From NCBI RefSeq assembly GCF_036492425.1, contig NZ_AP025296.1, positions 124,001-188,000 of the forward strand: DNA of 64,000 nucleotides, given 5' to 3'. Positions 1 to 64,000 of the stretch are shown here, one piece after another. This DNA is from Persicobacter psychrovividus. GTDB lineage: Bacteria; Bacteroidota; Bacteroidia; Cytophagales; Cyclobacteriaceae. The position numbers and the translations under genes are program-made. The first letter of the stretch is position 1. Each line of letters starts with the position of its first letter. Below the pieces are notes generated by a model. The model had not been told where the DNA came from. It did not search any database and saw only the letters and a list, made by a program, of their open reading frames with translations.

Positions 1-2702
1 TTTTGTCAGCTTCATCGACTTGTGATGCGCAGGCTACATGGACTTTGCCAACGGCATCGGACAACTGTTCTTCAGGCGCCGATTTGACTTTGACTTCGTC
101 GCATAATTCAGGAGATGTATTTGGTTTGGGCGTAACGGAAGTTGTTTACACCGCGACGGATAAATCGGGTAACACGATCAGCGAAAGCTTCACGGTAACG
201 GTTGAGGACAAAGAGAATCCAGTCATTACTAACTTACCTTCGGATATTGTTTTGTCAGCTTCATCGACTTGCGATGCATCGGCAACTTGGACATTGCCAT
301 CGGCATCGGACAACTGTTCCTCGGGTGCTGATTTGACCGTCACTTCGACGCACGATTCAGGCGATGTATTTGGTTTGGGCGTAACGGAAGTTGTTTACAC
401 GGCGACGGACAACTCGGGTAACACGATCAGCGAAAGCTTCACGGTAACGGTTGAGGACAATGAAAAACCTGTGATTGTTAATTTGCCTTCAGACATTGTA
501 TTGTCCGCTTCCTCGACTTGCGATGCGCAGGCTACATGGACATTGCCAACGGCATCGGACAATTGTTCCTCGGGCGCAGAATTGACCTTGACCTCGACGC
601 ACGATTCAGGTGATGTATTTGGTTTGGGCGTAACGGAAGTTGTTTACACTGCGACGGACAACTCGGGTAACACGATCAGCGAAAGCTTTACAGTAACGGT
701 AGAGGATAAAGAAAATCCAGTCATTATTAATTTACCTACGGACATCGTTTTGTCCGCTTCATCAACTTGCGATGCGGCAGCAACTTGGACATTGCCAACG
801 GCATCGGACAACTGTTCCTCGGGCGCAGAATTGACATTAACTTCGACGCACAATTCAGGCGATGTATTTGGTTTAGGCGTAACGGAAGTTGTTTACACTG
901 CGACGGATAAATCGGGTAACACGATCAGCGACAGCTTTACGGTAACGGTTGAAGACAACGAGAATCCAGTCATTATTAATTTACCTTCGGACATTGTTTT
1001 GTCCGCTTCTTCATCTTGCGATGCGCAGGCTACATGGACATTGCCAACGGCATCGGACAACTGTTCTTCAGGCGCAGAATTGACTTTGACTTCGACGCAC
1101 AATTCAGGTGATGTATTTGGCTTGGGCGTAACGGAGGTTGTTTATACGGCGACGGACAAATCGGGAAACACCATCAGCGAAAGCTTTACGGTAACGGTTG
1201 AGGACAATGAAAAACCTGTGATTGTTAATTTACCTTCGGATATTGTATTGTCCGCTTCATCGACTTGCGATGCGACAGCAACTTGGACATTGCCAACGGC
1301 ATCGGACAACTGTTCTTCAGGTGCTGAATTGACCTTAACTTCGACGCACAATTCAGGTGATGTATTTGGTTTGGGCGTAACGGAAGTTGTTTACACGGCG
1401 ACGGACAACTCGGGTAACACGATCAGCGACAGCTTCACGGTAACGGTAGAGGACAAAGAAAACCCAACGATTGTTAATTTACCCTCGGATATTGTTGTAG
1501 CGACAACGGCAGGAAGTTGTGTGGCTGAAGTTACTTGGACACCAATTACAGGTACCGACAATTGTACATTTGACCGTATTGAATTGAGCCATCCTTCGGG
1601 CAGCCAATTTGATGTCGGCGTGCATACGGTAACCGTTACGGCCTACGATATTGCAGGAAATACAGCGGAAGCCTCCTTTATGGTGACGGTAAACCCCGGC
1701 GACGAATTGGAGATTGTTTGTGCAGATGATATAAGTCTGATGCCTGATGCAGGAGCAGATTTTGCCACTTTACCTGTATTGGAAGCACCTGAAGTACAGG
1801 CGCCATGTGGCAAAACATTTACCCTCAGTTCGGATGCCCCGGCAACCTTACCTATTGGTCAGCATCATGTTATTTGGACAGCCACAGGTGAGGATGGAAA
1901 ATCAGTAACCTGTCGTCAGGGAATTACCGTGCAAAATCCTGCCGATCGGGGAATCATCAAATCATGCCCTGCAGAGGTAACGGCCTTTGCGGACGATGGC
2001 GAATGTGATGCTGCGCTGGAATTGAATACTCCTGTGGTGAACGATTGGGTGCTGGCACCAGAAATTACCAACGATGCGCCGCAGTTTTTCCCGAAAGGGG
2101 AAACCATCGTTACCTGGAGCGTCAAAGATCAGTGGGGGAATGTGGAAATCTGTCAGCAGCTGGTAAATGTTGTGATCGATCCTGATAAGGTGTTGGCATT
2201 TGAGCTGTCGGAGGAATTGATCGCCAATCCAAACTGTGTCCTTAAAATGCCTGACCTTCGGGATGATGTTGAGGTGTTGTTGCCTTGTTTGCCAAACACA
2301 ACTTTGCAGCAGCAGCCGATTGCAGCCGAACTCGTGCAGCCAGAGCGTGGAAAAGTTCAGGTAACCTTCACCTTGCTGGATGAAAATAACCAGCAGGTGG
2401 GGCAATTGCTGACATCAGTGCCTGTGAATTGTATAGAGAAATTCGAAGTTCCGAATATGATTACCCCAAATGGAGATGGGGCAAACGATTACCTGGAGAT
2501 TCCGACGATTGAAAGTTACAACAACACAGAGCTGCAAATTTTCAACAGGCTCGGGCAACAGGTTTATCAGCAGGTCAATTACAGTAACGATTGGGATGGC
2601 CGAAGTCAGACGGGGCAACCACTGCAAGCGGGAACTTACTTTTACATCATCAAGCTGCAGGGTGAAAAGCACCAAACAGGTTACCTCCATATCGTCCTTT
2701 AA
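1..2702 (+). CDS. HYR-repeat surface protein with type B T9SS sorting domain (5' end outside window)
   Basis: The frame is open from the first base, so this is only the C-terminal ~900 residues of a larger protein; no start is visible. From base 3 there are six near-identical 83-residue modules (249 bp each), with conserved pieces such as CDAxATWTLP, SDNCSSGA, VFGLGVTEVVYTATD and SGNTISxSFTVTVED. This is the HYR (hyalin repeat, Ig-like) fold, with one Cys pair per module. A seventh, divergent HYR module (about residues 499-580) and two more remote HYR-like modules (about 585-745) follow. The last ~85 residues (FEVPNMITPNGDGANDYLEI ... GYLHIVL) match the gliding-motility-associated C-terminal domain, which directs export and surface attachment by the type IX system (type B). 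A PorP/SprF gene follows 12 bases downstream, the usual partner of type B cargo. Likely a cell-surface adhesin or filament; the ligand is unknown. Confidence 0.9.
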   Translation, partial: LSASSTCDAQATWTLPTASDNCSSGADLTLTSSHNSGDVFGLGVTEVVYTATDKSGNTISESFTVTVEDKENPVITNLPSDIVLSASSTCDASATWTLPSASDNCSSGADLTVTSTHDSGDVFGLGVTEVVYTATDNSGNTISESFTVTVEDNEKPVIVNLPSDIVLSASSTCDAQATWTLPTASDNCSSGAELTLTSTHDSGDVFGLGVTEVVYTATDNSGNTISESFTVTVEDKENPVIINLPTDIVLSASSTCDAAATWTLPTASDNCSSGAELTLTSTHNSGDVFGLGVTEVVYTATDKSGNTISDSFTVTVEDNENPVIINLPSDIVLSASSSCDAQATWTLPTASDNCSSGAELTLTSTHNSGDVFGLGVTEVVYTATDKSGNTISESFTVTVEDNEKPVIVNLPSDIVLSASSTCDATATWTLPTASDNCSSGAELTLTSTHNSGDVFGLGVTEVVYTATDNSGNTISDSFTVTVEDKENPTIVNLPSDIVVATTAGSCVAEVTWTPITGTDNCTFDRIELSHPSGSQFDVGVHTVTVTAYDIAGNTAEASFMVTVNPGDELEIVCADDISLMPDAGADFATLPVLEAPEVQAPCGKTFTLSSDAPATLPIGQHHVIWTATGEDGKSVTCRQGITVQNPADRGIIKSCPAEVTAFADDGECDAALELNTPVVNDWVLAPEITNDAPQFFPKGETIVTWSVKDQWGNVEICQQLVNVVIDPDKVLAFELSEELIANPNCVLKMPDLRDDVEVLLPCLPNTTLQQQPIAAELVQPERGKVQVTFTLLDENNQQVGQLLTSVPVNCIEKFEVPNMITPNGDGANDYLEIPTIESYNNTELQIFNRLGQQVYQQVNYSNDWDGRSQTGQPLQAGTYFYIIKLQGEKHQTGYLHIVL
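3..1496 (+). repeat. Tandem array of six 249-bp HYR-coding repeats
   Basis: Units begin at 3, 252, 501, 750, 999 and 1248, each 249 bp and strongly alike at DNA level (mostly single-base differences). The array continues upstream out of the window. The diverged unit at 1497 marks its 3' end. The minus strand carries phantom ORFs at the same 249-bp spacing, which follow from the repeat and are not genes. Confidence 0.93.
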
Positions 2703-2714
2703 ATTCTATTGAGC

Positions 2715-3698
2715 ATGAAATCATATATTAAATATAGCCTTCTGTTTTTTGTACTTGCAGGTAGCAATGCGTTTGGGCAAAGTGCCATGCAAATGTCTCA
2801 GTATATGGTCAACTATATTGTGATCAACCCTGCGGTGGTGGGGCTCGATGAGCACACCGCCTTCCGGCTTGCTTACCGTAACCAGTGGGCAGGGATTGAT
2901 GGCGCTCCATCAACCTACTTCGGGAGTGTAAATTCGAGTATTGGGCACCAGGGTGCGAAGGGGAGCAGCAGTGCCCGCCGACGGGGTTACCGAAGGGCGC
3001 ACAATTCCCAGACCGCACCGCATCATGGGGTGGGGGGCTATGTCCTCAACGACCAGATTGGTGCGATTAATCAGGTTCGGATGTATGGAAATTATGCCTA
3101 TCACCTTTCCCTGAACTCTTCGATCAGGCTGGCAGCAGGTGGGGCAATTGGGCTGATCAGCAACCAGATCGACAAAGAAAAAATTCATGTGGGCGATCAG
3201 AATGACCCCATTTTAGCCAACGCACAAAACAGCCTGCACCCCGATTTACAATTGGGCTTTTGGCTGCACAGCAGTAATTGGTTTGCGGGTATTTCTGCAA
3301 CGGAGTTCAATTTGAGTAATGGCTTTGGGACTGAACTGGGATCACTTCGACCAAACTATTTACTGACAGGGGGCTACCGTATTCAATTATCCCGAGAGTT
3401 GGATTTCGTTCCTTCGGTATTGATGAAAACAGTTTCCTTCGATGAATTTCAGTATGACATCAACCTGAAAATGAGGTATAAATCTGTTCTGTGGGGTGGG
3501 CTTTCCCTGCGTGGACTTGAGGATGTTTCCATGATTTTTGGCATGGACTTACTCAACGGGTTAATGTTCGCCTATTCTTACGATTATCAAATTAATGGCA
3601 TCCAAACCGTCAGTTCGGGTTCTCATGAAATAACTGCAGGGTTTAACCTCAGAGGAAAAAGACAAAGGAGAGGGCTTAACCGTCGATCTTTCTGGTAA
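2715..3698 (+). CDS. PorP/SprF family type IX secretion outer-membrane protein
   Basis: About 327 residues beginning at the ATG at 2715; an in-frame TTG at 2709 is less likely. The N-terminus MKSYIKYSLLFFVLAGSNAFGQ is a Sec signal peptide. The mature start (SAMQMSQYMVNYIVINPAVVG) with the 'YMxNxxxINPA' pattern and the later Y/G-rich beta-strand text (GVGGYVLNDQIG, LQLGFWLHSSNWFAGIS) are hallmarks of the PorP/SprF family, 14-strand-barrel-like proteins that accompany type B T9SS cargo. It lies 12 bases after the HYR protein, so the two are almost certainly co-transcribed and work together in exporting or anchoring that protein. An unusual Ser/Arg-rich stretch (about residues 77-100, SSSARRRGYRRAHNSQ) probably forms a loop. 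The family is clear; which cargo it serves is inferred from adjacency. Confidence 0.88.
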   Translation: MKSYIKYSLLFFVLAGSNAFGQSAMQMSQYMVNYIVINPAVVGLDEHTAFRLAYRNQWAGIDGAPSTYFGSVNSSIGHQGAKGSSSARRRGYRRAHNSQTAPHHGVGGYVLNDQIGAINQVRMYGNYAYHLSLNSSIRLAAGGAIGLISNQIDKEKIHVGDQNDPILANAQNSLHPDLQLGFWLHSSNWFAGISATEFNLSNGFGTELGSLRPNYLLTGGYRIQLSRELDFVPSVLMKTVSFDEFQYDINLKMRYKSVLWGGLSLRGLEDVSMIFGMDLLNGLMFAYSYDYQINGIQTVSSGSHEITAGFNLRGKRQRRGLNRRSFW

Positions 3699-4064
3699 CA
3701 GATTTACCGGGGCATGTTGCTGTAAAGTTGAATTTATGGCAAGGCGCCTTGTTTTTTTTAATCATTTGCAAGACCGTGAAAAGTGAAAGTTCTTCTGATA
3801 TCGAAGGGGCTTTCACTTTTTTTATGGTGGCCTGATAGTCACCCCAGTTTACTTTTTCAGCAGGAAAAGAAATCTCAATTTCTCCCAATTCGGCAAATAA
3901 AAGACTTCTGATTTGCAATAGCATAGTGGTAAATACGCCTTTAAAACCCTGTATTGGGGATAAAAACAAAGTTTGTTTCATTTGGGCAAAGCAAAGGAGG
4001 GCGGAAAAAATAGTGGTTATCATCAAGTGTTAACCACAATATTTTTTAACCAAAACTCAGAGTA
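3699..4064. other. Intergenic stretch with a terminator
   Basis: A 366-bp gap between the PorP/SprF gene and the LRR/InlB protein. It holds the hairpin at 3779-3823. A 116-codon minus-strand frame crosses it but overlaps the PorP 3' end and the terminator, and resembles nothing I recognise, so it is not called. No further structure is seen. Confidence 0.5.
3778..3823 (+). terminator. Intrinsic terminator after the PorP/SprF gene
   Basis: AAAAGTGAAAG and CTTTCACTTTT form an 11-bp stem around a ~20-base loop, followed by a run of T. It sits 80 bp past the stop of the PorP/SprF gene and would end the HYR-PorP transcript. Confidence 0.65.
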
Positions 4065-6830
4065 ATGCTAAAAGACTTACTAAGATTTGCCATGGTGTTT
4101 TTTGTATTTATTGCCACCGTGGGTAATGCAAAAGCACAGGAGGCAGTTGATTACACCCTTACCCTTGAAGACCTTGTGCTTACAGGGGGTAATAATAACC
4201 AGGTTGATGGAGTTACTTATGATTTTTCTCAGAACCCAGGGGGTACTAATTTGACAATCCCAACCATTGTCAACGATGCGGGAAAAAAAGTAACGCAACT
4301 TAATGAAGGCGTTTTGGCCAATAAAAACATTCGTAAAGTAACCTTCGGAGAAGGCTGGATTAATATTGGTAAAGCGGTATTCAGTGATAATAATATTACA
4401 GAAGTTACTTTTTCTTCGACCATCACAAGGGTTCAAAATGAAGCCTTTAAGAACAATCTCATAGAGGCCGTTGAATTTCCTGACAAGGTAATGGTGATTG
4501 CGAATTATGCTTTCCAGAACAATAATATCCAAACGGTAATACTTCCAAATAATGATGCCTATACAGAATTAACGCATACGGTATTTGCAGAGAATCAATT
4601 AACCACCATCGAAATTCCTGCAACGGTTACTAAAATTAACCAGAAAGCTTTGGCGGGAAATCAAATTACGTCTTTGACGTTCCCTGATGGTTTGAGTGAT
4701 GTCAATCAAAATTTCTTGGATGAGCAATTAACAGCAGAAGGGGCTGCGGTAGAAAATTGGTATTATACAGCAGATTTTTCAGGCGATCCTATTACGGAAT
4801 TTACCCCTGCAACCTTGGCTGGAAAATCCATTTATGCAAAATATGCTCCTGCGGTTTTCACCATTCAATATCGCAGAGATGGCGGTTCACTTCCTGCTGA
4901 AAATCCTGAGCAATATACCGCAGGCGACCAATTCTCAATTCTTGATGGGGTAAAAAAAGGCTATGACTTTTTAGGCTGGTTCAAAAATGACCAATTCGAA
5001 GGGGATCCAATATCGGAAATTACGCCAGAAACAAGAGGGAACTTGGTGCTGCATGCAAAATACGAACTTACCAATTACAAAATCACTTACCATTTGGATA
5101 ATGGCATGAACGGTGAGGGCAACCCGGAAACGTTCACTATGGAGGACGCGGACATCACGCTTGCGCCAGCAACAAAAGCAGGTTTTGAGTTCATGGGCTG
5201 GTACGGAAATGAGGAATTTACTGGAGATGAGATCACCCAAATCATGACCAACAGCCATACGGATCATGACCTGTTTGCCAAATTTGACATCATTAATTAT
5301 GATATCACTTACACGCTTAATGGGGGTGAAAATGCTCAGGACAATCCTGAAAACTATACGGTGCTTTCAAATTTTACCTTTGATCCCGCAACGAAATTGG
5401 GCTACTCTTTTATGGGTTGGTATGATAATGAAGATTTTACAGGTGACATGATTACTGGCGTAACGGAGGGGAGCATGGGTAACCTGAACCTGTTTGCCAA
5501 ATTTGAAAAGGACATTTATCAAATTGATTATGTATTGAATGGTGGGGAGCATGTCGCTGCAAACCCTGATTCGTATGATGTTTACAGTGCTTTTTCTTTT
5601 GAAGCAGCATCAAAAAATGGTTATACTTTTGAAGGATGGTTTGAAACGGCAGATTTTATTGGTGAGCAGGTTACTGAAATTACGGTGGGATCCACGGGCG
5701 ATTTAATGTTATATGCTAAGTTTGAATTGACACGTTATGCGATCACTTATCATCTGGATGGTGGTGAAAATGCAACGACAAACCCTGCGGATTATAATAT
5801 GGAAGAAGAGGTTGTTTTTGCTGATGCAAGCAAAGCGGGCTACTCTTTTATGGGTTGGTTCAAGGATGCTGAATTTACAGAATCAATCACTGGTATTGCA
5901 TTGGGAAGCAGTGAGGCTGTGGACGTCTATGCTAAATTTGAAGTCATTGATTACAATATCACTTATGAATTGAATGGCGGAACAGCAGATAATCCATCGA
6001 CCTACACGGTAGAAGATGCGATCACTTTGAATGACGCATCGAAGGAGAATTACACTTTCTACGGGTGGTTTGACAATGAAAATTTTGAAGGGTCAGTAAT
6101 CACTGAAATCGCTCAGGGGACTACGGGAGAATTGATGCTGTATGCTAAATTTGAAATGACACAATATCAGATCACTTACCACCTCGATGGCGGTGAAAAT
6201 TCAATCAACAACCCAGCGACCTTTACTGTTGCCTCAACGGTTACTTTTGAAGGCGCAAGCAAGGAAGGATACACTTTTGAAGGTTGGTATGCCAATGCCG
6301 ATTTCTCTGGTGATGAGCTTACAGGTATTGAGGAAGGCTCGGCTGGAGATCGCGACCTTTATGCTAAATTTATGACGATAGCGTATGCCATTAGTTATGA
6401 GCTGGATGGGGGAACAACTGATAGCCCATTGACTTACACCATCGAAGAGGAGGTAGCACTTTTACCTGCCACCAAAGCGGGTTACGAGTTCAAAGGTTGG
6501 TATACCAATGCCGAATTTACAGGTGACGCCGTAACGGTGATTGAAAAAGGAAGCATGGGAGATCAAATGTTCTATGCCATGTTTGAAGAGGAAGTGATTG
6601 CTTCAAATGACCCTAAAAATACCCTCAAGGTTTACCCTAACCCAGCGACGGATATCATTAAAGTACAAGCGGAAGCGGGTGCAGCCATCCGTATTTTTAA
6701 CTTGAATGGTCAGCAGGTATTGAAACAAGCGGCAACAGAAAATCAGCAAGTGATTAACGTTTCAGCATTGCCAACAGGCGTTTATGTTATCCACGTAAAT
6801 CAACAAGTGACTAAATTTGTCAAAAAATAA
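4065..6830 (+). CDS. BspA-type LRR / InlB B-repeat surface protein with type A T9SS tail
   Basis: 921 residues from an ATG. A signal peptide is visible (MLKDLLRFAMVFFVFIATVGNAKAQ). Residues ~70-235 are BspA-type leucine-rich repeats (for example NNNITEVTFSSTI, NNNIQTVILPNND). Residues ~265-845 are eight InlB B-repeats (Listeria-Bacteroides repeats) of 70-73 residues, each with a YxITYxLxGG start, a GYxFxGWF core and a LYAKF end. A degenerate ninth lies before them. The last ~70 residues (NTLKVYPNPATDIIKVQA ... TKFVKK) are a type A T9SS sorting domain, so the protein is predicted to be exported and anchored on the cell surface. LRR and InlB-B modules mediate protein or cell contact in other bacteria; the ligand here is unknown. 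Unlike the HYR gene upstream, these repeats have diverged at DNA level. Confidence 0.9.
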   Translation: MLKDLLRFAMVFFVFIATVGNAKAQEAVDYTLTLEDLVLTGGNNNQVDGVTYDFSQNPGGTNLTIPTIVNDAGKKVTQLNEGVLANKNIRKVTFGEGWINIGKAVFSDNNITEVTFSSTITRVQNEAFKNNLIEAVEFPDKVMVIANYAFQNNNIQTVILPNNDAYTELTHTVFAENQLTTIEIPATVTKINQKALAGNQITSLTFPDGLSDVNQNFLDEQLTAEGAAVENWYYTADFSGDPITEFTPATLAGKSIYAKYAPAVFTIQYRRDGGSLPAENPEQYTAGDQFSILDGVKKGYDFLGWFKNDQFEGDPISEITPETRGNLVLHAKYELTNYKITYHLDNGMNGEGNPETFTMEDADITLAPATKAGFEFMGWYGNEEFTGDEITQIMTNSHTDHDLFAKFDIINYDITYTLNGGENAQDNPENYTVLSNFTFDPATKLGYSFMGWYDNEDFTGDMITGVTEGSMGNLNLFAKFEKDIYQIDYVLNGGEHVAANPDSYDVYSAFSFEAASKNGYTFEGWFETADFIGEQVTEITVGSTGDLMLYAKFELTRYAITYHLDGGENATTNPADYNMEEEVVFADASKAGYSFMGWFKDAEFTESITGIALGSSEAVDVYAKFEVIDYNITYELNGGTADNPSTYTVEDAITLNDASKENYTFYGWFDNENFEGSVITEIAQGTTGELMLYAKFEMTQYQITYHLDGGENSINNPATFTVASTVTFEGASKEGYTFEGWYANADFSGDELTGIEEGSAGDRDLYAKFMTIAYAISYELDGGTTDSPLTYTIEEEVALLPATKAGYEFKGWYTNAEFTGDAVTVIEKGSMGDQMFYAMFEEEVIASNDPKNTLKVYPNPATDIIKVQAEAGAAIRIFNLNGQQVLKQAATENQQVINVSALPTGVYVIHVNQQVTKFVKK

Positions 6831-6855
6831 AATAGGCGAAAATTAAACGCCCTTT

Positions 6856-6938
6856 AAAGGTGGCTTGCAAATAGCGGCATAAGAAGCGGAGGGAATACCT
6901 TCCAATTCATGCTGTATTTGTTAAGCCACTTTTTTTTG
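6856..6938 (+). terminator. Long hairpin with T tract after the LRR/InlB gene
   Basis: AAGGTGGCTT (6857-6866) pairs, with one bulged G, with AAGCCACTT (6923-6931). CAAATA (6868-6873) pairs with TATTTG (6915-6920), and eight T follow. The stem starts 26 bases after the stop of the LRR/InlB gene. The large ~40-base loop makes it an atypical terminator. The rest of the 6831-7202 gap shows nothing convincing; a 68-codon plus-strand frame there is not supported. Confidence 0.5.
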
Positions 6939-7202
6939 TCTACATCTTGGCGATTCACATCAATTATGTGCGATATCGTAATCAGGGGGCATATTATGAT
7001 TGTGTTCAGGAAGGAAATCCTACAGGTCAGCCCACAGCCAAACCAATTTGGCCGAATTCAGTGAAAATTGAATTGGTGCAATCTTCAGATAATGCAAGTC
7101 AGATGGTATTTGTGTATCGTCGCAGGTTCGGTCAGGGCAAAAAAATAGCGTAAGCACCAGATGACAGTGCCCACGCTTCAACTTACCTATTTTTGGGATG
7201 GA

Positions 7203-7589
7203 TTATTTTTCTCTTCTTTCTTTTCGTCCTCGCTGAGGTCGGTTTTCCTTTTTATATTTTTCGTACAACGCTTGTTGTTCCTCGGAAAGTACTGCATTTA
7301 CCTGCTGATCAAGCTCATCCTTCAGCTGCTTCATTTCTGATCGTTCAGGTCGACCATTGGCCATCTTTTCCTCAACCGCTTTAAAATGCTGATCGAAAAG
7401 CTGTTGCACCTGCTGTTGCTGATCGCTACTTAGTGAAAGCTCCTGACTCATTTTGGTCATCATCGCTTCAATCTGTGCGGCATCAGGCATTGGAGGACCC
7501 TGTCGGTCGGCGGGTGGCTGCGCAATGGCCAATCCTACACTGAAAATCGCCAGCATGGCAAAAGCAAAGGTGGATTTTAATATACTCAT
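7203..7589 (-). CDS. Spy/CpxP-like (LTxxQ) small periplasmic protein
   Basis: 128 residues from the ATG whose complement lies at 7587-7589. A longer frame extends 44 codons upstream, but the signal peptide begins here (MSILKSTFAFAMLAIFSVGLAIAQ), which decides the start. The mature part is short, helical and rich in Gln, Glu and Lys. It carries LTxxQ-like motifs (LSLSSDQQQQVQQL and LSEEQQALYEKYKKE) and a basic tail (RPQRGRKERREK). That matches the Spy/CpxP superfamily of periplasmic chaperone or stress proteins. A good Bacteroidota promoter lies 46 bp upstream. It has no partner genes beside it. Family membership is fairly sure; a chaperone role is inferred. Confidence 0.7.
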   Translation of the reverse strand: MSILKSTFAFAMLAIFSVGLAIAQPPADRQGPPMPDAAQIEAMMTKMSQELSLSSDQQQQVQQLFDQHFKAVEEKMANGRPERSEMKQLKDELDQQVNAVLSEEQQALYEKYKKENRPQRGRKERREK

Positions 7590-7634
7590 AGTCTTGATGT
7601 GGGTTTGTAGATGAATACTGTTCTTATGTTGATT

Positions 7635-7664
7635 CAAATGTAAGGGGATAAAAGCAGGACCAAA
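7635..7664 (-). promoter_or_regulatory. Bacteroidota-type promoter of the Spy-like gene
   Basis: On the minus strand a TTTG (-33 element, 7664-7661) is followed after 18 bases by TACATTTG (7642-7635), which fits the TAnnTTTG -7 element. The site lies 46 bases before the chosen ATG. It supports the shorter start. Confidence 0.55.
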
Positions 7665-7971
7665 AATATCTTCAATCAACAGCATAAAAAGGTCTACCAA
7701 CAAGTTTTTATTGCGAATCAACGATATGGACGATCCCCAAAATTCGGCCCACTATTAACAGGTAGGCTGATGAAAATTACTGACGGCTGTTGTACAATCC
7801 ATCAAATGATCTTTAAAAAACCGGCTGAATATCAAGGGGGTATTTCAAACGGCAGACACTTATTTGGACATCCTTAAAGAATAGTATATATTCAGCAAAC
7901 CAAAAAATGACAGATTCTTCAGCATGCACCCGTGAGAACGGTTTGTATGAGGAATCCAATAGCCTTTACCC
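7665..7971. other. Divergent intergenic region
   Basis: This separates the minus-strand Spy-like gene from the plus-strand nuclease-fold gene. Beyond the promoter noted at 7635-7664, no gene, repeat or strong hairpin was found. Confidence 0.4.
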
Positions 7972-9045
7972 ATGCCAACCACCTTTATTGCCCTTTCCTG
8001 TATTTTTGCAATGATGAGTTTTTTGCCCAGCCTGAGGGTCAGTCATTGGACCTTCCGTTTCTTTGATTTCGTCAGGTTGCAGGTAGTTGTTATTCAGCTT
8101 TTGCTGTTTGTGGTCAATTTTTATTTTATGAAAGATTGGGGCGCCTATGGTTTATATGCACAGCTGTTTCTTGGCGTGGCCATGTTGTTTCAGGCATACA
8201 TTATTGCACCTTATTTTCCACTGAATTTATTGATCGCCAGAAAAAAACAGGGCGCACATCCTGTAACGATGATCAGTACAAATGTCCTGCAAAAAAACAA
8301 AGATTACCACCTGCTGATAGCGATGGTTAAAAAGCACCAGCCAGATATTTTGCTGACCATGGAAAGCAACCAAAGGTGGGAGGATGCCCTCTCCGTTTTG
8401 GAGCAGGAATATAGCTACTGTTATAAAATCCCCAAGGAAAATCGCTACGGGATGCACTTTTATACCAAGCTGCCAGTAAAGCATCTGAAGGAACATTATT
8501 TTATTTCCGAAGACCGTCCTGCCATTCACGTTCAGTTACAGGATCAGGGCGGACGGGACTTTTCTTTCTGGGGAATACATCCACCACCACCCAGCCCAAC
8601 AGAAAAACCAACTTCGGCGCAGAAAGATGCCGAACTGATGATGATCGCCAAACAGATTCGTGAGCTCGAAACCCCTTGCCTGGTTGCAGGAGATTTCAAT
8701 AATGTCTGTTGGTCCAGGAGTTCACGGCTATTTTCAGAAATATCCACACTGAATGATGCCCGCATCAAAAATGGTTTTCACAATACCTTTCCCGCAACGG
8801 TGCCGATCTTTCGTTTTCCGCTTGATCTGCTTTTCAATTCCAAAGAAATAGCAATTGAAGCGATGAAAGTAATGCCCAGCATTGGGTCTGATCATTTTCC
8901 GCTGTTTGCAAAGTTCAGCATTCAGCAACAGCAAACCGAGGAGGCAGCCCCATTGGAAAAAGAACTGGAGCATACCGCCGACGAAATTATCAAGAAAGGG
9001 GAACAAGCCCTGGACGAAGAAGGAGGCGAAGAAGATGGGGATTGA
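7972..9045 (+). CDS. Membrane-anchored endonuclease/exonuclease/phosphatase (EEP) family protein
   Basis: 357 residues from an ATG. Three hydrophobic segments (about residues 3-20, 35-52 and 60-80) form a membrane anchor. The EEP catalytic domain follows (about 98-315) with its expected metal and catalytic motifs: TNVLQKN (Asn), LLTMES (Glu), WGIHPPPP (His), VAGDFNN (Asp/Asn) and GSDHFPLF (Asp-His). The C-terminal ~40 residues are acidic (EKELEHTADEIIKKGEQ ... EEGGEEDGD). Members of this fold cut phosphodiester or phosphomonoester bonds in nucleic acids, lipids or inositol phosphates. The 3-helix anchor plus EEP arrangement is common in Bacteroidota and of unknown substrate; the domain probably faces the periplasm. 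It stands alone, with no obvious operon partner. Confidence 0.8.
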   Translation: MPTTFIALSCIFAMMSFLPSLRVSHWTFRFFDFVRLQVVVIQLLLFVVNFYFMKDWGAYGLYAQLFLGVAMLFQAYIIAPYFPLNLLIARKKQGAHPVTMISTNVLQKNKDYHLLIAMVKKHQPDILLTMESNQRWEDALSVLEQEYSYCYKIPKENRYGMHFYTKLPVKHLKEHYFISEDRPAIHVQLQDQGGRDFSFWGIHPPPPSPTEKPTSAQKDAELMMIAKQIRELETPCLVAGDFNNVCWSRSSRLFSEISTLNDARIKNGFHNTFPATVPIFRFPLDLLFNSKEIAIEAMKVMPSIGSDHFPLFAKFSIQQQQTEEAAPLEKELEHTADEIIKKGEQALDEEGGEEDGD

Positions 9046-9328
9046 TGGCCAGGGTAAAGTGCAGCCTGCTGTGTGGAGTTTGAACTGATGCAGCTCCTTT
9101 AATGACTGTTTGATATTTCATTGTCCACGGTTTAATCTGCGCACAAGTCATTGTTCAGTACTTAATGGTTCAGCAATAATAACTTTACAGGGTACAAATC
9201 AACCGTATTTTAGGATGCTGAATTACCTATTGAATAGTAACCCAATTTGAAATAATAGTAGACCTTCATGGGTTAGAAAAAGACGATTTTGTGCATAGTA
9301 TTTTTCTTCTAACCTATGATTGTTCATT

Positions 9329-11731
9329 ATGCGGATTCTTCTACTTTTTTTGTTGGGCTTGTTTAGTGCCTGCCAAACCGTAAAATTTACGGATGATACC
9401 TTCACCTTTAAACAAGAGGGCAAGGATTTTTTTATCAATGGGCCTTCAGACAGTCTGCAGGTTAATTTTTTAGCCAACGGCAACATCCGGCTTGCTTTCC
9501 TGAACCAGCCGGAAAATGATTTCAGCTTTATCGATGATAAACAATTCATCCTTCCTAAAGTAATAGAACACCAGGATCAACTTTTGCTTCAGGGAGCAAC
9601 ATCAGCCTTGAAAATCTCCAAAAGCCCCTGGCAAATTAGCTTGCTCGATCAGCAGGGCAAAACCCTATCCGTAATCAATGCCTATGAAAAATCGGCCAAA
9701 AAGAGCAAGGTGATTTTTTCTGCTGAAAAGGTTGAGGCCTTTTATGGAATGGGGCAAAAGACCATTCCGGTGAATCGAAAAGGCTATGCTTTTTCGACGG
9801 TCAATAACCATGTTGGCGGATACAGCAAACCTTATGAAAACCTGCAGGTAAATATCCCTTACCTTTATACTGACCGAAAATTTGGGGTATTTTTCGATAA
9901 CAGCTATACCGGCAATTTTGACCTTTGCAAAACCAGCCCCAACCAGTGGTCCTATCAAACTGATGGCGGCCAAATGGTGATTTATTTTACCGTAGGGGAG
10001 CAGTTGCAGGACCTTCAAAATCAATATTTTGCCCTAACAGGGTATCCGTCCTTGCCACCAAAATGGGTCTTTGGCCTGATGCAAAGCAAATGTTCCTATC
10101 AGGACGATAAGGAAGTTTATAAGGTCGTGGAAGAATTTCAGGCCAATCAGTTGCCGCTTGATGCCATTATTCTTGATGCCAACTGGTTTGGTGGCTACAA
10201 TGACAACAGCCATAATATGGGGAACTTTACCTGGGAGAAAAACCACTTCCCAAACCCTAAAGGTTTTATGCAGAAGCTCAAAGATCGCCATATTAAAACA
10301 CTGATTATCAATGAGCCTCAGATTAATCAGTCATCGGAGAATTTTGAATTTCTGAAACAACAAGGCTGGCTGATGAAGGTGCAAGACAGTGCTTATGTTT
10401 TGCCTTCCTTTTGGGCGGGATCTGCCGCTTTACTTGATCTGACCAACCCTTCGGCGCAGGATTGGCTCTGGAAAAAACAAAAAGCGAATCTGGATTTGGG
10501 ACTTGATGCCTTTTGGGTGGACCTGACCGAGCCGGATGTATCGACCACCGCAGGGCAGTTTTTTATGGGGGAAGAACCTAAGGTTCACAATATTTACAGT
10601 TACCTGTTTGCACAGGTGCTCGATCGGGGAATGAAGCAGGATTTCCCTGACCGCAGACTTTACAATATTACCCGCGCGGGAACGGCAGGAATGCACAAAT
10701 TTGGCGCCTTTAACTGGTCGGGGGATGCTGCCAAAAACTTTGATGCCCTGGCGTTGCAGGTGCCAATGTTGATAGGCTGTTCGATGAGTGGCATGCCGCA
10801 TTTTGCTTCGGATATTGGTGGGTTCACCAACGCTTGGGATCAGATAGGTGACTGGCAGGCTTATGATGGCCCCAAGGCATGCACCAGCCCGGAGCTCTAT
10901 ACAAGGTGGTTTCAGTTTGGCGTTTTTTCGCCTATCCTCAGGCCACATTCTGGCGAGGACCAAAGCTGCGAACCCTATGCCTTTGATCAGCAGACCCTGG
11001 AAATTTCCAGAAAGTACCTCAATCTTCGGTATCGACTGATCCCCTATATTTATTCTTATGCAGCAAAAACAACCTTTGAGGGAGAGCAGCTCATCAAACC
11101 AATGATGATGAAGTTTGATGACCCTGCGGTCAAGCAGCGCGACGATCAATACCTGTTCGGCGATTTACTGGTGGCGCCTGTAGTAAAAGAAGGTGCCGAC
11201 AGCCAGCTGGTTTATCTTCCGAAGCTTGGGGATGGGCAGAAGTGGTTCGATTTTTTTGACGATCAAATCTACGAGCCCGGAGAGCAGCAGGTCGCGGCCG
11301 GAATAGATAAAATACCAGTTTTTGTCTCTTCAGGAACAATATATCCTTTGGCTGACCTGGCAATGAATACAGCATCCCAAACAGAGGACCACCTTACCGT
11401 GGTGGCCTATCGGGGAACGGGAGCATTTAACCTGTATGAAGACGATGGCACTTCTCGCGCCTACGAAACGGGGCAGTACTCCATGACGGATTTTGTGATG
11501 ACGGCTGAAGAAAATACGATTCAGTTTGAAGTAAATCAGCATGGAAAATTACAAAATGAAACGCGTTCTTACACTTTCGATTTTCGTGATATTCCACAAA
11601 AGCCATTACTTAAAGTTAATGGTCAGGCCATAGCCGAGGACCGTTTTGATTATGATGAAAACACCAAAAGGCTCACTTTTAATCATCCGCAGGAAGGGCC
11701 CCAGAAATTAGTCATCAGCATGCAGATTTAA
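9329..11731 (+). CDS. GH31 family alpha-glycosidase lipoprotein
   Basis: 800 residues. I choose the ATG at 9329 rather than the in-frame TTG at 9320, because MRILLLFLLGLFSAC then gives a clean lipoprotein signal with a LFSAC lipobox. A galactose-mutarotase-like N-terminal beta domain is followed by the GH31 barrel. The nucleophile region reads DAFWVDLTEPDV (Asp398) and the acid/base region FNWSGDAAKNF (Asp466). A C-terminal beta-sandwich ends with GAFNLYEDDGTS, as in family members. GH31 enzymes release alpha-linked glucose, xylose or galactose from oligosaccharide ends. The 'DLTEP' version of the usual 'DMNEP' means the sugar preference is unclear. Probably periplasmic or outer-membrane anchored, and the first gene of the polysaccharide locus. 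It ends at a strong terminator. Confidence 0.88.
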   Translation: MRILLLFLLGLFSACQTVKFTDDTFTFKQEGKDFFINGPSDSLQVNFLANGNIRLAFLNQPENDFSFIDDKQFILPKVIEHQDQLLLQGATSALKISKSPWQISLLDQQGKTLSVINAYEKSAKKSKVIFSAEKVEAFYGMGQKTIPVNRKGYAFSTVNNHVGGYSKPYENLQVNIPYLYTDRKFGVFFDNSYTGNFDLCKTSPNQWSYQTDGGQMVIYFTVGEQLQDLQNQYFALTGYPSLPPKWVFGLMQSKCSYQDDKEVYKVVEEFQANQLPLDAIILDANWFGGYNDNSHNMGNFTWEKNHFPNPKGFMQKLKDRHIKTLIINEPQINQSSENFEFLKQQGWLMKVQDSAYVLPSFWAGSAALLDLTNPSAQDWLWKKQKANLDLGLDAFWVDLTEPDVSTTAGQFFMGEEPKVHNIYSYLFAQVLDRGMKQDFPDRRLYNITRAGTAGMHKFGAFNWSGDAAKNFDALALQVPMLIGCSMSGMPHFASDIGGFTNAWDQIGDWQAYDGPKACTSPELYTRWFQFGVFSPILRPHSGEDQSCEPYAFDQQTLEISRKYLNLRYRLIPYIYSYAAKTTFEGEQLIKPMMMKFDDPAVKQRDDQYLFGDLLVAPVVKEGADSQLVYLPKLGDGQKWFDFFDDQIYEPGEQQVAAGIDKIPVFVSSGTIYPLADLAMNTASQTEDHLTVVAYRGTGAFNLYEDDGTSRAYETGQYSMTDFVMTAEENTIQFEVNQHGKLQNETRSYTFDFRDIPQKPLLKVNGQAIAEDRFDYDENTKRLTFNHPQEGPQKLVISMQI

Positions 11732-11823
11732 TCCTGAAGCCTCCTGCAACAAAGCAAGTGGCGCTCGAATCTTCGGACTTTTGCCCATAAGCGCCATTCA
11801 ATTTATTTGATCAAACCTTACCT

Positions 11824-11856
11824 AAGCCCTGCCAAAAAATACGGCAGGGCTTTTTT
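11824..11856 (+). terminator. Strong intrinsic terminator after GH31
   Basis: AAGCCCTGCC and GGCAGGGC(TT) form a perfect GC-rich stem around a 9-base A-rich loop and run into TTTTTT. It is part of a 54-bp block also found at 47237-47290. Confidence 0.9.
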
Positions 11857-11879
11857 ATGGGCCAATGTCGCATATGCTA
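11826..11879 (+). repeat. Dispersed 54-bp terminator cassette, copy 1
   Basis: The 54 bases from GCCCTGCC through the hairpin, the T run, ATGGGCCAATGTCGC and TATGCTA recur at 47237-47290 with one mismatch (A here, T there). Flanking sequence is unrelated. The rest of the 11732-12059 gap shows no gene. Confidence 0.9.
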
Positions 11880-12059
11880 TATTTAGATGCTCCTTATGAT
11901 GAAATGCAGAGCGTAAATCTTTGTTTTACCCGCCAATTTATATAGGATAATTTATTCACATTTGGAGGTCAATTCGTCGCTGTGCGCAAGGCTAAATTGA
12001 AAGTCCACCATCAAAAAGTGGGGGAGACTTACCTTGGGGTAAACTAATTTTTTAAGCCG

Positions 12060-15000
12060 ATGAAAAGGACAACTTTTACATTTTTATGGTTGGTTACGCT
12101 ATGTTTCTATGGACACGCACAAACCAAAGTTGAAGTCTTACCACTGACAGATCAGTTAATATCAATTTTTATTGTCGATGGGGAGGTGGAATATGATGGC
12201 ACTGCAGCCAATGCTGGAAAGGTGCATAAAACGGAACTTGATTTTTCCTTATTGGATGCGGTGGAAAGTTATGGCGTTTCTTCCACTGATGATCCCGATT
12301 TTTCGGAGGTACGCAACCCCTTGGCTGTCGGGCGTAAATCTATTGGATCAGCCTTTTGCTATCAGGGTTTGGAGTGGACCGGTGGGCAGTATGCTCCTGT
12401 TGAGGAAAGTTGGGTGAGTGACCATTGGATTTACCTTGAGTTGCCTTCAGCGCTTAAGGAAGGGAAAAATTATTCTTTCGACCTTTCCGCGCTTGGTTTG
12501 GAGGGGGTGAGTGATATCAGCTGGACTTTTGATCCCCACCAATTGAGATCCGAAGCCATTCATGTCAATACGCTAGGCTATGCGCCGGCGGCCCCTAAAT
12601 ATGCATATATATATCATTGGGCAGGAACAATGGGCAGTGTGGACTTGTCTGATTTTGACAATAAAACTTTTTTGGTAATCGATGAAAATGGCCAAACGGC
12701 TTTCGAAGGTAAAATCGCCTTTCGCAAAGCAAAAAACAATCAGGAAACGGGGCAGCCTGATGAAACGCCAGAAAATAATTTCCTTGGTGCAGATGTTTAT
12801 GAGGCAGACTTCTCCGGCTTAAGTGCGCCAGGAAATTATCGGGTAGCCATCCCTGAAATGGGCTGCTCTTTTCCTTTCAGAATTAATGAAAACCCCGTGT
12901 GGGAAGCCTATTACGCTACCGCAAGGGCCATATACCATCAGCGGAGTGGGATTCGTATTGAAGCCAATTATGAGGGCAAACCCTATATTCGACCCATCAC
13001 TCAAAATCCTATGGTCCATGATCAGGAAGGTCATTCTTATGCCGATAAAGTGGTGTATTCAGATTTCCCATATATGAACTGGGACAATGCGGATAATGGT
13101 GGTAACAACACCGATCAGATTATTGGTGCGGCAGAGGGCAACGTGCTGAATGTGGCGGGTTGGTATCAGGATGCCGGCGACTGGGACAGCTATGCACATC
13201 ACCAGCGCGTCCCGATGACTTTGATGATAATGTATGAATTTTTTCCCGAGCTTTTTGCGGATCAGGAATATGATATTCCGGAAAGTGGGAATGGGATTCC
13301 GGATATTGTAGATGAAGCCTCCTGGTTAATCAAGTTTAACTTCCGGCTGCGAAAAGCCTTGCAGGAAGCAGGGTACTCCAATGGTGGGGTAGGTGGTGCA
13401 CGTGTATGCGCAGATCCCTACAACAATACCCTTGGGAACCCCGAGCATGAGGGCACCCCTTCGTGGCAGGATCATCGACCGACTTTGGTAACGCAGGCGG
13501 ACGCCTTCATGACTTATATGTATGCCGGCGAGGCCGCGCAGTTTGCCATGATCATCAAAAAGCTGGGAAGGGATCCTGAGCAATGGCCCGTGGAGATGCT
13601 TGATGCTAAAACTTTCGATGACATGACGTACCTCAAAGCCAATTTTATCGAAGAGGCTGAGGCCGCTTTTGATTGGGCCGCGGCGCCGGAAAATCAGCCT
13701 GAATCTGGGAATAATTACCCTGAACCCCTGACGGTCTATGAAACTTATGCCGCCGTGAATTTATTCCGTCTTACGGGTAAATCCAAGTATCATGAAATTG
13801 CCATACAAGGGTTGAACAGTTTTAAAAATGCCGGAAATTTTACGACCCATCAGGCATATGCAGCATACGCTTATTTACTGATCGATCATATTGATGTAGA
13901 TACAGAATTACAGCAGAGCTTGCGCGCTGCCGCGGAACGTACCGCGACGAACAGCGCCTTGAATGCCGCTGAAAAAAGAGCAGCACGTTGGGGTGGGGTG
14001 TTTGATATGCCGATGCTCGTTGGGCAAGCCACAACGCCATGGATGTTTGAAACCATGGTCGCCTATGCGCTTACAGGGAATGAGCAGTATAAAGATGTGG
14101 TGCATACCACTGCCGATTATTTTCTGGGCACCAACCCGCGGCATAGTACAAATATGACAGGAATTGGGCCAAGGCCTGTGAAAAGGGCTTTTAATCTGGA
14201 TGGTCGGACAATCACAGAAAACTGGGGGGTATTTCCAGGATGGATCCCTTATGGTCCTTGGGCTTTTACCGCCAAACAGCAGGAAATGGCCTACAAGAGA
14301 ACGATGGCCGATGGGATTGAACGACTTGGAGGACAGGGACCCTGGAATGAACACTGGCATAACTTTTCCATGACGCCCACAGTTCTGAACTGGCCGGGGC
14401 ATGAGCGTTTTTCGCATAATGCCATCGCTCCAATGCTTACCGAAAACACCATTCACCAGAATTCTTTACATGCGGCCACCGCCTACGGTTTTGTAAATGG
14501 CCGCCAACACCGCAATGCCCAAAGTCCGCAGAAAATTGGGGAAATAACTGTTTCATCGCAAGAGATCAACGATTTTCAGTTCCTTAAAGAATCGAAGGTG
14601 GTAACGGTAAACCTCGATAATCTTGAAGCCAGCCAGTCCGCCTTAAAGTGGTCAAGTTCTGAAACCGCTGTCGCTCATGTAGATCAGTTCGGACGGATTA
14701 CCGCTACCGGGGATGGGGAGGCAACAATCACCGTGGAAACCCTTGACGGCTCTGTAAAACAGGTCATAAAAGTACGCAACACCAATTTACAGGATATGCC
14801 TGTGGAAGAAGTAAAAATTAACTTTGAGGGGGGAGTGTTGGAGCTAATAGATGGCAGCACAAAAAAGCTCGTAGTGGAAGTACTCCCTGAGCAGGCTTCC
14901 AACAAAAATTTGATTTGGACTTCTTCTGATGAAGCGGTGGTTACGGTGCTCGATGGGGCATTGACCGCCGTTGGCCCTGGTGATGCTACCGTTCGGGCCA

Positions 15001-16610
15001 CAGCAGAATCCGATGAACAAAAATTTGATGAGCTTTCAGTGCGTGTCCTTGCTGCTTCTTACACTGTTTTGGCAGATTTTGATGATCACATCCCTGTTTA
15101 TGGGGAAGGTAAACAACCGGAAGCGGTGGAGATTTTCAGTAGTCACGAGGCCATCGATTTACAAGCCGACAACCCACAGAAAGCAGGCATCAATACCTCT
15201 GAAAAAGTGCTGAAAGTAAGCCGAGGTCCCGGGCAGTGGAAATTACTGGGCTTCAGTTCACCAACCTTGGCCCCCATATCTATGTGCAGCCATGTAGACT
15301 TTTCCTTTCAGTATTTATCCGAAGACCTGACCGAAATATATTATGCGATCACGACCATCTCAGGAGAAAAACTGGATGACCGCATACCGATTACCCCTTC
15401 AGCAGAATGGCAAACGGTTGTTCTTTCCATTCCCGCCAGTGGGAAGATGGAAAGCTTAACGATCTTCTCCAATCCGGAAGATGCCGCGGCAGATTATGAT
15501 TTGTATTTTGATAATTTCCGGTTCAAGGAAAATCCCGATGCCGAGGATTGTGAAGAGCAGGAGCTTGAGTGGGTAATGATTGATTTTGAAACCTCTGACT
15601 TCAATTGGTTGGACGGTAATGGTTCCTTTGGGTGGAATGGTAACGGCGAATCGTTTCGCAGCGAAGTTGTTGATAATCCAACAGGGGATCAAATCAACCC
15701 TTCGGAAAGGGTTTTCTATTTTGAAAAAACAGGCAGCACCTTCGGAGCAGGTTTCGGTTTACAGCCTGCAACCGGTTTTCCTTTAGGAAATAATACCTAC
15801 CTGTCCCTTTTGACTTATTCGGATGTTTTTACCAACAGCCTTTTGGTGAAGTTGATTCAGTTTGATGAGGACGGAAAAGAGGCCTGTGCGCTGGAATTAC
15901 ATCAGGAAAGCATCGATTTGAGCCCTTTTGCATGGAAAAAAATAAAGTTCAGTATTCAGGATATGACCTTTAGCACAAAGGACGATGCGCTGGAACGGGC
16001 AGATTTTCTGCAAATTGATCAGATCATCATTCAGCCGGATGTAGCGGTGGCAGTTCCCAATAATTTTTATGTTGATGATATTGCCCTTGGTGGTTTACAG
16101 GTGGAAAAAATCACCATCGAAGGGGAGTCCGAGCGGCAAATGCGTGTAGGGGAGCAATTGCAGCTGACAGTTAAAATACTGCCTGAAGGAGCAGAAGATC
16201 AAGAAGTAGTGTGGCAAAGTACGGACGAATCAATTGCTTCGGTGGATGAAAATGGGCAGGTAACCGCCTTATCGGAAGGACAGACGGAAATTTTGGCAAT
16301 GTCGGTTAGCCGTCCTGAGGTGACCGCATCGGTGGGCATCACAATAAAGGCCGACGATCCACTAACAACGACCACTTTAGGGATGAAAATTTATCCCAAT
16401 CCTGCTGAAGATCAGCTGATCATTGAACTGCAGGAAGTTGCCACTGCCGTTGATGTTTTCAATACAACGGGCCAAAAGTTTAATCCCAAAATTCAGAAAT
16501 CGGGGCAGCAGCTGGTGCTGATGTTAAATGGTTTGCCTCAGGGTATTTATCATTTGAAGGTGCTTTGCAGCAACGGAAAGTTTCACCTGCAACAATTCAT
16601 TAAAAAATAA
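12060..16610 (+). CDS. Secreted multidomain GH9 glycoside hydrolase with Big_2 domains and T9SS tail
   Basis: 1516 residues. Signal peptide MKRTTFTFLWLVTLCFYGHAQ, a ~150-residue N-terminal region, then a CelD_N-type Ig domain (from QLRSEAIHVNTLGYAP). The GH9 (alpha/alpha)6 barrel spans about residues 280-825. The nucleophilic-water Asp pair is in WYQDAGDWD (Asp371, Asp374), and TENTIHQNS (Glu795) fits the GH9 signature E-x-[STA]-x3-N-[STA]. After the barrel come two Big_2 Ig domains (~830-1000), two jelly-roll carbohydrate-binding-like regions (~1005-1165 and ~1175-1355), a third Big_2 domain (~1360-1430), and a type A T9SS tail (MKIYPNPAEDQLIIEL ... FIKK). GH9 enzymes cleave beta-1,4-glucans or related beta-linked polymers. 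It is predicted to act on the cell surface, producing oligomers for the SusCD pair that follows. It is a paralogue of the minus-strand GH9 near 34 kb. Confidence 0.88.
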   Translation: MKRTTFTFLWLVTLCFYGHAQTKVEVLPLTDQLISIFIVDGEVEYDGTAANAGKVHKTELDFSLLDAVESYGVSSTDDPDFSEVRNPLAVGRKSIGSAFCYQGLEWTGGQYAPVEESWVSDHWIYLELPSALKEGKNYSFDLSALGLEGVSDISWTFDPHQLRSEAIHVNTLGYAPAAPKYAYIYHWAGTMGSVDLSDFDNKTFLVIDENGQTAFEGKIAFRKAKNNQETGQPDETPENNFLGADVYEADFSGLSAPGNYRVAIPEMGCSFPFRINENPVWEAYYATARAIYHQRSGIRIEANYEGKPYIRPITQNPMVHDQEGHSYADKVVYSDFPYMNWDNADNGGNNTDQIIGAAEGNVLNVAGWYQDAGDWDSYAHHQRVPMTLMIMYEFFPELFADQEYDIPESGNGIPDIVDEASWLIKFNFRLRKALQEAGYSNGGVGGARVCADPYNNTLGNPEHEGTPSWQDHRPTLVTQADAFMTYMYAGEAAQFAMIIKKLGRDPEQWPVEMLDAKTFDDMTYLKANFIEEAEAAFDWAAAPENQPESGNNYPEPLTVYETYAAVNLFRLTGKSKYHEIAIQGLNSFKNAGNFTTHQAYAAYAYLLIDHIDVDTELQQSLRAAAERTATNSALNAAEKRAARWGGVFDMPMLVGQATTPWMFETMVAYALTGNEQYKDVVHTTADYFLGTNPRHSTNMTGIGPRPVKRAFNLDGRTITENWGVFPGWIPYGPWAFTAKQQEMAYKRTMADGIERLGGQGPWNEHWHNFSMTPTVLNWPGHERFSHNAIAPMLTENTIHQNSLHAATAYGFVNGRQHRNAQSPQKIGEITVSSQEINDFQFLKESKVVTVNLDNLEASQSALKWSSSETAVAHVDQFGRITATGDGEATITVETLDGSVKQVIKVRNTNLQDMPVEEVKINFEGGVLELIDGSTKKLVVEVLPEQASNKNLIWTSSDEAVVTVLDGALTAVGPGDATVRATAESDEQKFDELSVRVLAASYTVLADFDDHIPVYGEGKQPEAVEIFSSHEAIDLQADNPQKAGINTSEKVLKVSRGPGQWKLLGFSSPTLAPISMCSHVDFSFQYLSEDLTEIYYAITTISGEKLDDRIPITPSAEWQTVVLSIPASGKMESLTIFSNPEDAAADYDLYFDNFRFKENPDAEDCEEQELEWVMIDFETSDFNWLDGNGSFGWNGNGESFRSEVVDNPTGDQINPSERVFYFEKTGSTFGAGFGLQPATGFPLGNNTYLSLLTYSDVFTNSLLVKLIQFDEDGKEACALELHQESIDLSPFAWKKIKFSIQDMTFSTKDDALERADFLQIDQIIIQPDVAVAVPNNFYVDDIALGGLQVEKITIEGESERQMRVGEQLQLTVKILPEGAEDQEVVWQSTDESIASVDENGQVTALSEGQTEILAMSVSRPEVTASVGITIKADDPLTTTTLGMKIYPNPAEDQLIIELQEVATAVDVFNTTGQKFNPKIQKSGQQLVLMLNGLPQGIYHLKVLCSNGKFHLQQFIKK

Positions 16611-16743
16611 TTAAAATTGGAGTATAAATATCCACTCAAAAGCTAATATTGTTTATTTTTAAAAGTATTTATTGATTGGGATACAATTTTTTTTGGCGGT
16701 TTGATTGTCCAACCCTATGGATAATTCATACCCCCCATATCAA

Positions 16744-16751
16744 TAGCTTTG
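16744..16751 (+). promoter_or_regulatory. Possible -7 element upstream of the first SusC gene
   Basis: TAGCTTTG fits the Bacteroidota TAnnTTTG -7 consensus, 60 bases before the SusC ATG. No TTTG lies at the expected -33 distance, so an activator such as the locus HTCS may be needed, or the match is chance. Confidence 0.3.
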
Positions 16752-16811
16752 TTAATATATTTAGCTATGAATCAAAACATTACATTTTTTCCTAAACCTT
16801 AACGAGGTACT

Positions 16812-19800
16812 ATGAATCTTAATATTTTTTACAAATGGGAGTCCAGGGGACTATTGTTATTATTATTAATGGTCGTCAGCCATTGGTCCCTCGCCCAACG
16901 ACAGATAAGCGGGGTGGTACAAATGGAAGATGGGTTTACAATACCCGGAGTCAATATCACGCTTAAAAGTCAACCTACCATTGGAACAGTCACGGACCTC
17001 CAGGGGACTTTCTCCATTCAGGCCGGCAAAGAGGACTATTTAGTATTTTCCTTCATTGGTTATCAAAGTCAGGAAGTCAAAGTGGGCAACCAGTCCAAAA
17101 TTCAGGTAACGATGTTCCCGGATGTTAAAGAGCTGGATGCCGTGGTGGTTATAGGCTACGGAGAGCAAAAAGAAAGGGATATTACCGGTTCTATCGGTAT
17201 GGTAAAACCCGAAGCACTCACCAAGATACCAACGGCCAATGCGGCTCAGGCCATGCAAGGAAGAATGGCAGGGGTGCAAGTGTCAAATTCCACCGAACCG
17301 GGTGGCGGAACAAAAGTCCGAATTCGTGGGGTAGGAACAGTCTCCGGGCAGTCCGACCCGTTGTATGTGATTGACGGGGTGCTGTCGACATCCATGATCA
17401 GCGTGGACCCTAACGATATTGAATCTCTAACGGTACTGAAAGATGCTGCCTCGGCGGCTATATATGGTAATCGTGGAGCAAATGGCGTGGTGATTATCAA
17501 GACAAAAAGTGGGGTAAAGGGGGATGCCAAATTTAGCTTCAGTGGGGAGTATGGTGTCCAGACACCCATGAACCTGTATGAGATGATGGATACAGAACAG
17601 TATAAAGCCTATGCTGATGAACTCTTTGTCGCCAACGGAACGGTGCGTCAGAACCGATGGGTGCGCAATGATGACCTGACCCATACCACCAACTGGTCTG
17701 AGGAAATGTTCAATCCCGCAGCGATACAACGCTACAATTTTTCCGCTGCCGGCGGAGGCGAGTCCGGGAACTACCGGGTATCTATGGGATATACTGATCA
17801 GCAGGGGATGTTGCTCGAAACAGGTTATCAGCGATATAATCTATCGGTGAAATCAAGCATGAAAAAGGGGCGTTTCCGCCTGGGAGAAACGGTACTCTTC
17901 AATTTCAGCAATACCAAGCGGAGACCGGAACAATCCAATCCTGGGGCGGCTATTGAAACGGCTCCTCAGATTCCAGTGTATGACCCATTAAACACTAAAT
18001 CCCATGGTTATGGCGTTCCTAATGAAGACATTACCGGTACTGTAAATACAGCTAACCCTGTATATATTCATGAAAAGAAAGTGCGTGAAGCACAAACTTT
18101 TGGTACCAATGTGAGCTTATGGGCCGAGGTGGACATTGTAAATGGGCTAACGTTCAAATCCAACCTCAATGGAAGTTTCAGCTCCAATTTTCAGGAAACA
18201 AAAAACCCGGCAATGGATCAGGGGACGGCACTTTATGCAACGCTCCTTTCGAGATATAATGAAAACCATTCTTGGTACAGGGGGATTTTCTGGGACAACT
18301 ACCTGACCTATAAAAAAACTTTTGCAGAGAAACACGACCTTGTTCTGACGGCCGGTGGGGTGATTCAGAATGAAAATACTGCTTATACTTTTCATACCGC
18401 CGATGGTAATCGAGATGGTCTGGAAACTATTATTGGTGGGGTGAAACAGACCTATGGAGCCGACAAATTCACCAAGAGGATGCTGTCCAGTTTTGGACGT
18501 TTTATCTATACCTATGATGGCAAATATACCATTAATGGATCCTTGAGGGCAGATGCCTCATCGCAATTCACCAAAGAAAACAGGCTGGGTTATTTCCCTT
18601 CGATTTCTGCGGGCTGGACCATCAGTGAAGAAGCGTTTATGGCCAGCAATGATAAGATTGACAACCTGAAGGTGCGTGTGGGTTATGGGGAAGTTGGCCG
18701 TGATTTGTCGCTTTCAGACCGTTATGTTGCCGCTATGTACCCGAATGTAAATTATCCGTGGGAAGGCGGTGCTGCCAATCCTAATACGAGTGGACATATT
18801 ACAGCATCGCTGCCGGCACAAGACCTCCGATGGGAAACCTCAGAGCAGTTAAATTTGGGGATAGACGTGGGGATGTTTAAAAACAGGCTACGGTTGAGTG
18901 GGGAAGTTTTTCAAAAAACCTCCAGAGATATGATCCTTAGTGTGCAACAGATGGGTGATTTGGGAACGGGAATAGATGCTGATAAGGACTTTTTAGGTGT
19001 AGGGCTGAAGAACATCGGTTCTATACAAAACCAGGGCGTGGAGCTGAGTCTGAATTATGATAATTTTGAAGGAGAGCTCACTTATTCTATCGGAGGAAAC
19101 TTCACCTATATTTCCAATCAGGCTACAGAGCTTGTGAAGGTAGGAGGAAAGGATACCCCGATCATGGAAGGGAATCAGCGCCTTGAAGTTGGGGAGTCGA
19201 TGTGGTATTTCTTCGGATACAAGACTGACGGTTTGTATCAGCAGGATCAGGGGAGTGAGGATTTGGAGCCTTTAGCCAAAGCAGGAGATGTTCGATATGT
19301 GGATACTGATAACAGCGGCAATATTACTGATGCTGACCGGGTAAATCTTGGAAATTCGCTGCCAAAATATTTTTATGGAATGAATTTCAATATGGGCTAT
19401 AAGGGTTTTGATCTTTCCGTCCTTTTGGAAGGTAAAGCAGGTTTTAAGGTTTTTAACCAAAACGCTTACCAATTGACGAACACGACACTGAAGAATAATC
19501 GCCTGGCAGAATTGGTGGGCAATACTTGGAGTGAGGAAAATACCAATGCTGAATATCCCGCTATTTTTGCAAGTACAGCATCCCAGAATTTTTCCGATCG
19601 TCACCTGCAAAATGGGGCTTACCTAAATATTCAGAATGTTCAATTAGGCTATAACCTGAAATCACTGATTAGGACGTCGCTGATCACGAAAATGCGGGTT
19701 TACGTGTCTGTAAATAACGCCTACATTTTTACTGCTTATGACGGTTACAACCCTGATGTTTGGGATACGGGGTCGTCTGCAGGAGCATCCGTAGAATACC

Positions 19801-19859
19801 GTAACAACGCTCTGCCTACCCCAAGGATTTTTATGGCGGGCGTACAAATGAATTTTTAA
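16812..19859 (+). CDS. SusC/RagA family TonB-linked outer-membrane transporter (pair 1)
   Basis: 1015 residues from an ATG preceded by GAGG. A signal peptide (GLLLLLLMVVSHWSLAQ) is followed by a carboxypeptidase-regulatory-like domain (ISGVVQMEDGFTIPGVNITL, to ~115). The plug domain carries the SusC markers GYGEQKERDITGSIG, MQGRMAGVQV, VRIRGVGTVSGQSDPLYVID and a NPNDIESLTVLKDAASAAIYG-like stretch. A 22-strand-type TonB-dependent barrel fills the rest and ends in an aromatic residue (MAGVQMNF), as outer-membrane barrels do. It imports oligosaccharides using TonB energy together with the SusD lid encoded 21 bp downstream. Context points to products of the GH9 and neighbouring exo-enzymes as cargo. 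Confidence 0.95.
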   Translation: MNLNIFYKWESRGLLLLLLMVVSHWSLAQRQISGVVQMEDGFTIPGVNITLKSQPTIGTVTDLQGTFSIQAGKEDYLVFSFIGYQSQEVKVGNQSKIQVTMFPDVKELDAVVVIGYGEQKERDITGSIGMVKPEALTKIPTANAAQAMQGRMAGVQVSNSTEPGGGTKVRIRGVGTVSGQSDPLYVIDGVLSTSMISVDPNDIESLTVLKDAASAAIYGNRGANGVVIIKTKSGVKGDAKFSFSGEYGVQTPMNLYEMMDTEQYKAYADELFVANGTVRQNRWVRNDDLTHTTNWSEEMFNPAAIQRYNFSAAGGGESGNYRVSMGYTDQQGMLLETGYQRYNLSVKSSMKKGRFRLGETVLFNFSNTKRRPEQSNPGAAIETAPQIPVYDPLNTKSHGYGVPNEDITGTVNTANPVYIHEKKVREAQTFGTNVSLWAEVDIVNGLTFKSNLNGSFSSNFQETKNPAMDQGTALYATLLSRYNENHSWYRGIFWDNYLTYKKTFAEKHDLVLTAGGVIQNENTAYTFHTADGNRDGLETIIGGVKQTYGADKFTKRMLSSFGRFIYTYDGKYTINGSLRADASSQFTKENRLGYFPSISAGWTISEEAFMASNDKIDNLKVRVGYGEVGRDLSLSDRYVAAMYPNVNYPWEGGAANPNTSGHITASLPAQDLRWETSEQLNLGIDVGMFKNRLRLSGEVFQKTSRDMILSVQQMGDLGTGIDADKDFLGVGLKNIGSIQNQGVELSLNYDNFEGELTYSIGGNFTYISNQATELVKVGGKDTPIMEGNQRLEVGESMWYFFGYKTDGLYQQDQGSEDLEPLAKAGDVRYVDTDNSGNITDADRVNLGNSLPKYFYGMNFNMGYKGFDLSVLLEGKAGFKVFNQNAYQLTNTTLKNNRLAELVGNTWSEENTNAEYPAIFASTASQNFSDRHLQNGAYLNIQNVQLGYNLKSLIRTSLITKMRVYVSVNNAYIFTAYDGYNPDVWDTGSSAGASVEYRNNALPTPRIFMAGVQMNF

Positions 19860-19880
19860 GACTTATAAATTTTTTCAAGG

Positions 19881-21413
19881 ATGAAAAAAATCAGAATAAT
19901 ATTGTTCAGTTGTCTGTTCGTTTGTGCTACATTTTCGGCCTGCGACAGTTTTTTGGAGGTGCCCAACAAAACCCTGATTGCTCAGGATGATTATTTCCAA
20001 ACCGATGGCGACCTTTTAAAAATGCTTTCCACCTCTTATTCCAATTTGCAGGATGTGCGCATTTATGCCAATTATTATTGGAAGCAAAGAGGGCTATTGA
20101 CCAACGATGTGTTTACCATTGAAACGGATGCAGACCTTGCCGGGAATTACCGGTTTGATTTTTTGCTTTCAAGTGGTGAGTTGCAGGGGCTGTGGTCTTC
20201 GCACTATAAGGGAATCCGCCGGGCGAATATGGTGATTCGTGAGGTACCGGAAGTGGTGGAAGATGCCGAATTGGTGGCGCGCGTAAAAGCGGAAGCAAAA
20301 GCTTTGCGTGCCCTGTTTTATTTTCAGCTGATTCAACAGTGGGATTTTATTCCATTGCGAACAACAGAGAATATGGATGAGTTTGCAGTGCCTCAGGTAG
20401 ATATTGATGCTATTTATGATTTCGTGATCACAGATCTACAAGAGATTATTGATGCTAACGCATTACCTGCGGCCTATGATGGCAGTGTGAATAATGAACG
20501 TGGCCGGTTAAGCATCTGGTTTGCAAAGGGATTGCTTGGCAAGATTTATCTTTTCAAAAATGAAATGGACAAAGCAGCACCCTTATTCAAAGATATTATT
20601 GATAATGGAGGCTTTCAACTTACTCCAAGCACTGAGGATATCTGGAATGTAAACAACCGATTCAGTAACGAGAATATTTTTGAAGTACTCTATGACCGAG
20701 ACGTGGGTGGTGGAAATTTCTGGTTTGATGATGGCGTAGAATCCTCTGAAGGAACCCAACGAAATATCTGGCTGGAAGCAATGGGCGATATTGGTGGTTA
20801 TCAAAACCTTAGGCCAACCGACGAATTTATCAGCACTTTTGAAGAAAATGACTTCCGACTAAAGGCATTTATCCGCCAAAAAGGGGATACCATCTATTAC
20901 CGCAACCCAAGGGTTGTGGGCGGTGAACCTGAGGAAATGCTTTCTGACAGGGAGGATCCTGTGATTGCCAAGGGGCATACCTCGGAGCCGTTAAATGCGA
21001 TTGGTAACAATGAAAGTTTCCCTATTATGCGTTTGGCAGATATCTACCTGATGTATGCAGAAACGCAAGTAGGCAAAAATGAGGTGGATGCAAAAAAATA
21101 CATAGACATGGTTCGCGACCGGGCTTTTTATAACCCTTGGAGAGATGAGATCCTTCCGCATCCATCAACACAAAACCTTATGGATGGAGGCAAAACGCTG
21201 CTGCAAATTATCCAATCAGAAAGACGTAAGGAGTTGTGCTTTGAGGGCCACCGTTATAATGACCTCAGAAGATGGGGGATGCTCAATACTTTAGTGGATT
21301 ATAACACGGGAAAACCTCGATTTATTGACGGCAGAGATTATTACCCTGTGCCACAGAAAGAAATAGATAAATCGGGTGGTGTGATCATGCAATCACCAAA
21401 TTATACTTTATAA
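19881..21413 (+). CDS. SusD/RagB family outer-membrane glycan-binding lipoprotein (pair 1)
   Basis: 510 residues. The lipoprotein signal has the lipobox FSAC in MKKIRIILFSCLFVCATFSAC. The mature start SFLEVPNKT is the classic SusD opening. TPR-like helical text (YFQLIQQWDFIPLRT, LYLMYAETQVGKNEVDAKKY-type region) and the C-terminal family motif (ERRKELCFEGHRYNDLRRWG, then DYYPVPQKEID) confirm the family. It caps the SusC barrel and binds oligosaccharide at the surface. The start lies 21 bp after the SusC stop, so the two form one operon, which ends at the terminator at 21438. Confidence 0.95.
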   Translation: MKKIRIILFSCLFVCATFSACDSFLEVPNKTLIAQDDYFQTDGDLLKMLSTSYSNLQDVRIYANYYWKQRGLLTNDVFTIETDADLAGNYRFDFLLSSGELQGLWSSHYKGIRRANMVIREVPEVVEDAELVARVKAEAKALRALFYFQLIQQWDFIPLRTTENMDEFAVPQVDIDAIYDFVITDLQEIIDANALPAAYDGSVNNERGRLSIWFAKGLLGKIYLFKNEMDKAAPLFKDIIDNGGFQLTPSTEDIWNVNNRFSNENIFEVLYDRDVGGGNFWFDDGVESSEGTQRNIWLEAMGDIGGYQNLRPTDEFISTFEENDFRLKAFIRQKGDTIYYRNPRVVGGEPEEMLSDREDPVIAKGHTSEPLNAIGNNESFPIMRLADIYLMYAETQVGKNEVDAKKYIDMVRDRAFYNPWRDEILPHPSTQNLMDGGKTLLQIIQSERRKELCFEGHRYNDLRRWGMLNTLVDYNTGKPRFIDGRDYYPVPQKEIDKSGGVIMQSPNYTL

Positions 21414-21437
21414 GATCATCAACAGGTTCATTTTTAG

Positions 21438-21463
21438 GTCCTCCTTTTGGAGGACTTTTTTTG
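21438..21463 (+). terminator. Terminator of the first SusCD operon
   Basis: GTCCTCC (21438-21444) and GGAGGAC (21449-21455) form a perfect 7-bp stem with a TTTT loop, followed by a T run. It lies 25 bases after the SusD stop. Confidence 0.85.
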
Positions 21464-21864
21464 TGTCCCATGCGCTGACCTACGTGCCTGCCTGAATCAT
21501 GATAAATTTTGTTTAGAGACACACATAGGTGCATCCGAAATATCATGAAGTTTAGAACGTTAGCCTGTAGAGACATTATTTTTTACGTCTAACACAACGC
21601 TGATTTTATAGGTATTCCCTTAATTATATTCAAATGGTTACGTCAGGCATAATGAATGATGCCTTTACAGGCATTTCAAATTTATACCTGAGTCACCCCC
21701 AAAATCCTTAACCTAATGACATTGGGGGAATCCGTACAGCCCACGAAATAATTTTTTGCATTAAATTCATCGGACTAAGTTGCGCAACAGGCCCTGACAA
21801 ATAGATCAAAATAAAGTAGCTGGTCAAAAGCGGCTGTTTTGAAATTAAGAAGGAAATGGCGGAC
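21464..21864. other. Gene-free stretch between convergent units
   Basis: This lies between the SusCD terminator and the terminator of the minus-strand GH block. Short frames on both strands show no family resemblance. Nothing else was identified. Confidence 0.4.
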
Positions 21865-21912
21865 AAAAAAAGAGGTGTTGTTTGACCGAAATTCCTGGTC
21901 AAACAACACCTC
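21864..21912 (-). terminator. Very strong minus-strand terminator of the GH28-GH97-GH89 block
   Basis: GAGGTGTTGTTTGACC (21872-21887) and its exact complement (21897-21912) form a perfect 16-bp stem with a 9-base loop. On the minus strand the stem is followed by TTTTTTT. It lies ~80 bases past the GH89 stop. Confidence 0.85.
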
Positions 21913-21994
21913 ATACTTCAAGCAACAAAATTAGATGGTCAATCCTCAGTAAGGAATTAGAAAGCATCATACCTGCTTTTTTGCGCAACGGACA

Positions 21995-24157
21995 TCAGCT
22001 ATTAGATTGACCAAGGTACGATGCTACAATTGTGGTGATGGCCGTGGGTTCTTCAGGCGGAATGACCTCCGCTTTTTCCACCCACGATTTCTCCCATTGG
22101 TAGAAATTGGGGGCAGGCAGGTCGGGCTGTTTTTCTTTTTCCCAAAGCCATGCAAAATACAATTCCCATCGTTTTTTATAAAAACCATCCAGCATGCCCG
22201 ACCATTCTCTGTAGGCATAGTCGTGCAGGTATTCAGCTCCCTGCTCGTTGGACCACAAGGTAATGAGCTGTTGTGCATTTCGCAGGAATATTTTGGCTTC
22301 ACTACGATTGGTCGATGCTTGAATTGCCTTGTTTTGCCATTCGTAAAGGGAGTGGTGTGGGATGTGTCTGACGGTTTGATCGAGCAGGTCGAAAAGCGCC
22401 AAAAACTCAAGGCTTTTTTCCTGTGCAGATGCTATTTTTCCCTGTTCATATAGTGCACTGATTTCACGGAGTAATCGATAGCCTTCACCACTGATGTATT
22501 GCCTGAAAGTCATGGCAAGGTCAATGTGATAGGTTAAAGGTAAATCGGCTTGGCCTTGTTCAGATAACATATTTTTTAATGCAGCCTTAAGCAAGTCCTG
22601 AGAATACTTGGGTGCCCCTTCCGGTCCCCACGCGGTGGCGCGGGAGGCACTTAGATCCGGACGTGCACACATGATGTTTTCAAATCGTTCCGCACTGGAG
22701 TACACCGATTCATACAATTGCTGCCATGCTGAGGATAGTGCCACAGCGTTCCTGCCATATCTGGAAAAAGCGTATTGAGCTAACCAATCGGAGGGCTTCA
22801 ACGGTTCTTCGCTCCATGCATTTTCATAAAAAAATTCATAGGGCATCGGGTCATTATAGCTGCCTTCCATCGCCAGGCCAATTCCTTGAAAATTAGGGAA
22901 ATTACGATTGTTTTGTAACTGATGTGGAACAAGGCTCATGCTGTCCATTTGTGCAAACTGATAGGTATTGTTTCCGAAGTTATTGACATTACACCAAAGA
23001 AAAGGAAAGGATTGAAAAACTGCTCTCTGGCAATAGGCAGGTTCTTTTTCCCCAAAAAGATCCAACAGCAAGCTCCGCGACGGGTCGATTCCCTGCAGCA
23101 GTTCGTCAGTTGGGCTTTCCTGCCAGCATTGTAAAACCCAGGTGGCGTCGGTTTGGTGTTTTTGCATTGCAGCGGAAATGGCCGCTGCCGCTGCTGCCAT
23201 ATCATCAATTTTTTTTCCGCCTTCATGGAAGGGGTCACCACTATAAAAATGGGCTTTACCGAATCGTTTTTCCTGCTCCTGATAAAAAATATCAGCCACC
23301 TTCCCGAACAGGGAATCGGTGGGCATAAGGAATGCTGGCCGATTCAGGCCGCCCCACATCCCATCACGATGGAAGGCATGCGTGGGAAATTTATCGATCA
23401 TGCTGTTGGGAACCATCCCGTAAAAGGCAGGTAAAATAGGTTCCATCTGAAAGGCATCTAACTGTTGGATAATCTTCTCCTGAAGCAAGGCCTGCTGATC
23501 AATATATTCCTGACTCAAGGGCCCCTGCCAACCTTCGATATTGTCCATCAGCCACCATGCGGTATAGGCTGGGCCAGGAATAAATGCATTGATTTCCTCC
23601 TCGGTAAAATTCAATTGGCGCAGGGTACTTTGCCAAACGGCTTCCGTGCCATTAATTGCCAATACCAGATTAATTCCCTGCATGGCCATCCAGTCGAGTT
23701 CCTGTTGCCAGTCTTCCCATTTCCAAAATGCCATGCTATAATTAAATGTGCAATAATTAAGATAGTAACGATGACGCATCTTACTTGCATGGAAGATGGG
23801 GGCTGCGAGCGAGGGTAACTTTTCCACGGCAGGAATTTGGCGTCCCATCCTTCCTATGTGGCCGTGCATAACATATTTTACATAATGATAAAACCCCTTT
23901 GAGGCCGCTACGGGATCCGTTGCGGAAATTAAAACCTTATTTTCAGCGGTTGTTGAGATGGTAAATTCGCCGAAGGTATCGGGATTTTCAGGCTTTACTT
24001 TTTTTAAAATAAACGCTTGTTGCCATTCCGGCAGTTGTCGCTGAATGAGTGCTTTTACCTGTGGGAAATCGGTGCTTGTATTTTCTCGTGGGCTACAGCT
24101 CAAAAGTAGCGTGCAAATCAATATAAAACTTAAATATCTCATGGAATTCTTTGGCAT
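21995..24157 (-). CDS. GH89 alpha-N-acetylglucosaminidase (NAGLU family) lipoprotein
   Basis: 720 residues. A lipoprotein signal is seen (MRYLSFILICTLLLSC); translation may begin at the first Met (24157) or five codons later (24142). The NAGLU fold follows: an N-terminal domain, then the (beta/alpha)8 barrel with the family stretches RYYLNYCTFNYSMAFW, WQQELDWMAMQGINL and NGTEAVWQ. The two catalytic carboxylates are in VLQCWQES (Glu347) and GLAMEGSYND (Glu431). A helical C-terminal domain completes the family length. The enzyme removes terminal alpha-linked N-acetylglucosamine, as human NAGLU does on heparan sulfate and CpGH89 does on mucin glycans. It is the last gene of a minus-strand block and is presumably periplasmic. 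An alpha-GlcNAc remover in a locus with GH9 enzymes is unusual. Confidence 0.92.
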   Translation of the reverse strand: MPKNSMRYLSFILICTLLLSCSPRENTSTDFPQVKALIQRQLPEWQQAFILKKVKPENPDTFGEFTISTTAENKVLISATDPVAASKGFYHYVKYVMHGHIGRMGRQIPAVEKLPSLAAPIFHASKMRHRYYLNYCTFNYSMAFWKWEDWQQELDWMAMQGINLVLAINGTEAVWQSTLRQLNFTEEEINAFIPGPAYTAWWLMDNIEGWQGPLSQEYIDQQALLQEKIIQQLDAFQMEPILPAFYGMVPNSMIDKFPTHAFHRDGMWGGLNRPAFLMPTDSLFGKVADIFYQEQEKRFGKAHFYSGDPFHEGGKKIDDMAAAAAAISAAMQKHQTDATWVLQCWQESPTDELLQGIDPSRSLLLDLFGEKEPAYCQRAVFQSFPFLWCNVNNFGNNTYQFAQMDSMSLVPHQLQNNRNFPNFQGIGLAMEGSYNDPMPYEFFYENAWSEEPLKPSDWLAQYAFSRYGRNAVALSSAWQQLYESVYSSAERFENIMCARPDLSASRATAWGPEGAPKYSQDLLKAALKNMLSEQGQADLPLTYHIDLAMTFRQYISGEGYRLLREISALYEQGKIASAQEKSLEFLALFDLLDQTVRHIPHHSLYEWQNKAIQASTNRSEAKIFLRNAQQLITLWSNEQGAEYLHDYAYREWSGMLDGFYKKRWELYFAWLWEKEKQPDLPAPNFYQWEKSWVEKAEVIPPEEPTAITTIVASYLGQSNS

Positions 24158-24298
24158 GGTATAAATGTTGGTCGGAAAGCATTACGGATGGTGGTTCAAT
24201 GGTTGGTTACTTTTGTAGCTACAGCCCATCGACGAATATTTTGCCTTTCGATAACAGCATCAGTACTGGCTCGAAGGCGGTTGAGCCAAGGGTTGGTC

Positions 24299-26260
24299 TC
24301 AGCTGGGCATTTCAATTTTCCCAATAAACCCACCATAGGCATCTAATTCAATCATATTGTGCCGGGCAATTTTTACAGGTTGGGTTAGCAGTCCTTTTTT
24401 CGAGGGGTGGTCGGTACACAGATGGATGGTGCCACCCGCTGATAAAGTATTCAAATTTAGCTTCACAGCTTTGGGGAAGTTCTCTCCGTTAATGCCCGCA
24501 ATATACCATACCCGACCTTTGCGTCTGGCCATCACCAAATCTTTACCGATGGACCCTTCGAGGAGTCTGCTTTCATCCCAAGCCGAAGGCATCCCCTTGA
24601 GTAATTCTTTTACCGATGGCGGAAGTTGTTCATAAACCTGTGGTTGATCTCCCATGTGCTGAATGCCTGATTCAAAAATGACCGAAAGGGCGAGTTCATG
24701 CGCTTGGGTTGTGAGGTGCGGGTGGTCGAAATTTGTGAACACGGAAGGCGTATAGTCCATGGATCCCACGATATTTCGGGTAAAGGGCAAAATACAATTG
24801 GCCACCGGTGCATTTTCCGGAAATTGTTGCCCAAAATAATACACTTCCTCGCCACGTACCGCCTCCATACTCATCAGGTTGGGGTAGGTTCGTGCCCAAC
24901 CCCGTGGTATGGTGCAGCCATGAAAGTTGACCAGCAACTGATGATCCATGGCATCTTTTAAAATGGCCAGGTGTAAGGCCATAATTTCCTGTTTGTCAGA
25001 CTGAAAAAAGTCTACCTTAATTCCTTTAACACCCCATTCCTGCAGCTTTTTAAATTCTTTTCTGCGGATTGCCGCATCGTTGAGTAAATTTCTTGGTGCT
25101 TCCGATACAATATTGTGCCCTCCGGCGCTGTTGTACCACAGCCAAACACCGACATTTTTTTTGTTGGCATAGGTTATAACCTCACCGACACTGCCATCTT
25201 TCATCTCTCCCCAGTTAGCGTCAATCAATGTATATGGCCATTGCATCTTTGCGCTTAAATCAATGAATGGTTTAAGCTCCTGAAAACTTTTTGGGCTGTT
25301 GTGGGCGGTAAGCCAACTCCACGATGCCAGCCCTGGTTTGATCCAGTCCGTAGCCATTTCCTTTGGAGCGGGAGCCAATAAATTCACCATGTCCGACTGA
25401 ATCAACTCATCGAGATTTTTGGTGATGGTAACGCTTCTCCATGGGGTGCTGAAAGGCAACCTGCTTATCGGCTGGGAAGCATAGAGCCCATTGGCATCAA
25501 GGGAATCCGGCCATGCCATAGCGTATCGGCCATTTGTGGCGGTAGGAGAAAGGTGCATGGCGGCATACGGCTCAAATGGGCCACTTTCACTGATCAATAT
25601 ATAGCGATTTCCCGAATCGAAAAGAGCGGGAAAGCACCAGCCGTTGCGCGTGGGCGAGTTTTCCCCAATATTGTATTCTTTATAGATGTTTTCATATGCA
25701 GGAGCCCATTGGCTCGCCTCGTCATAGGGTTGCAGCCAGGCCATTCCACCCTGTGGGAAGAAAAACTCTGAATACTCCTGCTGCACATTGAGCTGTTTCA
25801 GCCCTTGCTCAGGAAAAGTATATCGGAAAGCAAAACCATTATTGAACATCCGAAATTCCAATTGCATTTTTTGTGATTTTTCATTGGCAAAGAGAAAGTG
25901 ATACTCATTGTATTCCGCCGTAAGGTTTTGATGTTTACCGGCAATCAGGTTCATCGATTCCAGTATTGATTCCTGTTGATTATAACTGACCAGTTTCAGT
26001 TGCTTTGCAAAATTGGCTTTCTTCGCGTCTATGCCAAGCTTTCCCGGACCAATAATGATTTCCCCACGGTCGGTCATTACTTCATAAAACAGTTGCCCAT
26101 ATTTAATATTGAGATTGATTTGCAACTGTTTGTCGGGGCTGCTCAAATTGGTGTTGAAATCTTTATTGCTATTGACCGGCTGACAGGCAAAGTTCACCAG
26201 GCCGAACATCAGTAACAATGGATATAAAAAGTACGAATGGATTTTCAAAAGTTTATTCAT
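24299..26260 (-). CDS. GH97 glycoside hydrolase, retaining type (alpha-galactosidase-like)
   Basis: 653 residues from an ATG. A lipoprotein-type signal is seen (LLLMFGLVNFAC). The N-terminal beta-supersandwich (SSPDKQLQINLNI ... FRMFNNGFAFRYTFP) and the barrel (DWIKPGLASWSWL, YTLIDANWGE, GVWLWYNSAGGH) match GH97. The putative nucleophile is Asp417 in GIKVDFFQSD. The position that is Glu in inverting SusB is Gly here (NFHGCTIPRGW). That pattern marks the retaining GH97 branch, whose known members are alpha-galactosidases and related enzymes. It lies 140 bp upstream of the GH89 gene and 155 bp downstream of GH28 on the same strand. Periplasmic or membrane-anchored exo-enzyme; the exact sugar is inferred. 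Confidence 0.9.
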   Translation of the reverse strand: MNKLLKIHSYFLYPLLLMFGLVNFACQPVNSNKDFNTNLSSPDKQLQINLNIKYGQLFYEVMTDRGEIIIGPGKLGIDAKKANFAKQLKLVSYNQQESILESMNLIAGKHQNLTAEYNEYHFLFANEKSQKMQLEFRMFNNGFAFRYTFPEQGLKQLNVQQEYSEFFFPQGGMAWLQPYDEASQWAPAYENIYKEYNIGENSPTRNGWCFPALFDSGNRYILISESGPFEPYAAMHLSPTATNGRYAMAWPDSLDANGLYASQPISRLPFSTPWRSVTITKNLDELIQSDMVNLLAPAPKEMATDWIKPGLASWSWLTAHNSPKSFQELKPFIDLSAKMQWPYTLIDANWGEMKDGSVGEVITYANKKNVGVWLWYNSAGGHNIVSEAPRNLLNDAAIRRKEFKKLQEWGVKGIKVDFFQSDKQEIMALHLAILKDAMDHQLLVNFHGCTIPRGWARTYPNLMSMEAVRGEEVYYFGQQFPENAPVANCILPFTRNIVGSMDYTPSVFTNFDHPHLTTQAHELALSVIFESGIQHMGDQPQVYEQLPPSVKELLKGMPSAWDESRLLEGSIGKDLVMARRKGRVWYIAGINGENFPKAVKLNLNTLSAGGTIHLCTDHPSKKGLLTQPVKIARHNMIELDAYGGFIGKIEMPS

Positions 26261-26415
26261 GATATCTGATCGGTTTCAGTGGGTCTCTTCTTTTTTCATT
26301 TTGGTCGCAGGATATGGACCGCCAGCCTATGGTATTATTTCAATAATAATGGTTTACCGTGCCTCCGATTTTCAGTAAATTCAGGGGCAGTATTTATGGT
26401 ATAGGTTACAGTGGG

Positions 26416-27867
26416 TTAAAAATTGACCGCTTCACTGTCTGATATGGTGAGGTCTTTTTCAGGCTTTAGCAGTTGGTGGTTAACGGTGGTCTGCTGGCTC
26501 GAGAAATTAATCACATCTTCAAGGTGCATACAGGGCCGGGGATCATCGGGTGCTGGCATAAAATTGACGTGATCAAGCCAAACATGCTTAACGTGACGGA
26601 GATACATTCCGGAAGCAGGCAAGTTGGTTTGGTACATGCCTGGATAAGGGTACCAGTTGGAATTTTCAGCAACGGGTGTCTGGAGATCTTTTTTGCTTCC
26701 CGCCACGGCATATTCAAATTTGGCGTGACTGATAGAGAGCCCTTCAACATAATGGCCCGGGTAGCCTGTAATATTGACGGGTATCGGACCCACATTGCTC
26801 GCTGTGATATTGTGGTAATGGATGTTTCGGATTGTTCCTGGGCTGATCGGTGACTTGCTGTACTCCTGATGTGTGACTTTATGCCGGTTACCGATGCGGA
26901 CAAAAATAGGGGTAAGCATACCCTCCATAATAATGTTATTGAAACTGATGTTTTCAATAGCTGCACCATCCACCGACATCAGCGACAAGCCCGTAATCCC
27001 CTGGGCGTGTCCGAGAACATGAATGATTTCCTTGGCGCGGGTAGGGCGAAGCACACAATTACTGACCGCTATGCGTTTGAATGACCCAAAGGAGCCTGTT
27101 CCGAGTTTAATATATCCGGCCGTAGAACTGACAATACAATCACTGATGACCACATCATGGGTTCCCCTTGGGGCTTCACTTTTCAGGCAAATGGCATCGT
27201 CGGAGCTGTCAACGGTACAGCCGGTTATCTTTACCCGATGGCAATCTACAATATCAATGCCGTCGTTATTGGTATTGGCATGATTGAACAGGTTGATATT
27301 CTGTATGGTAACATCGTCGCATAAATAGGCTCTTAACATCCAGAAGGCGGAACTTTTCAACTCAAGATCCTTAATGGTAATGTTTTTCGAGTTTCGAAAG
27401 TATAAACCGTAGGGGCGCATGGCACCATTTTTTTCATCCATGGGAAAGGCTTCATGATGGTCGCCGGAAGGGTAAATGAGGCCTTGCCCGCAAAGGGTAA
27501 CATTGCTTACTTCGTCTGCAAAAATGAAAGCTCTTCGCGACATGGTGTAGCCGCCCTCCTGTGATAAATCCGCCCCCGATCGAATTTCAGGAAACAGTTC
27601 AAGGTCGGGCGTGGCTTGCCAAATGGCCCCCTGCTCAAGTTGAATACATAGATTACTTTTCAGATGGATCATCCCGGAAAGGAAATGCCCGGTAGGAAAT
27701 ACAAGTGTCGTATTTTTTGCCGCCGCTTCATTAATGGCCTGTTGAATGGCCAAAGTGTTGTCTGTCTTGCCATCGCCAACGGCTCCAAAGGAGGTCACAT
27801 TCAGAGGCTGTCCCTGAACCATGAATATGTTGAGCGTAAAAAATAGAAGGATCAAAAAATGTTTCAT
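26416..27867 (-). CDS. GH28 polygalacturonase-like glycoside hydrolase
   Basis: 483 residues starting at the ATG complement at 27865-27867; the TTG five codons earlier is rejected. Signal peptide MKHFLILLFFTLNIFMVQGQ. The mature start NVTSFGAVGDGKTDNTLAIQ is the typical entrance to a right-handed beta-helix. GH28 catalytic motifs are present in modified form: NNDGIDIVD (Asp202), SSDDAICLKS (Asp223/Asp224), GTGSFGSFKR in place of the GHG loop, and VRIGNR in place of RIK. GH28 enzymes hydrolyse galacturonic or rhamnogalacturonan linkages. The altered loops suggest exo-action or another uronic acid linkage. It is the first gene of the GH28-GH97-GH89 minus-strand block and is divergent from the GH43-like gene. 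Confidence 0.88.
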   Translation of the reverse strand: MKHFLILLFFTLNIFMVQGQPLNVTSFGAVGDGKTDNTLAIQQAINEAAAKNTTLVFPTGHFLSGMIHLKSNLCIQLEQGAIWQATPDLELFPEIRSGADLSQEGGYTMSRRAFIFADEVSNVTLCGQGLIYPSGDHHEAFPMDEKNGAMRPYGLYFRNSKNITIKDLELKSSAFWMLRAYLCDDVTIQNINLFNHANTNNDGIDIVDCHRVKITGCTVDSSDDAICLKSEAPRGTHDVVISDCIVSSTAGYIKLGTGSFGSFKRIAVSNCVLRPTRAKEIIHVLGHAQGITGLSLMSVDGAAIENISFNNIIMEGMLTPIFVRIGNRHKVTHQEYSKSPISPGTIRNIHYHNITASNVGPIPVNITGYPGHYVEGLSISHAKFEYAVAGSKKDLQTPVAENSNWYPYPGMYQTNLPASGMYLRHVKHVWLDHVNFMPAPDDPRPCMHLEDVINFSSQQTTVNHQLLKPEKDLTISDSEAVNF

Positions 27868-28276
27868 TATCAGTAGTTTCAAATTATCGGTGATTCAATA
27901 TCTGTGTTTATGGCCATATCATCAGGCGTAGCATGTTTTAAAGTGGTGGATTAATATTGGTGCTTCTGTTGGCGTTGGAATAAAGGGTGCTTTGGCTAAA
28001 TCAGGCATTCTATGAATGTGAGGCATGATTTTATTTGCTGAAGCTGGACTTTTAGTTATTGACTTGGATTAAAGGTGCTCCAATTATGATCCTAAATACT
28101 CCTTGTTGCTTTAAGGTAAAATGGGGGGCGGTTTGCAGCCTAATGAAGACCCATAGGCATAAAAGGTTGATCTTTAATCCGTATCTCAGCGGCAGTGGGG
28201 TAATTTGTTTCGGGCTTAATATCTTGAGTTTTAAAGCAATTTATTTAAGCGGCTACGCGCCCAAAATTTTTTGATT
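27868..28276. other. Divergent promoter region between GH28 and GH43-like genes
   Basis: A 409-bp gap between head-to-head genes, so it must hold both promoters. I found no clean TTTG/TAnnTTTG pair on either strand, which would suit activator-dependent promoters. A 71-codon frame inside it begins with TTG and is not supported. Confidence 0.4.
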
Positions 28277-30058
28277 ATGATTCGCCATATCTTCCTTTTA
28301 CTGATGGGTTTCCTGTCTTTTTATCTGCCTGCTAACGCACAGATCCATAAGCAAATTGTGCCTTATCAGGGCATCACTGACCCCCATATTCGAATATTTG
28401 AAAATCGAGCCTATTTGTTTGCCGGCCATGACATGAGTTATAATGCCGAGGATTACCAGATGCCCAATTGGTGGGTGTGGAGCTCTGAGGACCTGGTGAA
28501 CTGGACGAAAGAATTTGAACTTTACCCTGAGGATACTTATATGGGGCCGATGAAAAGCTGCTGGGCTACTGATGCCGCAGAGCGCAATGGAAAGTATTAC
28601 TGGTACCTGAGCAAGAAAAATGAAGAGGTGGCCGTGGTGGTGGCCGACCAGCCGCAAGGCCCCTATGTGGATGTGCTCAAGCAACCGCTTTTACCCAAAG
28701 GAATGACTGATTGCCACCAGTATGACCCTGGGGTTTTTATTGACGATGATCCGGGAAAAAGCCCTTATTTACTTTTCGGTGAAACTTACCATGGGCAATA
28801 CCATATCGCTAAGCTGAATGATGATATGGTTTCTCTGGCGGAAGCGCCAAGAAAAATTGAACTTATAGGGCAGTACCGGATCGAGGACAAGGGATTTATC
28901 TTTAAGCGCTTGGGGCGTTATTACCTGATCTTTGGGGAGACCTATGCGGTGGCAGAGGATATCTACGGGCCATATTTTATTGGCGGGAAGTTTTACGGAA
29001 ATCATAACTCAGTATTCCGTTGGCATCAGCAGGATTATGTTGTAACGGCCAACAATAAATGCCACGGGTGTATTCATCCATTTATGCGTGGTTCTTCAAT
29101 TTATTATTTACACTTTCGCGGAGATGGTGCGGTATATATTGATGAAAATGGCGGTTATGGTGTGGGGGCTTACGATGCCAACAGACCAAGGCTTGAAGCG
29201 GAAAATTATTTTATGGCTGATGGGGTTCGGAAGGTCAATGGGATTGAGAATGATTTTTACCTGAGTCCGCTTAAAGATGGAGGCTATGCCATTTTCCCAA
29301 ATATGGCTCATCTGGAGCATAAATCAATGCTGAGGATGTTTGTTGCCAGCAATAGCCGAGCCGGAAATAACCAGATTGAAATTCGTGCGGACTCCCCCTC
29401 AGGGAAGCTACTGAACACCGTATCGGTTCCGTTCAGCTGGAATAAAATGACCGAAATTGAATGCAGTTTGCCGCCATTGAAAGGGGTGAACGGGCTCTGT
29501 TTTGTGTTTAGGGGAGCTTCTTATCCTGCGATCACTTTTGATGCTTTCAGCTTTTCGCCTGAAGGGCATGACATTAAAACCCCCCAGGCACATTGGGATT
29601 TCACCAATGGCCTTCAGGGGTGGCAGCATGATCGTAAGCCTTTAGTCTGGAAATCTGGGGCAATTCTGTTTAGCAAGGCTTCGGGCAGCGAGATGGTGTC
29701 TCCCTTGAATATCCGTACCGATTTAAATCAGGCCAACTTACTGACCCTCCGAATAAAAAATAACGGCGGTAGGGCACGTGCCAAAGTAGCATTCAGTACG
29801 GTGGTGGATACCCTTGGCAAGAAACAACTTCAGCATTGGGATGCAGGAGCCCATCAATACATAGATTTATCGCCTAATAGTGATTGGACCGATTATGTCA
29901 TCGACTTTTCAGCGCACCCTTTATGGAAGGGGAAACTCAATCAATTGAAAATCAGTTTTGAGCCTGTTAAAAAGGGGGGCATCGCGCTGTCGGATGTGAT
30001 GCTTTGGAAGAAAGAAGATTACCAGCTTGCACCCTTGTATGCCGATTTTCAGTATTGA
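28277..30058 (+). CDS. GH43-like five-bladed propeller glycosidase with CBM modules
   Basis: 593 residues from the ATG at 28277; the in-frame TTG at 28271 is rejected. Signal peptide to about residue 21 (LPANAQ). Residues 28-300 form a GH43/GH32-like five-bladed propeller: GITDPHIRIFENRAYLFAG (Asp35, base position), CHQYDPGVFID (second Asp) and KGFIFKRLGRYYLIFGET. The usual 'EGP' general-acid motif before the FIFKR strand reads IEDKG here, so the acid may be shifted or lost. A CBM6-like beta-sandwich (~305-430, from RLEAENYFMADGVRKVNG) and a further jelly-roll (~440-590, HWDFTNGLQGWQHD) follow. Relatives cleave alpha-L-arabinose, beta-xylose or galactose linkages. It sits 89 bp upstream of the GH13 gene on the same strand. 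Confidence 0.75.
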   Translation: MIRHIFLLLMGFLSFYLPANAQIHKQIVPYQGITDPHIRIFENRAYLFAGHDMSYNAEDYQMPNWWVWSSEDLVNWTKEFELYPEDTYMGPMKSCWATDAAERNGKYYWYLSKKNEEVAVVVADQPQGPYVDVLKQPLLPKGMTDCHQYDPGVFIDDDPGKSPYLLFGETYHGQYHIAKLNDDMVSLAEAPRKIELIGQYRIEDKGFIFKRLGRYYLIFGETYAVAEDIYGPYFIGGKFYGNHNSVFRWHQQDYVVTANNKCHGCIHPFMRGSSIYYLHFRGDGAVYIDENGGYGVGAYDANRPRLEAENYFMADGVRKVNGIENDFYLSPLKDGGYAIFPNMAHLEHKSMLRMFVASNSRAGNNQIEIRADSPSGKLLNTVSVPFSWNKMTEIECSLPPLKGVNGLCFVFRGASYPAITFDAFSFSPEGHDIKTPQAHWDFTNGLQGWQHDRKPLVWKSGAILFSKASGSEMVSPLNIRTDLNQANLLTLRIKNNGGRARAKVAFSTVVDTLGKKQLQHWDAGAHQYIDLSPNSDWTDYVIDFSAHPLWKGKLNQLKISFEPVKKGGIALSDVMLWKKEDYQLAPLYADFQY

Positions 30059-30147
30059 AGCTCCTGATCTTTTTCGTTTTTGATACACACGCTAAGCGAT
30101 GCGGGAAACTGTGTTGCAATTTTTAATCATTTTCAATTTTTATTGTC

Positions 30148-31812
30148 ATGCGTTTATTCGTCACTTTATTCATCTCACTTCTATTTATTTTGCCGCCAAG
30201 TTATGCGCAAAAGCGCCCCTATCCCGACTGGCTTTCCCATGCGGTATTTTATCAGATTTATCCACAAACGTTCAAGGACAGCAATGCGGATGGTGTTGGG
30301 GACCTTCAGGGCATTATTTCTTCTTTGGATTATTTGCAGGGGCTTGGCATCAATGCAATATGGCTGTGCCCTATTTATGAATCACCCTTCTGCGATGCCG
30401 GTTACGATGTGGCCGATTATTACAAAGTGGCGCCAAGGTATGGCACTAACGAGGAGGCGGAGCAACTTTTCAGCGAAGCCCATAAGCGGGGAATCAAAGT
30501 GATTATGGATTTTGTGGTGGGGCACACTTCCGAGGAGCACCCCTGGTTTAAAGCTTCTGCGCGAAAAGAGGGGAAGTATAAAAATTGGTATATATGGACG
30601 GATGACAACTGGCGGATTCCCGCGGAATATAAAGGGCAGTTTATTGTAGGTTACGGCCCGAGAAATGGGGCCTTTATGACAAACTATTTTTTTTGTCAGC
30701 CCAAACTGAATTTTGGTTTTCCTGCCGAGGAGCTGAAATATGACTGGCAATTACCGGTGGATCACCCTGATGTGGTGGCCCTGAAAAGTGAAATGAAAAA
30801 CATCCTAAAATTCTGGCTCGATAAAGGTGCTGATGGATTTCGGGTGGACATGGCCAGCAGTGCGGGGAAAGATTTCTGGACCGATGTTCGTCAGTGGTTT
30901 GATCAAAGCCATCCGCAGGCATTACTTATTTCTGAATGGGGAGAGCCGCAGGAAGCAATAGCCTCGGGATTTCATGCAGATTTTATGCATTGGTTTCGTG
31001 GCTATGAAGACCTTTACCATAAGCCGTGGTTTCACCAGAATGATACCTCACAGCATAGCTTTTTTGAAGCCTCCGGCAAAGGAAATATCACGACCTTCCT
31101 GCAGGCCTTTGAGGAGCAGTACAATGCGATTGATGGTCAGGGGTTTATTTCTATTCCGGTAGATAACCATGATATGGTTCGGGTGCGGAATTATGGCAGA
31201 AGCGAGCAGGATTTAGCCGTGATTTATGCCTTTCAGTTTACGTTCCCTAATATTCCTTTCGTTTATTATGGTGATGAAATTGGGATGTTCCAGCAACCTT
31301 TCGATGATTTACTTGCTGTGGAAGGCGCTTTCAAGACCAGGTCAGGAAACCGGACACCCATGCAGTGGAATGCGTCGGCCAACTGGGGTTTTTCCTCCGC
31401 CGAAAAATCCTCGCTTTACCTTCCCGTCCCTGATGATCCGGCTTCCCCAACCGTTGAAGAGGCCATGAAAAGGAAAGGCAGTTTGTATGAGGTGGTCAAG
31501 CGCCTGACCGAACTGAAAAAAACAGAACAGGCTTTGGGCCTTGAGGCGGATTATGAGATATTATATGCGAAAACGGATGCCTATCCCTTGATTTATACAC
31601 GCACCATGGGGCAGGAGCAAATTTTGGTAGTGCTTAATCCAAGTGCGGAGGAGGTAGAAGTAACGGTTCCTGTTAATGGAAAACGGAAATGGAAAGCTTT
31701 GATGGGCTCAGGGGTAAAAATGAATTTTGATCGGGGTGCTACTGCAATAAATTGTAAGGGGCAGTCTTTTCAGATTTTCAAAAGTAGACTGCGGCCTGGG
31801 TTTATTTTGTAG
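30148..31812 (+). CDS. GH13 alpha-amylase-family glucosidase
   Basis: 554 residues. Signal peptide MRLFVTLFISLLFILPPSYAQ, so it is periplasmic rather than cytoplasmic. The barrel opens with HAVFYQIYPQTFKDSNADG. All conserved GH13 regions are present: DFVVGHTS, GFRVDMAS (nucleophile Asp234), ISEWGE (acid/base Glu263) and VDNHDMVR (Asp342). QWN near RTPMQWNASANWGF and the KKTEQALGL tail resemble oligo-1,6-glucosidase and alpha-glucosidase subfamilies. It hydrolyses alpha-glucosidic bonds in short oligosaccharides. It probably shares a transcript with the GH43-like gene 89 bp upstream. The preceding gap shows no strong hairpin. Confidence 0.92.
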   Translation: MRLFVTLFISLLFILPPSYAQKRPYPDWLSHAVFYQIYPQTFKDSNADGVGDLQGIISSLDYLQGLGINAIWLCPIYESPFCDAGYDVADYYKVAPRYGTNEEAEQLFSEAHKRGIKVIMDFVVGHTSEEHPWFKASARKEGKYKNWYIWTDDNWRIPAEYKGQFIVGYGPRNGAFMTNYFFCQPKLNFGFPAEELKYDWQLPVDHPDVVALKSEMKNILKFWLDKGADGFRVDMASSAGKDFWTDVRQWFDQSHPQALLISEWGEPQEAIASGFHADFMHWFRGYEDLYHKPWFHQNDTSQHSFFEASGKGNITTFLQAFEEQYNAIDGQGFISIPVDNHDMVRVRNYGRSEQDLAVIYAFQFTFPNIPFVYYGDEIGMFQQPFDDLLAVEGAFKTRSGNRTPMQWNASANWGFSSAEKSSLYLPVPDDPASPTVEEAMKRKGSLYEVVKRLTELKKTEQALGLEADYEILYAKTDAYPLIYTRTMGQEQILVVLNPSAEEVEVTVPVNGKRKWKALMGSGVKMNFDRGATAINCKGQSFQIFKSRLRPGFIL

Positions 31813-32128
31813 TGCTATAACCTTAAATTATCGTCTTGTATTTTATCCGTAGATGATGTTATTCACTGAATACGCCCAAATTGGTTGATGACCTGCTAAC
31901 TATGCGTATAGCAAATTTAAGGATGCTACCCTGAAAATACGTAGTGTATCGGTTTAATCTGTGGCCAAGAAAATCATGTGGCATGCTGGGTGCTTAAATC
32001 TATTCGCTCAGAATACTACTTGATCGTTTTTACCAGCGGTCGAATTTTTAGTATTCAACATGCTTTTCAGACCTGGAGCAAGGCAGATTCCTCTGCTGTG
32101 CAGCGCCCGTCCTTTGGTCGATATAATA
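31813..32128. other. Gene-free stretch between convergent GH13 and GH9 genes
   Basis: No credible gene. A 111-codon frame at 31978-32313 crosses two terminators and is rejected. Confidence 0.4.
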
Positions 32129-32182
32129 AAAAAAGGTGTGCTTTGTGCCGACGGTTTCGTCAGTCCATAGCACACCTTTTTT
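32129..32182. terminator. Bidirectional terminator between GH13 and GH9
   Basis: AAAAAAGGTGTGCT (32129-32142) and AGCACACCTTTTTT (32169-32182) form a perfect 14-bp stem with A and T tails. It can stop transcription from both the plus-strand GH13 gene and the minus-strand GH9 gene. Confidence 0.8.
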
Positions 32183-32187
32183 ATGTA

Positions 32188-32238
32188 AAGAGGGCTTGCT
32201 TTTTGGCGGTCAGCCTGCAGGCCATGCCCTCTTTTTTT
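32188..32238 (+). terminator. Second hairpin with T run near the GH9 stop
   Basis: AAGAGGGC (32188-32195) pairs with GCCCTCTT (32226-32233), with a ~30-base loop and a further T run. It lies just after the first terminator in the plus direction. Confidence 0.5.
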
Positions 32239-32244
32239 CTGGCA

Positions 32245-35200
32245 TTAATAGATGATCACTTTCTTGATACTGACCGCTTGATCGGTGGTTACTTCGAGGG
32301 TGTAGATCCCTGAGGGTAACTGCAGTTCTGTTTTCAGCTGATTCACGGTGACCGTTTTCACTACCCTCCCTGAAAGGTCCAAAATCTTGATTTGCCGTAT
32401 GGCCTGTTCACTGCTGATGGTCAGCTGACCATGGCTGGGATTTGGACTTACCTGAAGCTCGTTGGTGTCGGAGGTGAATTCCCGAAGATTTTCAGGTCCG
32501 TAACCTTCAGGCTTGTAGGTTGATGAGGTGGTCAGCACAATTTTGTCGATCGGCGTTCCATCTTCGCGCATATATACGCCAAATTCTTGTACCCCCGTTT
32601 GCTCTACGTTAAAGGTCGCACTTGATTTAGTCCAGATCCAATCCGATGCATTGTCAGGCAGGTGCCAGTCAGCGATCCGCTGGCCGTTTAATGCCGTGAT
32701 GATGGAATTGTCTGCGCCGTTATTCGACCGGTGACGTACCCAGAAATAATGCTTGCCAGTTTTCACAAAATCAATGTCAAACAATAAATGAGGCCCGTTT
32801 AGGGAATTACTGCTATTGGCGTTGCCATTGTCATTAACCATGACATAGGTCGATTCACTCGCGCCGGCATCATTAAAGCTGCTCCAGTACATGCCCGCAT
32901 AGTTGCCATTTCCGGTGCCCTCCCGCATAAATCCTTCGGCTTCAAAAAACACCAAACCGTCATCCTGCTGTCTATAAGCCAGGTTTGAGGGTTCAACGGT
33001 AATATTGACAAAGTAATAAGGGGTGGCATTATCATTAAAGTCTTTTGCAGAAATGACCAGTTGATGTTCTCCGGCGGGAAAGTCAGCGGCGTCCCAGCTG
33101 AAAGGGCTGCTCATATCATTGCCCAAAAATATCCACTCGCCATCCGTTACCCGAAAGAAGGAAATCAAATGGATATCTCCGGTGGTAGTGGTCTGAATAT
33201 TGATGTTTTCACCTTCCTCAAATACAGTATTTTCAGCTGGGGCACTGATTATGGCACTGATTGGTGATGGAGCCGATCCGGGTTGGTAATTTGGGTTTTT
33301 AGTCACCACCACCTGATCGATTTTAGTGCCGTCCTCCCGCATATAAATTCCGAGCTTTTGCGTACCTGCAGTGGCTGAAATGGTCAATTCAGACTTTCGC
33401 CAAACCCAGTTGGGGTGGTCGCCAAGGCTCCAGTCTCCGAGGTTTTGATCATTGAAAGCCAGCACCACGGAATTATCAGCCGCATTATCCGGTTGGCATT
33501 TTACCCATACATAATGCGTACCACTATGAACAAAATTGATGAGGTATTCCAGCTTTGGCCCATTGAGCGTGCCTGCGCTGTTTTTATTATTGTCATCATT
33601 AACCATCATATAAACCCCATTGCTTGCCGCGGGGTCTTCATGTTCAAGCCAGAATTTGCCATCGAAATTGCCATTCCCCTCTGCGCGATAAGAATAATGT
33701 TCCGCTTCCATTTGTGCCAGCCCGTCGGCATCTGCACTTTGCTGAAAAATGGTGCCGTCGCCCAAATGGACTGATGGGGTGTTGACGGTGAGTTCATCAC
33801 TTGCCGCAGACTTATTGGCAGTTCGGTCAACAGCTACAATTTTTATTTTGTAGGTGCTCGAGGGGTCTGCATTTTCTACCTTATAGCTGGTTTGTGGTGT
33901 GGTAGCCGCAAGTGCGCCATTAATATGTATTTCATAATGCTTCAGTTTGTCGTTTTCTGATACAGGCTGCCATGCCAGCTGATAAGATAAGGCTTCAACA
34001 TCGAAGGCATACAAACCTGCAGGTTTGGAAGGGGCCTGTGTGTCACCATCACTATTGATCATCACTTCGGCCTCTCCGGAAGTGGAATATTTACTCCATT
34101 GGCCGCGGTCACTGATGGCCACCGCAGTAATTTTTACGGCGGTGTTGGCCGGTAGAAACGGAGACCATTCCACCCTGTAATTATTGGATTTTTGATCACT
34201 TTCCCCAATCATTTTCCAGTCGGCATAATACCTCACATAACGGGTGTTTTCTGAAGCTGAAGCCGTAAGTACGGTCTTGTTTCCGGAAATATATTGTTGA
34301 TCATTAAGTTGTAAATCCACTGTGGGCAGGGCAGGTACACGGAAACCATTCCCGACCACATTGGCAAGGGCTTTTCGGTATCCGGTATTGAAAATCATAT
34401 AGCTGTTCTGTTGGTGAATGGTGAATTCCCCGCCTTGAATACTATATTGATTAAAGAATTTTTGCTCCGTTCCCGGCCATGCAGTTGGGTTTTCTATGGC
34501 ACTTGGGTAGGATGCTGACCGCGACCAGTATTCCGAAGAAATTGAAATGTACCACCAGTAGTTTGTCGCCCCAAAATAGGTGGTATAACCGATGTCGGGT
34601 CTGGCAGGGTAAACCATACTGTTAATATCGGTCGTGAGCCAGCCATTGGGGTTAAAGACCCATTGGTCAGAAAATTCCCCCAATCCCGACAGGTATACCA
34701 TATTCATTTGGTTGCCCCCAAGGGCATAATTCATGCTATTGTGAATTACATCGGCATATTTCTGCTCTCCAGTAAGGTGGTGGGCAATTGTTACCAGTGT
34801 GAGGCGCGGGGTACTGACCCCACCAATCTGAATAAATTGATCCCTTTCAATTCCCTGTCGGAACGCATTGGTCTGATTATGGGTTACCTTGAAATCATCA
34901 GCCTTTCTCAATACTTCAGCGGTACAGCTGGTTTTCAGACTTTGGTCTAAATTGGGGTGCCCGTCGGGAATCATGGCCATAAATGCCTGACAAACATCAA
35001 TGGTGTTCTGATTCGACCACTCGCCATCATTCTTTTTGGTCTCCCAGTTGAAGTAGGCTTTAAGGTCGGTCTGATATTCGGCGATGCCGGTGAGTCGATA
35101 AATCGATGCAGCGGCGAAACCTTTGGCCCGAAGCTCCTCATTTTTGGTGTCGCTCAGGTCTGTATTCTGCGGATGTGCCTTGGCCCACGAGTAGGCGTTG

Positions 35201-36741
35201 ATGGCCTCATTTTTCCAGCTTTCAAACTCAGGATGATTTCCGCTGCCTGTAAGCTGGTGGAATTTATTTAGACACAGGGCGTAATAAGCAGAAAGGCCCG
35301 CATAATAATAGGTCTGCCAGGCCGACTCTCCGGAAAGGTACCAGTCCCGGGTATCCTGCCAGGCGGTAATATTAATCCCCGGGACACCATCTCGGCCAAC
35401 ATACCCAGGTACACCACCCGTACCTCCATAATTGTTCTTAAGAATATCCTTGGAACGTTTATAATAGTTGATCAGCCAGACGGCCTCATCCAGCAAATCC
35501 GGAATGCCATTGTTACCTTCATCAATCCATTGGTCACTTTCCGATAATTTGTATCGGTTGCCCACATCGCCATCTTTAAAGGTCTCTGGGCTTAATTCAT
35601 AGAGCATCAGTAAGGCCATGGGTACTTTGGCGTGATGCACATAGCCATCCCAGTCTCCGGCGTCCATATAATAGCCATATATGCCATTTACCTGCTGCGC
35701 TGTGGCGGTGTTAAACCCCTCTCCGGAATGGTCGTCGCCCGGGAGGTAATCTTTATCCCATAGCCATGTGATATCATTATAGTGATGGTCACGGGGCATT
35801 ATTGTACCATCGGTTTTTTCTTTCACGATACCCTGGCGTTGCCAGAAGAGCCCTTTCATGGCATAGACGAAAGGTTCATTGATGGCATCTTGCCCAATTT
35901 CAAAAGGATAAGAGCAGCCCAAACCATCCACCACAACCACATATTCGCCGGCGGTGTTGAAGTTGGAAAAGTCACATTCCCAAACATCGGCTTTAGTATA
36001 GTTATAATCAGGGGCAAAATCGTAGTTGGAGGTTTCGGCCACATCCTTACGCATTCGTAATTGAATATTGCCAGTATAGACGGTTTGTTTGGTATTGTAA
36101 TTCACCAAGCGGAAGGTCTGGCCATTGTACTGATCGAGATGAAGCCCACCATTGGTATGTGGTTCGGAATTGAAATCCCCCATCCACTGGGAAAGGTAGG
36201 CATACTTTGGGCCCGTTGCCGGAAACCCCACCATATTGACGTGGATGGTTTCTGAACGAAGCTGCTGCGGATCAAAGTAAAAAGATTTGCGGCCTTCACC
36301 ACCGACTATATGGTCGAGCTGAAGCTGATAATTTTTATAGGCCTGCAAAGCGTGAGGCAATCGGATGTAGACCCAATGCCCCATCACATAGGGGACAGCA
36401 GACCATTCGTCGTTGTAATGAATGGCTTTTGATTTCCTGCCGACGTGAATAGGGCTTTTGCCATTGCTGTAATTATTGTCGTCGGGGCTCGTTATCGTAT
36501 AATTTTCTAATACATATAGTTGTTGAGGGTCCGTAGGTTCATGATAGGTTTTATGGTCGGGAACATTTTCGCCAATGCCATAGGTATCAATAAATCCATC
36601 TTCAATATAGAGGAGTAGGATTTGGTCGCTGATGGGGGAAACCCGAATGATTTCTGAGGCCGTGGCGGCTAAGGCATTCAATAAAAATATGCCTAACAGG
36701 AGTAATAGTTTTGTAGGAGGTAGTTTTTGGGTATGTCTCAT
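32245..36741 (-). CDS. Second secreted multidomain GH9 hydrolase with two CBM-like repeats and T9SS tail
   Basis: 1498 residues from an ATG, with a signal peptide ending near ALAATASE. The N-terminal region (RVSPISDQILLLYIEDGFI) and CelD_N-type Ig domain (QLRSETIHVNMVGFPATGPK) parallel the plus-strand GH9. The barrel has YMDAGDWDGY (Asp360, Asp363) and GGEFTIHQQNS (Glu772), one residue longer than the GH9 signature spacing. Downstream are an Ig-like domain (~815-905), a fibronectin-III domain (~910-1000) and two similar ~150-residue carbohydrate-binding-like modules. Each module carries AEHY/AEGF, YVMVNDNxN or YMMVNDDNN, SLNGPxLxxxI, YMREDGTxID, and resembles the GH115 C-terminal domain. They are separated by an Ig-like domain. 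The type A T9SS tail (LQVSPNPSHGQLTISS ... VIIY) ends the protein. Surface endo-acting polymer cleavage is the likely role. Confidence 0.87.
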   Translation of the reverse strand: MRHTQKLPPTKLLLLLGIFLLNALAATASEIIRVSPISDQILLLYIEDGFIDTYGIGENVPDHKTYHEPTDPQQLYVLENYTITSPDDNNYSNGKSPIHVGRKSKAIHYNDEWSAVPYVMGHWVYIRLPHALQAYKNYQLQLDHIVGGEGRKSFYFDPQQLRSETIHVNMVGFPATGPKYAYLSQWMGDFNSEPHTNGGLHLDQYNGQTFRLVNYNTKQTVYTGNIQLRMRKDVAETSNYDFAPDYNYTKADVWECDFSNFNTAGEYVVVVDGLGCSYPFEIGQDAINEPFVYAMKGLFWQRQGIVKEKTDGTIMPRDHHYNDITWLWDKDYLPGDDHSGEGFNTATAQQVNGIYGYYMDAGDWDGYVHHAKVPMALLMLYELSPETFKDGDVGNRYKLSESDQWIDEGNNGIPDLLDEAVWLINYYKRSKDILKNNYGGTGGVPGYVGRDGVPGINITAWQDTRDWYLSGESAWQTYYYAGLSAYYALCLNKFHQLTGSGNHPEFESWKNEAINAYSWAKAHPQNTDLSDTKNEELRAKGFAAASIYRLTGIAEYQTDLKAYFNWETKKNDGEWSNQNTIDVCQAFMAMIPDGHPNLDQSLKTSCTAEVLRKADDFKVTHNQTNAFRQGIERDQFIQIGGVSTPRLTLVTIAHHLTGEQKYADVIHNSMNYALGGNQMNMVYLSGLGEFSDQWVFNPNGWLTTDINSMVYPARPDIGYTTYFGATNYWWYISISSEYWSRSASYPSAIENPTAWPGTEQKFFNQYSIQGGEFTIHQQNSYMIFNTGYRKALANVVGNGFRVPALPTVDLQLNDQQYISGNKTVLTASASENTRYVRYYADWKMIGESDQKSNNYRVEWSPFLPANTAVKITAVAISDRGQWSKYSTSGEAEVMINSDGDTQAPSKPAGLYAFDVEALSYQLAWQPVSENDKLKHYEIHINGALAATTPQTSYKVENADPSSTYKIKIVAVDRTANKSAASDELTVNTPSVHLGDGTIFQQSADADGLAQMEAEHYSYRAEGNGNFDGKFWLEHEDPAASNGVYMMVNDDNNKNSAGTLNGPKLEYLINFVHSGTHYVWVKCQPDNAADNSVVLAFNDQNLGDWSLGDHPNWVWRKSELTISATAGTQKLGIYMREDGTKIDQVVVTKNPNYQPGSAPSPISAIISAPAENTVFEEGENINIQTTTTGDIHLISFFRVTDGEWIFLGNDMSSPFSWDAADFPAGEHQLVISAKDFNDNATPYYFVNITVEPSNLAYRQQDDGLVFFEAEGFMREGTGNGNYAGMYWSSFNDAGASESTYVMVNDNGNANSSNSLNGPHLLFDIDFVKTGKHYFWVRHRSNNGADNSIITALNGQRIADWHLPDNASDWIWTKSSATFNVEQTGVQEFGVYMREDGTPIDKIVLTTSSTYKPEGYGPENLREFTSDTNELQVSPNPSHGQLTISSEQAIRQIKILDLSGRVVKTVTVNQLKTELQLPSGIYTLEVTTDQAVSIKKVIIY

Positions 36742-37195
36742 ATTAAAAAAAGATTTAATAGTATAAATAAGGCTTCGCGAAAACCATTATCAAAGTCCAT
36801 TAAATTTTTTTTATAACGGTGGATCTATATATTTAAATGGCTTAAAATTAAGTGGATAGGTAATTTTTTGTTAAATGTTGAATAGTGCAATAATTGTGAT
36901 TTTTTCGACGAGAAAAATGGCCGTTTTATCCTCCTGTGAATATTTGTAGGTGGTGAAATATTGGTTATTTCTCTGGGGAAAATATTAGCCCGAATTGGGG
37001 GAATAGGGCGGCAAGCTGATTAGAGGCAAGCCTAAGGTGCCCAACAACGGAGGACAGAATTCAACATTGAGTGGATTATTCTGCTGCCCAACATTTTATC
37101 CTCATATTCAATTTAATCATGATCGTAACTTCGCTGTTCTCTCACCGATATTGGGTTTGAATTTATTGCATATCTTTTATTTAACTGGCGGAGAG
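36742..37195. other. Divergent intergenic region, GH9 / GH116
   Basis: 454 bp, AT-rich, between head-to-head genes. It must hold both promoters, but no clear TTTG/TAnnTTTG pair was found. The GTG-started upstream extension of the GH116 frame here is not supported. Confidence 0.4.
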
Positions 37196-39886
37196 ATGAA
37201 CAAATTGAAATATTTTTTTTATGGCTTTTTATTACTTTTTCATTTTAAGTCCATAGCGCAGCAAGGGCCAAAGCCTGCCCTGGAGGAGCACTATAGCATT
37301 GAGGCACGATCGAAAAGTGGTATTGCACTCGGCGGTTTGGGAACGGGATCGGTAGAGCTGCGGAAGGATGGGAAATTTTATAATTGGACCATTTTCAATA
37401 ATTATCCGATGGGTGCCGGCCCGCTATTGGACCTGCCCACCAAACCCAATGCTGGAGACGAAAACGCCCATTTGTTTTTTGTGGTCAAATATCAACTGAA
37501 GGGTAAGCAGCCGGTCATTAAACTTCTGCAGATCAATAATGACAACAGCTATGGAGGCTTACTCAATGAAGCTCCGGAATATTACTTCCCCTGGTTGAGC
37601 TCTGTAGAACAGATTTCCTACAGCGGGCGCTTTCCTTTTGTTAACATGAAATTTTCCGATAAAAATATGCCTTTCGATGTCTTTCTCGAGGCCTATTCCC
37701 CTTTTGTACCCCATGATCCTGACGCCTCAGCTATTCCGGGCGCTTACTTTGACTTTAAAATTGTATCGAAAGTGGCTGAGCCTGTAGAAGTCTGTATCAT
37801 CGGGACATTGCGGAATTTAGTGGGCTATGATATTCCCAATAAAACCCTGAACTCAACCATTAAGACGACGGATGATTATAAGTATTTTGTACACAGCGCG
37901 GGTAACTTGCCCGAAAATCACGATACGCAAGGTAACATGGCCCTTGGGGCAATTGGCGGCGACGAGGTCTCTTATTATTTAGGGTGGGCACACCGTCATC
38001 CTTATTATGAACGGTTGCTTGAAAATAACCAACTTGGTAATATTGATGATTCCAAAAACCGCCTGTTTACCAATAAAAAAGGAAAACAGATTGCGTGGGC
38101 AAATCAGTACGATAATAATCAGCTATTTAAAAGTGCCATCGGTATCACCAAAACCATCAAAAGTGACGCCCCTGCCAATGCAAGTTTTTTCCTGAACTGG
38201 TATTTCCCCAATGCCTATGGCTGGGTGCATGAGAAAAAACCAAAGGGTGATAATGGCTTGCTTAACGCTCCGAAAGGATATGTTTTGCCGGTGAAAAAGA
38301 CGAAAATCGTGGGGAACTATTATGCCAATAATTTCAGTGGAATTGATGAATTAGCTGCTTATATGGTCAAGGAAAAGGCAATCCTACATAAAAAATCAGA
38401 TGATTTTATTGCCCATTTGTACAGCAGTAGCATGGAACAATATATGCTCGATCAGGTGAATGCTCAGCTGAACACTTTCGTGACTTCCTCCATCTTCGAT
38501 CAGAAAGGCCGGTTTGCCATTCGCGAAGGATTGACCAACAATCAATCATGGGGACCTTTTGCAACGAGTGATGTTTCTCTATATGGCGCCGTGCCCATTT
38601 TAAATTTGTTCCCAGATTTACACCACAATATGGTGAAAGCACACCGAGATAATCAGACCCCTGAAGGCGAGATTAACCATGGACTGGGAGCGGACTTGGA
38701 CTTTAATCAGAATGGAACTTTCGGGGTATTTGAACGGGTGGATCTTGCCCCTAATTTTATTCAATTGACCATGCGTGATTATTTGTTCACCAAGGATGAA
38801 GCATTTTTGAAGGAAATGTGGCCTGCATTGGTGAAAGCTGCCGAGTATGTATTGCGGGAAAAAGACCTTACGGGGGATCAGGTACCGGACATGCACGGGA
38901 TTATGTGTTCTTATGATAATTTCCCCATGCATGGGTTGTCTGCCTATATTGCCACCCAGTGGGTTACTGCCATGGAAATGATGACCATTGGGGCAAAAGA
39001 TATGGGGGATAAAAAGCGGCAGCGGAAATATGGCCGAATTGCTGAAAATACCATTGAACTTATAGAAGAGCACCTGTGGAATGGCAGCTACTATCGGTTG
39101 TCGAATGATTATTTGGGAAAGAAGGGGAAAGATGAGGGTTGCCTGACAGATCAGCTTTTTGGGCAATGGGTGGCCTTGGAGGCCGGATTGGAGCGGCAAT
39201 ATCCGAAAGCTCATGTGGCGTCAGCATTAAAAACCATCCTTGATTACTCCTACATAGAAAATAACTACCTTCGAAATTGTACCTGGCCTGAGCACCTTGA
39301 TTTTTTCCCGATGGCCAATACAAATTTGTGGGTAGACCAAGCCAATACACCTTGGACGGGTGTGGAATTGGCCTTTGCTTCCTTTTTAATTCGTGAAGGA
39401 ATGGTGGAAGAGGGCAAGGCAGTGGTGAAATCTGTCGATGATCGCTATCGCACTTCAGGTTTGTATTGGGACCACCAGGAATTTGGAGGGCATTACTATA
39501 GACCGATGTCGGCCTGGGCAATTATCAATGCCATGAGTGGTTATCAGCTGGTGAAAAACCGATATACTTTCCGGCCAGTACTCGAAGAGGAGAATTTCTG
39601 TTACTTCTTCAGTGCGAATAGTGGCACAGGGCATTTCCTCAAGCAGGGGACTGCTATAAAATTAAGTTGCCTGACCCGACAGTTGTACTTGGAGCAATTG
39701 AAATTTCCGGTAAGCCTGACCCAAGGAGAGGGGCTGTTGAATATTTCCCTTGATGGCCTGCCGGTTGACGACTATAAGGTTCGGTCAAAAAACGATATGT
39801 GGCAGATTACTTTTACAGCTCCACTCAATTTAAAAGAAGGGCAGGAGCTGCAAATCAACTATGGCACTCTTAGCGCTAATCAATAA
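37196..39886 (+). CDS. GH116-like beta-glycosidase (GBA2-related)
   Basis: 896 residues from the ATG at 37196, which follows GGCGGAGAG and starts a signal peptide (MNKLKYFFYGFLLLFHFKSIAQ). The frame is open back to a GTG at 37037, but that would bury the signal. The N-terminal beta-sandwich begins SGIALGGLGTGSVELRKDG, as in the GBA2/GH116 N-terminal domain. The (alpha/alpha)6 domain has REGLTNNQ and SDVSLYGAVPIL near the nucleophile region and CSYDNFPMHGLSAYIATQW, where Asp574 matches the family acid/base. GCLTDQLFGQW and RPMSAWAI are further family stretches. Known members cleave beta-glucosides, beta-xylosides or glucosylceramide. I could not fix the nucleophile Glu with confidence. Probably periplasmic; it lies before the HTCS. 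Confidence 0.82.
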   Translation: MNKLKYFFYGFLLLFHFKSIAQQGPKPALEEHYSIEARSKSGIALGGLGTGSVELRKDGKFYNWTIFNNYPMGAGPLLDLPTKPNAGDENAHLFFVVKYQLKGKQPVIKLLQINNDNSYGGLLNEAPEYYFPWLSSVEQISYSGRFPFVNMKFSDKNMPFDVFLEAYSPFVPHDPDASAIPGAYFDFKIVSKVAEPVEVCIIGTLRNLVGYDIPNKTLNSTIKTTDDYKYFVHSAGNLPENHDTQGNMALGAIGGDEVSYYLGWAHRHPYYERLLENNQLGNIDDSKNRLFTNKKGKQIAWANQYDNNQLFKSAIGITKTIKSDAPANASFFLNWYFPNAYGWVHEKKPKGDNGLLNAPKGYVLPVKKTKIVGNYYANNFSGIDELAAYMVKEKAILHKKSDDFIAHLYSSSMEQYMLDQVNAQLNTFVTSSIFDQKGRFAIREGLTNNQSWGPFATSDVSLYGAVPILNLFPDLHHNMVKAHRDNQTPEGEINHGLGADLDFNQNGTFGVFERVDLAPNFIQLTMRDYLFTKDEAFLKEMWPALVKAAEYVLREKDLTGDQVPDMHGIMCSYDNFPMHGLSAYIATQWVTAMEMMTIGAKDMGDKKRQRKYGRIAENTIELIEEHLWNGSYYRLSNDYLGKKGKDEGCLTDQLFGQWVALEAGLERQYPKAHVASALKTILDYSYIENNYLRNCTWPEHLDFFPMANTNLWVDQANTPWTGVELAFASFLIREGMVEEGKAVVKSVDDRYRTSGLYWDHQEFGGHYYRPMSAWAIINAMSGYQLVKNRYTFRPVLEEENFCYFFSANSGTGHFLKQGTAIKLSCLTRQLYLEQLKFPVSLTQGEGLLNISLDGLPVDDYKVRSKNDMWQITFTAPLNLKEGQELQINYGTLSANQ

Positions 39887-40014
39887 TTTCGCGACTGTTG
39901 ATGACTTTCGGATTGTGTAAATTTTGGATGATTCCGAGTATTCAATTGTTGATCTCAGCCGCTTTTCGTAATCGATAACCTCCGTGCTTACGATCAATAG
40001 ATAATAAAATAAAG

Positions 40015-40038
40015 GCGCCTGTCAGGCGCTTTTTTTTC
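40015..40038 (+). terminator. Terminator after the GH116 gene
   Basis: GCGCCT (40015-40020), a GTC loop and AGGCGC (40024-40029) are followed by eight T. It lies 130 bases after the GH116 stop and separates it from the HTCS gene. The rest of 39887-40362 holds only the promoter candidate below. Confidence 0.8.
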
Positions 40039-40287
40039 TGCGAATAGTGACAAAATTATTCAGGAAAGCGCGCAAACGACCCTGGGAAAACAGTAAACAG
40101 TGGAAATATATTCCGAATAAAACCGTGCTATTCAATTTTGAACAGAACGGCAAAATAATTCGAGGGAAGCAAAGCGAACAACTCAGGTGGATGATTATTC
40201 CGTGGGGGTGAAAAATCAGTCATATATTCAAAAAATCAGGATAAAACATTGATCAGTATCGGGATAGGTGGATTTTTATTTATAAAT

Positions 40288-40314
40288 TTTGTGGAGAATA
40301 ATGACCTATTTTTG
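40288..40314 (+). promoter_or_regulatory. Possible promoter of the HTCS gene
   Basis: TATTTTTG (40307-40314) fits the TAnnTTTG -7 element. TTTG at 40288-40291 is a -33 candidate, but the 15-base spacing is short. The leader to the ATG would be about 45 bases. Confidence 0.3.
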
Positions 40315-40362
40315 TAAAGTTATCATTGCCCTTAGCAGGCAATTCAACTATTTTTTGTCAAT

Positions 40363-43300
40363 ATGAAGTACTACTACCTTATTTTTTTATGGATTTTTGG
40401 TGCTTATCAAGCCAAAGCAGATCGCACCAAATTTGAAACGATCTCCCGTGAAGATGGCCTTTCGCACTCTACCGTTAATGCCATTGTACAGGACCATTCC
40501 GGCTATATGTGGTTTGGCACTCAGGATGGTCTCGTGCGCTATGACGGGTATCAGTTTAAAATTTTTCGACCCGTAAAAGGGGATCGTCAATCTTTGCATG
40601 ATTCCTGGATTAATTCAATATATGTAGATTCAAAAAATCGTTTGTGGGTTCGCTTCGATGGCGGGGGGGTAAGTGTGTATGACCCGGACGTCTCTTTCTT
40701 TAAAAATTTAGTAGCAAGTCCCGATACCCCAGGCGGTCTTTCCAATGATATGGGGCCGACCAATCGTGTGGTAGAAAATGAATATGCTACTTGTGAAACA
40801 GGCGATGGCAGTGTTTGGCTGGCCACCCGCTATGGTTTAAATCGGGTAGATGCAGATTTTCAGGCTACTCAGTATATGAAAGGGGAGGCCAGCACGGGAG
40901 GCCTGACCTCCAATTACATCAGTACCTTGTTTTATGATCAATCACTGAACCACTTGCATATTGGAACAGATCAGGGATTGAATATTATAGATTTGAACAC
41001 TAATAAAATTTATCAGTATCGTGATGAGTTTTTAGGAGCCCATATTCGCATTATCAAAAAAGATCAGTTCAATACTTATTGGATTGGCTCCAAAGAAAGC
41101 GGTTTATTCAGGTTTCAGTTATCGTCAAAAATGGAGGTGATTGAGAATAAACGTATTTTGGCCCGCGACCATTTGGCATTGACGGATCGGGATTTGAACG
41201 TTTATGATATTTTGATTGCCCATAACAGTGATGTTTGGCTGGCGATGGACGATGGCCTTTACCAGTTAGATTATCGGGGTAATTTGATAAAAAACCATAT
41301 GAAAGGTTATAGTGTGCCCACGGCCACGAAAGTTTTACAGGATGGGCAGGGAGATATCTGGGCTTCGAGTACTTCCCTTCAAACGGGCTTAATTCATATT
41401 GATTCGGAGTCGGGAAAATTTACCGAGTATAATCAAAAAGACTCCAAGCACCATGGCTATACGACCAACTATATTCAGTCGATGTTTTTCGATTCCTCGG
41501 GGATTTTATGGATTGGAACGACCAAGGGCGGGGTCATAAAAAACAATGTGCACCTGCCGCCTTTTGAGGCATTCAATGAAAATTATTTTGAATACAAAGG
41601 CAAAACGGATTCGGAGGTGTACAGTATTTATAAGCATGACGATAAAATTTTAGTAGGTACCAAACACCGCCTCTATCAGTTTAAGGAGGATTTTAAGATT
41701 GATAAGGTGATAGACCTCAAGCAGGAAGGAAGCCGCTTTGCGTCCAATATTGTGGGGGTGCTGACTCCTGACGAGGATAAAATTTGGGTCGGCTATTTTA
41801 GAGGGAAAATCAGCACCCTCGACCTTAAATCGAGAAAATTCACGCACTATGATCATCACGACCCGAATGACCCTGAGTGTTTTCCCGCCTGGTCACTAAG
41901 GGACATTTGCGTAGCGAAAGATGGAACGGTATATTTTGCACCGATCAGTGGTGGACTGATTTATCAGAAAAAAGGAAGCAAAATTTTCCAAAATCTGGAG
42001 GATGAATTTAGCGATATAGATTTACATTTTGGGGGTGTCCTAACAGTTGTTGAGGACCATTTAGGACAGATCCTTGTGGGGACTACCAACGACGGTTTAT
42101 TTATTTATCGGCCAAATAATCATTCAATAAAACAGGTTACCAAAGAAAACAGCGGTATTTCGCATAATGAAATCCGATCTATTCACCAGGATTTTATGGG
42201 AACCACCTGGCTGGGTACTCGCTTTGGAATTACCGAATTGAATACCAATTACGAGGTGGTCAATACCTATTTTTATAAAGATGGCCTACCTTCCAATATT
42301 GTCCATGGGATACTCGAAGATCAGTTCGGTAATTTATGGATGAGCACAAATAATGGGATCAGCAGGTTTGATATCAAGGGGAAAAAATTCAGTAATTTTA
42401 CCGAAAGCGATGGGCTAACCGCCAATGAGTTTAATGAATGTGCCTTTTATAAAGATGAGGATGGAATGATGTATTTTGGCGGCTTCAAGGGGGTTACCCG
42501 TTTCGATCCCAAGGCCATTCAGGTGGATATCACCGAGCCCGAAGTACATTTCACTGATCTCGTGGTTGGGCAACAGCATTTGCTCCCAAAGCAAAAGGTC
42601 GGCAGCCATCAAATTATTGAGCGATGTATTGATAAAACAGCGGAGTTACAATTGCCCAATCAGCAAAATAATTTTAAGCTTTATTTGAGTACCCTGAGTT
42701 ATAATTTTCCTTCAAAAATTCAGTATCGTTACAGATTGAAGGGGTATGAAGAAAAGTGGAATTTATTGCGAAATGGGATCAATCATATTGATTATTCCTC
42801 TTTGGCTCCGGGGAGCTATTTGCTCGAGGCTCAGGCCTCCAATTCAGATGGGGTTTGGTCGCCTAAAGTGCGTCGACTCCCGATAGCCATTTTGCCGCCG
42901 TGGTATGAGACTTTTTGGTTCCGTAGCCTCAGTATTGGCATATTATTTTTAGTGGTATTCGGAGGAATATTAATCTATATCCGAAACCTAAAGCAGCGCA
43001 AGCAATTTCTGACCGCGACTGTGGCAAGCAAAACAAAAGACCTTAAAGAAGTTAATGAAGAATTGCAGGCCCAGCAAAGTATGGTGATGGAACAAAATCG
43101 GGTGCTGCAGGAGCAATCCAATGAACTTGAGCTACAAAAGAAAAATGTGGAACTTCTGGGGCAAATGGGGCGTGCCATAACGGCTGATGTCGAGTTTTCA
43201 CATATTTTCAAAAATATCTTTGCTGCGATCAGTAAACTGATGCCCGTTGATGAACTCATGCTGGGGGAACGTAACAAAAAAACAGGTAGATTGGACCTCT

Positions 43301-45237
43301 GGGGGATAAAAACCCAAGAGCAGGATTTTTCAAGAGACGAAATTGATCCGGAGGAAAATGCGCGACTTTCCGCCTGGGTTTTGGCGCATGAAAAAAACTT
43401 GCTGAGTAATGATTTGCAGGCAACAGCGACCGAGCTGCTCAAAAATCCATCGGGAAAATATAAATTGGACGATGGCCCTAAATCAGGCATATATGTACCT
43501 ATAAAGGGGGTGAAAGGGAAAATTCGAGGGGTATTGGTGGCCATAAGCAACAAAAATGGTGCTTATACAAATACCCATCTACAAATGATGGAAAACATCG
43601 CCTCTTATGTTTCTATTGCACTGAGCAATGCGCGCGCTTATGAAAAAATACGAATTCAGTCTGAACAATTGCTACAGGTAGATCAGGTAAAATCGGACTT
43701 TTTTACCAATGTTTCCCATGAATTCAGGACGCCAATTTCTTTGATTGTCGGGCCACTGGAAGAGGTGAAAAAATCCAAGAACCTGACCATGATGGAAATG
43801 CAGCATTTGGGAATCATTGAACGAAACGCACAAATGTTGTTGTCTTTGGTAGAGCAAATTATGGAGCTCTCAAGAATTGATGGTGGCGTGATGAAACTTA
43901 ACTTGCAACAGCTGAATCCTGGGGAACATTTTGAAAATATCCGTCATTCTTTCAGTCACCTGGCCCTCCAAAAAAATATTCAGCTGATCGGAAGAAACCA
44001 CGTACAGGGTTTATCCTGCGAATGCGATGTCAATGTGTTGAATAAAATTATTTATAATTTACTCAATAATGCGATCAAATATACACCACAGGGTGGAGAG
44101 GTTATTTTTGAGGCTAAAGTATGGGATCAGGGAATAGAATTTAAAATTTCCGATAGTGGTTTTGGTATTGAAGATCAAGAGCTTGAGCGTGTTTTTGATC
44201 GGTTCTATCGTATGTCGGGGCATGGGAACACACCAGGATTCGGTATTGGCCTGGCATTGGTGAAAGAACTGGTAGATTTATTGGACGGCAACATAAATGT
44301 GGAGAGTAAACTTATTCAGGATCATCCCGATGAGCACGGAACTACCTTTACCGTTTATATTCCATTGAAACTTGAAAAGGCTCCTCAAAAGGAATCTAAA
44401 AAAGTACAGCTACCACCTTATGAGGCGAAATTAAAGCCTTCAAAATCAGAACGTGCAGACCTGATGCTTAAAACTAAAATACTTGTTGTGGAAGACAACC
44501 CTGATTTACGCCATTTTTTGGTGTCACAGCTGCAGGAGGAATATCATACGCTATATGCTGAAAATGGACTTGAGGCCTTGTCGATCATTCAAAAGGAACA
44601 TCCGCAACTGGTACTTTCAGATATCATGATGCCCAAAATGGGAGGAATTGAACTTTGTAAAAAACTTAGAGAGGACATCAATACGTCCCACATTCCGATT
44701 ATTCTGATTACGGCTAAAGATGCAGACGAAGATAAAATTACCGGCCTTAAAGCGGGTGCTTCAGATTATTTGGTCAAGCCATTTAAAATTGATGAGCTCT
44801 TCCTGAAAGTGGGGAACATCCTTTCCAAACGGGTAAAATTGATTGAACAGTTCAAAAGCGATGTTTGGGTGGGTATTCAGGAAGTTGGTGATGGGTTAAG
44901 CCCTCAGGATCAGGAGTTTTTAGCAAATGTGAAGGCGATTATTGAAGAAGAGATAGAAAATCCAGATTTGGATATTGATCATTTTTGTCATCAGCTTGGA
45001 GTAAGCCGAACCTGGCTTTACAATAAAATGAAATCCTTGCTCGACATGTCAATGAATGAATTTATCCGGAGCTGCCGGATGAAACAAGGGGCAAAACTGC
45101 TCATATTTGAGCAAATGACGGTCTCCCAGGCGGCTTTTGCCGTAGGTTTCAACGACCCTAAATATTTCACAAGGTGCTTTAAGAAGGAGTTTGGCATGAG
45201 CCCGAAGGCATATATTCAGCAATCGGCGAATGCATAG
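40363..45237 (+). CDS. Hybrid two-component system regulator (HTCS) with an extra cytoplasmic GAF domain
   Basis: 1624 residues from an ATG. A signal peptide is followed by a periplasmic sensor made of Reg_prop propeller repeats (ISREDGLSHSTVNAIVQD, GYMWFGTQDGLVRYDG, LWIGTTKGGV and others, ~25-725) and a Y_Y_Y domain (~745-845). One transmembrane helix is at ~853-874 (SIGILFLVVFGGILIYI). Inside the cell come a coiled coil (~880-930), a GAF-like domain (~930-1085), HisKA (FFTNVSHEFRTPISL, His1119), HATPase (NNAIKYTPQGG, GFGIGLALVKE), a receiver (LVVEDNPD, Asp1420 in LSDIMMP, Lys in VKPF) and a C-terminal AraC-type helix-turn-helix (VSQAAFAVGFNDPKYFTRCF). HTCS proteins bind a glycan breakdown product in the periplasm and switch on the matching utilisation locus. 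Here that is most likely the 9-40 kb block. The GAF domain is not part of the standard layout. Confidence 0.93.
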   Translation: MKYYYLIFLWIFGAYQAKADRTKFETISREDGLSHSTVNAIVQDHSGYMWFGTQDGLVRYDGYQFKIFRPVKGDRQSLHDSWINSIYVDSKNRLWVRFDGGGVSVYDPDVSFFKNLVASPDTPGGLSNDMGPTNRVVENEYATCETGDGSVWLATRYGLNRVDADFQATQYMKGEASTGGLTSNYISTLFYDQSLNHLHIGTDQGLNIIDLNTNKIYQYRDEFLGAHIRIIKKDQFNTYWIGSKESGLFRFQLSSKMEVIENKRILARDHLALTDRDLNVYDILIAHNSDVWLAMDDGLYQLDYRGNLIKNHMKGYSVPTATKVLQDGQGDIWASSTSLQTGLIHIDSESGKFTEYNQKDSKHHGYTTNYIQSMFFDSSGILWIGTTKGGVIKNNVHLPPFEAFNENYFEYKGKTDSEVYSIYKHDDKILVGTKHRLYQFKEDFKIDKVIDLKQEGSRFASNIVGVLTPDEDKIWVGYFRGKISTLDLKSRKFTHYDHHDPNDPECFPAWSLRDICVAKDGTVYFAPISGGLIYQKKGSKIFQNLEDEFSDIDLHFGGVLTVVEDHLGQILVGTTNDGLFIYRPNNHSIKQVTKENSGISHNEIRSIHQDFMGTTWLGTRFGITELNTNYEVVNTYFYKDGLPSNIVHGILEDQFGNLWMSTNNGISRFDIKGKKFSNFTESDGLTANEFNECAFYKDEDGMMYFGGFKGVTRFDPKAIQVDITEPEVHFTDLVVGQQHLLPKQKVGSHQIIERCIDKTAELQLPNQQNNFKLYLSTLSYNFPSKIQYRYRLKGYEEKWNLLRNGINHIDYSSLAPGSYLLEAQASNSDGVWSPKVRRLPIAILPPWYETFWFRSLSIGILFLVVFGGILIYIRNLKQRKQFLTATVASKTKDLKEVNEELQAQQSMVMEQNRVLQEQSNELELQKKNVELLGQMGRAITADVEFSHIFKNIFAAISKLMPVDELMLGERNKKTGRLDLWGIKTQEQDFSRDEIDPEENARLSAWVLAHEKNLLSNDLQATATELLKNPSGKYKLDDGPKSGIYVPIKGVKGKIRGVLVAISNKNGAYTNTHLQMMENIASYVSIALSNARAYEKIRIQSEQLLQVDQVKSDFFTNVSHEFRTPISLIVGPLEEVKKSKNLTMMEMQHLGIIERNAQMLLSLVEQIMELSRIDGGVMKLNLQQLNPGEHFENIRHSFSHLALQKNIQLIGRNHVQGLSCECDVNVLNKIIYNLLNNAIKYTPQGGEVIFEAKVWDQGIEFKISDSGFGIEDQELERVFDRFYRMSGHGNTPGFGIGLALVKELVDLLDGNINVESKLIQDHPDEHGTTFTVYIPLKLEKAPQKESKKVQLPPYEAKLKPSKSERADLMLKTKILVVEDNPDLRHFLVSQLQEEYHTLYAENGLEALSIIQKEHPQLVLSDIMMPKMGGIELCKKLREDINTSHIPIILITAKDADEDKITGLKAGASDYLVKPFKIDELFLKVGNILSKRVKLIEQFKSDVWVGIQEVGDGLSPQDQEFLANVKAIIEEEIENPDLDIDHFCHQLGVSRTWLYNKMKSLLDMSMNEFIRSCRMKQGAKLLIFEQMTVSQAAFAVGFNDPKYFTRCFKKEFGMSPKAYIQQSANA

Positions 45238-45407
45238 GTGATCTTAAAATACCAAAAAGGACCGTAAGTAAGGTTATCATAGTGCCCCTGTTATTTAAAA
45301 ATGGGGCACGATTGGCTTTTTGATCGCCTATTTTGAAAGAACCTCAAGACAATAAGTTGGTTGTGGGTTTTTCAAGCGATAATTGCTTTTTGCAATCATA
45401 ATAATTG

Positions 45408-45468
45408 GCAGGAGTATTTTGTTAGGTATCGGGTGAGTTCCATATCAAACAAAGTGCTCCTGCTTTTT
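45408..45468 (+). terminator. Terminator candidate downstream of the HTCS gene
   Basis: GCAGGAG (45409-45415) pairs with CTCCTGC (45457-45463), extended by TTTGTT with AACAAA, and is followed by TTTTTTT. It lies 170 bases after the HTCS stop. Confidence 0.6.
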
Positions 45469-45832
45469 TTGAACTTCTGATAGCTGAAAGGGCCTTATTA
45501 ACTTTGATCGTCGACCTGACTTCCAGGCATCAAAACCCAGCCAACACACCAAATGGGATCAGTGTTTTCTTTTGATCAGGAATATCAATGCCCATAAGCG
45601 CCTTTCTGTTTGTGACGACAATTCGGATAAAACATTGGTGTTAAGCCCTACAAACAGGTTGCTCATTAATTTCTTTTATGCAGTGGCTGTGCCCTATTTG
45701 GAGGGGATTAATCTGTGGATAAAAATAGCAGTTAAAAGTTGAGGGTTGAAGCAGTAAAGAGGTGGACCTCCTTGAAGCGTATGGCAAGAGATATTGAATA
45801 ATAAATCACACACCATTCCAGTGATCTGATTT

Positions 45833-45855
45833 CGCCGATAGGAGGGCGTTTTTTT
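45833..45855 (+). terminator. Orphan terminator-like hairpin
   Basis: CGCC (45833-45836) and GGCG (45845-45848) with a T7 tract. The stem is short and no gene precedes it within 370 bases. It may end an unannotated small RNA or be chance. Confidence 0.35.
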
Positions 45856-46196
45856 GTGCAACACCATTATAATTCCGTCAATTTAGATGCTTTGCCAAAG
45901 CAGCAGATCCATCATTAAGCTACTTCTGACCCAATGCCATTCAAACGATTAACAATCCTTGAGATATGGGGAGTGATGTCCTGTATTGCTGCTCGTTAAC
46001 CGATTATCAACTTTCATTTTTTGCATTTTAAGCTGTTGGTTGGAAGGATATTAGCACTTGTTGGACAATTAATCACGTGCCCCTATTCAAACTCATAGTC
46101 CACCGCTAAGGTAATTTTTTAGCTCAATTTGCGATTGTAATAATCAATAACGAAGACTAAAAAATTATCAAAACCTATTTTTTTAATTCAACTACT

Positions 46197-47198
46197 ATGA
46201 ACGTTTTTAACTTGAAACTTTGGCAGTATTTAGCCATTTTAACTGCCGCTTTAACTTTTGCTGCATGTAGCGAAACCACGGATCCTATTGATGACAAGCC
46301 GGATCCAGAACCAGAGTGTGAGGTGGCCTCGCCAGAAGAATTGATGCTTTCATTCAATGGCAAAGAAGTTCCGATGAACCCAGGCAATGACCTGAGTGAA
46401 TTTGATAAACGTGTGGTACTCGGTGATGAGGATGCCACTTTCTTCTTTAAAGACATGCAGGGGAATACTTGGGCTGCAGCCGATGGGAAAGAAGAGGAGT
46501 TGAAAGGTGAACTGATGCTTAAATCAGAAGATTGTGGAGAGAACACAAGCATCAAGGTAACGGATGCTGGAGAAGCGAAAGTAGCCGTGGTGAATGCGCA
46601 TATTGATAAGGCAACTTATGACATTGCGATTGAGGATCAGAATTTCTGCTTTGACTTCGACTGGGATTATACGAATGTGGCAGGAGATGTGAAAAAGATT
46701 TGGTTGATTGGTGTGGTGAATACCAAAAAAGGAGAAAAGCCTGAGGAGCCTTGGAGTAAAGGTGTGGCATTGACTCAAAATGAAGATAATCCTGCACTTT
46801 GGGAAGCGGATATCTGGACTTATAACCCATGGAATGGTGATGATACCGACAAGAATACGCCTCGTGATGATAACTACCAATTTATGCTGGTGTATAATGG
46901 TGACGGACGCTGGGGAGACCAAGATGGTACGGTGAGCTTGGATTGGGGTGTTGAGAAAGGAGCGGAGCAGGACAGATCGCAGACGGCTGGTGACCTTAGA
47001 GTGAAGGCTTTTGTGAAAAATGAGGCAGGAGATGAGACAGTGAATGACTGTACCACTGCGGAGGAATTTGAAGAGGATGGTGTGATGAAGGTGGGTAGTG
47101 ATGCGCTGGCTCGTGATTTCCCAGGTTCTGCGGATAAAGGCGTTCATTTTACCTTTAATGTGGAAACATTGAAATACACTTTCAAAGTGAATGAATAA
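46197..47198 (+). CDS. Surface lipoprotein of unknown function (possible SusE/F-like glycan binder)
   Basis: 333 residues from an ATG. The lipoprotein signal has the lipobox FAAC (LAILTAALTFAAC), followed by a flexible acidic/Pro linker (SETTDPIDDKPDPEPECE), typical of surface-exposed Bacteroidota lipoproteins. The rest is acidic and beta-rich. The stretch from VKKIWLIGVVNT through NPALWEADIWTYNPWNGDD to NYQFMLVYNGDGRWGDQDG resembles the layout of SusE/SusF starch-binding modules ('W-E-A-...-F-K-F' followed by 'WG..DG'). I cannot place it firmly in that family. It is monocistronic, ending at a duplicated terminator cassette, and lies before GH3 and SusB-type GH97 genes, which fits glucan binding. 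Confidence 0.6.
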   Translation: MNVFNLKLWQYLAILTAALTFAACSETTDPIDDKPDPEPECEVASPEELMLSFNGKEVPMNPGNDLSEFDKRVVLGDEDATFFFKDMQGNTWAAADGKEEELKGELMLKSEDCGENTSIKVTDAGEAKVAVVNAHIDKATYDIAIEDQNFCFDFDWDYTNVAGDVKKIWLIGVVNTKKGEKPEEPWSKGVALTQNEDNPALWEADIWTYNPWNGDDTDKNTPRDDNYQFMLVYNGDGRWGDQDGTVSLDWGVEKGAEQDRSQTAGDLRVKAFVKNEAGDETVNDCTTAEEFEEDGVMKVGSDALARDFPGSADKGVHFTFNVETLKYTFKVNE

Positions 47199-47234
47199 CG
47201 AAGCAATACGATAAATATAGTTTAAATGAAGTAA

Positions 47235-47266
47235 GCGCCCTGCCAAAAAATACGGCAGGGCTTTTT
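47235..47266 (+). terminator. Strong intrinsic terminator after the lipoprotein gene
   Basis: The same GCCCTGCC / GGCAGGGC hairpin plus TTTTTT as at 11824-11856, here about 40 bases past the lipoprotein stop. Confidence 0.88.
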
Positions 47267-47290
47267 TATGGGCCAATGTCGCTTATGCTA
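47237..47290 (+). repeat. Dispersed 54-bp terminator cassette, copy 2
   Basis: Matches 11826-11879 with one mismatch, including ~25 bases beyond the hairpin that are not needed for termination. Flanks differ from copy 1. Confidence 0.9.
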
Positions 47291-47508
47291 ATCTTTGGGG
47301 GCAATTAACGATATTATTTTTTGCCGAATTTTTTTAAAGGTACCATTACTATCGAAAAGCAGGAATGAACTTTTCATTCTCAACAGTCCATTTTTTTCTA
47401 TAATTATTGATGGGTAGTTTAAGGAATATTCAAACTCAAACAATTTGAGGTTTTGGATCTTTTTTAGGTGTTGCCAGCAGTGCAACAGTTGATTAACTTA
47501 CTTTGACG

Positions 47509-47613
47509 ATGAAGAAAAAAATACTCCCTTTCGCATTAGGGGCATGTATGCTTGGGCAAGTGGCATTCGCCTAGATACAGCACCCTGCTAAAAACATTGT
47601 TGTTTCGCAAACT
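47509..47613 (+). pseudogene. Signal-peptide segment of the GH3 gene, interrupted by an amber stop
   Basis: An ATG at 47509 opens a 21-residue Sec signal peptide (MKKKILPFALGACMLGQVAFA) that ends in a perfect AFA cleavage site. The next codon is TAG (47572-47574). The same frame then runs on (IQHPAKNIVVSQTLAEQTAH) without a break into the GH3 enzyme. One C-to-T change from CAG (Gln) would explain the stop. The enzyme's natural start is therefore 47509, and the present allele has a broken leader. Confidence 0.8.
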
Positions 47614-49833
47614 TTGGCGGAACAGACCGCACATAACAAAAACCTCAAAGCATGGGGGAATGATCAGGACATGAAGAAATTCGTCGATGACCTGATGGGC
47701 AAAATGACCTTGGAGGAAAAAATCGGTCAGACTGTTCTGGTGGCGAGTTATTGGAACGTTACTGGTCCTGTTTCAGGAATTGATTATGTGCAGGATGCAC
47801 GAGATGGGAAAATCGGGGCCTTTCTAAATGCCCAGACTTATGATTTTATCTACCGCTTACAAAAAGCAGTGGTGGAACATTCCCGCCTGGGAATTCCGAT
47901 GATGTTTGGTTTCGATGCAATTCATGGCTATAAAACAACTTTCCCGACCCCTTTGGCCATGTCCACTTCATGGGATTTGGAGGCGGTGAAAAGTGCCGCA
48001 CGCATCACTGCCAAAGAGGCTGCCGCCGATGGACTGAACTGGACCTACGCGCCAATGGTGGACATTGCCCGCGACCCACGCTGGGGTAGAGTGGTTGAAG
48101 GTGCAGGAGAAGACCCTTATCTTGGCGCCAAGATTGCCAAAGCGCAAGTGGAAGGATTTCAGGGAGACGAGCTTTCTGACGTTGGAACAGTGGCTGCCTG
48201 TGTGAAACACTTTGCGGCCTATGGTGCAGTGCAGGCCGGTCGAGATTATAATACGACCGAAGTTCCTGAACGTGCTTTGCGGGACACTTATCTGCCACCT
48301 TTCAAAGCTGCCGTTGATGCCGGTGTGGCGACCATCATGACGGCCTTCAACGATCTCAACGGGGTTCCTTGTACAGGGAATAAATTTTTACTTTCCGATG
48401 TGCTGAAGAAGGAATGGGGCTTTAAGGGTTTTGTAGTAACGGATTATACGTCCATCTATGAGATGACCAAACATGGGAATGTCAAAGATAAAAAAGAAGC
48501 TGGCGAAGTGGCCATGAATGCTGGTGTGGACATGGATATGCAATCGGATATTTATAAAAACAGCCTGCTGAAATCGGTGAAAGAAGGCAAGGTGCCGGAG
48601 TCGGAAATTGATGATGCCTGCCGCCGAATTTTGAACATGAAATATCGCTTGGGCTTGTTTCAGGATCCATATCGTTATTGCTCAAAAAAACGCGCCAAGA
48701 AAGTATTGCAGAATCCTGAGCATTTCAAAACAGCAAGAAGCGTAGCAGACAAGTCGATCGTTTTGCTTAAAAATGATCAGCATATTTTGCCACTGAAAAA
48801 GGAGGTGCAGTCGGTGGCATTGATTGGCCCACTGGCAGACGATCAGCTTGACCAGTTAGGATCGTGGTACACTGCGGGACGAAAAGAAACGGTTACAACG
48901 ATTTACAAAGGCCTACAAAATAAACACCTGAAGGCAACCATCAATATGGCCAAAGGTTGTGATTTTGAGAAGAATGATGAGCAGGGTTTTGCGGAAGCCA
49001 TTGCGGCAGCAAAAAAATCGGACGTGGTACTGTTGGCGATGGGCGAGCGTCAGGATATGGGTGGCGAAGCAGCCAGCCGATTGAATATAGAGATTCCGGC
49101 CATTCAGCGTAAACTTATTAAAGAAGTTCTCAAACTGAATAAGCCAACGGTCTTGCTTTTACACAATTGCCGTCCGTTGGTTATCACCTGGGAGGCGGAA
49201 AATATTCCTGCCATTTTGGACGTATGGCATTTGGGAAGTGAAGCGGGAAATGCAATTGCAGATGTACTTTTTGGTGACTACAATCCTTCAGGGAAATTAA
49301 CCACCACATTCCCACGCTATGCAGGGCAGGTGCCATTGTTTTATAACCATAAAAACACTGGCCGACCTTACAATCCTGAAGATCATTTCACCACCCGATA
49401 TCAGGATGGAACCAATGCGCCATTATTTCCATTTGGCTATGGTTTGAGTTATACCACTTTCAAGTACAGCCATCTTAAAATTGATAAAAATACCCTGGCC
49501 GATGGGCAAACCCTCAACGTCAGTGTCGATGTTACCAATACCGGGAATTATGACGGTCATGAGGTCGTTCAGCTCTACGTTCGGGATTTGGTAGGAAGTG
49601 TTACCCGACCGGTGAAAGAACTGAAAGGTTTTCAGAAAATCTTCCTGAAAAAAGGAGAAACCAAAACGGTACACCTGAGCATTAAACCACAAGATTTGGC
49701 TTTCTGCAGACTGGATTACTCGTGGGGTTACGAAGCAGGTGATTTTAAATTATTTGTAGGGACGAATTCGCAGGATGTATTGGAAACTTCCTTCAAACTG
49801 ACGGATACCAAAGCAGCTCCTTATAATTTTTAA
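47614..49833 (+). CDS. bglX: GH3 beta-glucosidase (BglX-like), leader interrupted
   Basis: 739 residues are open from a TTG at 47614; the first ATG is at 47671. The intact gene would begin at 47509 (see the amber stop). The GH3 barrel shows KMTLEEKIGQ, VDIARDPRWGRVVEGAGEDP, VKHFAAYGA and the nucleophile region FVVTDYTSI (Asp277 counted from the TTG). The (alpha/beta)6 sandwich carries GERQDMGGEAASR. A C-terminal fibronectin-III-like domain ends the protein (VDVTNTGNYDGHEVVQLYVRD). BglX enzymes release glucose from the non-reducing end of beta-glucans in the periplasm. Without its leader the protein would stay in the cytoplasm if re-initiated, or not be made at all. The next gene, a SusB-type GH97, begins 53 bp downstream and is likely in the same operon. 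Confidence 0.88.
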   Translation: MAEQTAHNKNLKAWGNDQDMKKFVDDLMGKMTLEEKIGQTVLVASYWNVTGPVSGIDYVQDARDGKIGAFLNAQTYDFIYRLQKAVVEHSRLGIPMMFGFDAIHGYKTTFPTPLAMSTSWDLEAVKSAARITAKEAAADGLNWTYAPMVDIARDPRWGRVVEGAGEDPYLGAKIAKAQVEGFQGDELSDVGTVAACVKHFAAYGAVQAGRDYNTTEVPERALRDTYLPPFKAAVDAGVATIMTAFNDLNGVPCTGNKFLLSDVLKKEWGFKGFVVTDYTSIYEMTKHGNVKDKKEAGEVAMNAGVDMDMQSDIYKNSLLKSVKEGKVPESEIDDACRRILNMKYRLGLFQDPYRYCSKKRAKKVLQNPEHFKTARSVADKSIVLLKNDQHILPLKKEVQSVALIGPLADDQLDQLGSWYTAGRKETVTTIYKGLQNKHLKATINMAKGCDFEKNDEQGFAEAIAAAKKSDVVLLAMGERQDMGGEAASRLNIEIPAIQRKLIKEVLKLNKPTVLLLHNCRPLVITWEAENIPAILDVWHLGSEAGNAIADVLFGDYNPSGKLTTTFPRYAGQVPLFYNHKNTGRPYNPEDHFTTRYQDGTNAPLFPFGYGLSYTTFKYSHLKIDKNTLADGQTLNVSVDVTNTGNYDGHEVVQLYVRDLVGSVTRPVKELKGFQKIFLKKGETKTVHLSIKPQDLAFCRLDYSWGYEAGDFKLFVGTNSQDVLETSFKLTDTKAAPYNF

Positions 49834-49847
49834 ATAAGTGTCAATAG

Positions 49848-52001
<2,154 letters not shown>

Positions 52002-52006
52002 AGTAG

Positions 52007-52037
52007 AAAAGGTGATCCAATACAGGGTCACCTTTTT
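52007..52037 (+). terminator. Terminator of the GH3-GH97 unit
   Basis: AAAAGGTGA (52007-52015) and TCACCTTTT (52028-52036) form the stem around a 12-base loop, followed by more T. It lies 6 bases after the GH97 stop. Confidence 0.85.
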
Positions 52038-52192
52038 TTGTCTGTGCAGCAGAAAATATAGAAAAAAATTTTAATCTCATTAATATATATAGTTTCACAT
52101 CTGTAAACTTAATGTTGCGAAATCAGTTTCCTTTTTTTTGTGTTATTATTTAATGACGAGTTCATTTTTTATATAATATTTAAACAAGAAAA

Positions 52193-52222
52193 ATACTGTT
52201 CAATATCAAACAGTATCTTTTT
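52193..52222 (+). other. Hairpin in the AT-rich leader region
   Basis: ATACTGTT (52193-52200), loop CAATATCA, AACAGTAT (52209-52216), then CTTTTT. It resembles a second terminator within the very AT-rich 52041-52491 region, where no gene was found. Confidence 0.4.
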
Positions 52223-52282
52223 CGGTTAAAAAAATTTACAGATTTGGGGACATCAGTAGAACTGGGGGTGATTTACTATCAT

Positions 52283-52315
52283 ATTGATGATAAATAAATT
52301 ATAGGACTATTTTTG
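52283..52315 (+). promoter_or_regulatory. Possible promoter of the PAS-HisKA gene
   Basis: TATTTTTG (52308-52315) fits TAnnTTTG, with ATTG 21 bases upstream as an imperfect -33. It would give a leader of ~170 bases before the ATG at 52492. Confidence 0.35.
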
Positions 52316-52491
52316 TGTGTTTATAGCTGAAATAGATGTTTTTTGTTTTTTTACCCACAGATTACCTGAGTGTTTAGTGTATTTTATGCTAAAGGATAGC
52401 GTGATATTTTAGTGTGTATTTTTATAAATATGATTGAGAAAATTAAATTTTTTACTTAAACTTAAAGGCACTTATATGTTAACTACTTTTT

Positions 52492-53121
52492 ATGCCACAG
52501 AACTTCCCCTTTATCGGTATTCACTATAATCTTTTAGACCACCTTGCCGAAGGTTATCAGATTATTGATTTTGATTATAAATTCTTGTTTGTGAATAAAT
52601 CAGCTTTAATTCAAAGCCAATTTGAAAGTAAAGAGCAGCTTTTGGGCTATTCATTGTTTGAAAAATACCCAGGTATTGAAAATCTGCCATTATTTGAAAA
52701 GATAGAACAGGCTATGGCTAATCGAACATTTGAACAGATTACCACGGAATTTAAATTTAATAACGGGACAACTTCCTGGTTTGAGCTGTTCATCAGTCCA
52801 GTACCTTCGGGGGTGGCGATCATGTCAGTAAATCTGGAAGACCAGAAACGGCTTGATTTGGAGCAACTAAAAGATCTGGAGAGCCTCGATGAAATATTAT
52901 TTGTTATTTCCCATAAATTGCGGCAACCTGTTTGTAATATTGATGGATTGCTAACAATCCTTGATGGCGATATTATTGACCGAGAGGATTTTTTGCCGAT
53001 CATCAAATATGTAAAGGTTGAATTAGAGCGACTTAAAGAGTACACCGAAGAGATGACTGAAATTGTCAGTTCAAAAAGGTTTATCAATGCTCAGGAACGT
53101 AGTGCTACAAGCCGCAAATAA
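52492..53121 (+). CDS. PAS-HisKA protein lacking the ATPase domain
   Basis: 209 residues from an ATG, with no signal peptide, so cytoplasmic. Residues ~10-125 form a PAS domain (LAEGYQIIDFDYKFLFVNKSA ... WFELFISPVPSGVAIMSV). It is followed by a HisKA-type helical hairpin with an H-box-like motif (FVISHKLRQPVCNIDGLL, His about residue 141) and a second helix (VKVELERLKEYTEEMTEIV). The protein stops right after the dimerisation/phosphoacceptor domain, with no N, G1 or G2 box, and no further frame downstream restores one. It could be phosphorylated in trans, act as a dimerisation decoy, or be a degraded kinase. It converges on a complete membrane histidine kinase encoded on the other strand, which is a natural candidate partner. 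Confidence 0.75.
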   Translation: MPQNFPFIGIHYNLLDHLAEGYQIIDFDYKFLFVNKSALIQSQFESKEQLLGYSLFEKYPGIENLPLFEKIEQAMANRTFEQITTEFKFNNGTTSWFELFISPVPSGVAIMSVNLEDQKRLDLEQLKDLESLDEILFVISHKLRQPVCNIDGLLTILDGDIIDREDFLPIIKYVKVELERLKEYTEEMTEIVSSKRFINAQERSATSRK

Positions 53122-53328
53122 AGCACACTTTTCTCAGCGCCTTCATCAAAAAGAATAGTAAATGGTCTTTGGATTTTCGACATCCGACTTTAGGAAATAA
53201 AAAATCTGTGGTGGCATTGGTTTTATGTAAAGGTCCTTCCTGAACTGAAGGTGCATAATATCACTTATTCGACAGCATATTACAATTACCCCTTTGGCTC
53301 TTTGGGGAAACAGGAGCCTTTTCAAACC

Positions 53329-54966
53329 TTATTCCTTTTCAATGGAAGCATCAATATATTGGCTCTCGTAAGGGATGTAAATAATGAAAGAGGCGCCCTG
53401 ATTAAGGGTACTTTGAACTTCAATGGTGCCCTGGTGAAGCTCGACGAATTTTTTCACAAACGACAGCCCAATTCCTGTCCCTTTAATATTCTCCGATTGT
53501 TTGGAGCGGTAAAAAGGTTCAAAAAGTTTATTGATCTCCTCCTGCGCAATTCCCATACCATGGTCTTTTACCTTAATAAGGAATTCCTGATCTAAAAATG
53601 AGAGGCTAAGCTCAATCTTCGCCTCGGAATATTTTATGGCATTGCTGATCAAGTTCATCAGAATGTGTTCGATAAAATACGGATCCACCTTTACGGGGCG
53701 CGCTTCCCCTTTTATCTTTATCTGAAATTCCCGATCCGGATTCAGCGCCTGATACCTCTCAATTTGTTTTTCAATCAGCTCAACTAAAGAGGTCGGTTTG
53801 AAAAAAGGATATAATTCATCGGCTTCCATCTTTCCATAATCCAGCAAGCGTTCCATCATGCCCGTGATCGACTCTATGGATTCATAAATTTGCCCAAATT
53901 TTTTCTCCAGAATTGGCCCTTGCTCACTTTCTTTCAGCACTGAAATATATTGCTCAATAATTTGGTTGGCACTGTGAATGGTCGTCAGCGGTGTTCTGAA
54001 TTGATGCGACACCATGGAGATAAACTCACTTTTGGATTTATTTAATTCCAGCTCCTTATTCAGTGCCGTGGTAAGCTGTTTTTCATGTGCCTTCTGATGG
54101 GTGATGTCCTGAACAATAATCTGATAAAATTCCCCGTCAAGGGTATTGTAATTTTTATGCTGATTAATGCGAAGATAGACCTGTTGCTGATTAATAAAAA
54201 TACGCTTCTCAAAAGAGTGATTTTCTTTGTTGCGGGCAGGAAGTTCATACAGAATTGCCTCTTGCTCTTCCTTGGGCAGCATATTGAGGATCGTCTTGAT
54301 GGAATCACTCTTATAGTTAATCTTGAATCGCTCGTTGTATTTGACCAGGAAAAAATCCTTTTCTATCGCCTTGATCAGCTGTTGCTGACTCTTATTAATG
54401 GCACTAATCTTTTCTTTCTGTTCATGTTCTTGCTTTTTAAATAGCAGCATACAAACCGAGGCCATCAGATTGACAGAAATAAATGGCACTGAGCGTACCG
54501 CAAGGTCGAGGGGCAATGTGGCAGAAATTTCCGGATTGATAAAATTGTACACAATGGCCAGAAACACGATAATATTGGAAATGATGAAATATTTGGTGTA
54601 GTGCTTCCGGTCGAGGATATTATAATTGAAGATATGGCAGAGGATTAACAATACGGGGGCTGCACCGGTAATTCCGCCCAGCGCCAAATAATCCGCCAGT
54701 ACAATGGTAAACTCATTAATGAAAAATACCATCAGGGCTTGTTCATATTTTTTATACCGAAGGTCAAGCAGTAAAGTGAGTGCGCAGAGGAAGATCATAT
54801 TGGGGAGCGCGATCTTATACACGATAGGTAATTTTTGGCCGATCAGAATAATGCCACTCAAACCACTGCATATCATCCCTGTGGCTGCAAGGTGTAAAAT
54901 TCGATGTTTGAGTTCAACGTCAGCGCCTAAGCCCAGTATTTTTTTGATTTTTATCCACAATTTCAT
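53329..54966 (-). CDS. Membrane sensor histidine kinase
   Basis: 545 residues from an ATG. The N-terminal ~175 residues hold about six hydrophobic segments (for example GMICSGLSGIILIG, FFINEFTIVLADYLALGG, IISNIIVFLAIVYNFI). A PAS-like domain (~200-300: EKDFFLVKYNERFKINY ... FYQIIVQDITHQK) precedes the HisKA domain with H-box FISMVSHQFRTPLTTI. The HATPase carries the N box (LMNLISNAIKYSEAK), G1 (KDHGMGIAQEE), F box (FEPFYRSKQ) and G2 (GTGIGLSFVKKFVELHQG). All catalytic boxes are intact. No response regulator gene is adjacent, so it is an orphan kinase. Signal unknown. Its 3' end faces the PAS-HisKA gene. Confidence 0.92.
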   Translation of the reverse strand: MKLWIKIKKILGLGADVELKHRILHLAATGMICSGLSGIILIGQKLPIVYKIALPNMIFLCALTLLLDLRYKKYEQALMVFFINEFTIVLADYLALGGITGAAPVLLILCHIFNYNILDRKHYTKYFIISNIIVFLAIVYNFINPEISATLPLDLAVRSVPFISVNLMASVCMLLFKKQEHEQKEKISAINKSQQQLIKAIEKDFFLVKYNERFKINYKSDSIKTILNMLPKEEQEAILYELPARNKENHSFEKRIFINQQQVYLRINQHKNYNTLDGEFYQIIVQDITHQKAHEKQLTTALNKELELNKSKSEFISMVSHQFRTPLTTIHSANQIIEQYISVLKESEQGPILEKKFGQIYESIESITGMMERLLDYGKMEADELYPFFKPTSLVELIEKQIERYQALNPDREFQIKIKGEARPVKVDPYFIEHILMNLISNAIKYSEAKIELSLSFLDQEFLIKVKDHGMGIAQEEINKLFEPFYRSKQSENIKGTGIGLSFVKKFVELHQGTIEVQSTLNQGASFIIYIPYESQYIDASIEKE

Positions 54967-55297
54967 GTATCAATCATTCGGTCTGTAATATTATATTCAT
55001 TTTTACACATTTTGTTGTGTGTTAAACGAAAAATGAAGGGTGCTTTTTCCTGAATTGAAGCGCAAAAAGGGAAAGTAGCAGATCAATCGGTAAAGTTTAA
55101 AGGGTATTTTTTGATCAGTAATTCAAATTTCCGACTTGGGGCAGGAATTCTTTTTAAGGATCGCTCAATATTTCTGTTACCCCATTGAAAATATAGCATG
55201 TAAGCCGATTGTGTCAATTAACCCGTTGTCGGAATTGAATTACATTTTCGTCCTAAAGTGGGTTACATTTATAAATATCGTAAAAATGACACCCTAA
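54967..55297. other. Divergent region, histidine kinase / second SusC
   Basis: No gene, repeat or clear hairpin was found between the kinase start and the SusC promoter listed next. Confidence 0.4.
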
Positions 55298-55329
55298 TTT
55301 GTGCGATAATTGAATAAAATGTAGGTTTG
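55298..55329 (+). promoter_or_regulatory. Near-consensus Bacteroidota promoter of the second SusCD operon
   Basis: TTTG (55298-55301), a 20-base spacer and TAGGTTTG (55322-55329) match the -33 TTTG / -7 TAnnTTTG consensus for the primary sigma factor of Bacteroidota. The leader to the SusC ATG is about 110 bases. Confidence 0.65.
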
Positions 55330-55444
55330 AATCATCAAAACTACAATTATCACTTCTGTCAACAGAATTCTTTTTGTTTGCATTTTTCCTTCCACCAACC
55401 CATTTGGGTATAGCATATTTTTCAAACATAAATCATAGTTATTG

Positions 55445-58400
55445 ATGAAGAATTTTAAACGGTTATTTTTATTGTTCACCATGACGTGCTGTTTTACGAA
55501 TGCCTTTGCGCAAAGCACGATCACAGGGGTGATTCTTGATGCCGAAGATGGCAGCGAATTACCAGGCGTGAATGTGGTGATCAAAGGGACTGACGCAGGT
55601 ACGGTATCTGATTTTACCGGAAGTTTTCAGCTGAATGCTGAAGCAGGACAAACACTGATTTTTTCCTTTATAGGGTATAAGCCCAAAGAGGTTTTGGTCG
55701 GTAATCAAAGTCATATTGAGGTGAAACTTGGCGCTGACCTTGTGCAGCTCGACGATGTTGTTGTTACGGCCTTCGGACTGAAGAAAGAGAAAAAAGCACT
55801 GGCCTATGCGGTTTCTGAGGTGAAGGGATCCGACCTGACCAACCAGCGAAGCGGTTCCGCAGCCACAGCCCTTTCTGGTCGAGTGGCCGGGCTTGAAGTT
55901 TCGGGTAACGCTCCCGGGCAGGCTACAAGGGTAACGATTCGGGGTAACACCTCGATTTCCGGAAACAACCAACCATTGTATGTGATTGATGGTGTACCGA
56001 TGGACAACTCTATTCAGGGAGGCGCTGACCGATGGGGTGGTGTTGATATGGGGGATGGAATCTCCGGTTTGAACCAGGATGATATCGAGTCGATGAACGT
56101 ATTGAAAGGACCAGCCGCTACGGCGCTTTATGGTTCTCGTGGCCAAAACGGTGTGATTTTGATCACCACAAAAGGTGGATCATCACAAAAAGGAATTGGG
56201 GTAGAGTTCAACGCCAACAATACGGTGAACCAGGCTTATGGCAGCTACGATTCCCGCCAGTCGCTTTACGGACAGGGTACGCGTGGTGTAGCACCGGGCA
56301 ATGCCGCCGATGCCCGCTCAACGGGATTATCCTCTTGGGGTCCAAAAATGAACGGACAGCAGGCAACGCATTACGATGGCTCCACTTACAGCATGACGGA
56401 TGCTTACGATCCGATGGATTTTTATCAAATGGGTTATACCCTCAGCAATAGTGTGGCTTTATCCGCAGGAAACGAAACGATTCAAACGCGTTTGTCCATT
56501 TCCGATGAAAGAATTCAGGGAGTTAATCCTTCAGAAATGATCAAGCGGAACTCGATTAATTTGCGGACTTCGGCCAACCTGACCGATAAATTTAGAGTGG
56601 ACAGTAAGCTGACTTATATGAATCAGCAGGGACAAAACAGGATGAAGGGATCGCAGGATGGTGGTAATGCCAGAAAAACCCTCGGTAGAATTCCCGCTTC
56701 GATGCCGCTTGATTTGTTGCGTCAAAATGCTTCCAACGGATTTTTTAACAACGATATCTATTCAGCAAACCCTTTCTGGATTACAGAAAATCTTGAAAAC
56801 AGTGATTCCCGAAATCGCCTTTTGGGTTATGTAAGTTTGAGCTATGACCTTACAGACTGGTTGACGGTTACGGCAAGAAGTGGTGGTGATGGTTTTGTTT
56901 TGCAGCGCCGTGATTTAATGCCAATTGGTACGCCATGGGCTGCCATTGGGGAACTTGAAGAGGAAACCTCACAGGTGGCAGAGTTGAACCACGACTTGAT
57001 GTTTGTTTATAATTACGATATCAATCCTGACTGGAATATTTCCGGAACTTTCGGTGGAAACCTTCGCCAGAACAGCTCAAGGGTAGATGGTATCAAAGCG
57101 GTGCAGTTCAACTCACCAGATTTTTACCACTGGACCAACGCGCAATCAGTAGAAACGCGTCAGCAGATGTACTATAAAGAGACGCAATCGTTATTTGCCT
57201 CTACAGATATTGGTTATAAAAACATGTTGTTCATGACCATCACCGGAAGAAATGACTGGTCGTCTACTTTGCCAGCACACAACAACTCTTATTTCTATCC
57301 TTCGCTAAGTAGTAGTTTTGTATTTTCCGAAGCTTTTGATATGCCAAGCTGGGTAAGTTTTGGTAAGGTGAGAGGTTCTTGGGCAAAGGTAGGTAATGAT
57401 ACCGACCCATATCAGTTGCAATTGCAATATAACATGATGGGGCAGGGCTTCCCAAGCTTCGGAAGACCACCTCTTGGCGGTATTGAAGGTGCCGATATGC
57501 CGAATGCCAACCTGAAATCAGAGTCTACTTACTCTTATGAATTTGGGGTTGACATGAAATTCCTTGACAACAGACTGGGCTTTGATGTGGCTTACTATAA
57601 TCAGCTGACGGTCGATCAGTTAATGCCGGTTCAGATCTCCAATACAACGGGTTATGAGCGCATGTGGACCAACGCCGGTTCGGTAAGAAACCACGGTATT
57701 GAGCTGAGTGTTTATGCGACACCAATTCAAACTTCAGACTTCTCATGGGATATTGGCATGAACTTCAATAAGAACGTCAATGTAGTGGAAGAACTTTCTG
57801 AAGGCATTGACCAGTTGATTATCGGTGATTTTGGTAACCTTCAGGTGCAGGCCCGTCCGGGTGAAAAATATGGTGCCATTGTTGGCTATGATTATGCCAG
57901 AGATGACAACGGCGCCATCATGCACAATGAAGATGGATTGCCGATGCAGGCGACTTCAAGCAGCGTACTGGGGCACGTAATTCCTGACTGGACTGCCGGT
58001 TTGAGCAATAACTTCAAGTACAAAAACTGGAATTTCGGATTCTTGATTGATATGAAATATGGTGGCTCGTTGTACTCTTCAACCAATGCCATGATGTACT
58101 CAGCAGGTACCCACAGCAACACGCTGGAAGGTCGTGAGGAGTATTACAATGCTGGCGATCAGCTGAGAGAAACGATGGTAGATCCAGAGGATTATTACAA
58201 GCAGATTGGATCCAATATTCACTCGGAGTTTGTATATGACGCTTCCTATGTACGTATGCGAGAGCTGTCTTTCGGTTACACCTTCGATAATGAAATGTTG
58301 GGCAAAACACCTTTCGAATCGGTACGATTGTCCTTCGTGATGGGGAACCCATTCTTCATCTGGCGTGCGGCGCCGAATATCGACCCAACACAGTTACTCA

Positions 58401-58486
58401 ATGCCGACAACAGCGGCCTGGGTTACGAAATGGGAGGTGCGCCATCTATTCGCTCCTACGGTTTCAACCTGAATTTCCGTCTGTAA
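55445..58486 (+). CDS. SusC/RagA family TonB-linked outer-membrane transporter (pair 2)
   Basis: 1013 residues from the ATG at 55445; the in-frame TTG just before is not used. Signal peptide MKNFKRLFLLFTMTCCFTNAFAQ, then a carboxypeptidase-regulatory-like domain (ITGVILDAEDGSELPGVNVV). The plug has VVTAFGLKKEKKALAYAVSE, ALSGRVAGLEVSGNAPG, VTIRGNTSISGNNQPLYVID and NVLKGPAATALYGSRGQNG. The TonB-dependent barrel fills the rest and ends with FNLNFRL. The 'AFGLKKEKKALAYAV' variant is typical of SusC proteins paired with the SusD-like_2 type of lipoprotein, which is what follows 25 bp downstream. Substrate unknown; the neighbours (GH3, SusB-type GH97) suggest a glucan. Confidence 0.95.
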   Translation: MKNFKRLFLLFTMTCCFTNAFAQSTITGVILDAEDGSELPGVNVVIKGTDAGTVSDFTGSFQLNAEAGQTLIFSFIGYKPKEVLVGNQSHIEVKLGADLVQLDDVVVTAFGLKKEKKALAYAVSEVKGSDLTNQRSGSAATALSGRVAGLEVSGNAPGQATRVTIRGNTSISGNNQPLYVIDGVPMDNSIQGGADRWGGVDMGDGISGLNQDDIESMNVLKGPAATALYGSRGQNGVILITTKGGSSQKGIGVEFNANNTVNQAYGSYDSRQSLYGQGTRGVAPGNAADARSTGLSSWGPKMNGQQATHYDGSTYSMTDAYDPMDFYQMGYTLSNSVALSAGNETIQTRLSISDERIQGVNPSEMIKRNSINLRTSANLTDKFRVDSKLTYMNQQGQNRMKGSQDGGNARKTLGRIPASMPLDLLRQNASNGFFNNDIYSANPFWITENLENSDSRNRLLGYVSLSYDLTDWLTVTARSGGDGFVLQRRDLMPIGTPWAAIGELEEETSQVAELNHDLMFVYNYDINPDWNISGTFGGNLRQNSSRVDGIKAVQFNSPDFYHWTNAQSVETRQQMYYKETQSLFASTDIGYKNMLFMTITGRNDWSSTLPAHNNSYFYPSLSSSFVFSEAFDMPSWVSFGKVRGSWAKVGNDTDPYQLQLQYNMMGQGFPSFGRPPLGGIEGADMPNANLKSESTYSYEFGVDMKFLDNRLGFDVAYYNQLTVDQLMPVQISNTTGYERMWTNAGSVRNHGIELSVYATPIQTSDFSWDIGMNFNKNVNVVEELSEGIDQLIIGDFGNLQVQARPGEKYGAIVGYDYARDDNGAIMHNEDGLPMQATSSSVLGHVIPDWTAGLSNNFKYKNWNFGFLIDMKYGGSLYSSTNAMMYSAGTHSNTLEGREEYYNAGDQLRETMVDPEDYYKQIGSNIHSEFVYDASYVRMRELSFGYTFDNEMLGKTPFESVRLSFVMGNPFFIWRAAPNIDPTQLLNADNSGLGYEMGGAPSIRSYGFNLNFRL

Positions 58487-58511
58487 TTTTTCTCAATCAA
58501 AAGCGAAAATC

Positions 58512-60212
58512 ATGAAATTTATCAATAAAACAATGGCTATTTTATTAGCCGCAGGAATGGGACTGGCCTCATGTACTTCCCACTTTGAAGATTTAAATAC
58601 GGACCCCAACCGCCCAACAAAGGTGGATCCGGCTCAGCAGTTTGGCTGGACCATCGCCAAAACTGCCGGTGACCGTTACGAAAACTGGCGGGGGAATTTG
58701 ATTTATTCCTCCTGCATGATCCAGCATTTTGCGGGCACCACCATGGGCTGGTCTGGTGATTACTATACGCTGAACATGGCTTATAATAATGCCCAGTGGG
58801 AGCGAAATTATGGGCATCCGGTGAAAAATATTGAGCAGCTGGATTTCAATCTCCAAAAATTGGCCGAAGAAGAAGGCCGTGAGATTGAGGAAGAAATGGC
58901 TTTGGTGAATATTTGGAAAGTGTTTGTTTACCATAGGCTTACCGACCTTTATGGTCCGGTGCCATTTTCTGAGGCGGGTCGTGGCTATACTGAGGGAATC
59001 ATTAACCCGAGATACGATTCAGAACAGACCATCTATCTTGGGGATGGCGAAGTGATGGGGATGCTGGAAATGCTCGACGAAGCAGCGATCACCCTTGAAG
59101 CAGCGGGCGGAAGTAACGTCTTTGGCAATGCCGATATCATGTTTCAGGGAGATGCGCAGAAGTGGGCAAAGTTTGCCAACAGCATGATTTTACGCCTTGG
59201 AATGCGAATTTCCGGTGTGGCTGAATCAGAGGCTAAGGCATTCATGCAGAAGGCTATTGAGCGCGGAGTGATGGAAAGTAATATGGATATTGCCTATATC
59301 GAGCATGAGTTTGGCAATGACCCTTACGGCCTGGGGAACAATGGGGTATCGCAGGTGTTTTTGGAAAACAGTGGTGCTTCAGGGCATGATTTCCGTTTCT
59401 CTGAAAGCTTCATGAATGTGCTCAAGCATTTCAATACGGCACAAATTGACCCTCGACTTGAATACATGACCGGGGTTTACAATGCTGGTTTTGATAACGG
59501 GCAGTATTTTGAAACCTACTATCCTTTTGATGGTTCCGCACCAACAAGTTACGATGGTTTGCCGAATGGTCTGGAGCCTGTACAGGCTCAGGCATTGGCG
59601 GAAGAAAAAGGCTTTGATGAGCTCTTCACTTCGGGCATTGGTCACCTCGGTTTCCCACAGCCCAACCGTACTTATATGACCACCCGTGAGGCGCCAACCA
59701 TTTTTATGTCTTATGCTGAAACGGAATTTTTGCTGGCTGAAATTGCCGTAAGGTTCCCCGAGTTGGCGCAGGATGCCAATGGGCATTATCAGAATGGTAT
59801 TGTAGCGGCCATGGAGATGCTTGATTTGTACAGTACCAGCGGTGCGTTGGTTCCTCGTGATGAGATTCAGAATTATGTCAACAGTTTGCCAGTACTGGGC
59901 GGAAATAATCGCAGTCCTTTAGAATTGGAGAGCGACCTGGATGAGATTCATACACAAAAATGGCTGGCGTTGCTGTTCAACGGATATGAGGCTTATGCCG
60001 AATGGAGAAGAACACAGTTGCCAAGTTTTGTAACGAACAATCAGGTGAGTCACCCACAGGGAATTACCAACGGTCGAATTCCTGGCCGATTGAAATATCC
60101 AGATATTGAGCAGGGAACAAATGGTGCCTCGTGGGCCAAGGCCGTGGATATGCTTTCCAATGGTGAAGATACTTTCCTCAATGACCTTTGGTGGGCGAAA
60201 AAGAACTTCTAA
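58512..60212 (+). CDS. SusD/RagB-like outer-membrane lipoprotein (SusD-like_2 type, pair 2)
   Basis: 566 residues. The lipoprotein signal has the lipobox LASC (MAILLAAGMGLASC). The mature opening TSHFEDLNTDPNRPT, the VDPAQQFGWTIAKTAGDRYE stretch, the RLTDLYGPVPFSEAG motif, and the C-terminal QKWLALLFNGYEAYAEWRRT with GRLKYPDIEQ place it in the second SusD branch. It serves as substrate-capturing lid of the SusC barrel 25 bp upstream. A terminator follows 20 bases after its stop, so the two genes make a closed operon. The membrane-bound regulator gene follows under its own control. Confidence 0.93.
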   Translation: MKFINKTMAILLAAGMGLASCTSHFEDLNTDPNRPTKVDPAQQFGWTIAKTAGDRYENWRGNLIYSSCMIQHFAGTTMGWSGDYYTLNMAYNNAQWERNYGHPVKNIEQLDFNLQKLAEEEGREIEEEMALVNIWKVFVYHRLTDLYGPVPFSEAGRGYTEGIINPRYDSEQTIYLGDGEVMGMLEMLDEAAITLEAAGGSNVFGNADIMFQGDAQKWAKFANSMILRLGMRISGVAESEAKAFMQKAIERGVMESNMDIAYIEHEFGNDPYGLGNNGVSQVFLENSGASGHDFRFSESFMNVLKHFNTAQIDPRLEYMTGVYNAGFDNGQYFETYYPFDGSAPTSYDGLPNGLEPVQAQALAEEKGFDELFTSGIGHLGFPQPNRTYMTTREAPTIFMSYAETEFLLAEIAVRFPELAQDANGHYQNGIVAAMEMLDLYSTSGALVPRDEIQNYVNSLPVLGGNNRSPLELESDLDEIHTQKWLALLFNGYEAYAEWRRTQLPSFVTNNQVSHPQGITNGRIPGRLKYPDIEQGTNGASWAKAVDMLSNGEDTFLNDLWWAKKNF

Positions 60213-60233
60213 GATTTTTGTATAACCGTTTGG

Positions 60234-60265
60234 AAGGGTTTGATTTTATATCAAGCCCTTTTTTT
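60234..60265 (+). terminator. Terminator of the second SusCD operon
   Basis: AAGGGTTTGA (60234-60243) and TCAAGCCCTT (60251-60260) form a 10-bp stem with one G-T pair, followed by TTTTT. Confidence 0.85.
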
Positions 60266-60318
60266 GGCTTAAATTTAAACTATCATAAAATAGTCATAAA
60301 TATCCCAAAACGATTTAA

Positions 60319-60350
60319 TTTGATTTTTATCCCGAAGAGTGTAATTTTTG
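60319..60350 (+). promoter_or_regulatory. Possible promoter of the membrane SARP-like regulator
   Basis: TTTG (60319-60322), a 19-base spacer, then TAATTTTTG, which is one base longer than TAnnTTTG. About 75 bases before the ATG. Confidence 0.3.
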
Positions 60351-60424
60351 GTAAGGTAATTGGATTGTAATTTTAGAAGTAACCTACCAATGACTCTCAA
60401 TAGTGTTTAATCAAATATAGTACT

Positions 60425-62986
60425 ATGAGCAGTCGATTTGTACCCTTAGTTATTGCTGTAATTTTTCTTTCCTTCCGGGCTTTCGGGCAAGGAAATGTAG
60501 GCGGACTTGATTTTATGAGTTCAGAAAAAGCGCTGGAAAATACCGCGACGCTGACATTGCCGCAGGAAGGGTTCCTTCCTTTCAAAGAGGATTTTCAGCT
60601 TAATTTTGAGATTGATATTCACGATTGTACGACTTTTGGTAACATCCTCAGGATTGTCAGTGAAAATGGCCATACCCTCGATATTTTTTATCGACCAGGC
60701 GGGGCATCAAGTCAGCCTTACCTGAAACTGGTCACCGACAAATCCGCCGGGAACATCATCATACCCATCCCTTCACAGTACTTGCTTGAAAACCAATGGA
60801 CAGATTTTTCAATTGTAATCAGTAAAGATTCAGGATTATTGACGGCGCATTGTTTTGGGGAAGAATTTGAACAGGATTTGGGGGCTGTTGATGCCGATGA
60901 AATTAAAATGTTCTTTGGTATGTGCAATTACAAAGGCTATGCAACAAAAGATATTCCTTCTTTTTCGGTACGAAACATCGGTTACAAATCAAATACATTG
61001 GAATACCTGTGGCCCCTGCAACAAGCCGAAGGGGAAATCGCTTATGAGGAAAATCATCATCGACATGGACAGGCTCTTAACCCCAACTGGTCGGCGCAAA
61101 ATCACCACCACTGGCGGCCGGTTATTAGTACGGAAACCAATTTTCACCCTGCCCTAATTTATCAGCAAAAACAAAATTTACTCAACATAGTCGGCGGATC
61201 GAATTATCAGGTGCTTGACCTCGACGGCAAAGCGATCATTAAACAAACGGACAATCCCAAAAATAATGCGCCGGTATTTTTGGCGGGGCTGAAATCCAAT
61301 ATTGGTGAGGCGCAGTATATGGTCGATATTCGGGGCTCTAAACTGTCCAAGCCGAGTCCGTGGTTCAGTGCCAAACAAATGAATGCCAAAGAGAAGATTG
61401 ACTTTTGGCATACCACCCTGATGGAGGATACAGACCGACAGGAGCTGATTAGTTTTGGTGGCTATGGCTGGTATCAGTATAACAACAGCTTCCGAAGGTT
61501 TAATGCTTCTGGCGTTGATACGGTCCAGTTTTCAGGTGATAAGATCAGTCCAAGATATTTTGCTTCCGCAGGATTTTTGAAGAATAATGAGTACCTGATT
61601 TATGGCGGTATGGGGAACCATTCCGGAGATCAGGCGATGGGCACCAATGTATTTCACGATTTATATAAAGTGAACCTGCAAACGCAGTCGGTAGAAAAAC
61701 TGTGGGATCTTCCTGAGTTAAAAGCGGACCTGTTGAATTCCGGTAATTTGGTGATTGCCGCCGACAGTGCCTCGTTCTATACACTGGTTTTTGAGGCCAA
61801 TGCCTATGAGGTCAATATTCAGCTGGCCAATATTGACATCGCCACCGGAGCAGTGAAGATCGTCAGTGATGCCATAAAAACGAAATTCAAAGATACTGAA
61901 AGTGATATTGAGCTGTTTTACCAGCCGCAGAGTCATAAATTTTATGCCGTGATTGTCCATAGCGATTACAATGATAATACGGCGGAGATTGAAGTTTATC
62001 AGTTGCATGGCGATCCGATAGGTCTTGCGGACTTGAAAAAGCTGAGTCCGGGTGGATTTTTGGCCACATCAAAAACGGTACCCACCAAACCACTGACCCT
62101 TCTTGGAGCCGTCATTTTTCTGGTAACGGGCGTATCCTTTGGGGTTTATCGTAAAAAATCACAAACCAGTGAGCAGCCGGTAAAGAAAGTCAGTTCACCT
62201 TTTTTGGTGAAGATGCCAGAGGAATATGAGGCATTTAAAATGCCGGCCATTGATCGGCCCCAAAAAAATGCCATCTATCTTTTCGGAGGGATGAAGGTGT
62301 TCAGCCGCGAAGGAGAGGAGATCAGTGCGCAGATGACCGAAAAGTTAAGACAGTTGTTCTTGACCATCCTATTCTTTCCCTATGCCCATGGGCGATATAT
62401 TAATTCACAGGAACTCGCCGAGGTCATGTGGCCCATGGCACCAAAAAACAAGTCGAAGAACAATCGCTCTATCAGCATTCGCCGTTTGCGGTTGATTCTT
62501 GAAGCCTGCGACGGCATAGAAGTGATTTACAAAAGCAATGAATGGAAGATCAGTTTTACCGATGGCGCCTATTGTGATTTTGAAGTGTTTACCACATTGA
62601 AATCTCAGCTGAAACAGTGTGAATCACCGAAAGATAAAATTGAATTATTCCAGCAATTGTATCAGGTGGTGAGTCAGGGCGAAGTGGTCGGGTCCATTCG
62701 TAGTGAGTGGCTCGAAGATCATATGGCACATATTCGTTCGCATATTATTGAGCAGTTGATTTCCTTTGCAGAAGAGTGCAATAACCCCGTGTGGGTTTGT
62801 GAAATCAGTGATATGATTTTTAAATTCGACAACCTTGAAGAGCAGGCCCTGGACCTGAAAGTTCGGGCATTGATGCACCTGAATAAACTGGTGCAGGCTC
62901 GTAATGAATTCGATCGGTTTTCAAAAAATTATGCGAAACTATTTGGGGAGGCTTACAATAAATCATTCAACAGCATCGAGGTATAA
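60425..62986 (+). CDS. Transmembrane SARP-like transcriptional regulator with periplasmic LamG/kelch-like sensor
   Basis: 853 residues from an ATG. A signal peptide is present (VPLVIAVIFLSFRAFGQ). Residues ~40-190 look like a concanavalin/LamG jelly-roll (DFQLNFEIDIHDCTTFGN ... MFFGMCNYKGYATKDIPSF). Residues ~235-545 are kelch- or propeller-like (ISFGGYGWYQYNNSFRRF, YLIYGGMGNHSGDQAMGTN). One transmembrane helix is at ~556-578 (LTLLGAVIFLVTGVSFGVY) with a basic KK stop-transfer. The cytoplasmic part opens at ~613 with an OmpR/SARP-type winged helix (IYLFGGMKVFSREGEEIS, INSQELAEVMWP, NRSISIRRLRLILEACDGI), followed by a BTAD-like helical repeat region (~705-850). It appears to sense an extracytoplasmic ligand and bind DNA in a single chain, without kinase or receiver. 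Position after SusCD suggests it controls that operon. Domain calls are from motif reading. Confidence 0.8.
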   Translation: MSSRFVPLVIAVIFLSFRAFGQGNVGGLDFMSSEKALENTATLTLPQEGFLPFKEDFQLNFEIDIHDCTTFGNILRIVSENGHTLDIFYRPGGASSQPYLKLVTDKSAGNIIIPIPSQYLLENQWTDFSIVISKDSGLLTAHCFGEEFEQDLGAVDADEIKMFFGMCNYKGYATKDIPSFSVRNIGYKSNTLEYLWPLQQAEGEIAYEENHHRHGQALNPNWSAQNHHHWRPVISTETNFHPALIYQQKQNLLNIVGGSNYQVLDLDGKAIIKQTDNPKNNAPVFLAGLKSNIGEAQYMVDIRGSKLSKPSPWFSAKQMNAKEKIDFWHTTLMEDTDRQELISFGGYGWYQYNNSFRRFNASGVDTVQFSGDKISPRYFASAGFLKNNEYLIYGGMGNHSGDQAMGTNVFHDLYKVNLQTQSVEKLWDLPELKADLLNSGNLVIAADSASFYTLVFEANAYEVNIQLANIDIATGAVKIVSDAIKTKFKDTESDIELFYQPQSHKFYAVIVHSDYNDNTAEIEVYQLHGDPIGLADLKKLSPGGFLATSKTVPTKPLTLLGAVIFLVTGVSFGVYRKKSQTSEQPVKKVSSPFLVKMPEEYEAFKMPAIDRPQKNAIYLFGGMKVFSREGEEISAQMTEKLRQLFLTILFFPYAHGRYINSQELAEVMWPMAPKNKSKNNRSISIRRLRLILEACDGIEVIYKSNEWKISFTDGAYCDFEVFTTLKSQLKQCESPKDKIELFQQLYQVVSQGEVVGSIRSEWLEDHMAHIRSHIIEQLISFAEECNNPVWVCEISDMIFKFDNLEEQALDLKVRALMHLNKLVQARNEFDRFSKNYAKLFGEAYNKSFNSIEV

Positions 62987-63056
62987 CGAGGTTCAAAGCT
63001 CGAATTGAAGGCGCTCAAAAATGATTGATCAGCCACTGACCCAATAGTGTAATCTG

Positions 63057-63077
63057 CCGCGAGACTCTGTCTCGTGG
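63057..63077. repeat. REP-like palindrome 1
   Basis: CGCGAGAC (63058-63065), TCT, GTCTCGTG (63069-63076). It is preceded by the block ATCAGCCACTGACCCAATAG, itself able to form a CACT/AGTG stem. Confidence 0.8.
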
Positions 63078-63180
63078 CAATTTGCGTAATATTTTAACTG
63101 GCCAAAATTCACATCTAAACCTTTAGGGACACCATAGGTGAAGAGGCTTTATCAGCCACTGACCCAAAAGTGTCACCTGT

Positions 63181-63199
63181 CGCGAGACTCCGTCTCGTG
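63181..63199. repeat. REP-like palindrome 2
   Basis: CGCGAGAC, TCC loop, GTCTCGTG, again preceded by the ATCAGCCACTGACCC block and followed by GCAATTTGC. Confidence 0.8.
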
Positions 63200-63334
63200 G
63201 CAATTTGCTTTTGAAATTCAGCGCTTGCGAGGGAAGGAGGTAGCCCAGTTATGGTTTTGCATCCATTTGAAGTTCATCACTTTTTCGATATTCGAGATAT
63301 AATCGGTTCAAATCCTTTCAGCAGTTGAGCGCCA

Positions 63335-63502
63335 TCAAGGATTTAATGATCGGTTTTGCAGACCCTTTTGTCCCTTAATTGTTTTCCGCAGTTTCTTCAG
63401 AAAATATACCCTTCGTTTAGGGCTGAAATCAGGTCCTAAAATTTCCTTTTGATATTCCTCGAACACCAATGTAAGACCCTTCGACTGACTTTCTTGTACC
63501 AT
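63335..63502 (-). pseudogene. Truncated duplicate of the minus-strand gene end
   Basis: A 55-codon frame (MVQESQSKGLTLVFEEYQKE ... LQNRSLNP) is identical in plan to the end of the gene at 63791-64000. Its upstream part is replaced by palindrome 3, so it is a fragment. Confidence 0.45.
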
Positions 63503-63511
63503 TTTTTCACC

Positions 63512-63536
63512 TGTCGCGAGACTCCGTCTCGTGACA
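63512..63536. repeat. REP-like palindrome 3
   Basis: TGTCGCGAGAC, TCC loop, GTCTCGTGACA: the longest of the four stems (11 pairs with one G-T). It lies exactly at the junction of the two tandem copies and lacks the preceding CACTGACCC block. Confidence 0.8.
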
Positions 63537-63637
63537 ACTTGCGTAATATTTTAACTGGCCAAAATTCACATCTAAACCTTTAGGAACACCATAGGTGAAG
63601 AGGTTTTATCAGCCACTGACCCAATAGTGTCACCTGT

Positions 63638-63656
63638 CGCGAGACTCCGTCTCGTG
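63638..63656. repeat. REP-like palindrome 4
   Basis: CGCGAGAC, TCC loop, GTCTCGTG; same context as palindrome 2, 457 bp away. Confidence 0.8.
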
Positions 63657-63790
63657 GCAATTTGCTTTTGAAATCCAGTGCTTGCGAGGGAAGGAGGTAG
63701 CCCAGTTATGGTTTTGCATCCATTTGAAGTTCATCACTTTTTCGATATTCGAGTTATAATCGGCTAAACTCCTTTCAGCGGAGAGCGCCA

Positions 63791-64000
63791 TCAAGGATTT
63801 AATGATCGGTTTTGCAGACCCTTTTGTCCCTTAATTGTTTTCCGCAGTTTCTTCAGAAAATATACCCTTCGTTTAGGACTGAAATCAAGTCCTAAAATTT
63901 CCTTTTGATATTCCTCGAACACCAATGTAAGACCCTTCGACTGACTTTCTTGTACCATTTTTTCAAGATTATTTGCTGCTGAAATAAATTTTATCCATCG
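63791..64000 (-). CDS. Unidentified protein, C-terminal 69 residues (start outside window)
   Basis: A minus-strand frame is open from the window edge to a TGA at 63791-63793. The visible part begins RWIKFISAANNLEKMVQESQ and ends KLRKTIKGQKGLQNRSLNP. It is basic toward the C-terminus (SPKRRVYFLKKLRKTIKG). I do not recognise the family. Its close association with REP-like palindromes and with a duplication of its own 3' end would suit a mobile-element gene, but no transposase motif can be seen in this part. Confidence 0.4.
   Translation of the reverse strand, partial: RWIKFISAANNLEKMVQESQSKGLTLVFEEYQKEILGLDFSPKRRVYFLKKLRKTIKGQKGLQNRSLNP

Follow-up and report, generated by a model that had tools for sequence, protein, structure and literature searches.

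The gene at 60425-62986 of the 64,000-nucleotide stretch of Persicobacter psychrovividus DNA analysed here (the window) is predicted to encode a one-component regulator tethered to the membrane, which would respond to a glycan in the periplasm, probably an alpha-mannosidic one, by directly activating its uptake locus. Judged on sequence comparisons, we consider this reading fairly likely. The family, its topology, the SARP-type module, the kelch region and the linkage are shown computationally. The gene and its product are laid out as follows.

60425-62986, + strand: transmembrane SARP-type regulator gene, 853 aa; single open frame, family comparisons
60425-60490, + strand: signal peptide, residues 1-22; hydrophobic segment at residues 3-21, putative cleavage site
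60503-61114, + strand: N-terminal part of the ectodomain, residues 27-230, conserved among 35 aligned members; LamG-like character unproven
61430-61873, + strand: kelch-type beta-propeller segment, residues 336-483 by Pfam; Pfam, family and PDB profile matches
62093-62149, + strand: transmembrane helix by hydropathy, residues 557-575, followed by RKK
62264-62584, + strand: predicted winged-helix DNA-binding domain, residues ~614-720; profile matches to AfsR and SaeR, hhalign, low-confidence AF2 strand-helix order
62459-62500, + strand: presumed recognition helix, residues 679-692, with N and R nearly invariant in alignments A2 and A4
62585-62977, + strand: BTAD-like helical-repeat domain, residues ~721-851; relatives, hhalign, AfsR/EmbR profile matches

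Hydropathy analysis places one hydrophobic segment at the N-terminus (residues 3-21) and a second best at residues 557-575 (Kyte-Doolittle 2.06), with RKK directly after it; a family-wide scan gives residues 552-570 (Kyte-Doolittle 1.64) as an alternative placement. At the same threshold, the N-terminal segment is recovered in 17 of 20 family members and the second in 19 of 20 (the exception is L037), and all 19 members that pass carry net positive charge on the C-terminal side of the second segment. The layout predicted from these data is N-out/C-in, with an exported ectodomain, one span, and a cytoplasmic winged helix and BTAD. The open frame, the signal peptide and the single transmembrane helix described in the initial annotation are borne out. 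Family-wide topology and profile chains also support its broader proposal of a SARP-type regulator that spans the membrane in a single chain and carries its own sensor outside the cytoplasm. Its suggestion that no phosphorylation is involved agrees with the absence of kinase and receiver domains among the regulator's Pfam matches.

The whole window protein gives no Pfam (up to E 1) or NCBIfam match for a winged helix or BTAD. Its C-terminal fragment scores 12.6 bits for Trans_reg_C against a Pfam cut-off of 26.2, and at E up to 0.1 Pfam finds BTAD in 10 and Trans_reg_C in 8 of 53 family members. The SARP assignment is transitive, running from the family C-termini to distant BTAD relatives and from these to AfsR and EmbR. 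Across 235 columns, the C-terminal profile of the 53 members aligns with 10 distant relatives (hhalign 99.8%, E 3.5e-30; 0.4% against an unrelated control domain). Eight of these 10 relatives were scanned, all eight exceeding the Pfam BTAD cut-off, and the profile of the 10 matches AfsR (2.5e-19) and EmbR (3.2e-14) across both domains. The winged helix and BTAD claimed earlier are thus recovered through relatives, without a direct domain match in the window protein; the role of residues 679-692 as recognition helix is presumed by analogy with OmpR/SARP folds. A BTAD search of the regulator's own genome gave no match at E<=0.001. Single-sequence AF2 yielded poor models of the C-terminal 244 aa (pLDDT 51, pTM 0.43; an alignment with L004, 99% identical, was left out) and of the wHTH alone (pLDDT 55.7, pTM 0.41). 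With the former, Foldseek returned mainly designed helical repeats and 14-3-3 proteins, and with the latter nothing below E 0.9. VIA-align with the wHTH model gave Z 3.2-4.7 for many winged-helix proteins (OmpR 1opc 3.6 and AfsR 8k60 3.5, with PhoP, CssR and ToxR within that range) and also for unrelated ones, values far too low to count.

By sequence comparison, the family has two ectodomain classes, kelch-type and LamG-type. The window protein alone matches kelch at 8.8e-6 (25.6 bits), below the Pfam cut-off of 50. At E up to 0.1, a Pfam kelch match occurs in 12 of 13 family members (best 3.6e-16), and the ectodomain profile matches solved kelch propellers in the PDB (SAKe6BC, 4.1e-17; kelch domain-containing protein 10, 2.8e-15). 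The kelch/propeller-like region noted previously is therefore confirmed via family members and the PDB profile, weak as it is in the protein itself, and the whole propeller probably spans about residues 245-545. The LamG jelly-roll proposed for residues ~27-230 found no such support: the profile of this part reaches neurexin in the PDB at E 0.064, ranked after the CD8 alpha chain (E 0.03), and scores 12% probability against the genuine LamG domains of the sister class. True Laminin_G_3 domains are present in all seven scanned members of that LamG-type class.

As had been claimed, the regulator gene lies straight after a SusC and SusD pair on the same strand.

55298-55329, + strand: Bacteroidota-type promoter-like sequence upstream of SusC (TTTG, 20 bases, TANNTTTG)
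55445-58486, + strand: SusC-family TonB-dependent transporter (TIGR04056, 8.4e-202), with no STN among its Pfam matches
58512-60212, + strand: SusD-like lipoprotein (PF12771, 2.7e-70)

The ATG at 55445 is preferred over the TTG at 55442 as the SusC start. Further upstream, a domain scan identifies the genes at 52492-53121 and 53329-54966 as PAS/HisKA and histidine kinase.

The expected linkage to SusCD holds for kelch-type loci, the class of the window regulator. A SusCD pair is present at 22 of 30 such loci versus 6 of 40 random regions (Fisher 8.5e-7), and at 14 of 22 without eight near-duplicate loci (1.5e-4), as detected with SusC/SusD profiles that were built from genes near regulators and may favor regulator loci. 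The random regions were drawn by script from contigs holding a regulator in 21 genomes, with G215 (LamG-type only) included and G030 and G1004 left out. The linkage was not seen at LamG-type loci (0/11) or at kelch-type loci of distant families (0/8), the latter comparison having little power, with SusC scarce in those genomes (2 to 7 matches each in the six of seven searched). At 8 of 30 kelch loci the retrieved sequence contains no SusCD pair. One of them is L036, where the pair is cut by the edge of that sequence; another is L028, a close relative of the window regulator, and a good SusD match is lacking from its genome (G011) too. FecR and Sigma70 each occur among 2 of 91 kelch-locus neighbors, so other regulators share some of these loci.

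A GH92 alpha-mannosidase gene lies within 10 kb of 14 of 31 kelch-type loci, against 0.68 expected and 1 of 40 random regions, whereas LamG-type genes are accompanied by a 3-keto-disaccharide hydrolase (5/11, against 0.26 expected). Another GH92 gene, suspected beside L139 from gene length, was missing from the GH92 matches listed. The mannoside assignment of the window copy rests on relatives, since there is no GH92 match on the window's contig among those listed. The closest named homologue, from Persicobacter sp. JZB09 (40.8% identity), has three GH92-like genes facing it.

The window SusD finds its best whole-genome match in G112, G166 and G245 (43-44%) in the SusCD pair beside the closest kelch branch; the best matches in G030 (39%) and G306 (38%) are no more than 6 kb away from other kelch regulators. 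G112, G166 and G245 belong to another family than the window genome. Relatives of the window SusD at 39-41% are also present in G230, G269, G313, G091 and G250, five genomes that gave no regulator match; in G269 and G250 the SusCD relatives accompany a GH92-type gene, Pfam-confirmed in G269. Identities of regulators and their linked SusD proteins correlate, with species relatedness uncontrolled, at Mantel r 0.43 (p 0.001) for 14 deduplicated loci and r 0.80 for all 21. Kelch propellers commonly serve as protein-interaction platforms, and together with this correlation that would suit a regulator that reads out a partner (SusD, SusC or a glycan-binding protein of the periplasm) rather than the glycan directly, much as Vibrio ChiS is described as activated through a chitin-binding protein (PMC11856585). 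Four GH92-linked regulators whose retrieved surroundings contain no SusCD pair (L029, L034, L038 and L145) argue against a partner model, which we regard as doubtful, though deserving some weight.

If the regulator senses the glycan itself, as we favor, its N-terminus would be exported and the kelch-propeller ectodomain would stand in the periplasm, where it may bind a glycan fragment imported by the neighboring SusCD; the likely ligand is an alpha-mannosidic oligosaccharide, for example part of an N-glycan or of mannan. Ligand binding would alter how the single-pass chain is paired or positioned, presumably with dimerization. The cytoplasmic SARP-type winged helix and BTAD, acting while membrane-bound, would then bind DNA at the promoter that serves the linked genes for uptake and hydrolases and draw in RNA polymerase, activating rather than repressing these genes, with positive feedback on uptake.

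Glycan might instead trigger intramembrane or site-specific cleavage, a soluble SARP fragment then acting on DNA. The single-pass layout and the linker of ~38 residues between membrane and winged helix fit such release, and in G610 a 271-aa gene (L114) adjoining a full-length gene encodes the module without an ectodomain, suggesting that a free module may work. However, visual inspection of the linker, which is poorly conserved, revealed no conserved cleavage motif, and the few tethered regulators studied, as far as the sources cover them, bind DNA while anchored (PMC11856585; CadC, PMC5936718). We consider proteolytic release unlikely.

For regulation of the locus from the membrane, the candidate target is the region upstream of SusC. 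The promoter proposed at 55298-55329 fits the Bacteroidota consensus, but motifs of its type are no commoner in the window than by chance (2 versus 1.96 expected). SARPs bind direct repeats at 11-bp spacing, and a search for an operator of this type gave no confident candidate. Direct repeats at spacing 10-12 score slightly higher than in a composition shuffle (7.52 versus 7.16, sd 0.12, one region counted twice), and period 11 ranks narrowly first of 25 periods over 25 regions (6.40, next 6.36). In L140 the interval between regulator and SusC contains a tandem CCCATTTGTA-type repeat, which recurs in degraded form in L150 and L141; in the window, the SusC upstream region has no direct repeat at spacing 10-12, and no CCCATTTGTA-type repeat was seen there by eye.

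The P. psychrovividus genome holds three regulator copies, and its 17 GH92 matches lie elsewhere. These, and the lack of a listed GH92 match on the window contig, would be compatible with a repressor or a regulator of distant genes, its proximity to SusCD reflecting general clustering of carbohydrate genes. We judge this quite improbable, given the enrichment of SusCD and GH92 over random regions and the closest-SusD pairing kept in three genomes of another family. Very unlikely is a degenerate wHTH/TPR scaffold in a periplasmic structural factor that does not bind DNA: the RefSeq name of a LamG-type relative, the lack of an above-threshold Pfam match in the window protein, the poor single-sequence AF2 models and a designed TPR protein as top PDB match of the C-terminal profile point that way, but the columns aligned with the winged helix are well conserved (consensus AKNNR-V-I-KLR--L) and the profile also aligns with AfsR and SaeR.

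Known SARPs are soluble cytoplasmic proteins, and the module is best known from Streptomyces antibiotic regulators. The window regulator shares with the AfsR, EmbR and DnrI type an OmpR-type winged helix followed by BTAD, as judged by the profile chain, and differs in carrying this module at its C-terminal end, preceded by a predicted transmembrane helix and an exported sensor. Some annotated membrane proteins of actinobacteria combine LysM with BTAD, so that tethered BTAD proteins would exist elsewhere. HTCS regulators, such as that at 40363-45237 of the window, likewise combine in one chain a sensor that includes a beta-propeller and an output in the cytoplasm, and lie near SusCD/CAZyme genes, but their HisKA, HATPase, receiver and AraC domains are absent from the window regulator's Pfam matches. 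ECF sigma/anti-sigma systems differ in using a signalling SusC, whereas the window SusC has no STN among its Pfam matches and the genes at 52492-53121 and 53329-54966 are not sigma/FecR. ChiS and TfoS of Vibrio cholerae have sensor and output families other than the kelch/SARP type. They are similarly described as membrane-anchored one-chain regulators answering to oligosaccharides (PMC11856585). ToxR and CadC share the single chain, single span, winged-helix output and periplasmic sensor, but in them the DNA-binding domain is N-terminal and cytoplasmic (PMC5936718), the reverse of the C-terminal module with BTAD seen here. Among the titles and abstract openings listed in searches of the open-access PMC literature, none concerned a membrane-bound SARP in Bacteroidota or a kelch/LamG-SARP regulator, and for glycan loci both the SARP output and the N-out/C-in layout seem new.

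The family is scattered in Bacteroidota, with 25 of 291 genomes of the regulator's own order and 30 of 395 of a phylum sample positive, counts that take in distant BTAD proteins. There is a somewhat better than even chance, in our estimate, that these proteins represent an unnamed Bacteroidota class of single-pass receptors, in which an exported sensor acts directly on a SARP module in the cytoplasm and neither a phosphorelay nor a sigma factor takes part. It would have two or more sensor branches, a kelch-type for alpha-mannosidic ligands (SusCD and GH92) and a LamG-type for 3-keto-glycosides (3-keto-disaccharide hydrolase and Gfo/Idh/MocA). If true, HTCS, SusR-type and ECF/anti-sigma control would be joined by a further route. 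The choice of glycan in which a Bacteroidota cell invests is made by its regulators, and these frequently give the best hint of a locus substrate. The compact arrangement of exported binding domain, one helix and DNA-binding module would also be a model for phosphorylation-free transmembrane signalling. With one annotated example named for its sensor half alone, such a class would leave the control of mannoside and 3-keto-sugar loci unnoticed, extending to gut species such as Parabacteroides. That example, WP_211744650.1 of Parabacteroides distasonis (RefSeq "LamG-like jellyroll fold domain-containing protein"), matches the A2 profile at 2.5e-71 and shares with the window regulator the C-terminal module and a membrane segment (KD 2.31). 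It differs in its LamG-type ectodomain, assigned by RefSeq name alone, and the name omits the DNA-binding part. Downstream of it lie genes for a Gfo/Idh/MocA oxidoreductase and a sugar phosphate isomerase/epimerase.

The regulator lies downstream of a SusC-SusD pair on the same strand:

55445-58486 (+), SusC
58512-60212 (+), SusD, about 213 bases before the regulator start
60425-62986 (+), regulator reading frame, 853 aa

The same locus occurs at ~99% on a Persicobacter contig (Cytophagales). The protein has two hydrophobic segments, one N-terminal and a second scoring best at residues 557-575 (KD 2.06) and followed by RKK; a separate scan placed the latter at 552-570 (KD 1.64). Judged by hydropathy alone, the N-terminal segment is above threshold in 17/20 family members (exceptions L027, L033 and L045; L-numbers are regulator loci in compared genomes) and the second in 19/20 (exception L037), with net positive charge (+1 to +6) C-terminal of it in all 19. 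These results support the signal peptide-like sequence and single transmembrane helix of the initial annotation. Because the N-terminus appears to be exported, the positive-inside rule would place the last ~280 residues in the cytoplasm.

At full length, the window regulator had no Pfam match to BTAD or Trans_reg_C up to E 1, and its C-terminal fragment matched Trans_reg_C at E 0.15. Searched against the PDB, a 20-row C-terminal profile of the family matched AfsR (E 0.043) and SaeR (0.14) behind one designed TPR protein (0.013), and a larger 53-row profile matched a TPR protein (3.1e-4), AfsR (0.058), SaeR (0.27) and EmbR (0.43); chains of CtkA and DNA polymerase IV, both unrelated, scored in between. 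Since TPR, CtkA and polymerase chains rank among them, these direct matches are only suggestive. The strong evidence for a predicted SARP module is transitive, through distant Bacteroidota proteins detected by the 20-row profile (ten used, 2e-19 to 8e-7), of which all eight scanned exceed the Pfam BTAD cut-off of 22.1 at 47.5-94.3 bits. The 53-row profile aligned with a 10-row profile of these relatives over 235 columns at 99.8% probability, versus 0.4% for an unrelated family domain used as control. The 10-row profile matched AfsR (2.5e-19) and EmbR (3.2e-14) across both domains, and its BTAD part also matched many TPR proteins. We consider the claimed winged helix and BTAD-like repeats established through this chain. 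A low-confidence AF2 model, given little weight, orders the winged helix as strand-strand-helix-helix-helix-strand-strand, as in OmpR-type domains.

The kelch profile match is weak in the window regulator alone (8.8e-6). Kelch matches at E up to 0.1 were present in 12/13 relatives, and a 37-row ectodomain profile matched the solved kelch propellers SAKe6BC (4.1e-17) and kelch domain-containing protein 10 (2.8e-15), which bears out the proposed propeller-like region. Residues 27-230 form a conserved unit, and their earlier description as a LamG-like jelly-roll is unproven: the profile gives 12% probability against true LamG domains, and its best PDB matches are CD8 (E 0.03), then neurexin (0.064). 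Laminin_G_3 was found in 7/7 scanned members of the second, LamG-type class, plus L130.

Three regulator copies occur in the window's own genome. Full-length searches (E<=1e-5) found relatives in 10/59 genomes, and the C-terminal profile gave matches in 25/291 genomes of the order (E<=1e-6), 30/395 of the phylum sample (E<=1e-5) and 8/395 of the class sample; all counts include the own genome, and the profile counts take in distant BTAD proteins of different architecture. Family examples include Parabacteroides distasonis WP_211744650.1, whose RefSeq name reflects the LamG part only. Shorter or split forms occur at L113, L114, L128 and L036. At L114 (7349-11073), a full-length regulator precedes a distinct 271-aa gene that encodes just the cytoplasmic module, possibly a partner or competitor. 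L119 (8825-13319) and L120 (8363-12857) carry tandem overlapping regulator genes (853 + 683 aa); in the second, the ectodomain is shortened. The L036 regulator (9026-11604, genome G030), near GH92, lies in two overlapping frames and is either a frameshifted copy or an assembly error.

A SusC-SusD pair is present, within 7 kb, in 22/30 same-class kelch-type loci (window included) versus 6/40 regions of 19.5 kb drawn at random from 21 of the genomes (Fisher 8.5e-7; 14/22 and 1.5e-4 after removing eight near-duplicate loci), using profiles made from genes of regulator loci and so possibly biased. Counting against the suggested SusCD linkage, the pair is absent from the stretch at L028, L029, L030, L032, L034, L036 (where the edge cuts it), L038 and L145, and it was recovered in 0/8 kelch-type loci of distant families and 0/11 LamG-type loci. 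The linkage is genuine but limited.

A tree of 37 kelch-type rows (quick method, uncertain root, several long branches) groups the window copy with L028, L140, L141 and L150 (SH-aLRT 100). The intergenic region of L140 (7230-7465) holds a 12-bp direct repeat between regulator and SusC, a candidate operator partly retained in L150 and L141. With the window SusD as query against 11 genomes, the best match in G112, G166 and G245 (43-44%) adjoins a regulator of this branch, and those in G030 (39%) and G306 (38%) lie <=6 kb from other kelch regulators. Nothing better than 2e-34 was found in G011 (carrier of L028), G198, G125, G153 or G178, the last four sharing the genus of G112 and the regulators of G153 and G178 having no assigned class. 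Across 291 genomes of the order, the top three foreign matches are each linked to a regulator. For the next five (39-41%; G230, G269, G313, G091, G250), the C-terminal-profile search gave no regulator match in the genome, so the window-type transporter is not tied to the regulator.

Among kelch-locus neighbours (<=2 genes per side, 24 loci, 91/92 proteins, E<=1e-5), GH92 occurs in 9, GH125 in 2 and GH130 in 2. GH92 matches lie within 10 kb of 14/31 kelch loci (expected 0.68, P 4e-16), or 11/26 after deduplication (expected 0.57, P 1e-12), with expectations computed from rounded genome sizes, and in 1/40 random regions. L031 combines the window SusCD type, a symporter, GH130, GH92 and a regulator in one row. 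GH92-type genes also accompany the SusD relatives of G269 and G250 (2/5 genomes without a regulator match; one confirmed). The closest named homologue, on Persicobacter sp. JZB09 plasmid CP012852.1 (40.8% over 97%), lies opposite three genes resembling, at 32-54%, genes of other loci counted as GH92 from their positions among the genomes' GH92 matches. The window's contig has no GH92 among the matches listed for the genomes. Of the seventeen listed for the own genome, several lie on C2 and C6, close to the other two copies of the regulator. Because GH92 accompanies related SusCD/regulator loci, and characterised members are all alpha-mannosidases (PMC9522356), we propose that the ligand is probably alpha-mannosidic. 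LamG-type neighbours (11 loci, <=3 genes per side) include 3-keto-disaccharide hydrolase (7/62) and Gfo/Idh/MocA (6/62) proteins; the hydrolase domain, tied to 3-keto-disaccharide breakdown in PMC9007349, lies within 5 kb of 5/11 loci (expected 0.26; L135 and L138 share one genus).

In the proposed mechanism, a periplasmic glycan fragment would be bound by the ectodomain, as gene linkage suggests; the change would be relayed across the single helix, and the wHTH/BTAD module would bind DNA at linked promoters and, by analogy with SARP biology, activate the linked genes. Tethered action is plausible, since CadC (PMC5936718) and ChiS and TfoS (PMC11856585) are described as membrane-acting; what sets the window regulator apart is which output module it carries and that this module follows the membrane helix. 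A regulator that reports on a partner protein has perhaps one chance in four, and proteolytic release of the SARP module is somewhat less probable. Action as a repressor, or on remote targets, is unlikely, and a non-DNA-binding scaffold in the C-terminal half is improbable. One-component tethered regulation and SARP output are already known; what appears to be new is that the two are joined to exported glycan-type sensors and linked to sugar loci. Among the titles and abstract openings listed in searches of the open-access PMC library, none dealt with a membrane-bound Bacteroidota SARP or a kelch- or LamG-SARP regulator.

Elsewhere in the window, 40363-45237 encodes an HTCS within a plant-polysaccharide-type region (GH31, GH9, GH43, GH13, GH116, GH3, GH97). 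A 209-aa PAS + HisKA protein without an ATPase domain match (52492-53121) adjoins a HisKA + HATPase histidine kinase (53329-54966, minus strand), beside which no gene for a response regulator was seen. After the regulator, at 63018-63965, a ~457-bp unit occurs twice in tandem (95-99% identical) and contains a short GC-rich palindrome-like element found dispersed and in tandem clusters across the genome (30 matches, four of them here).
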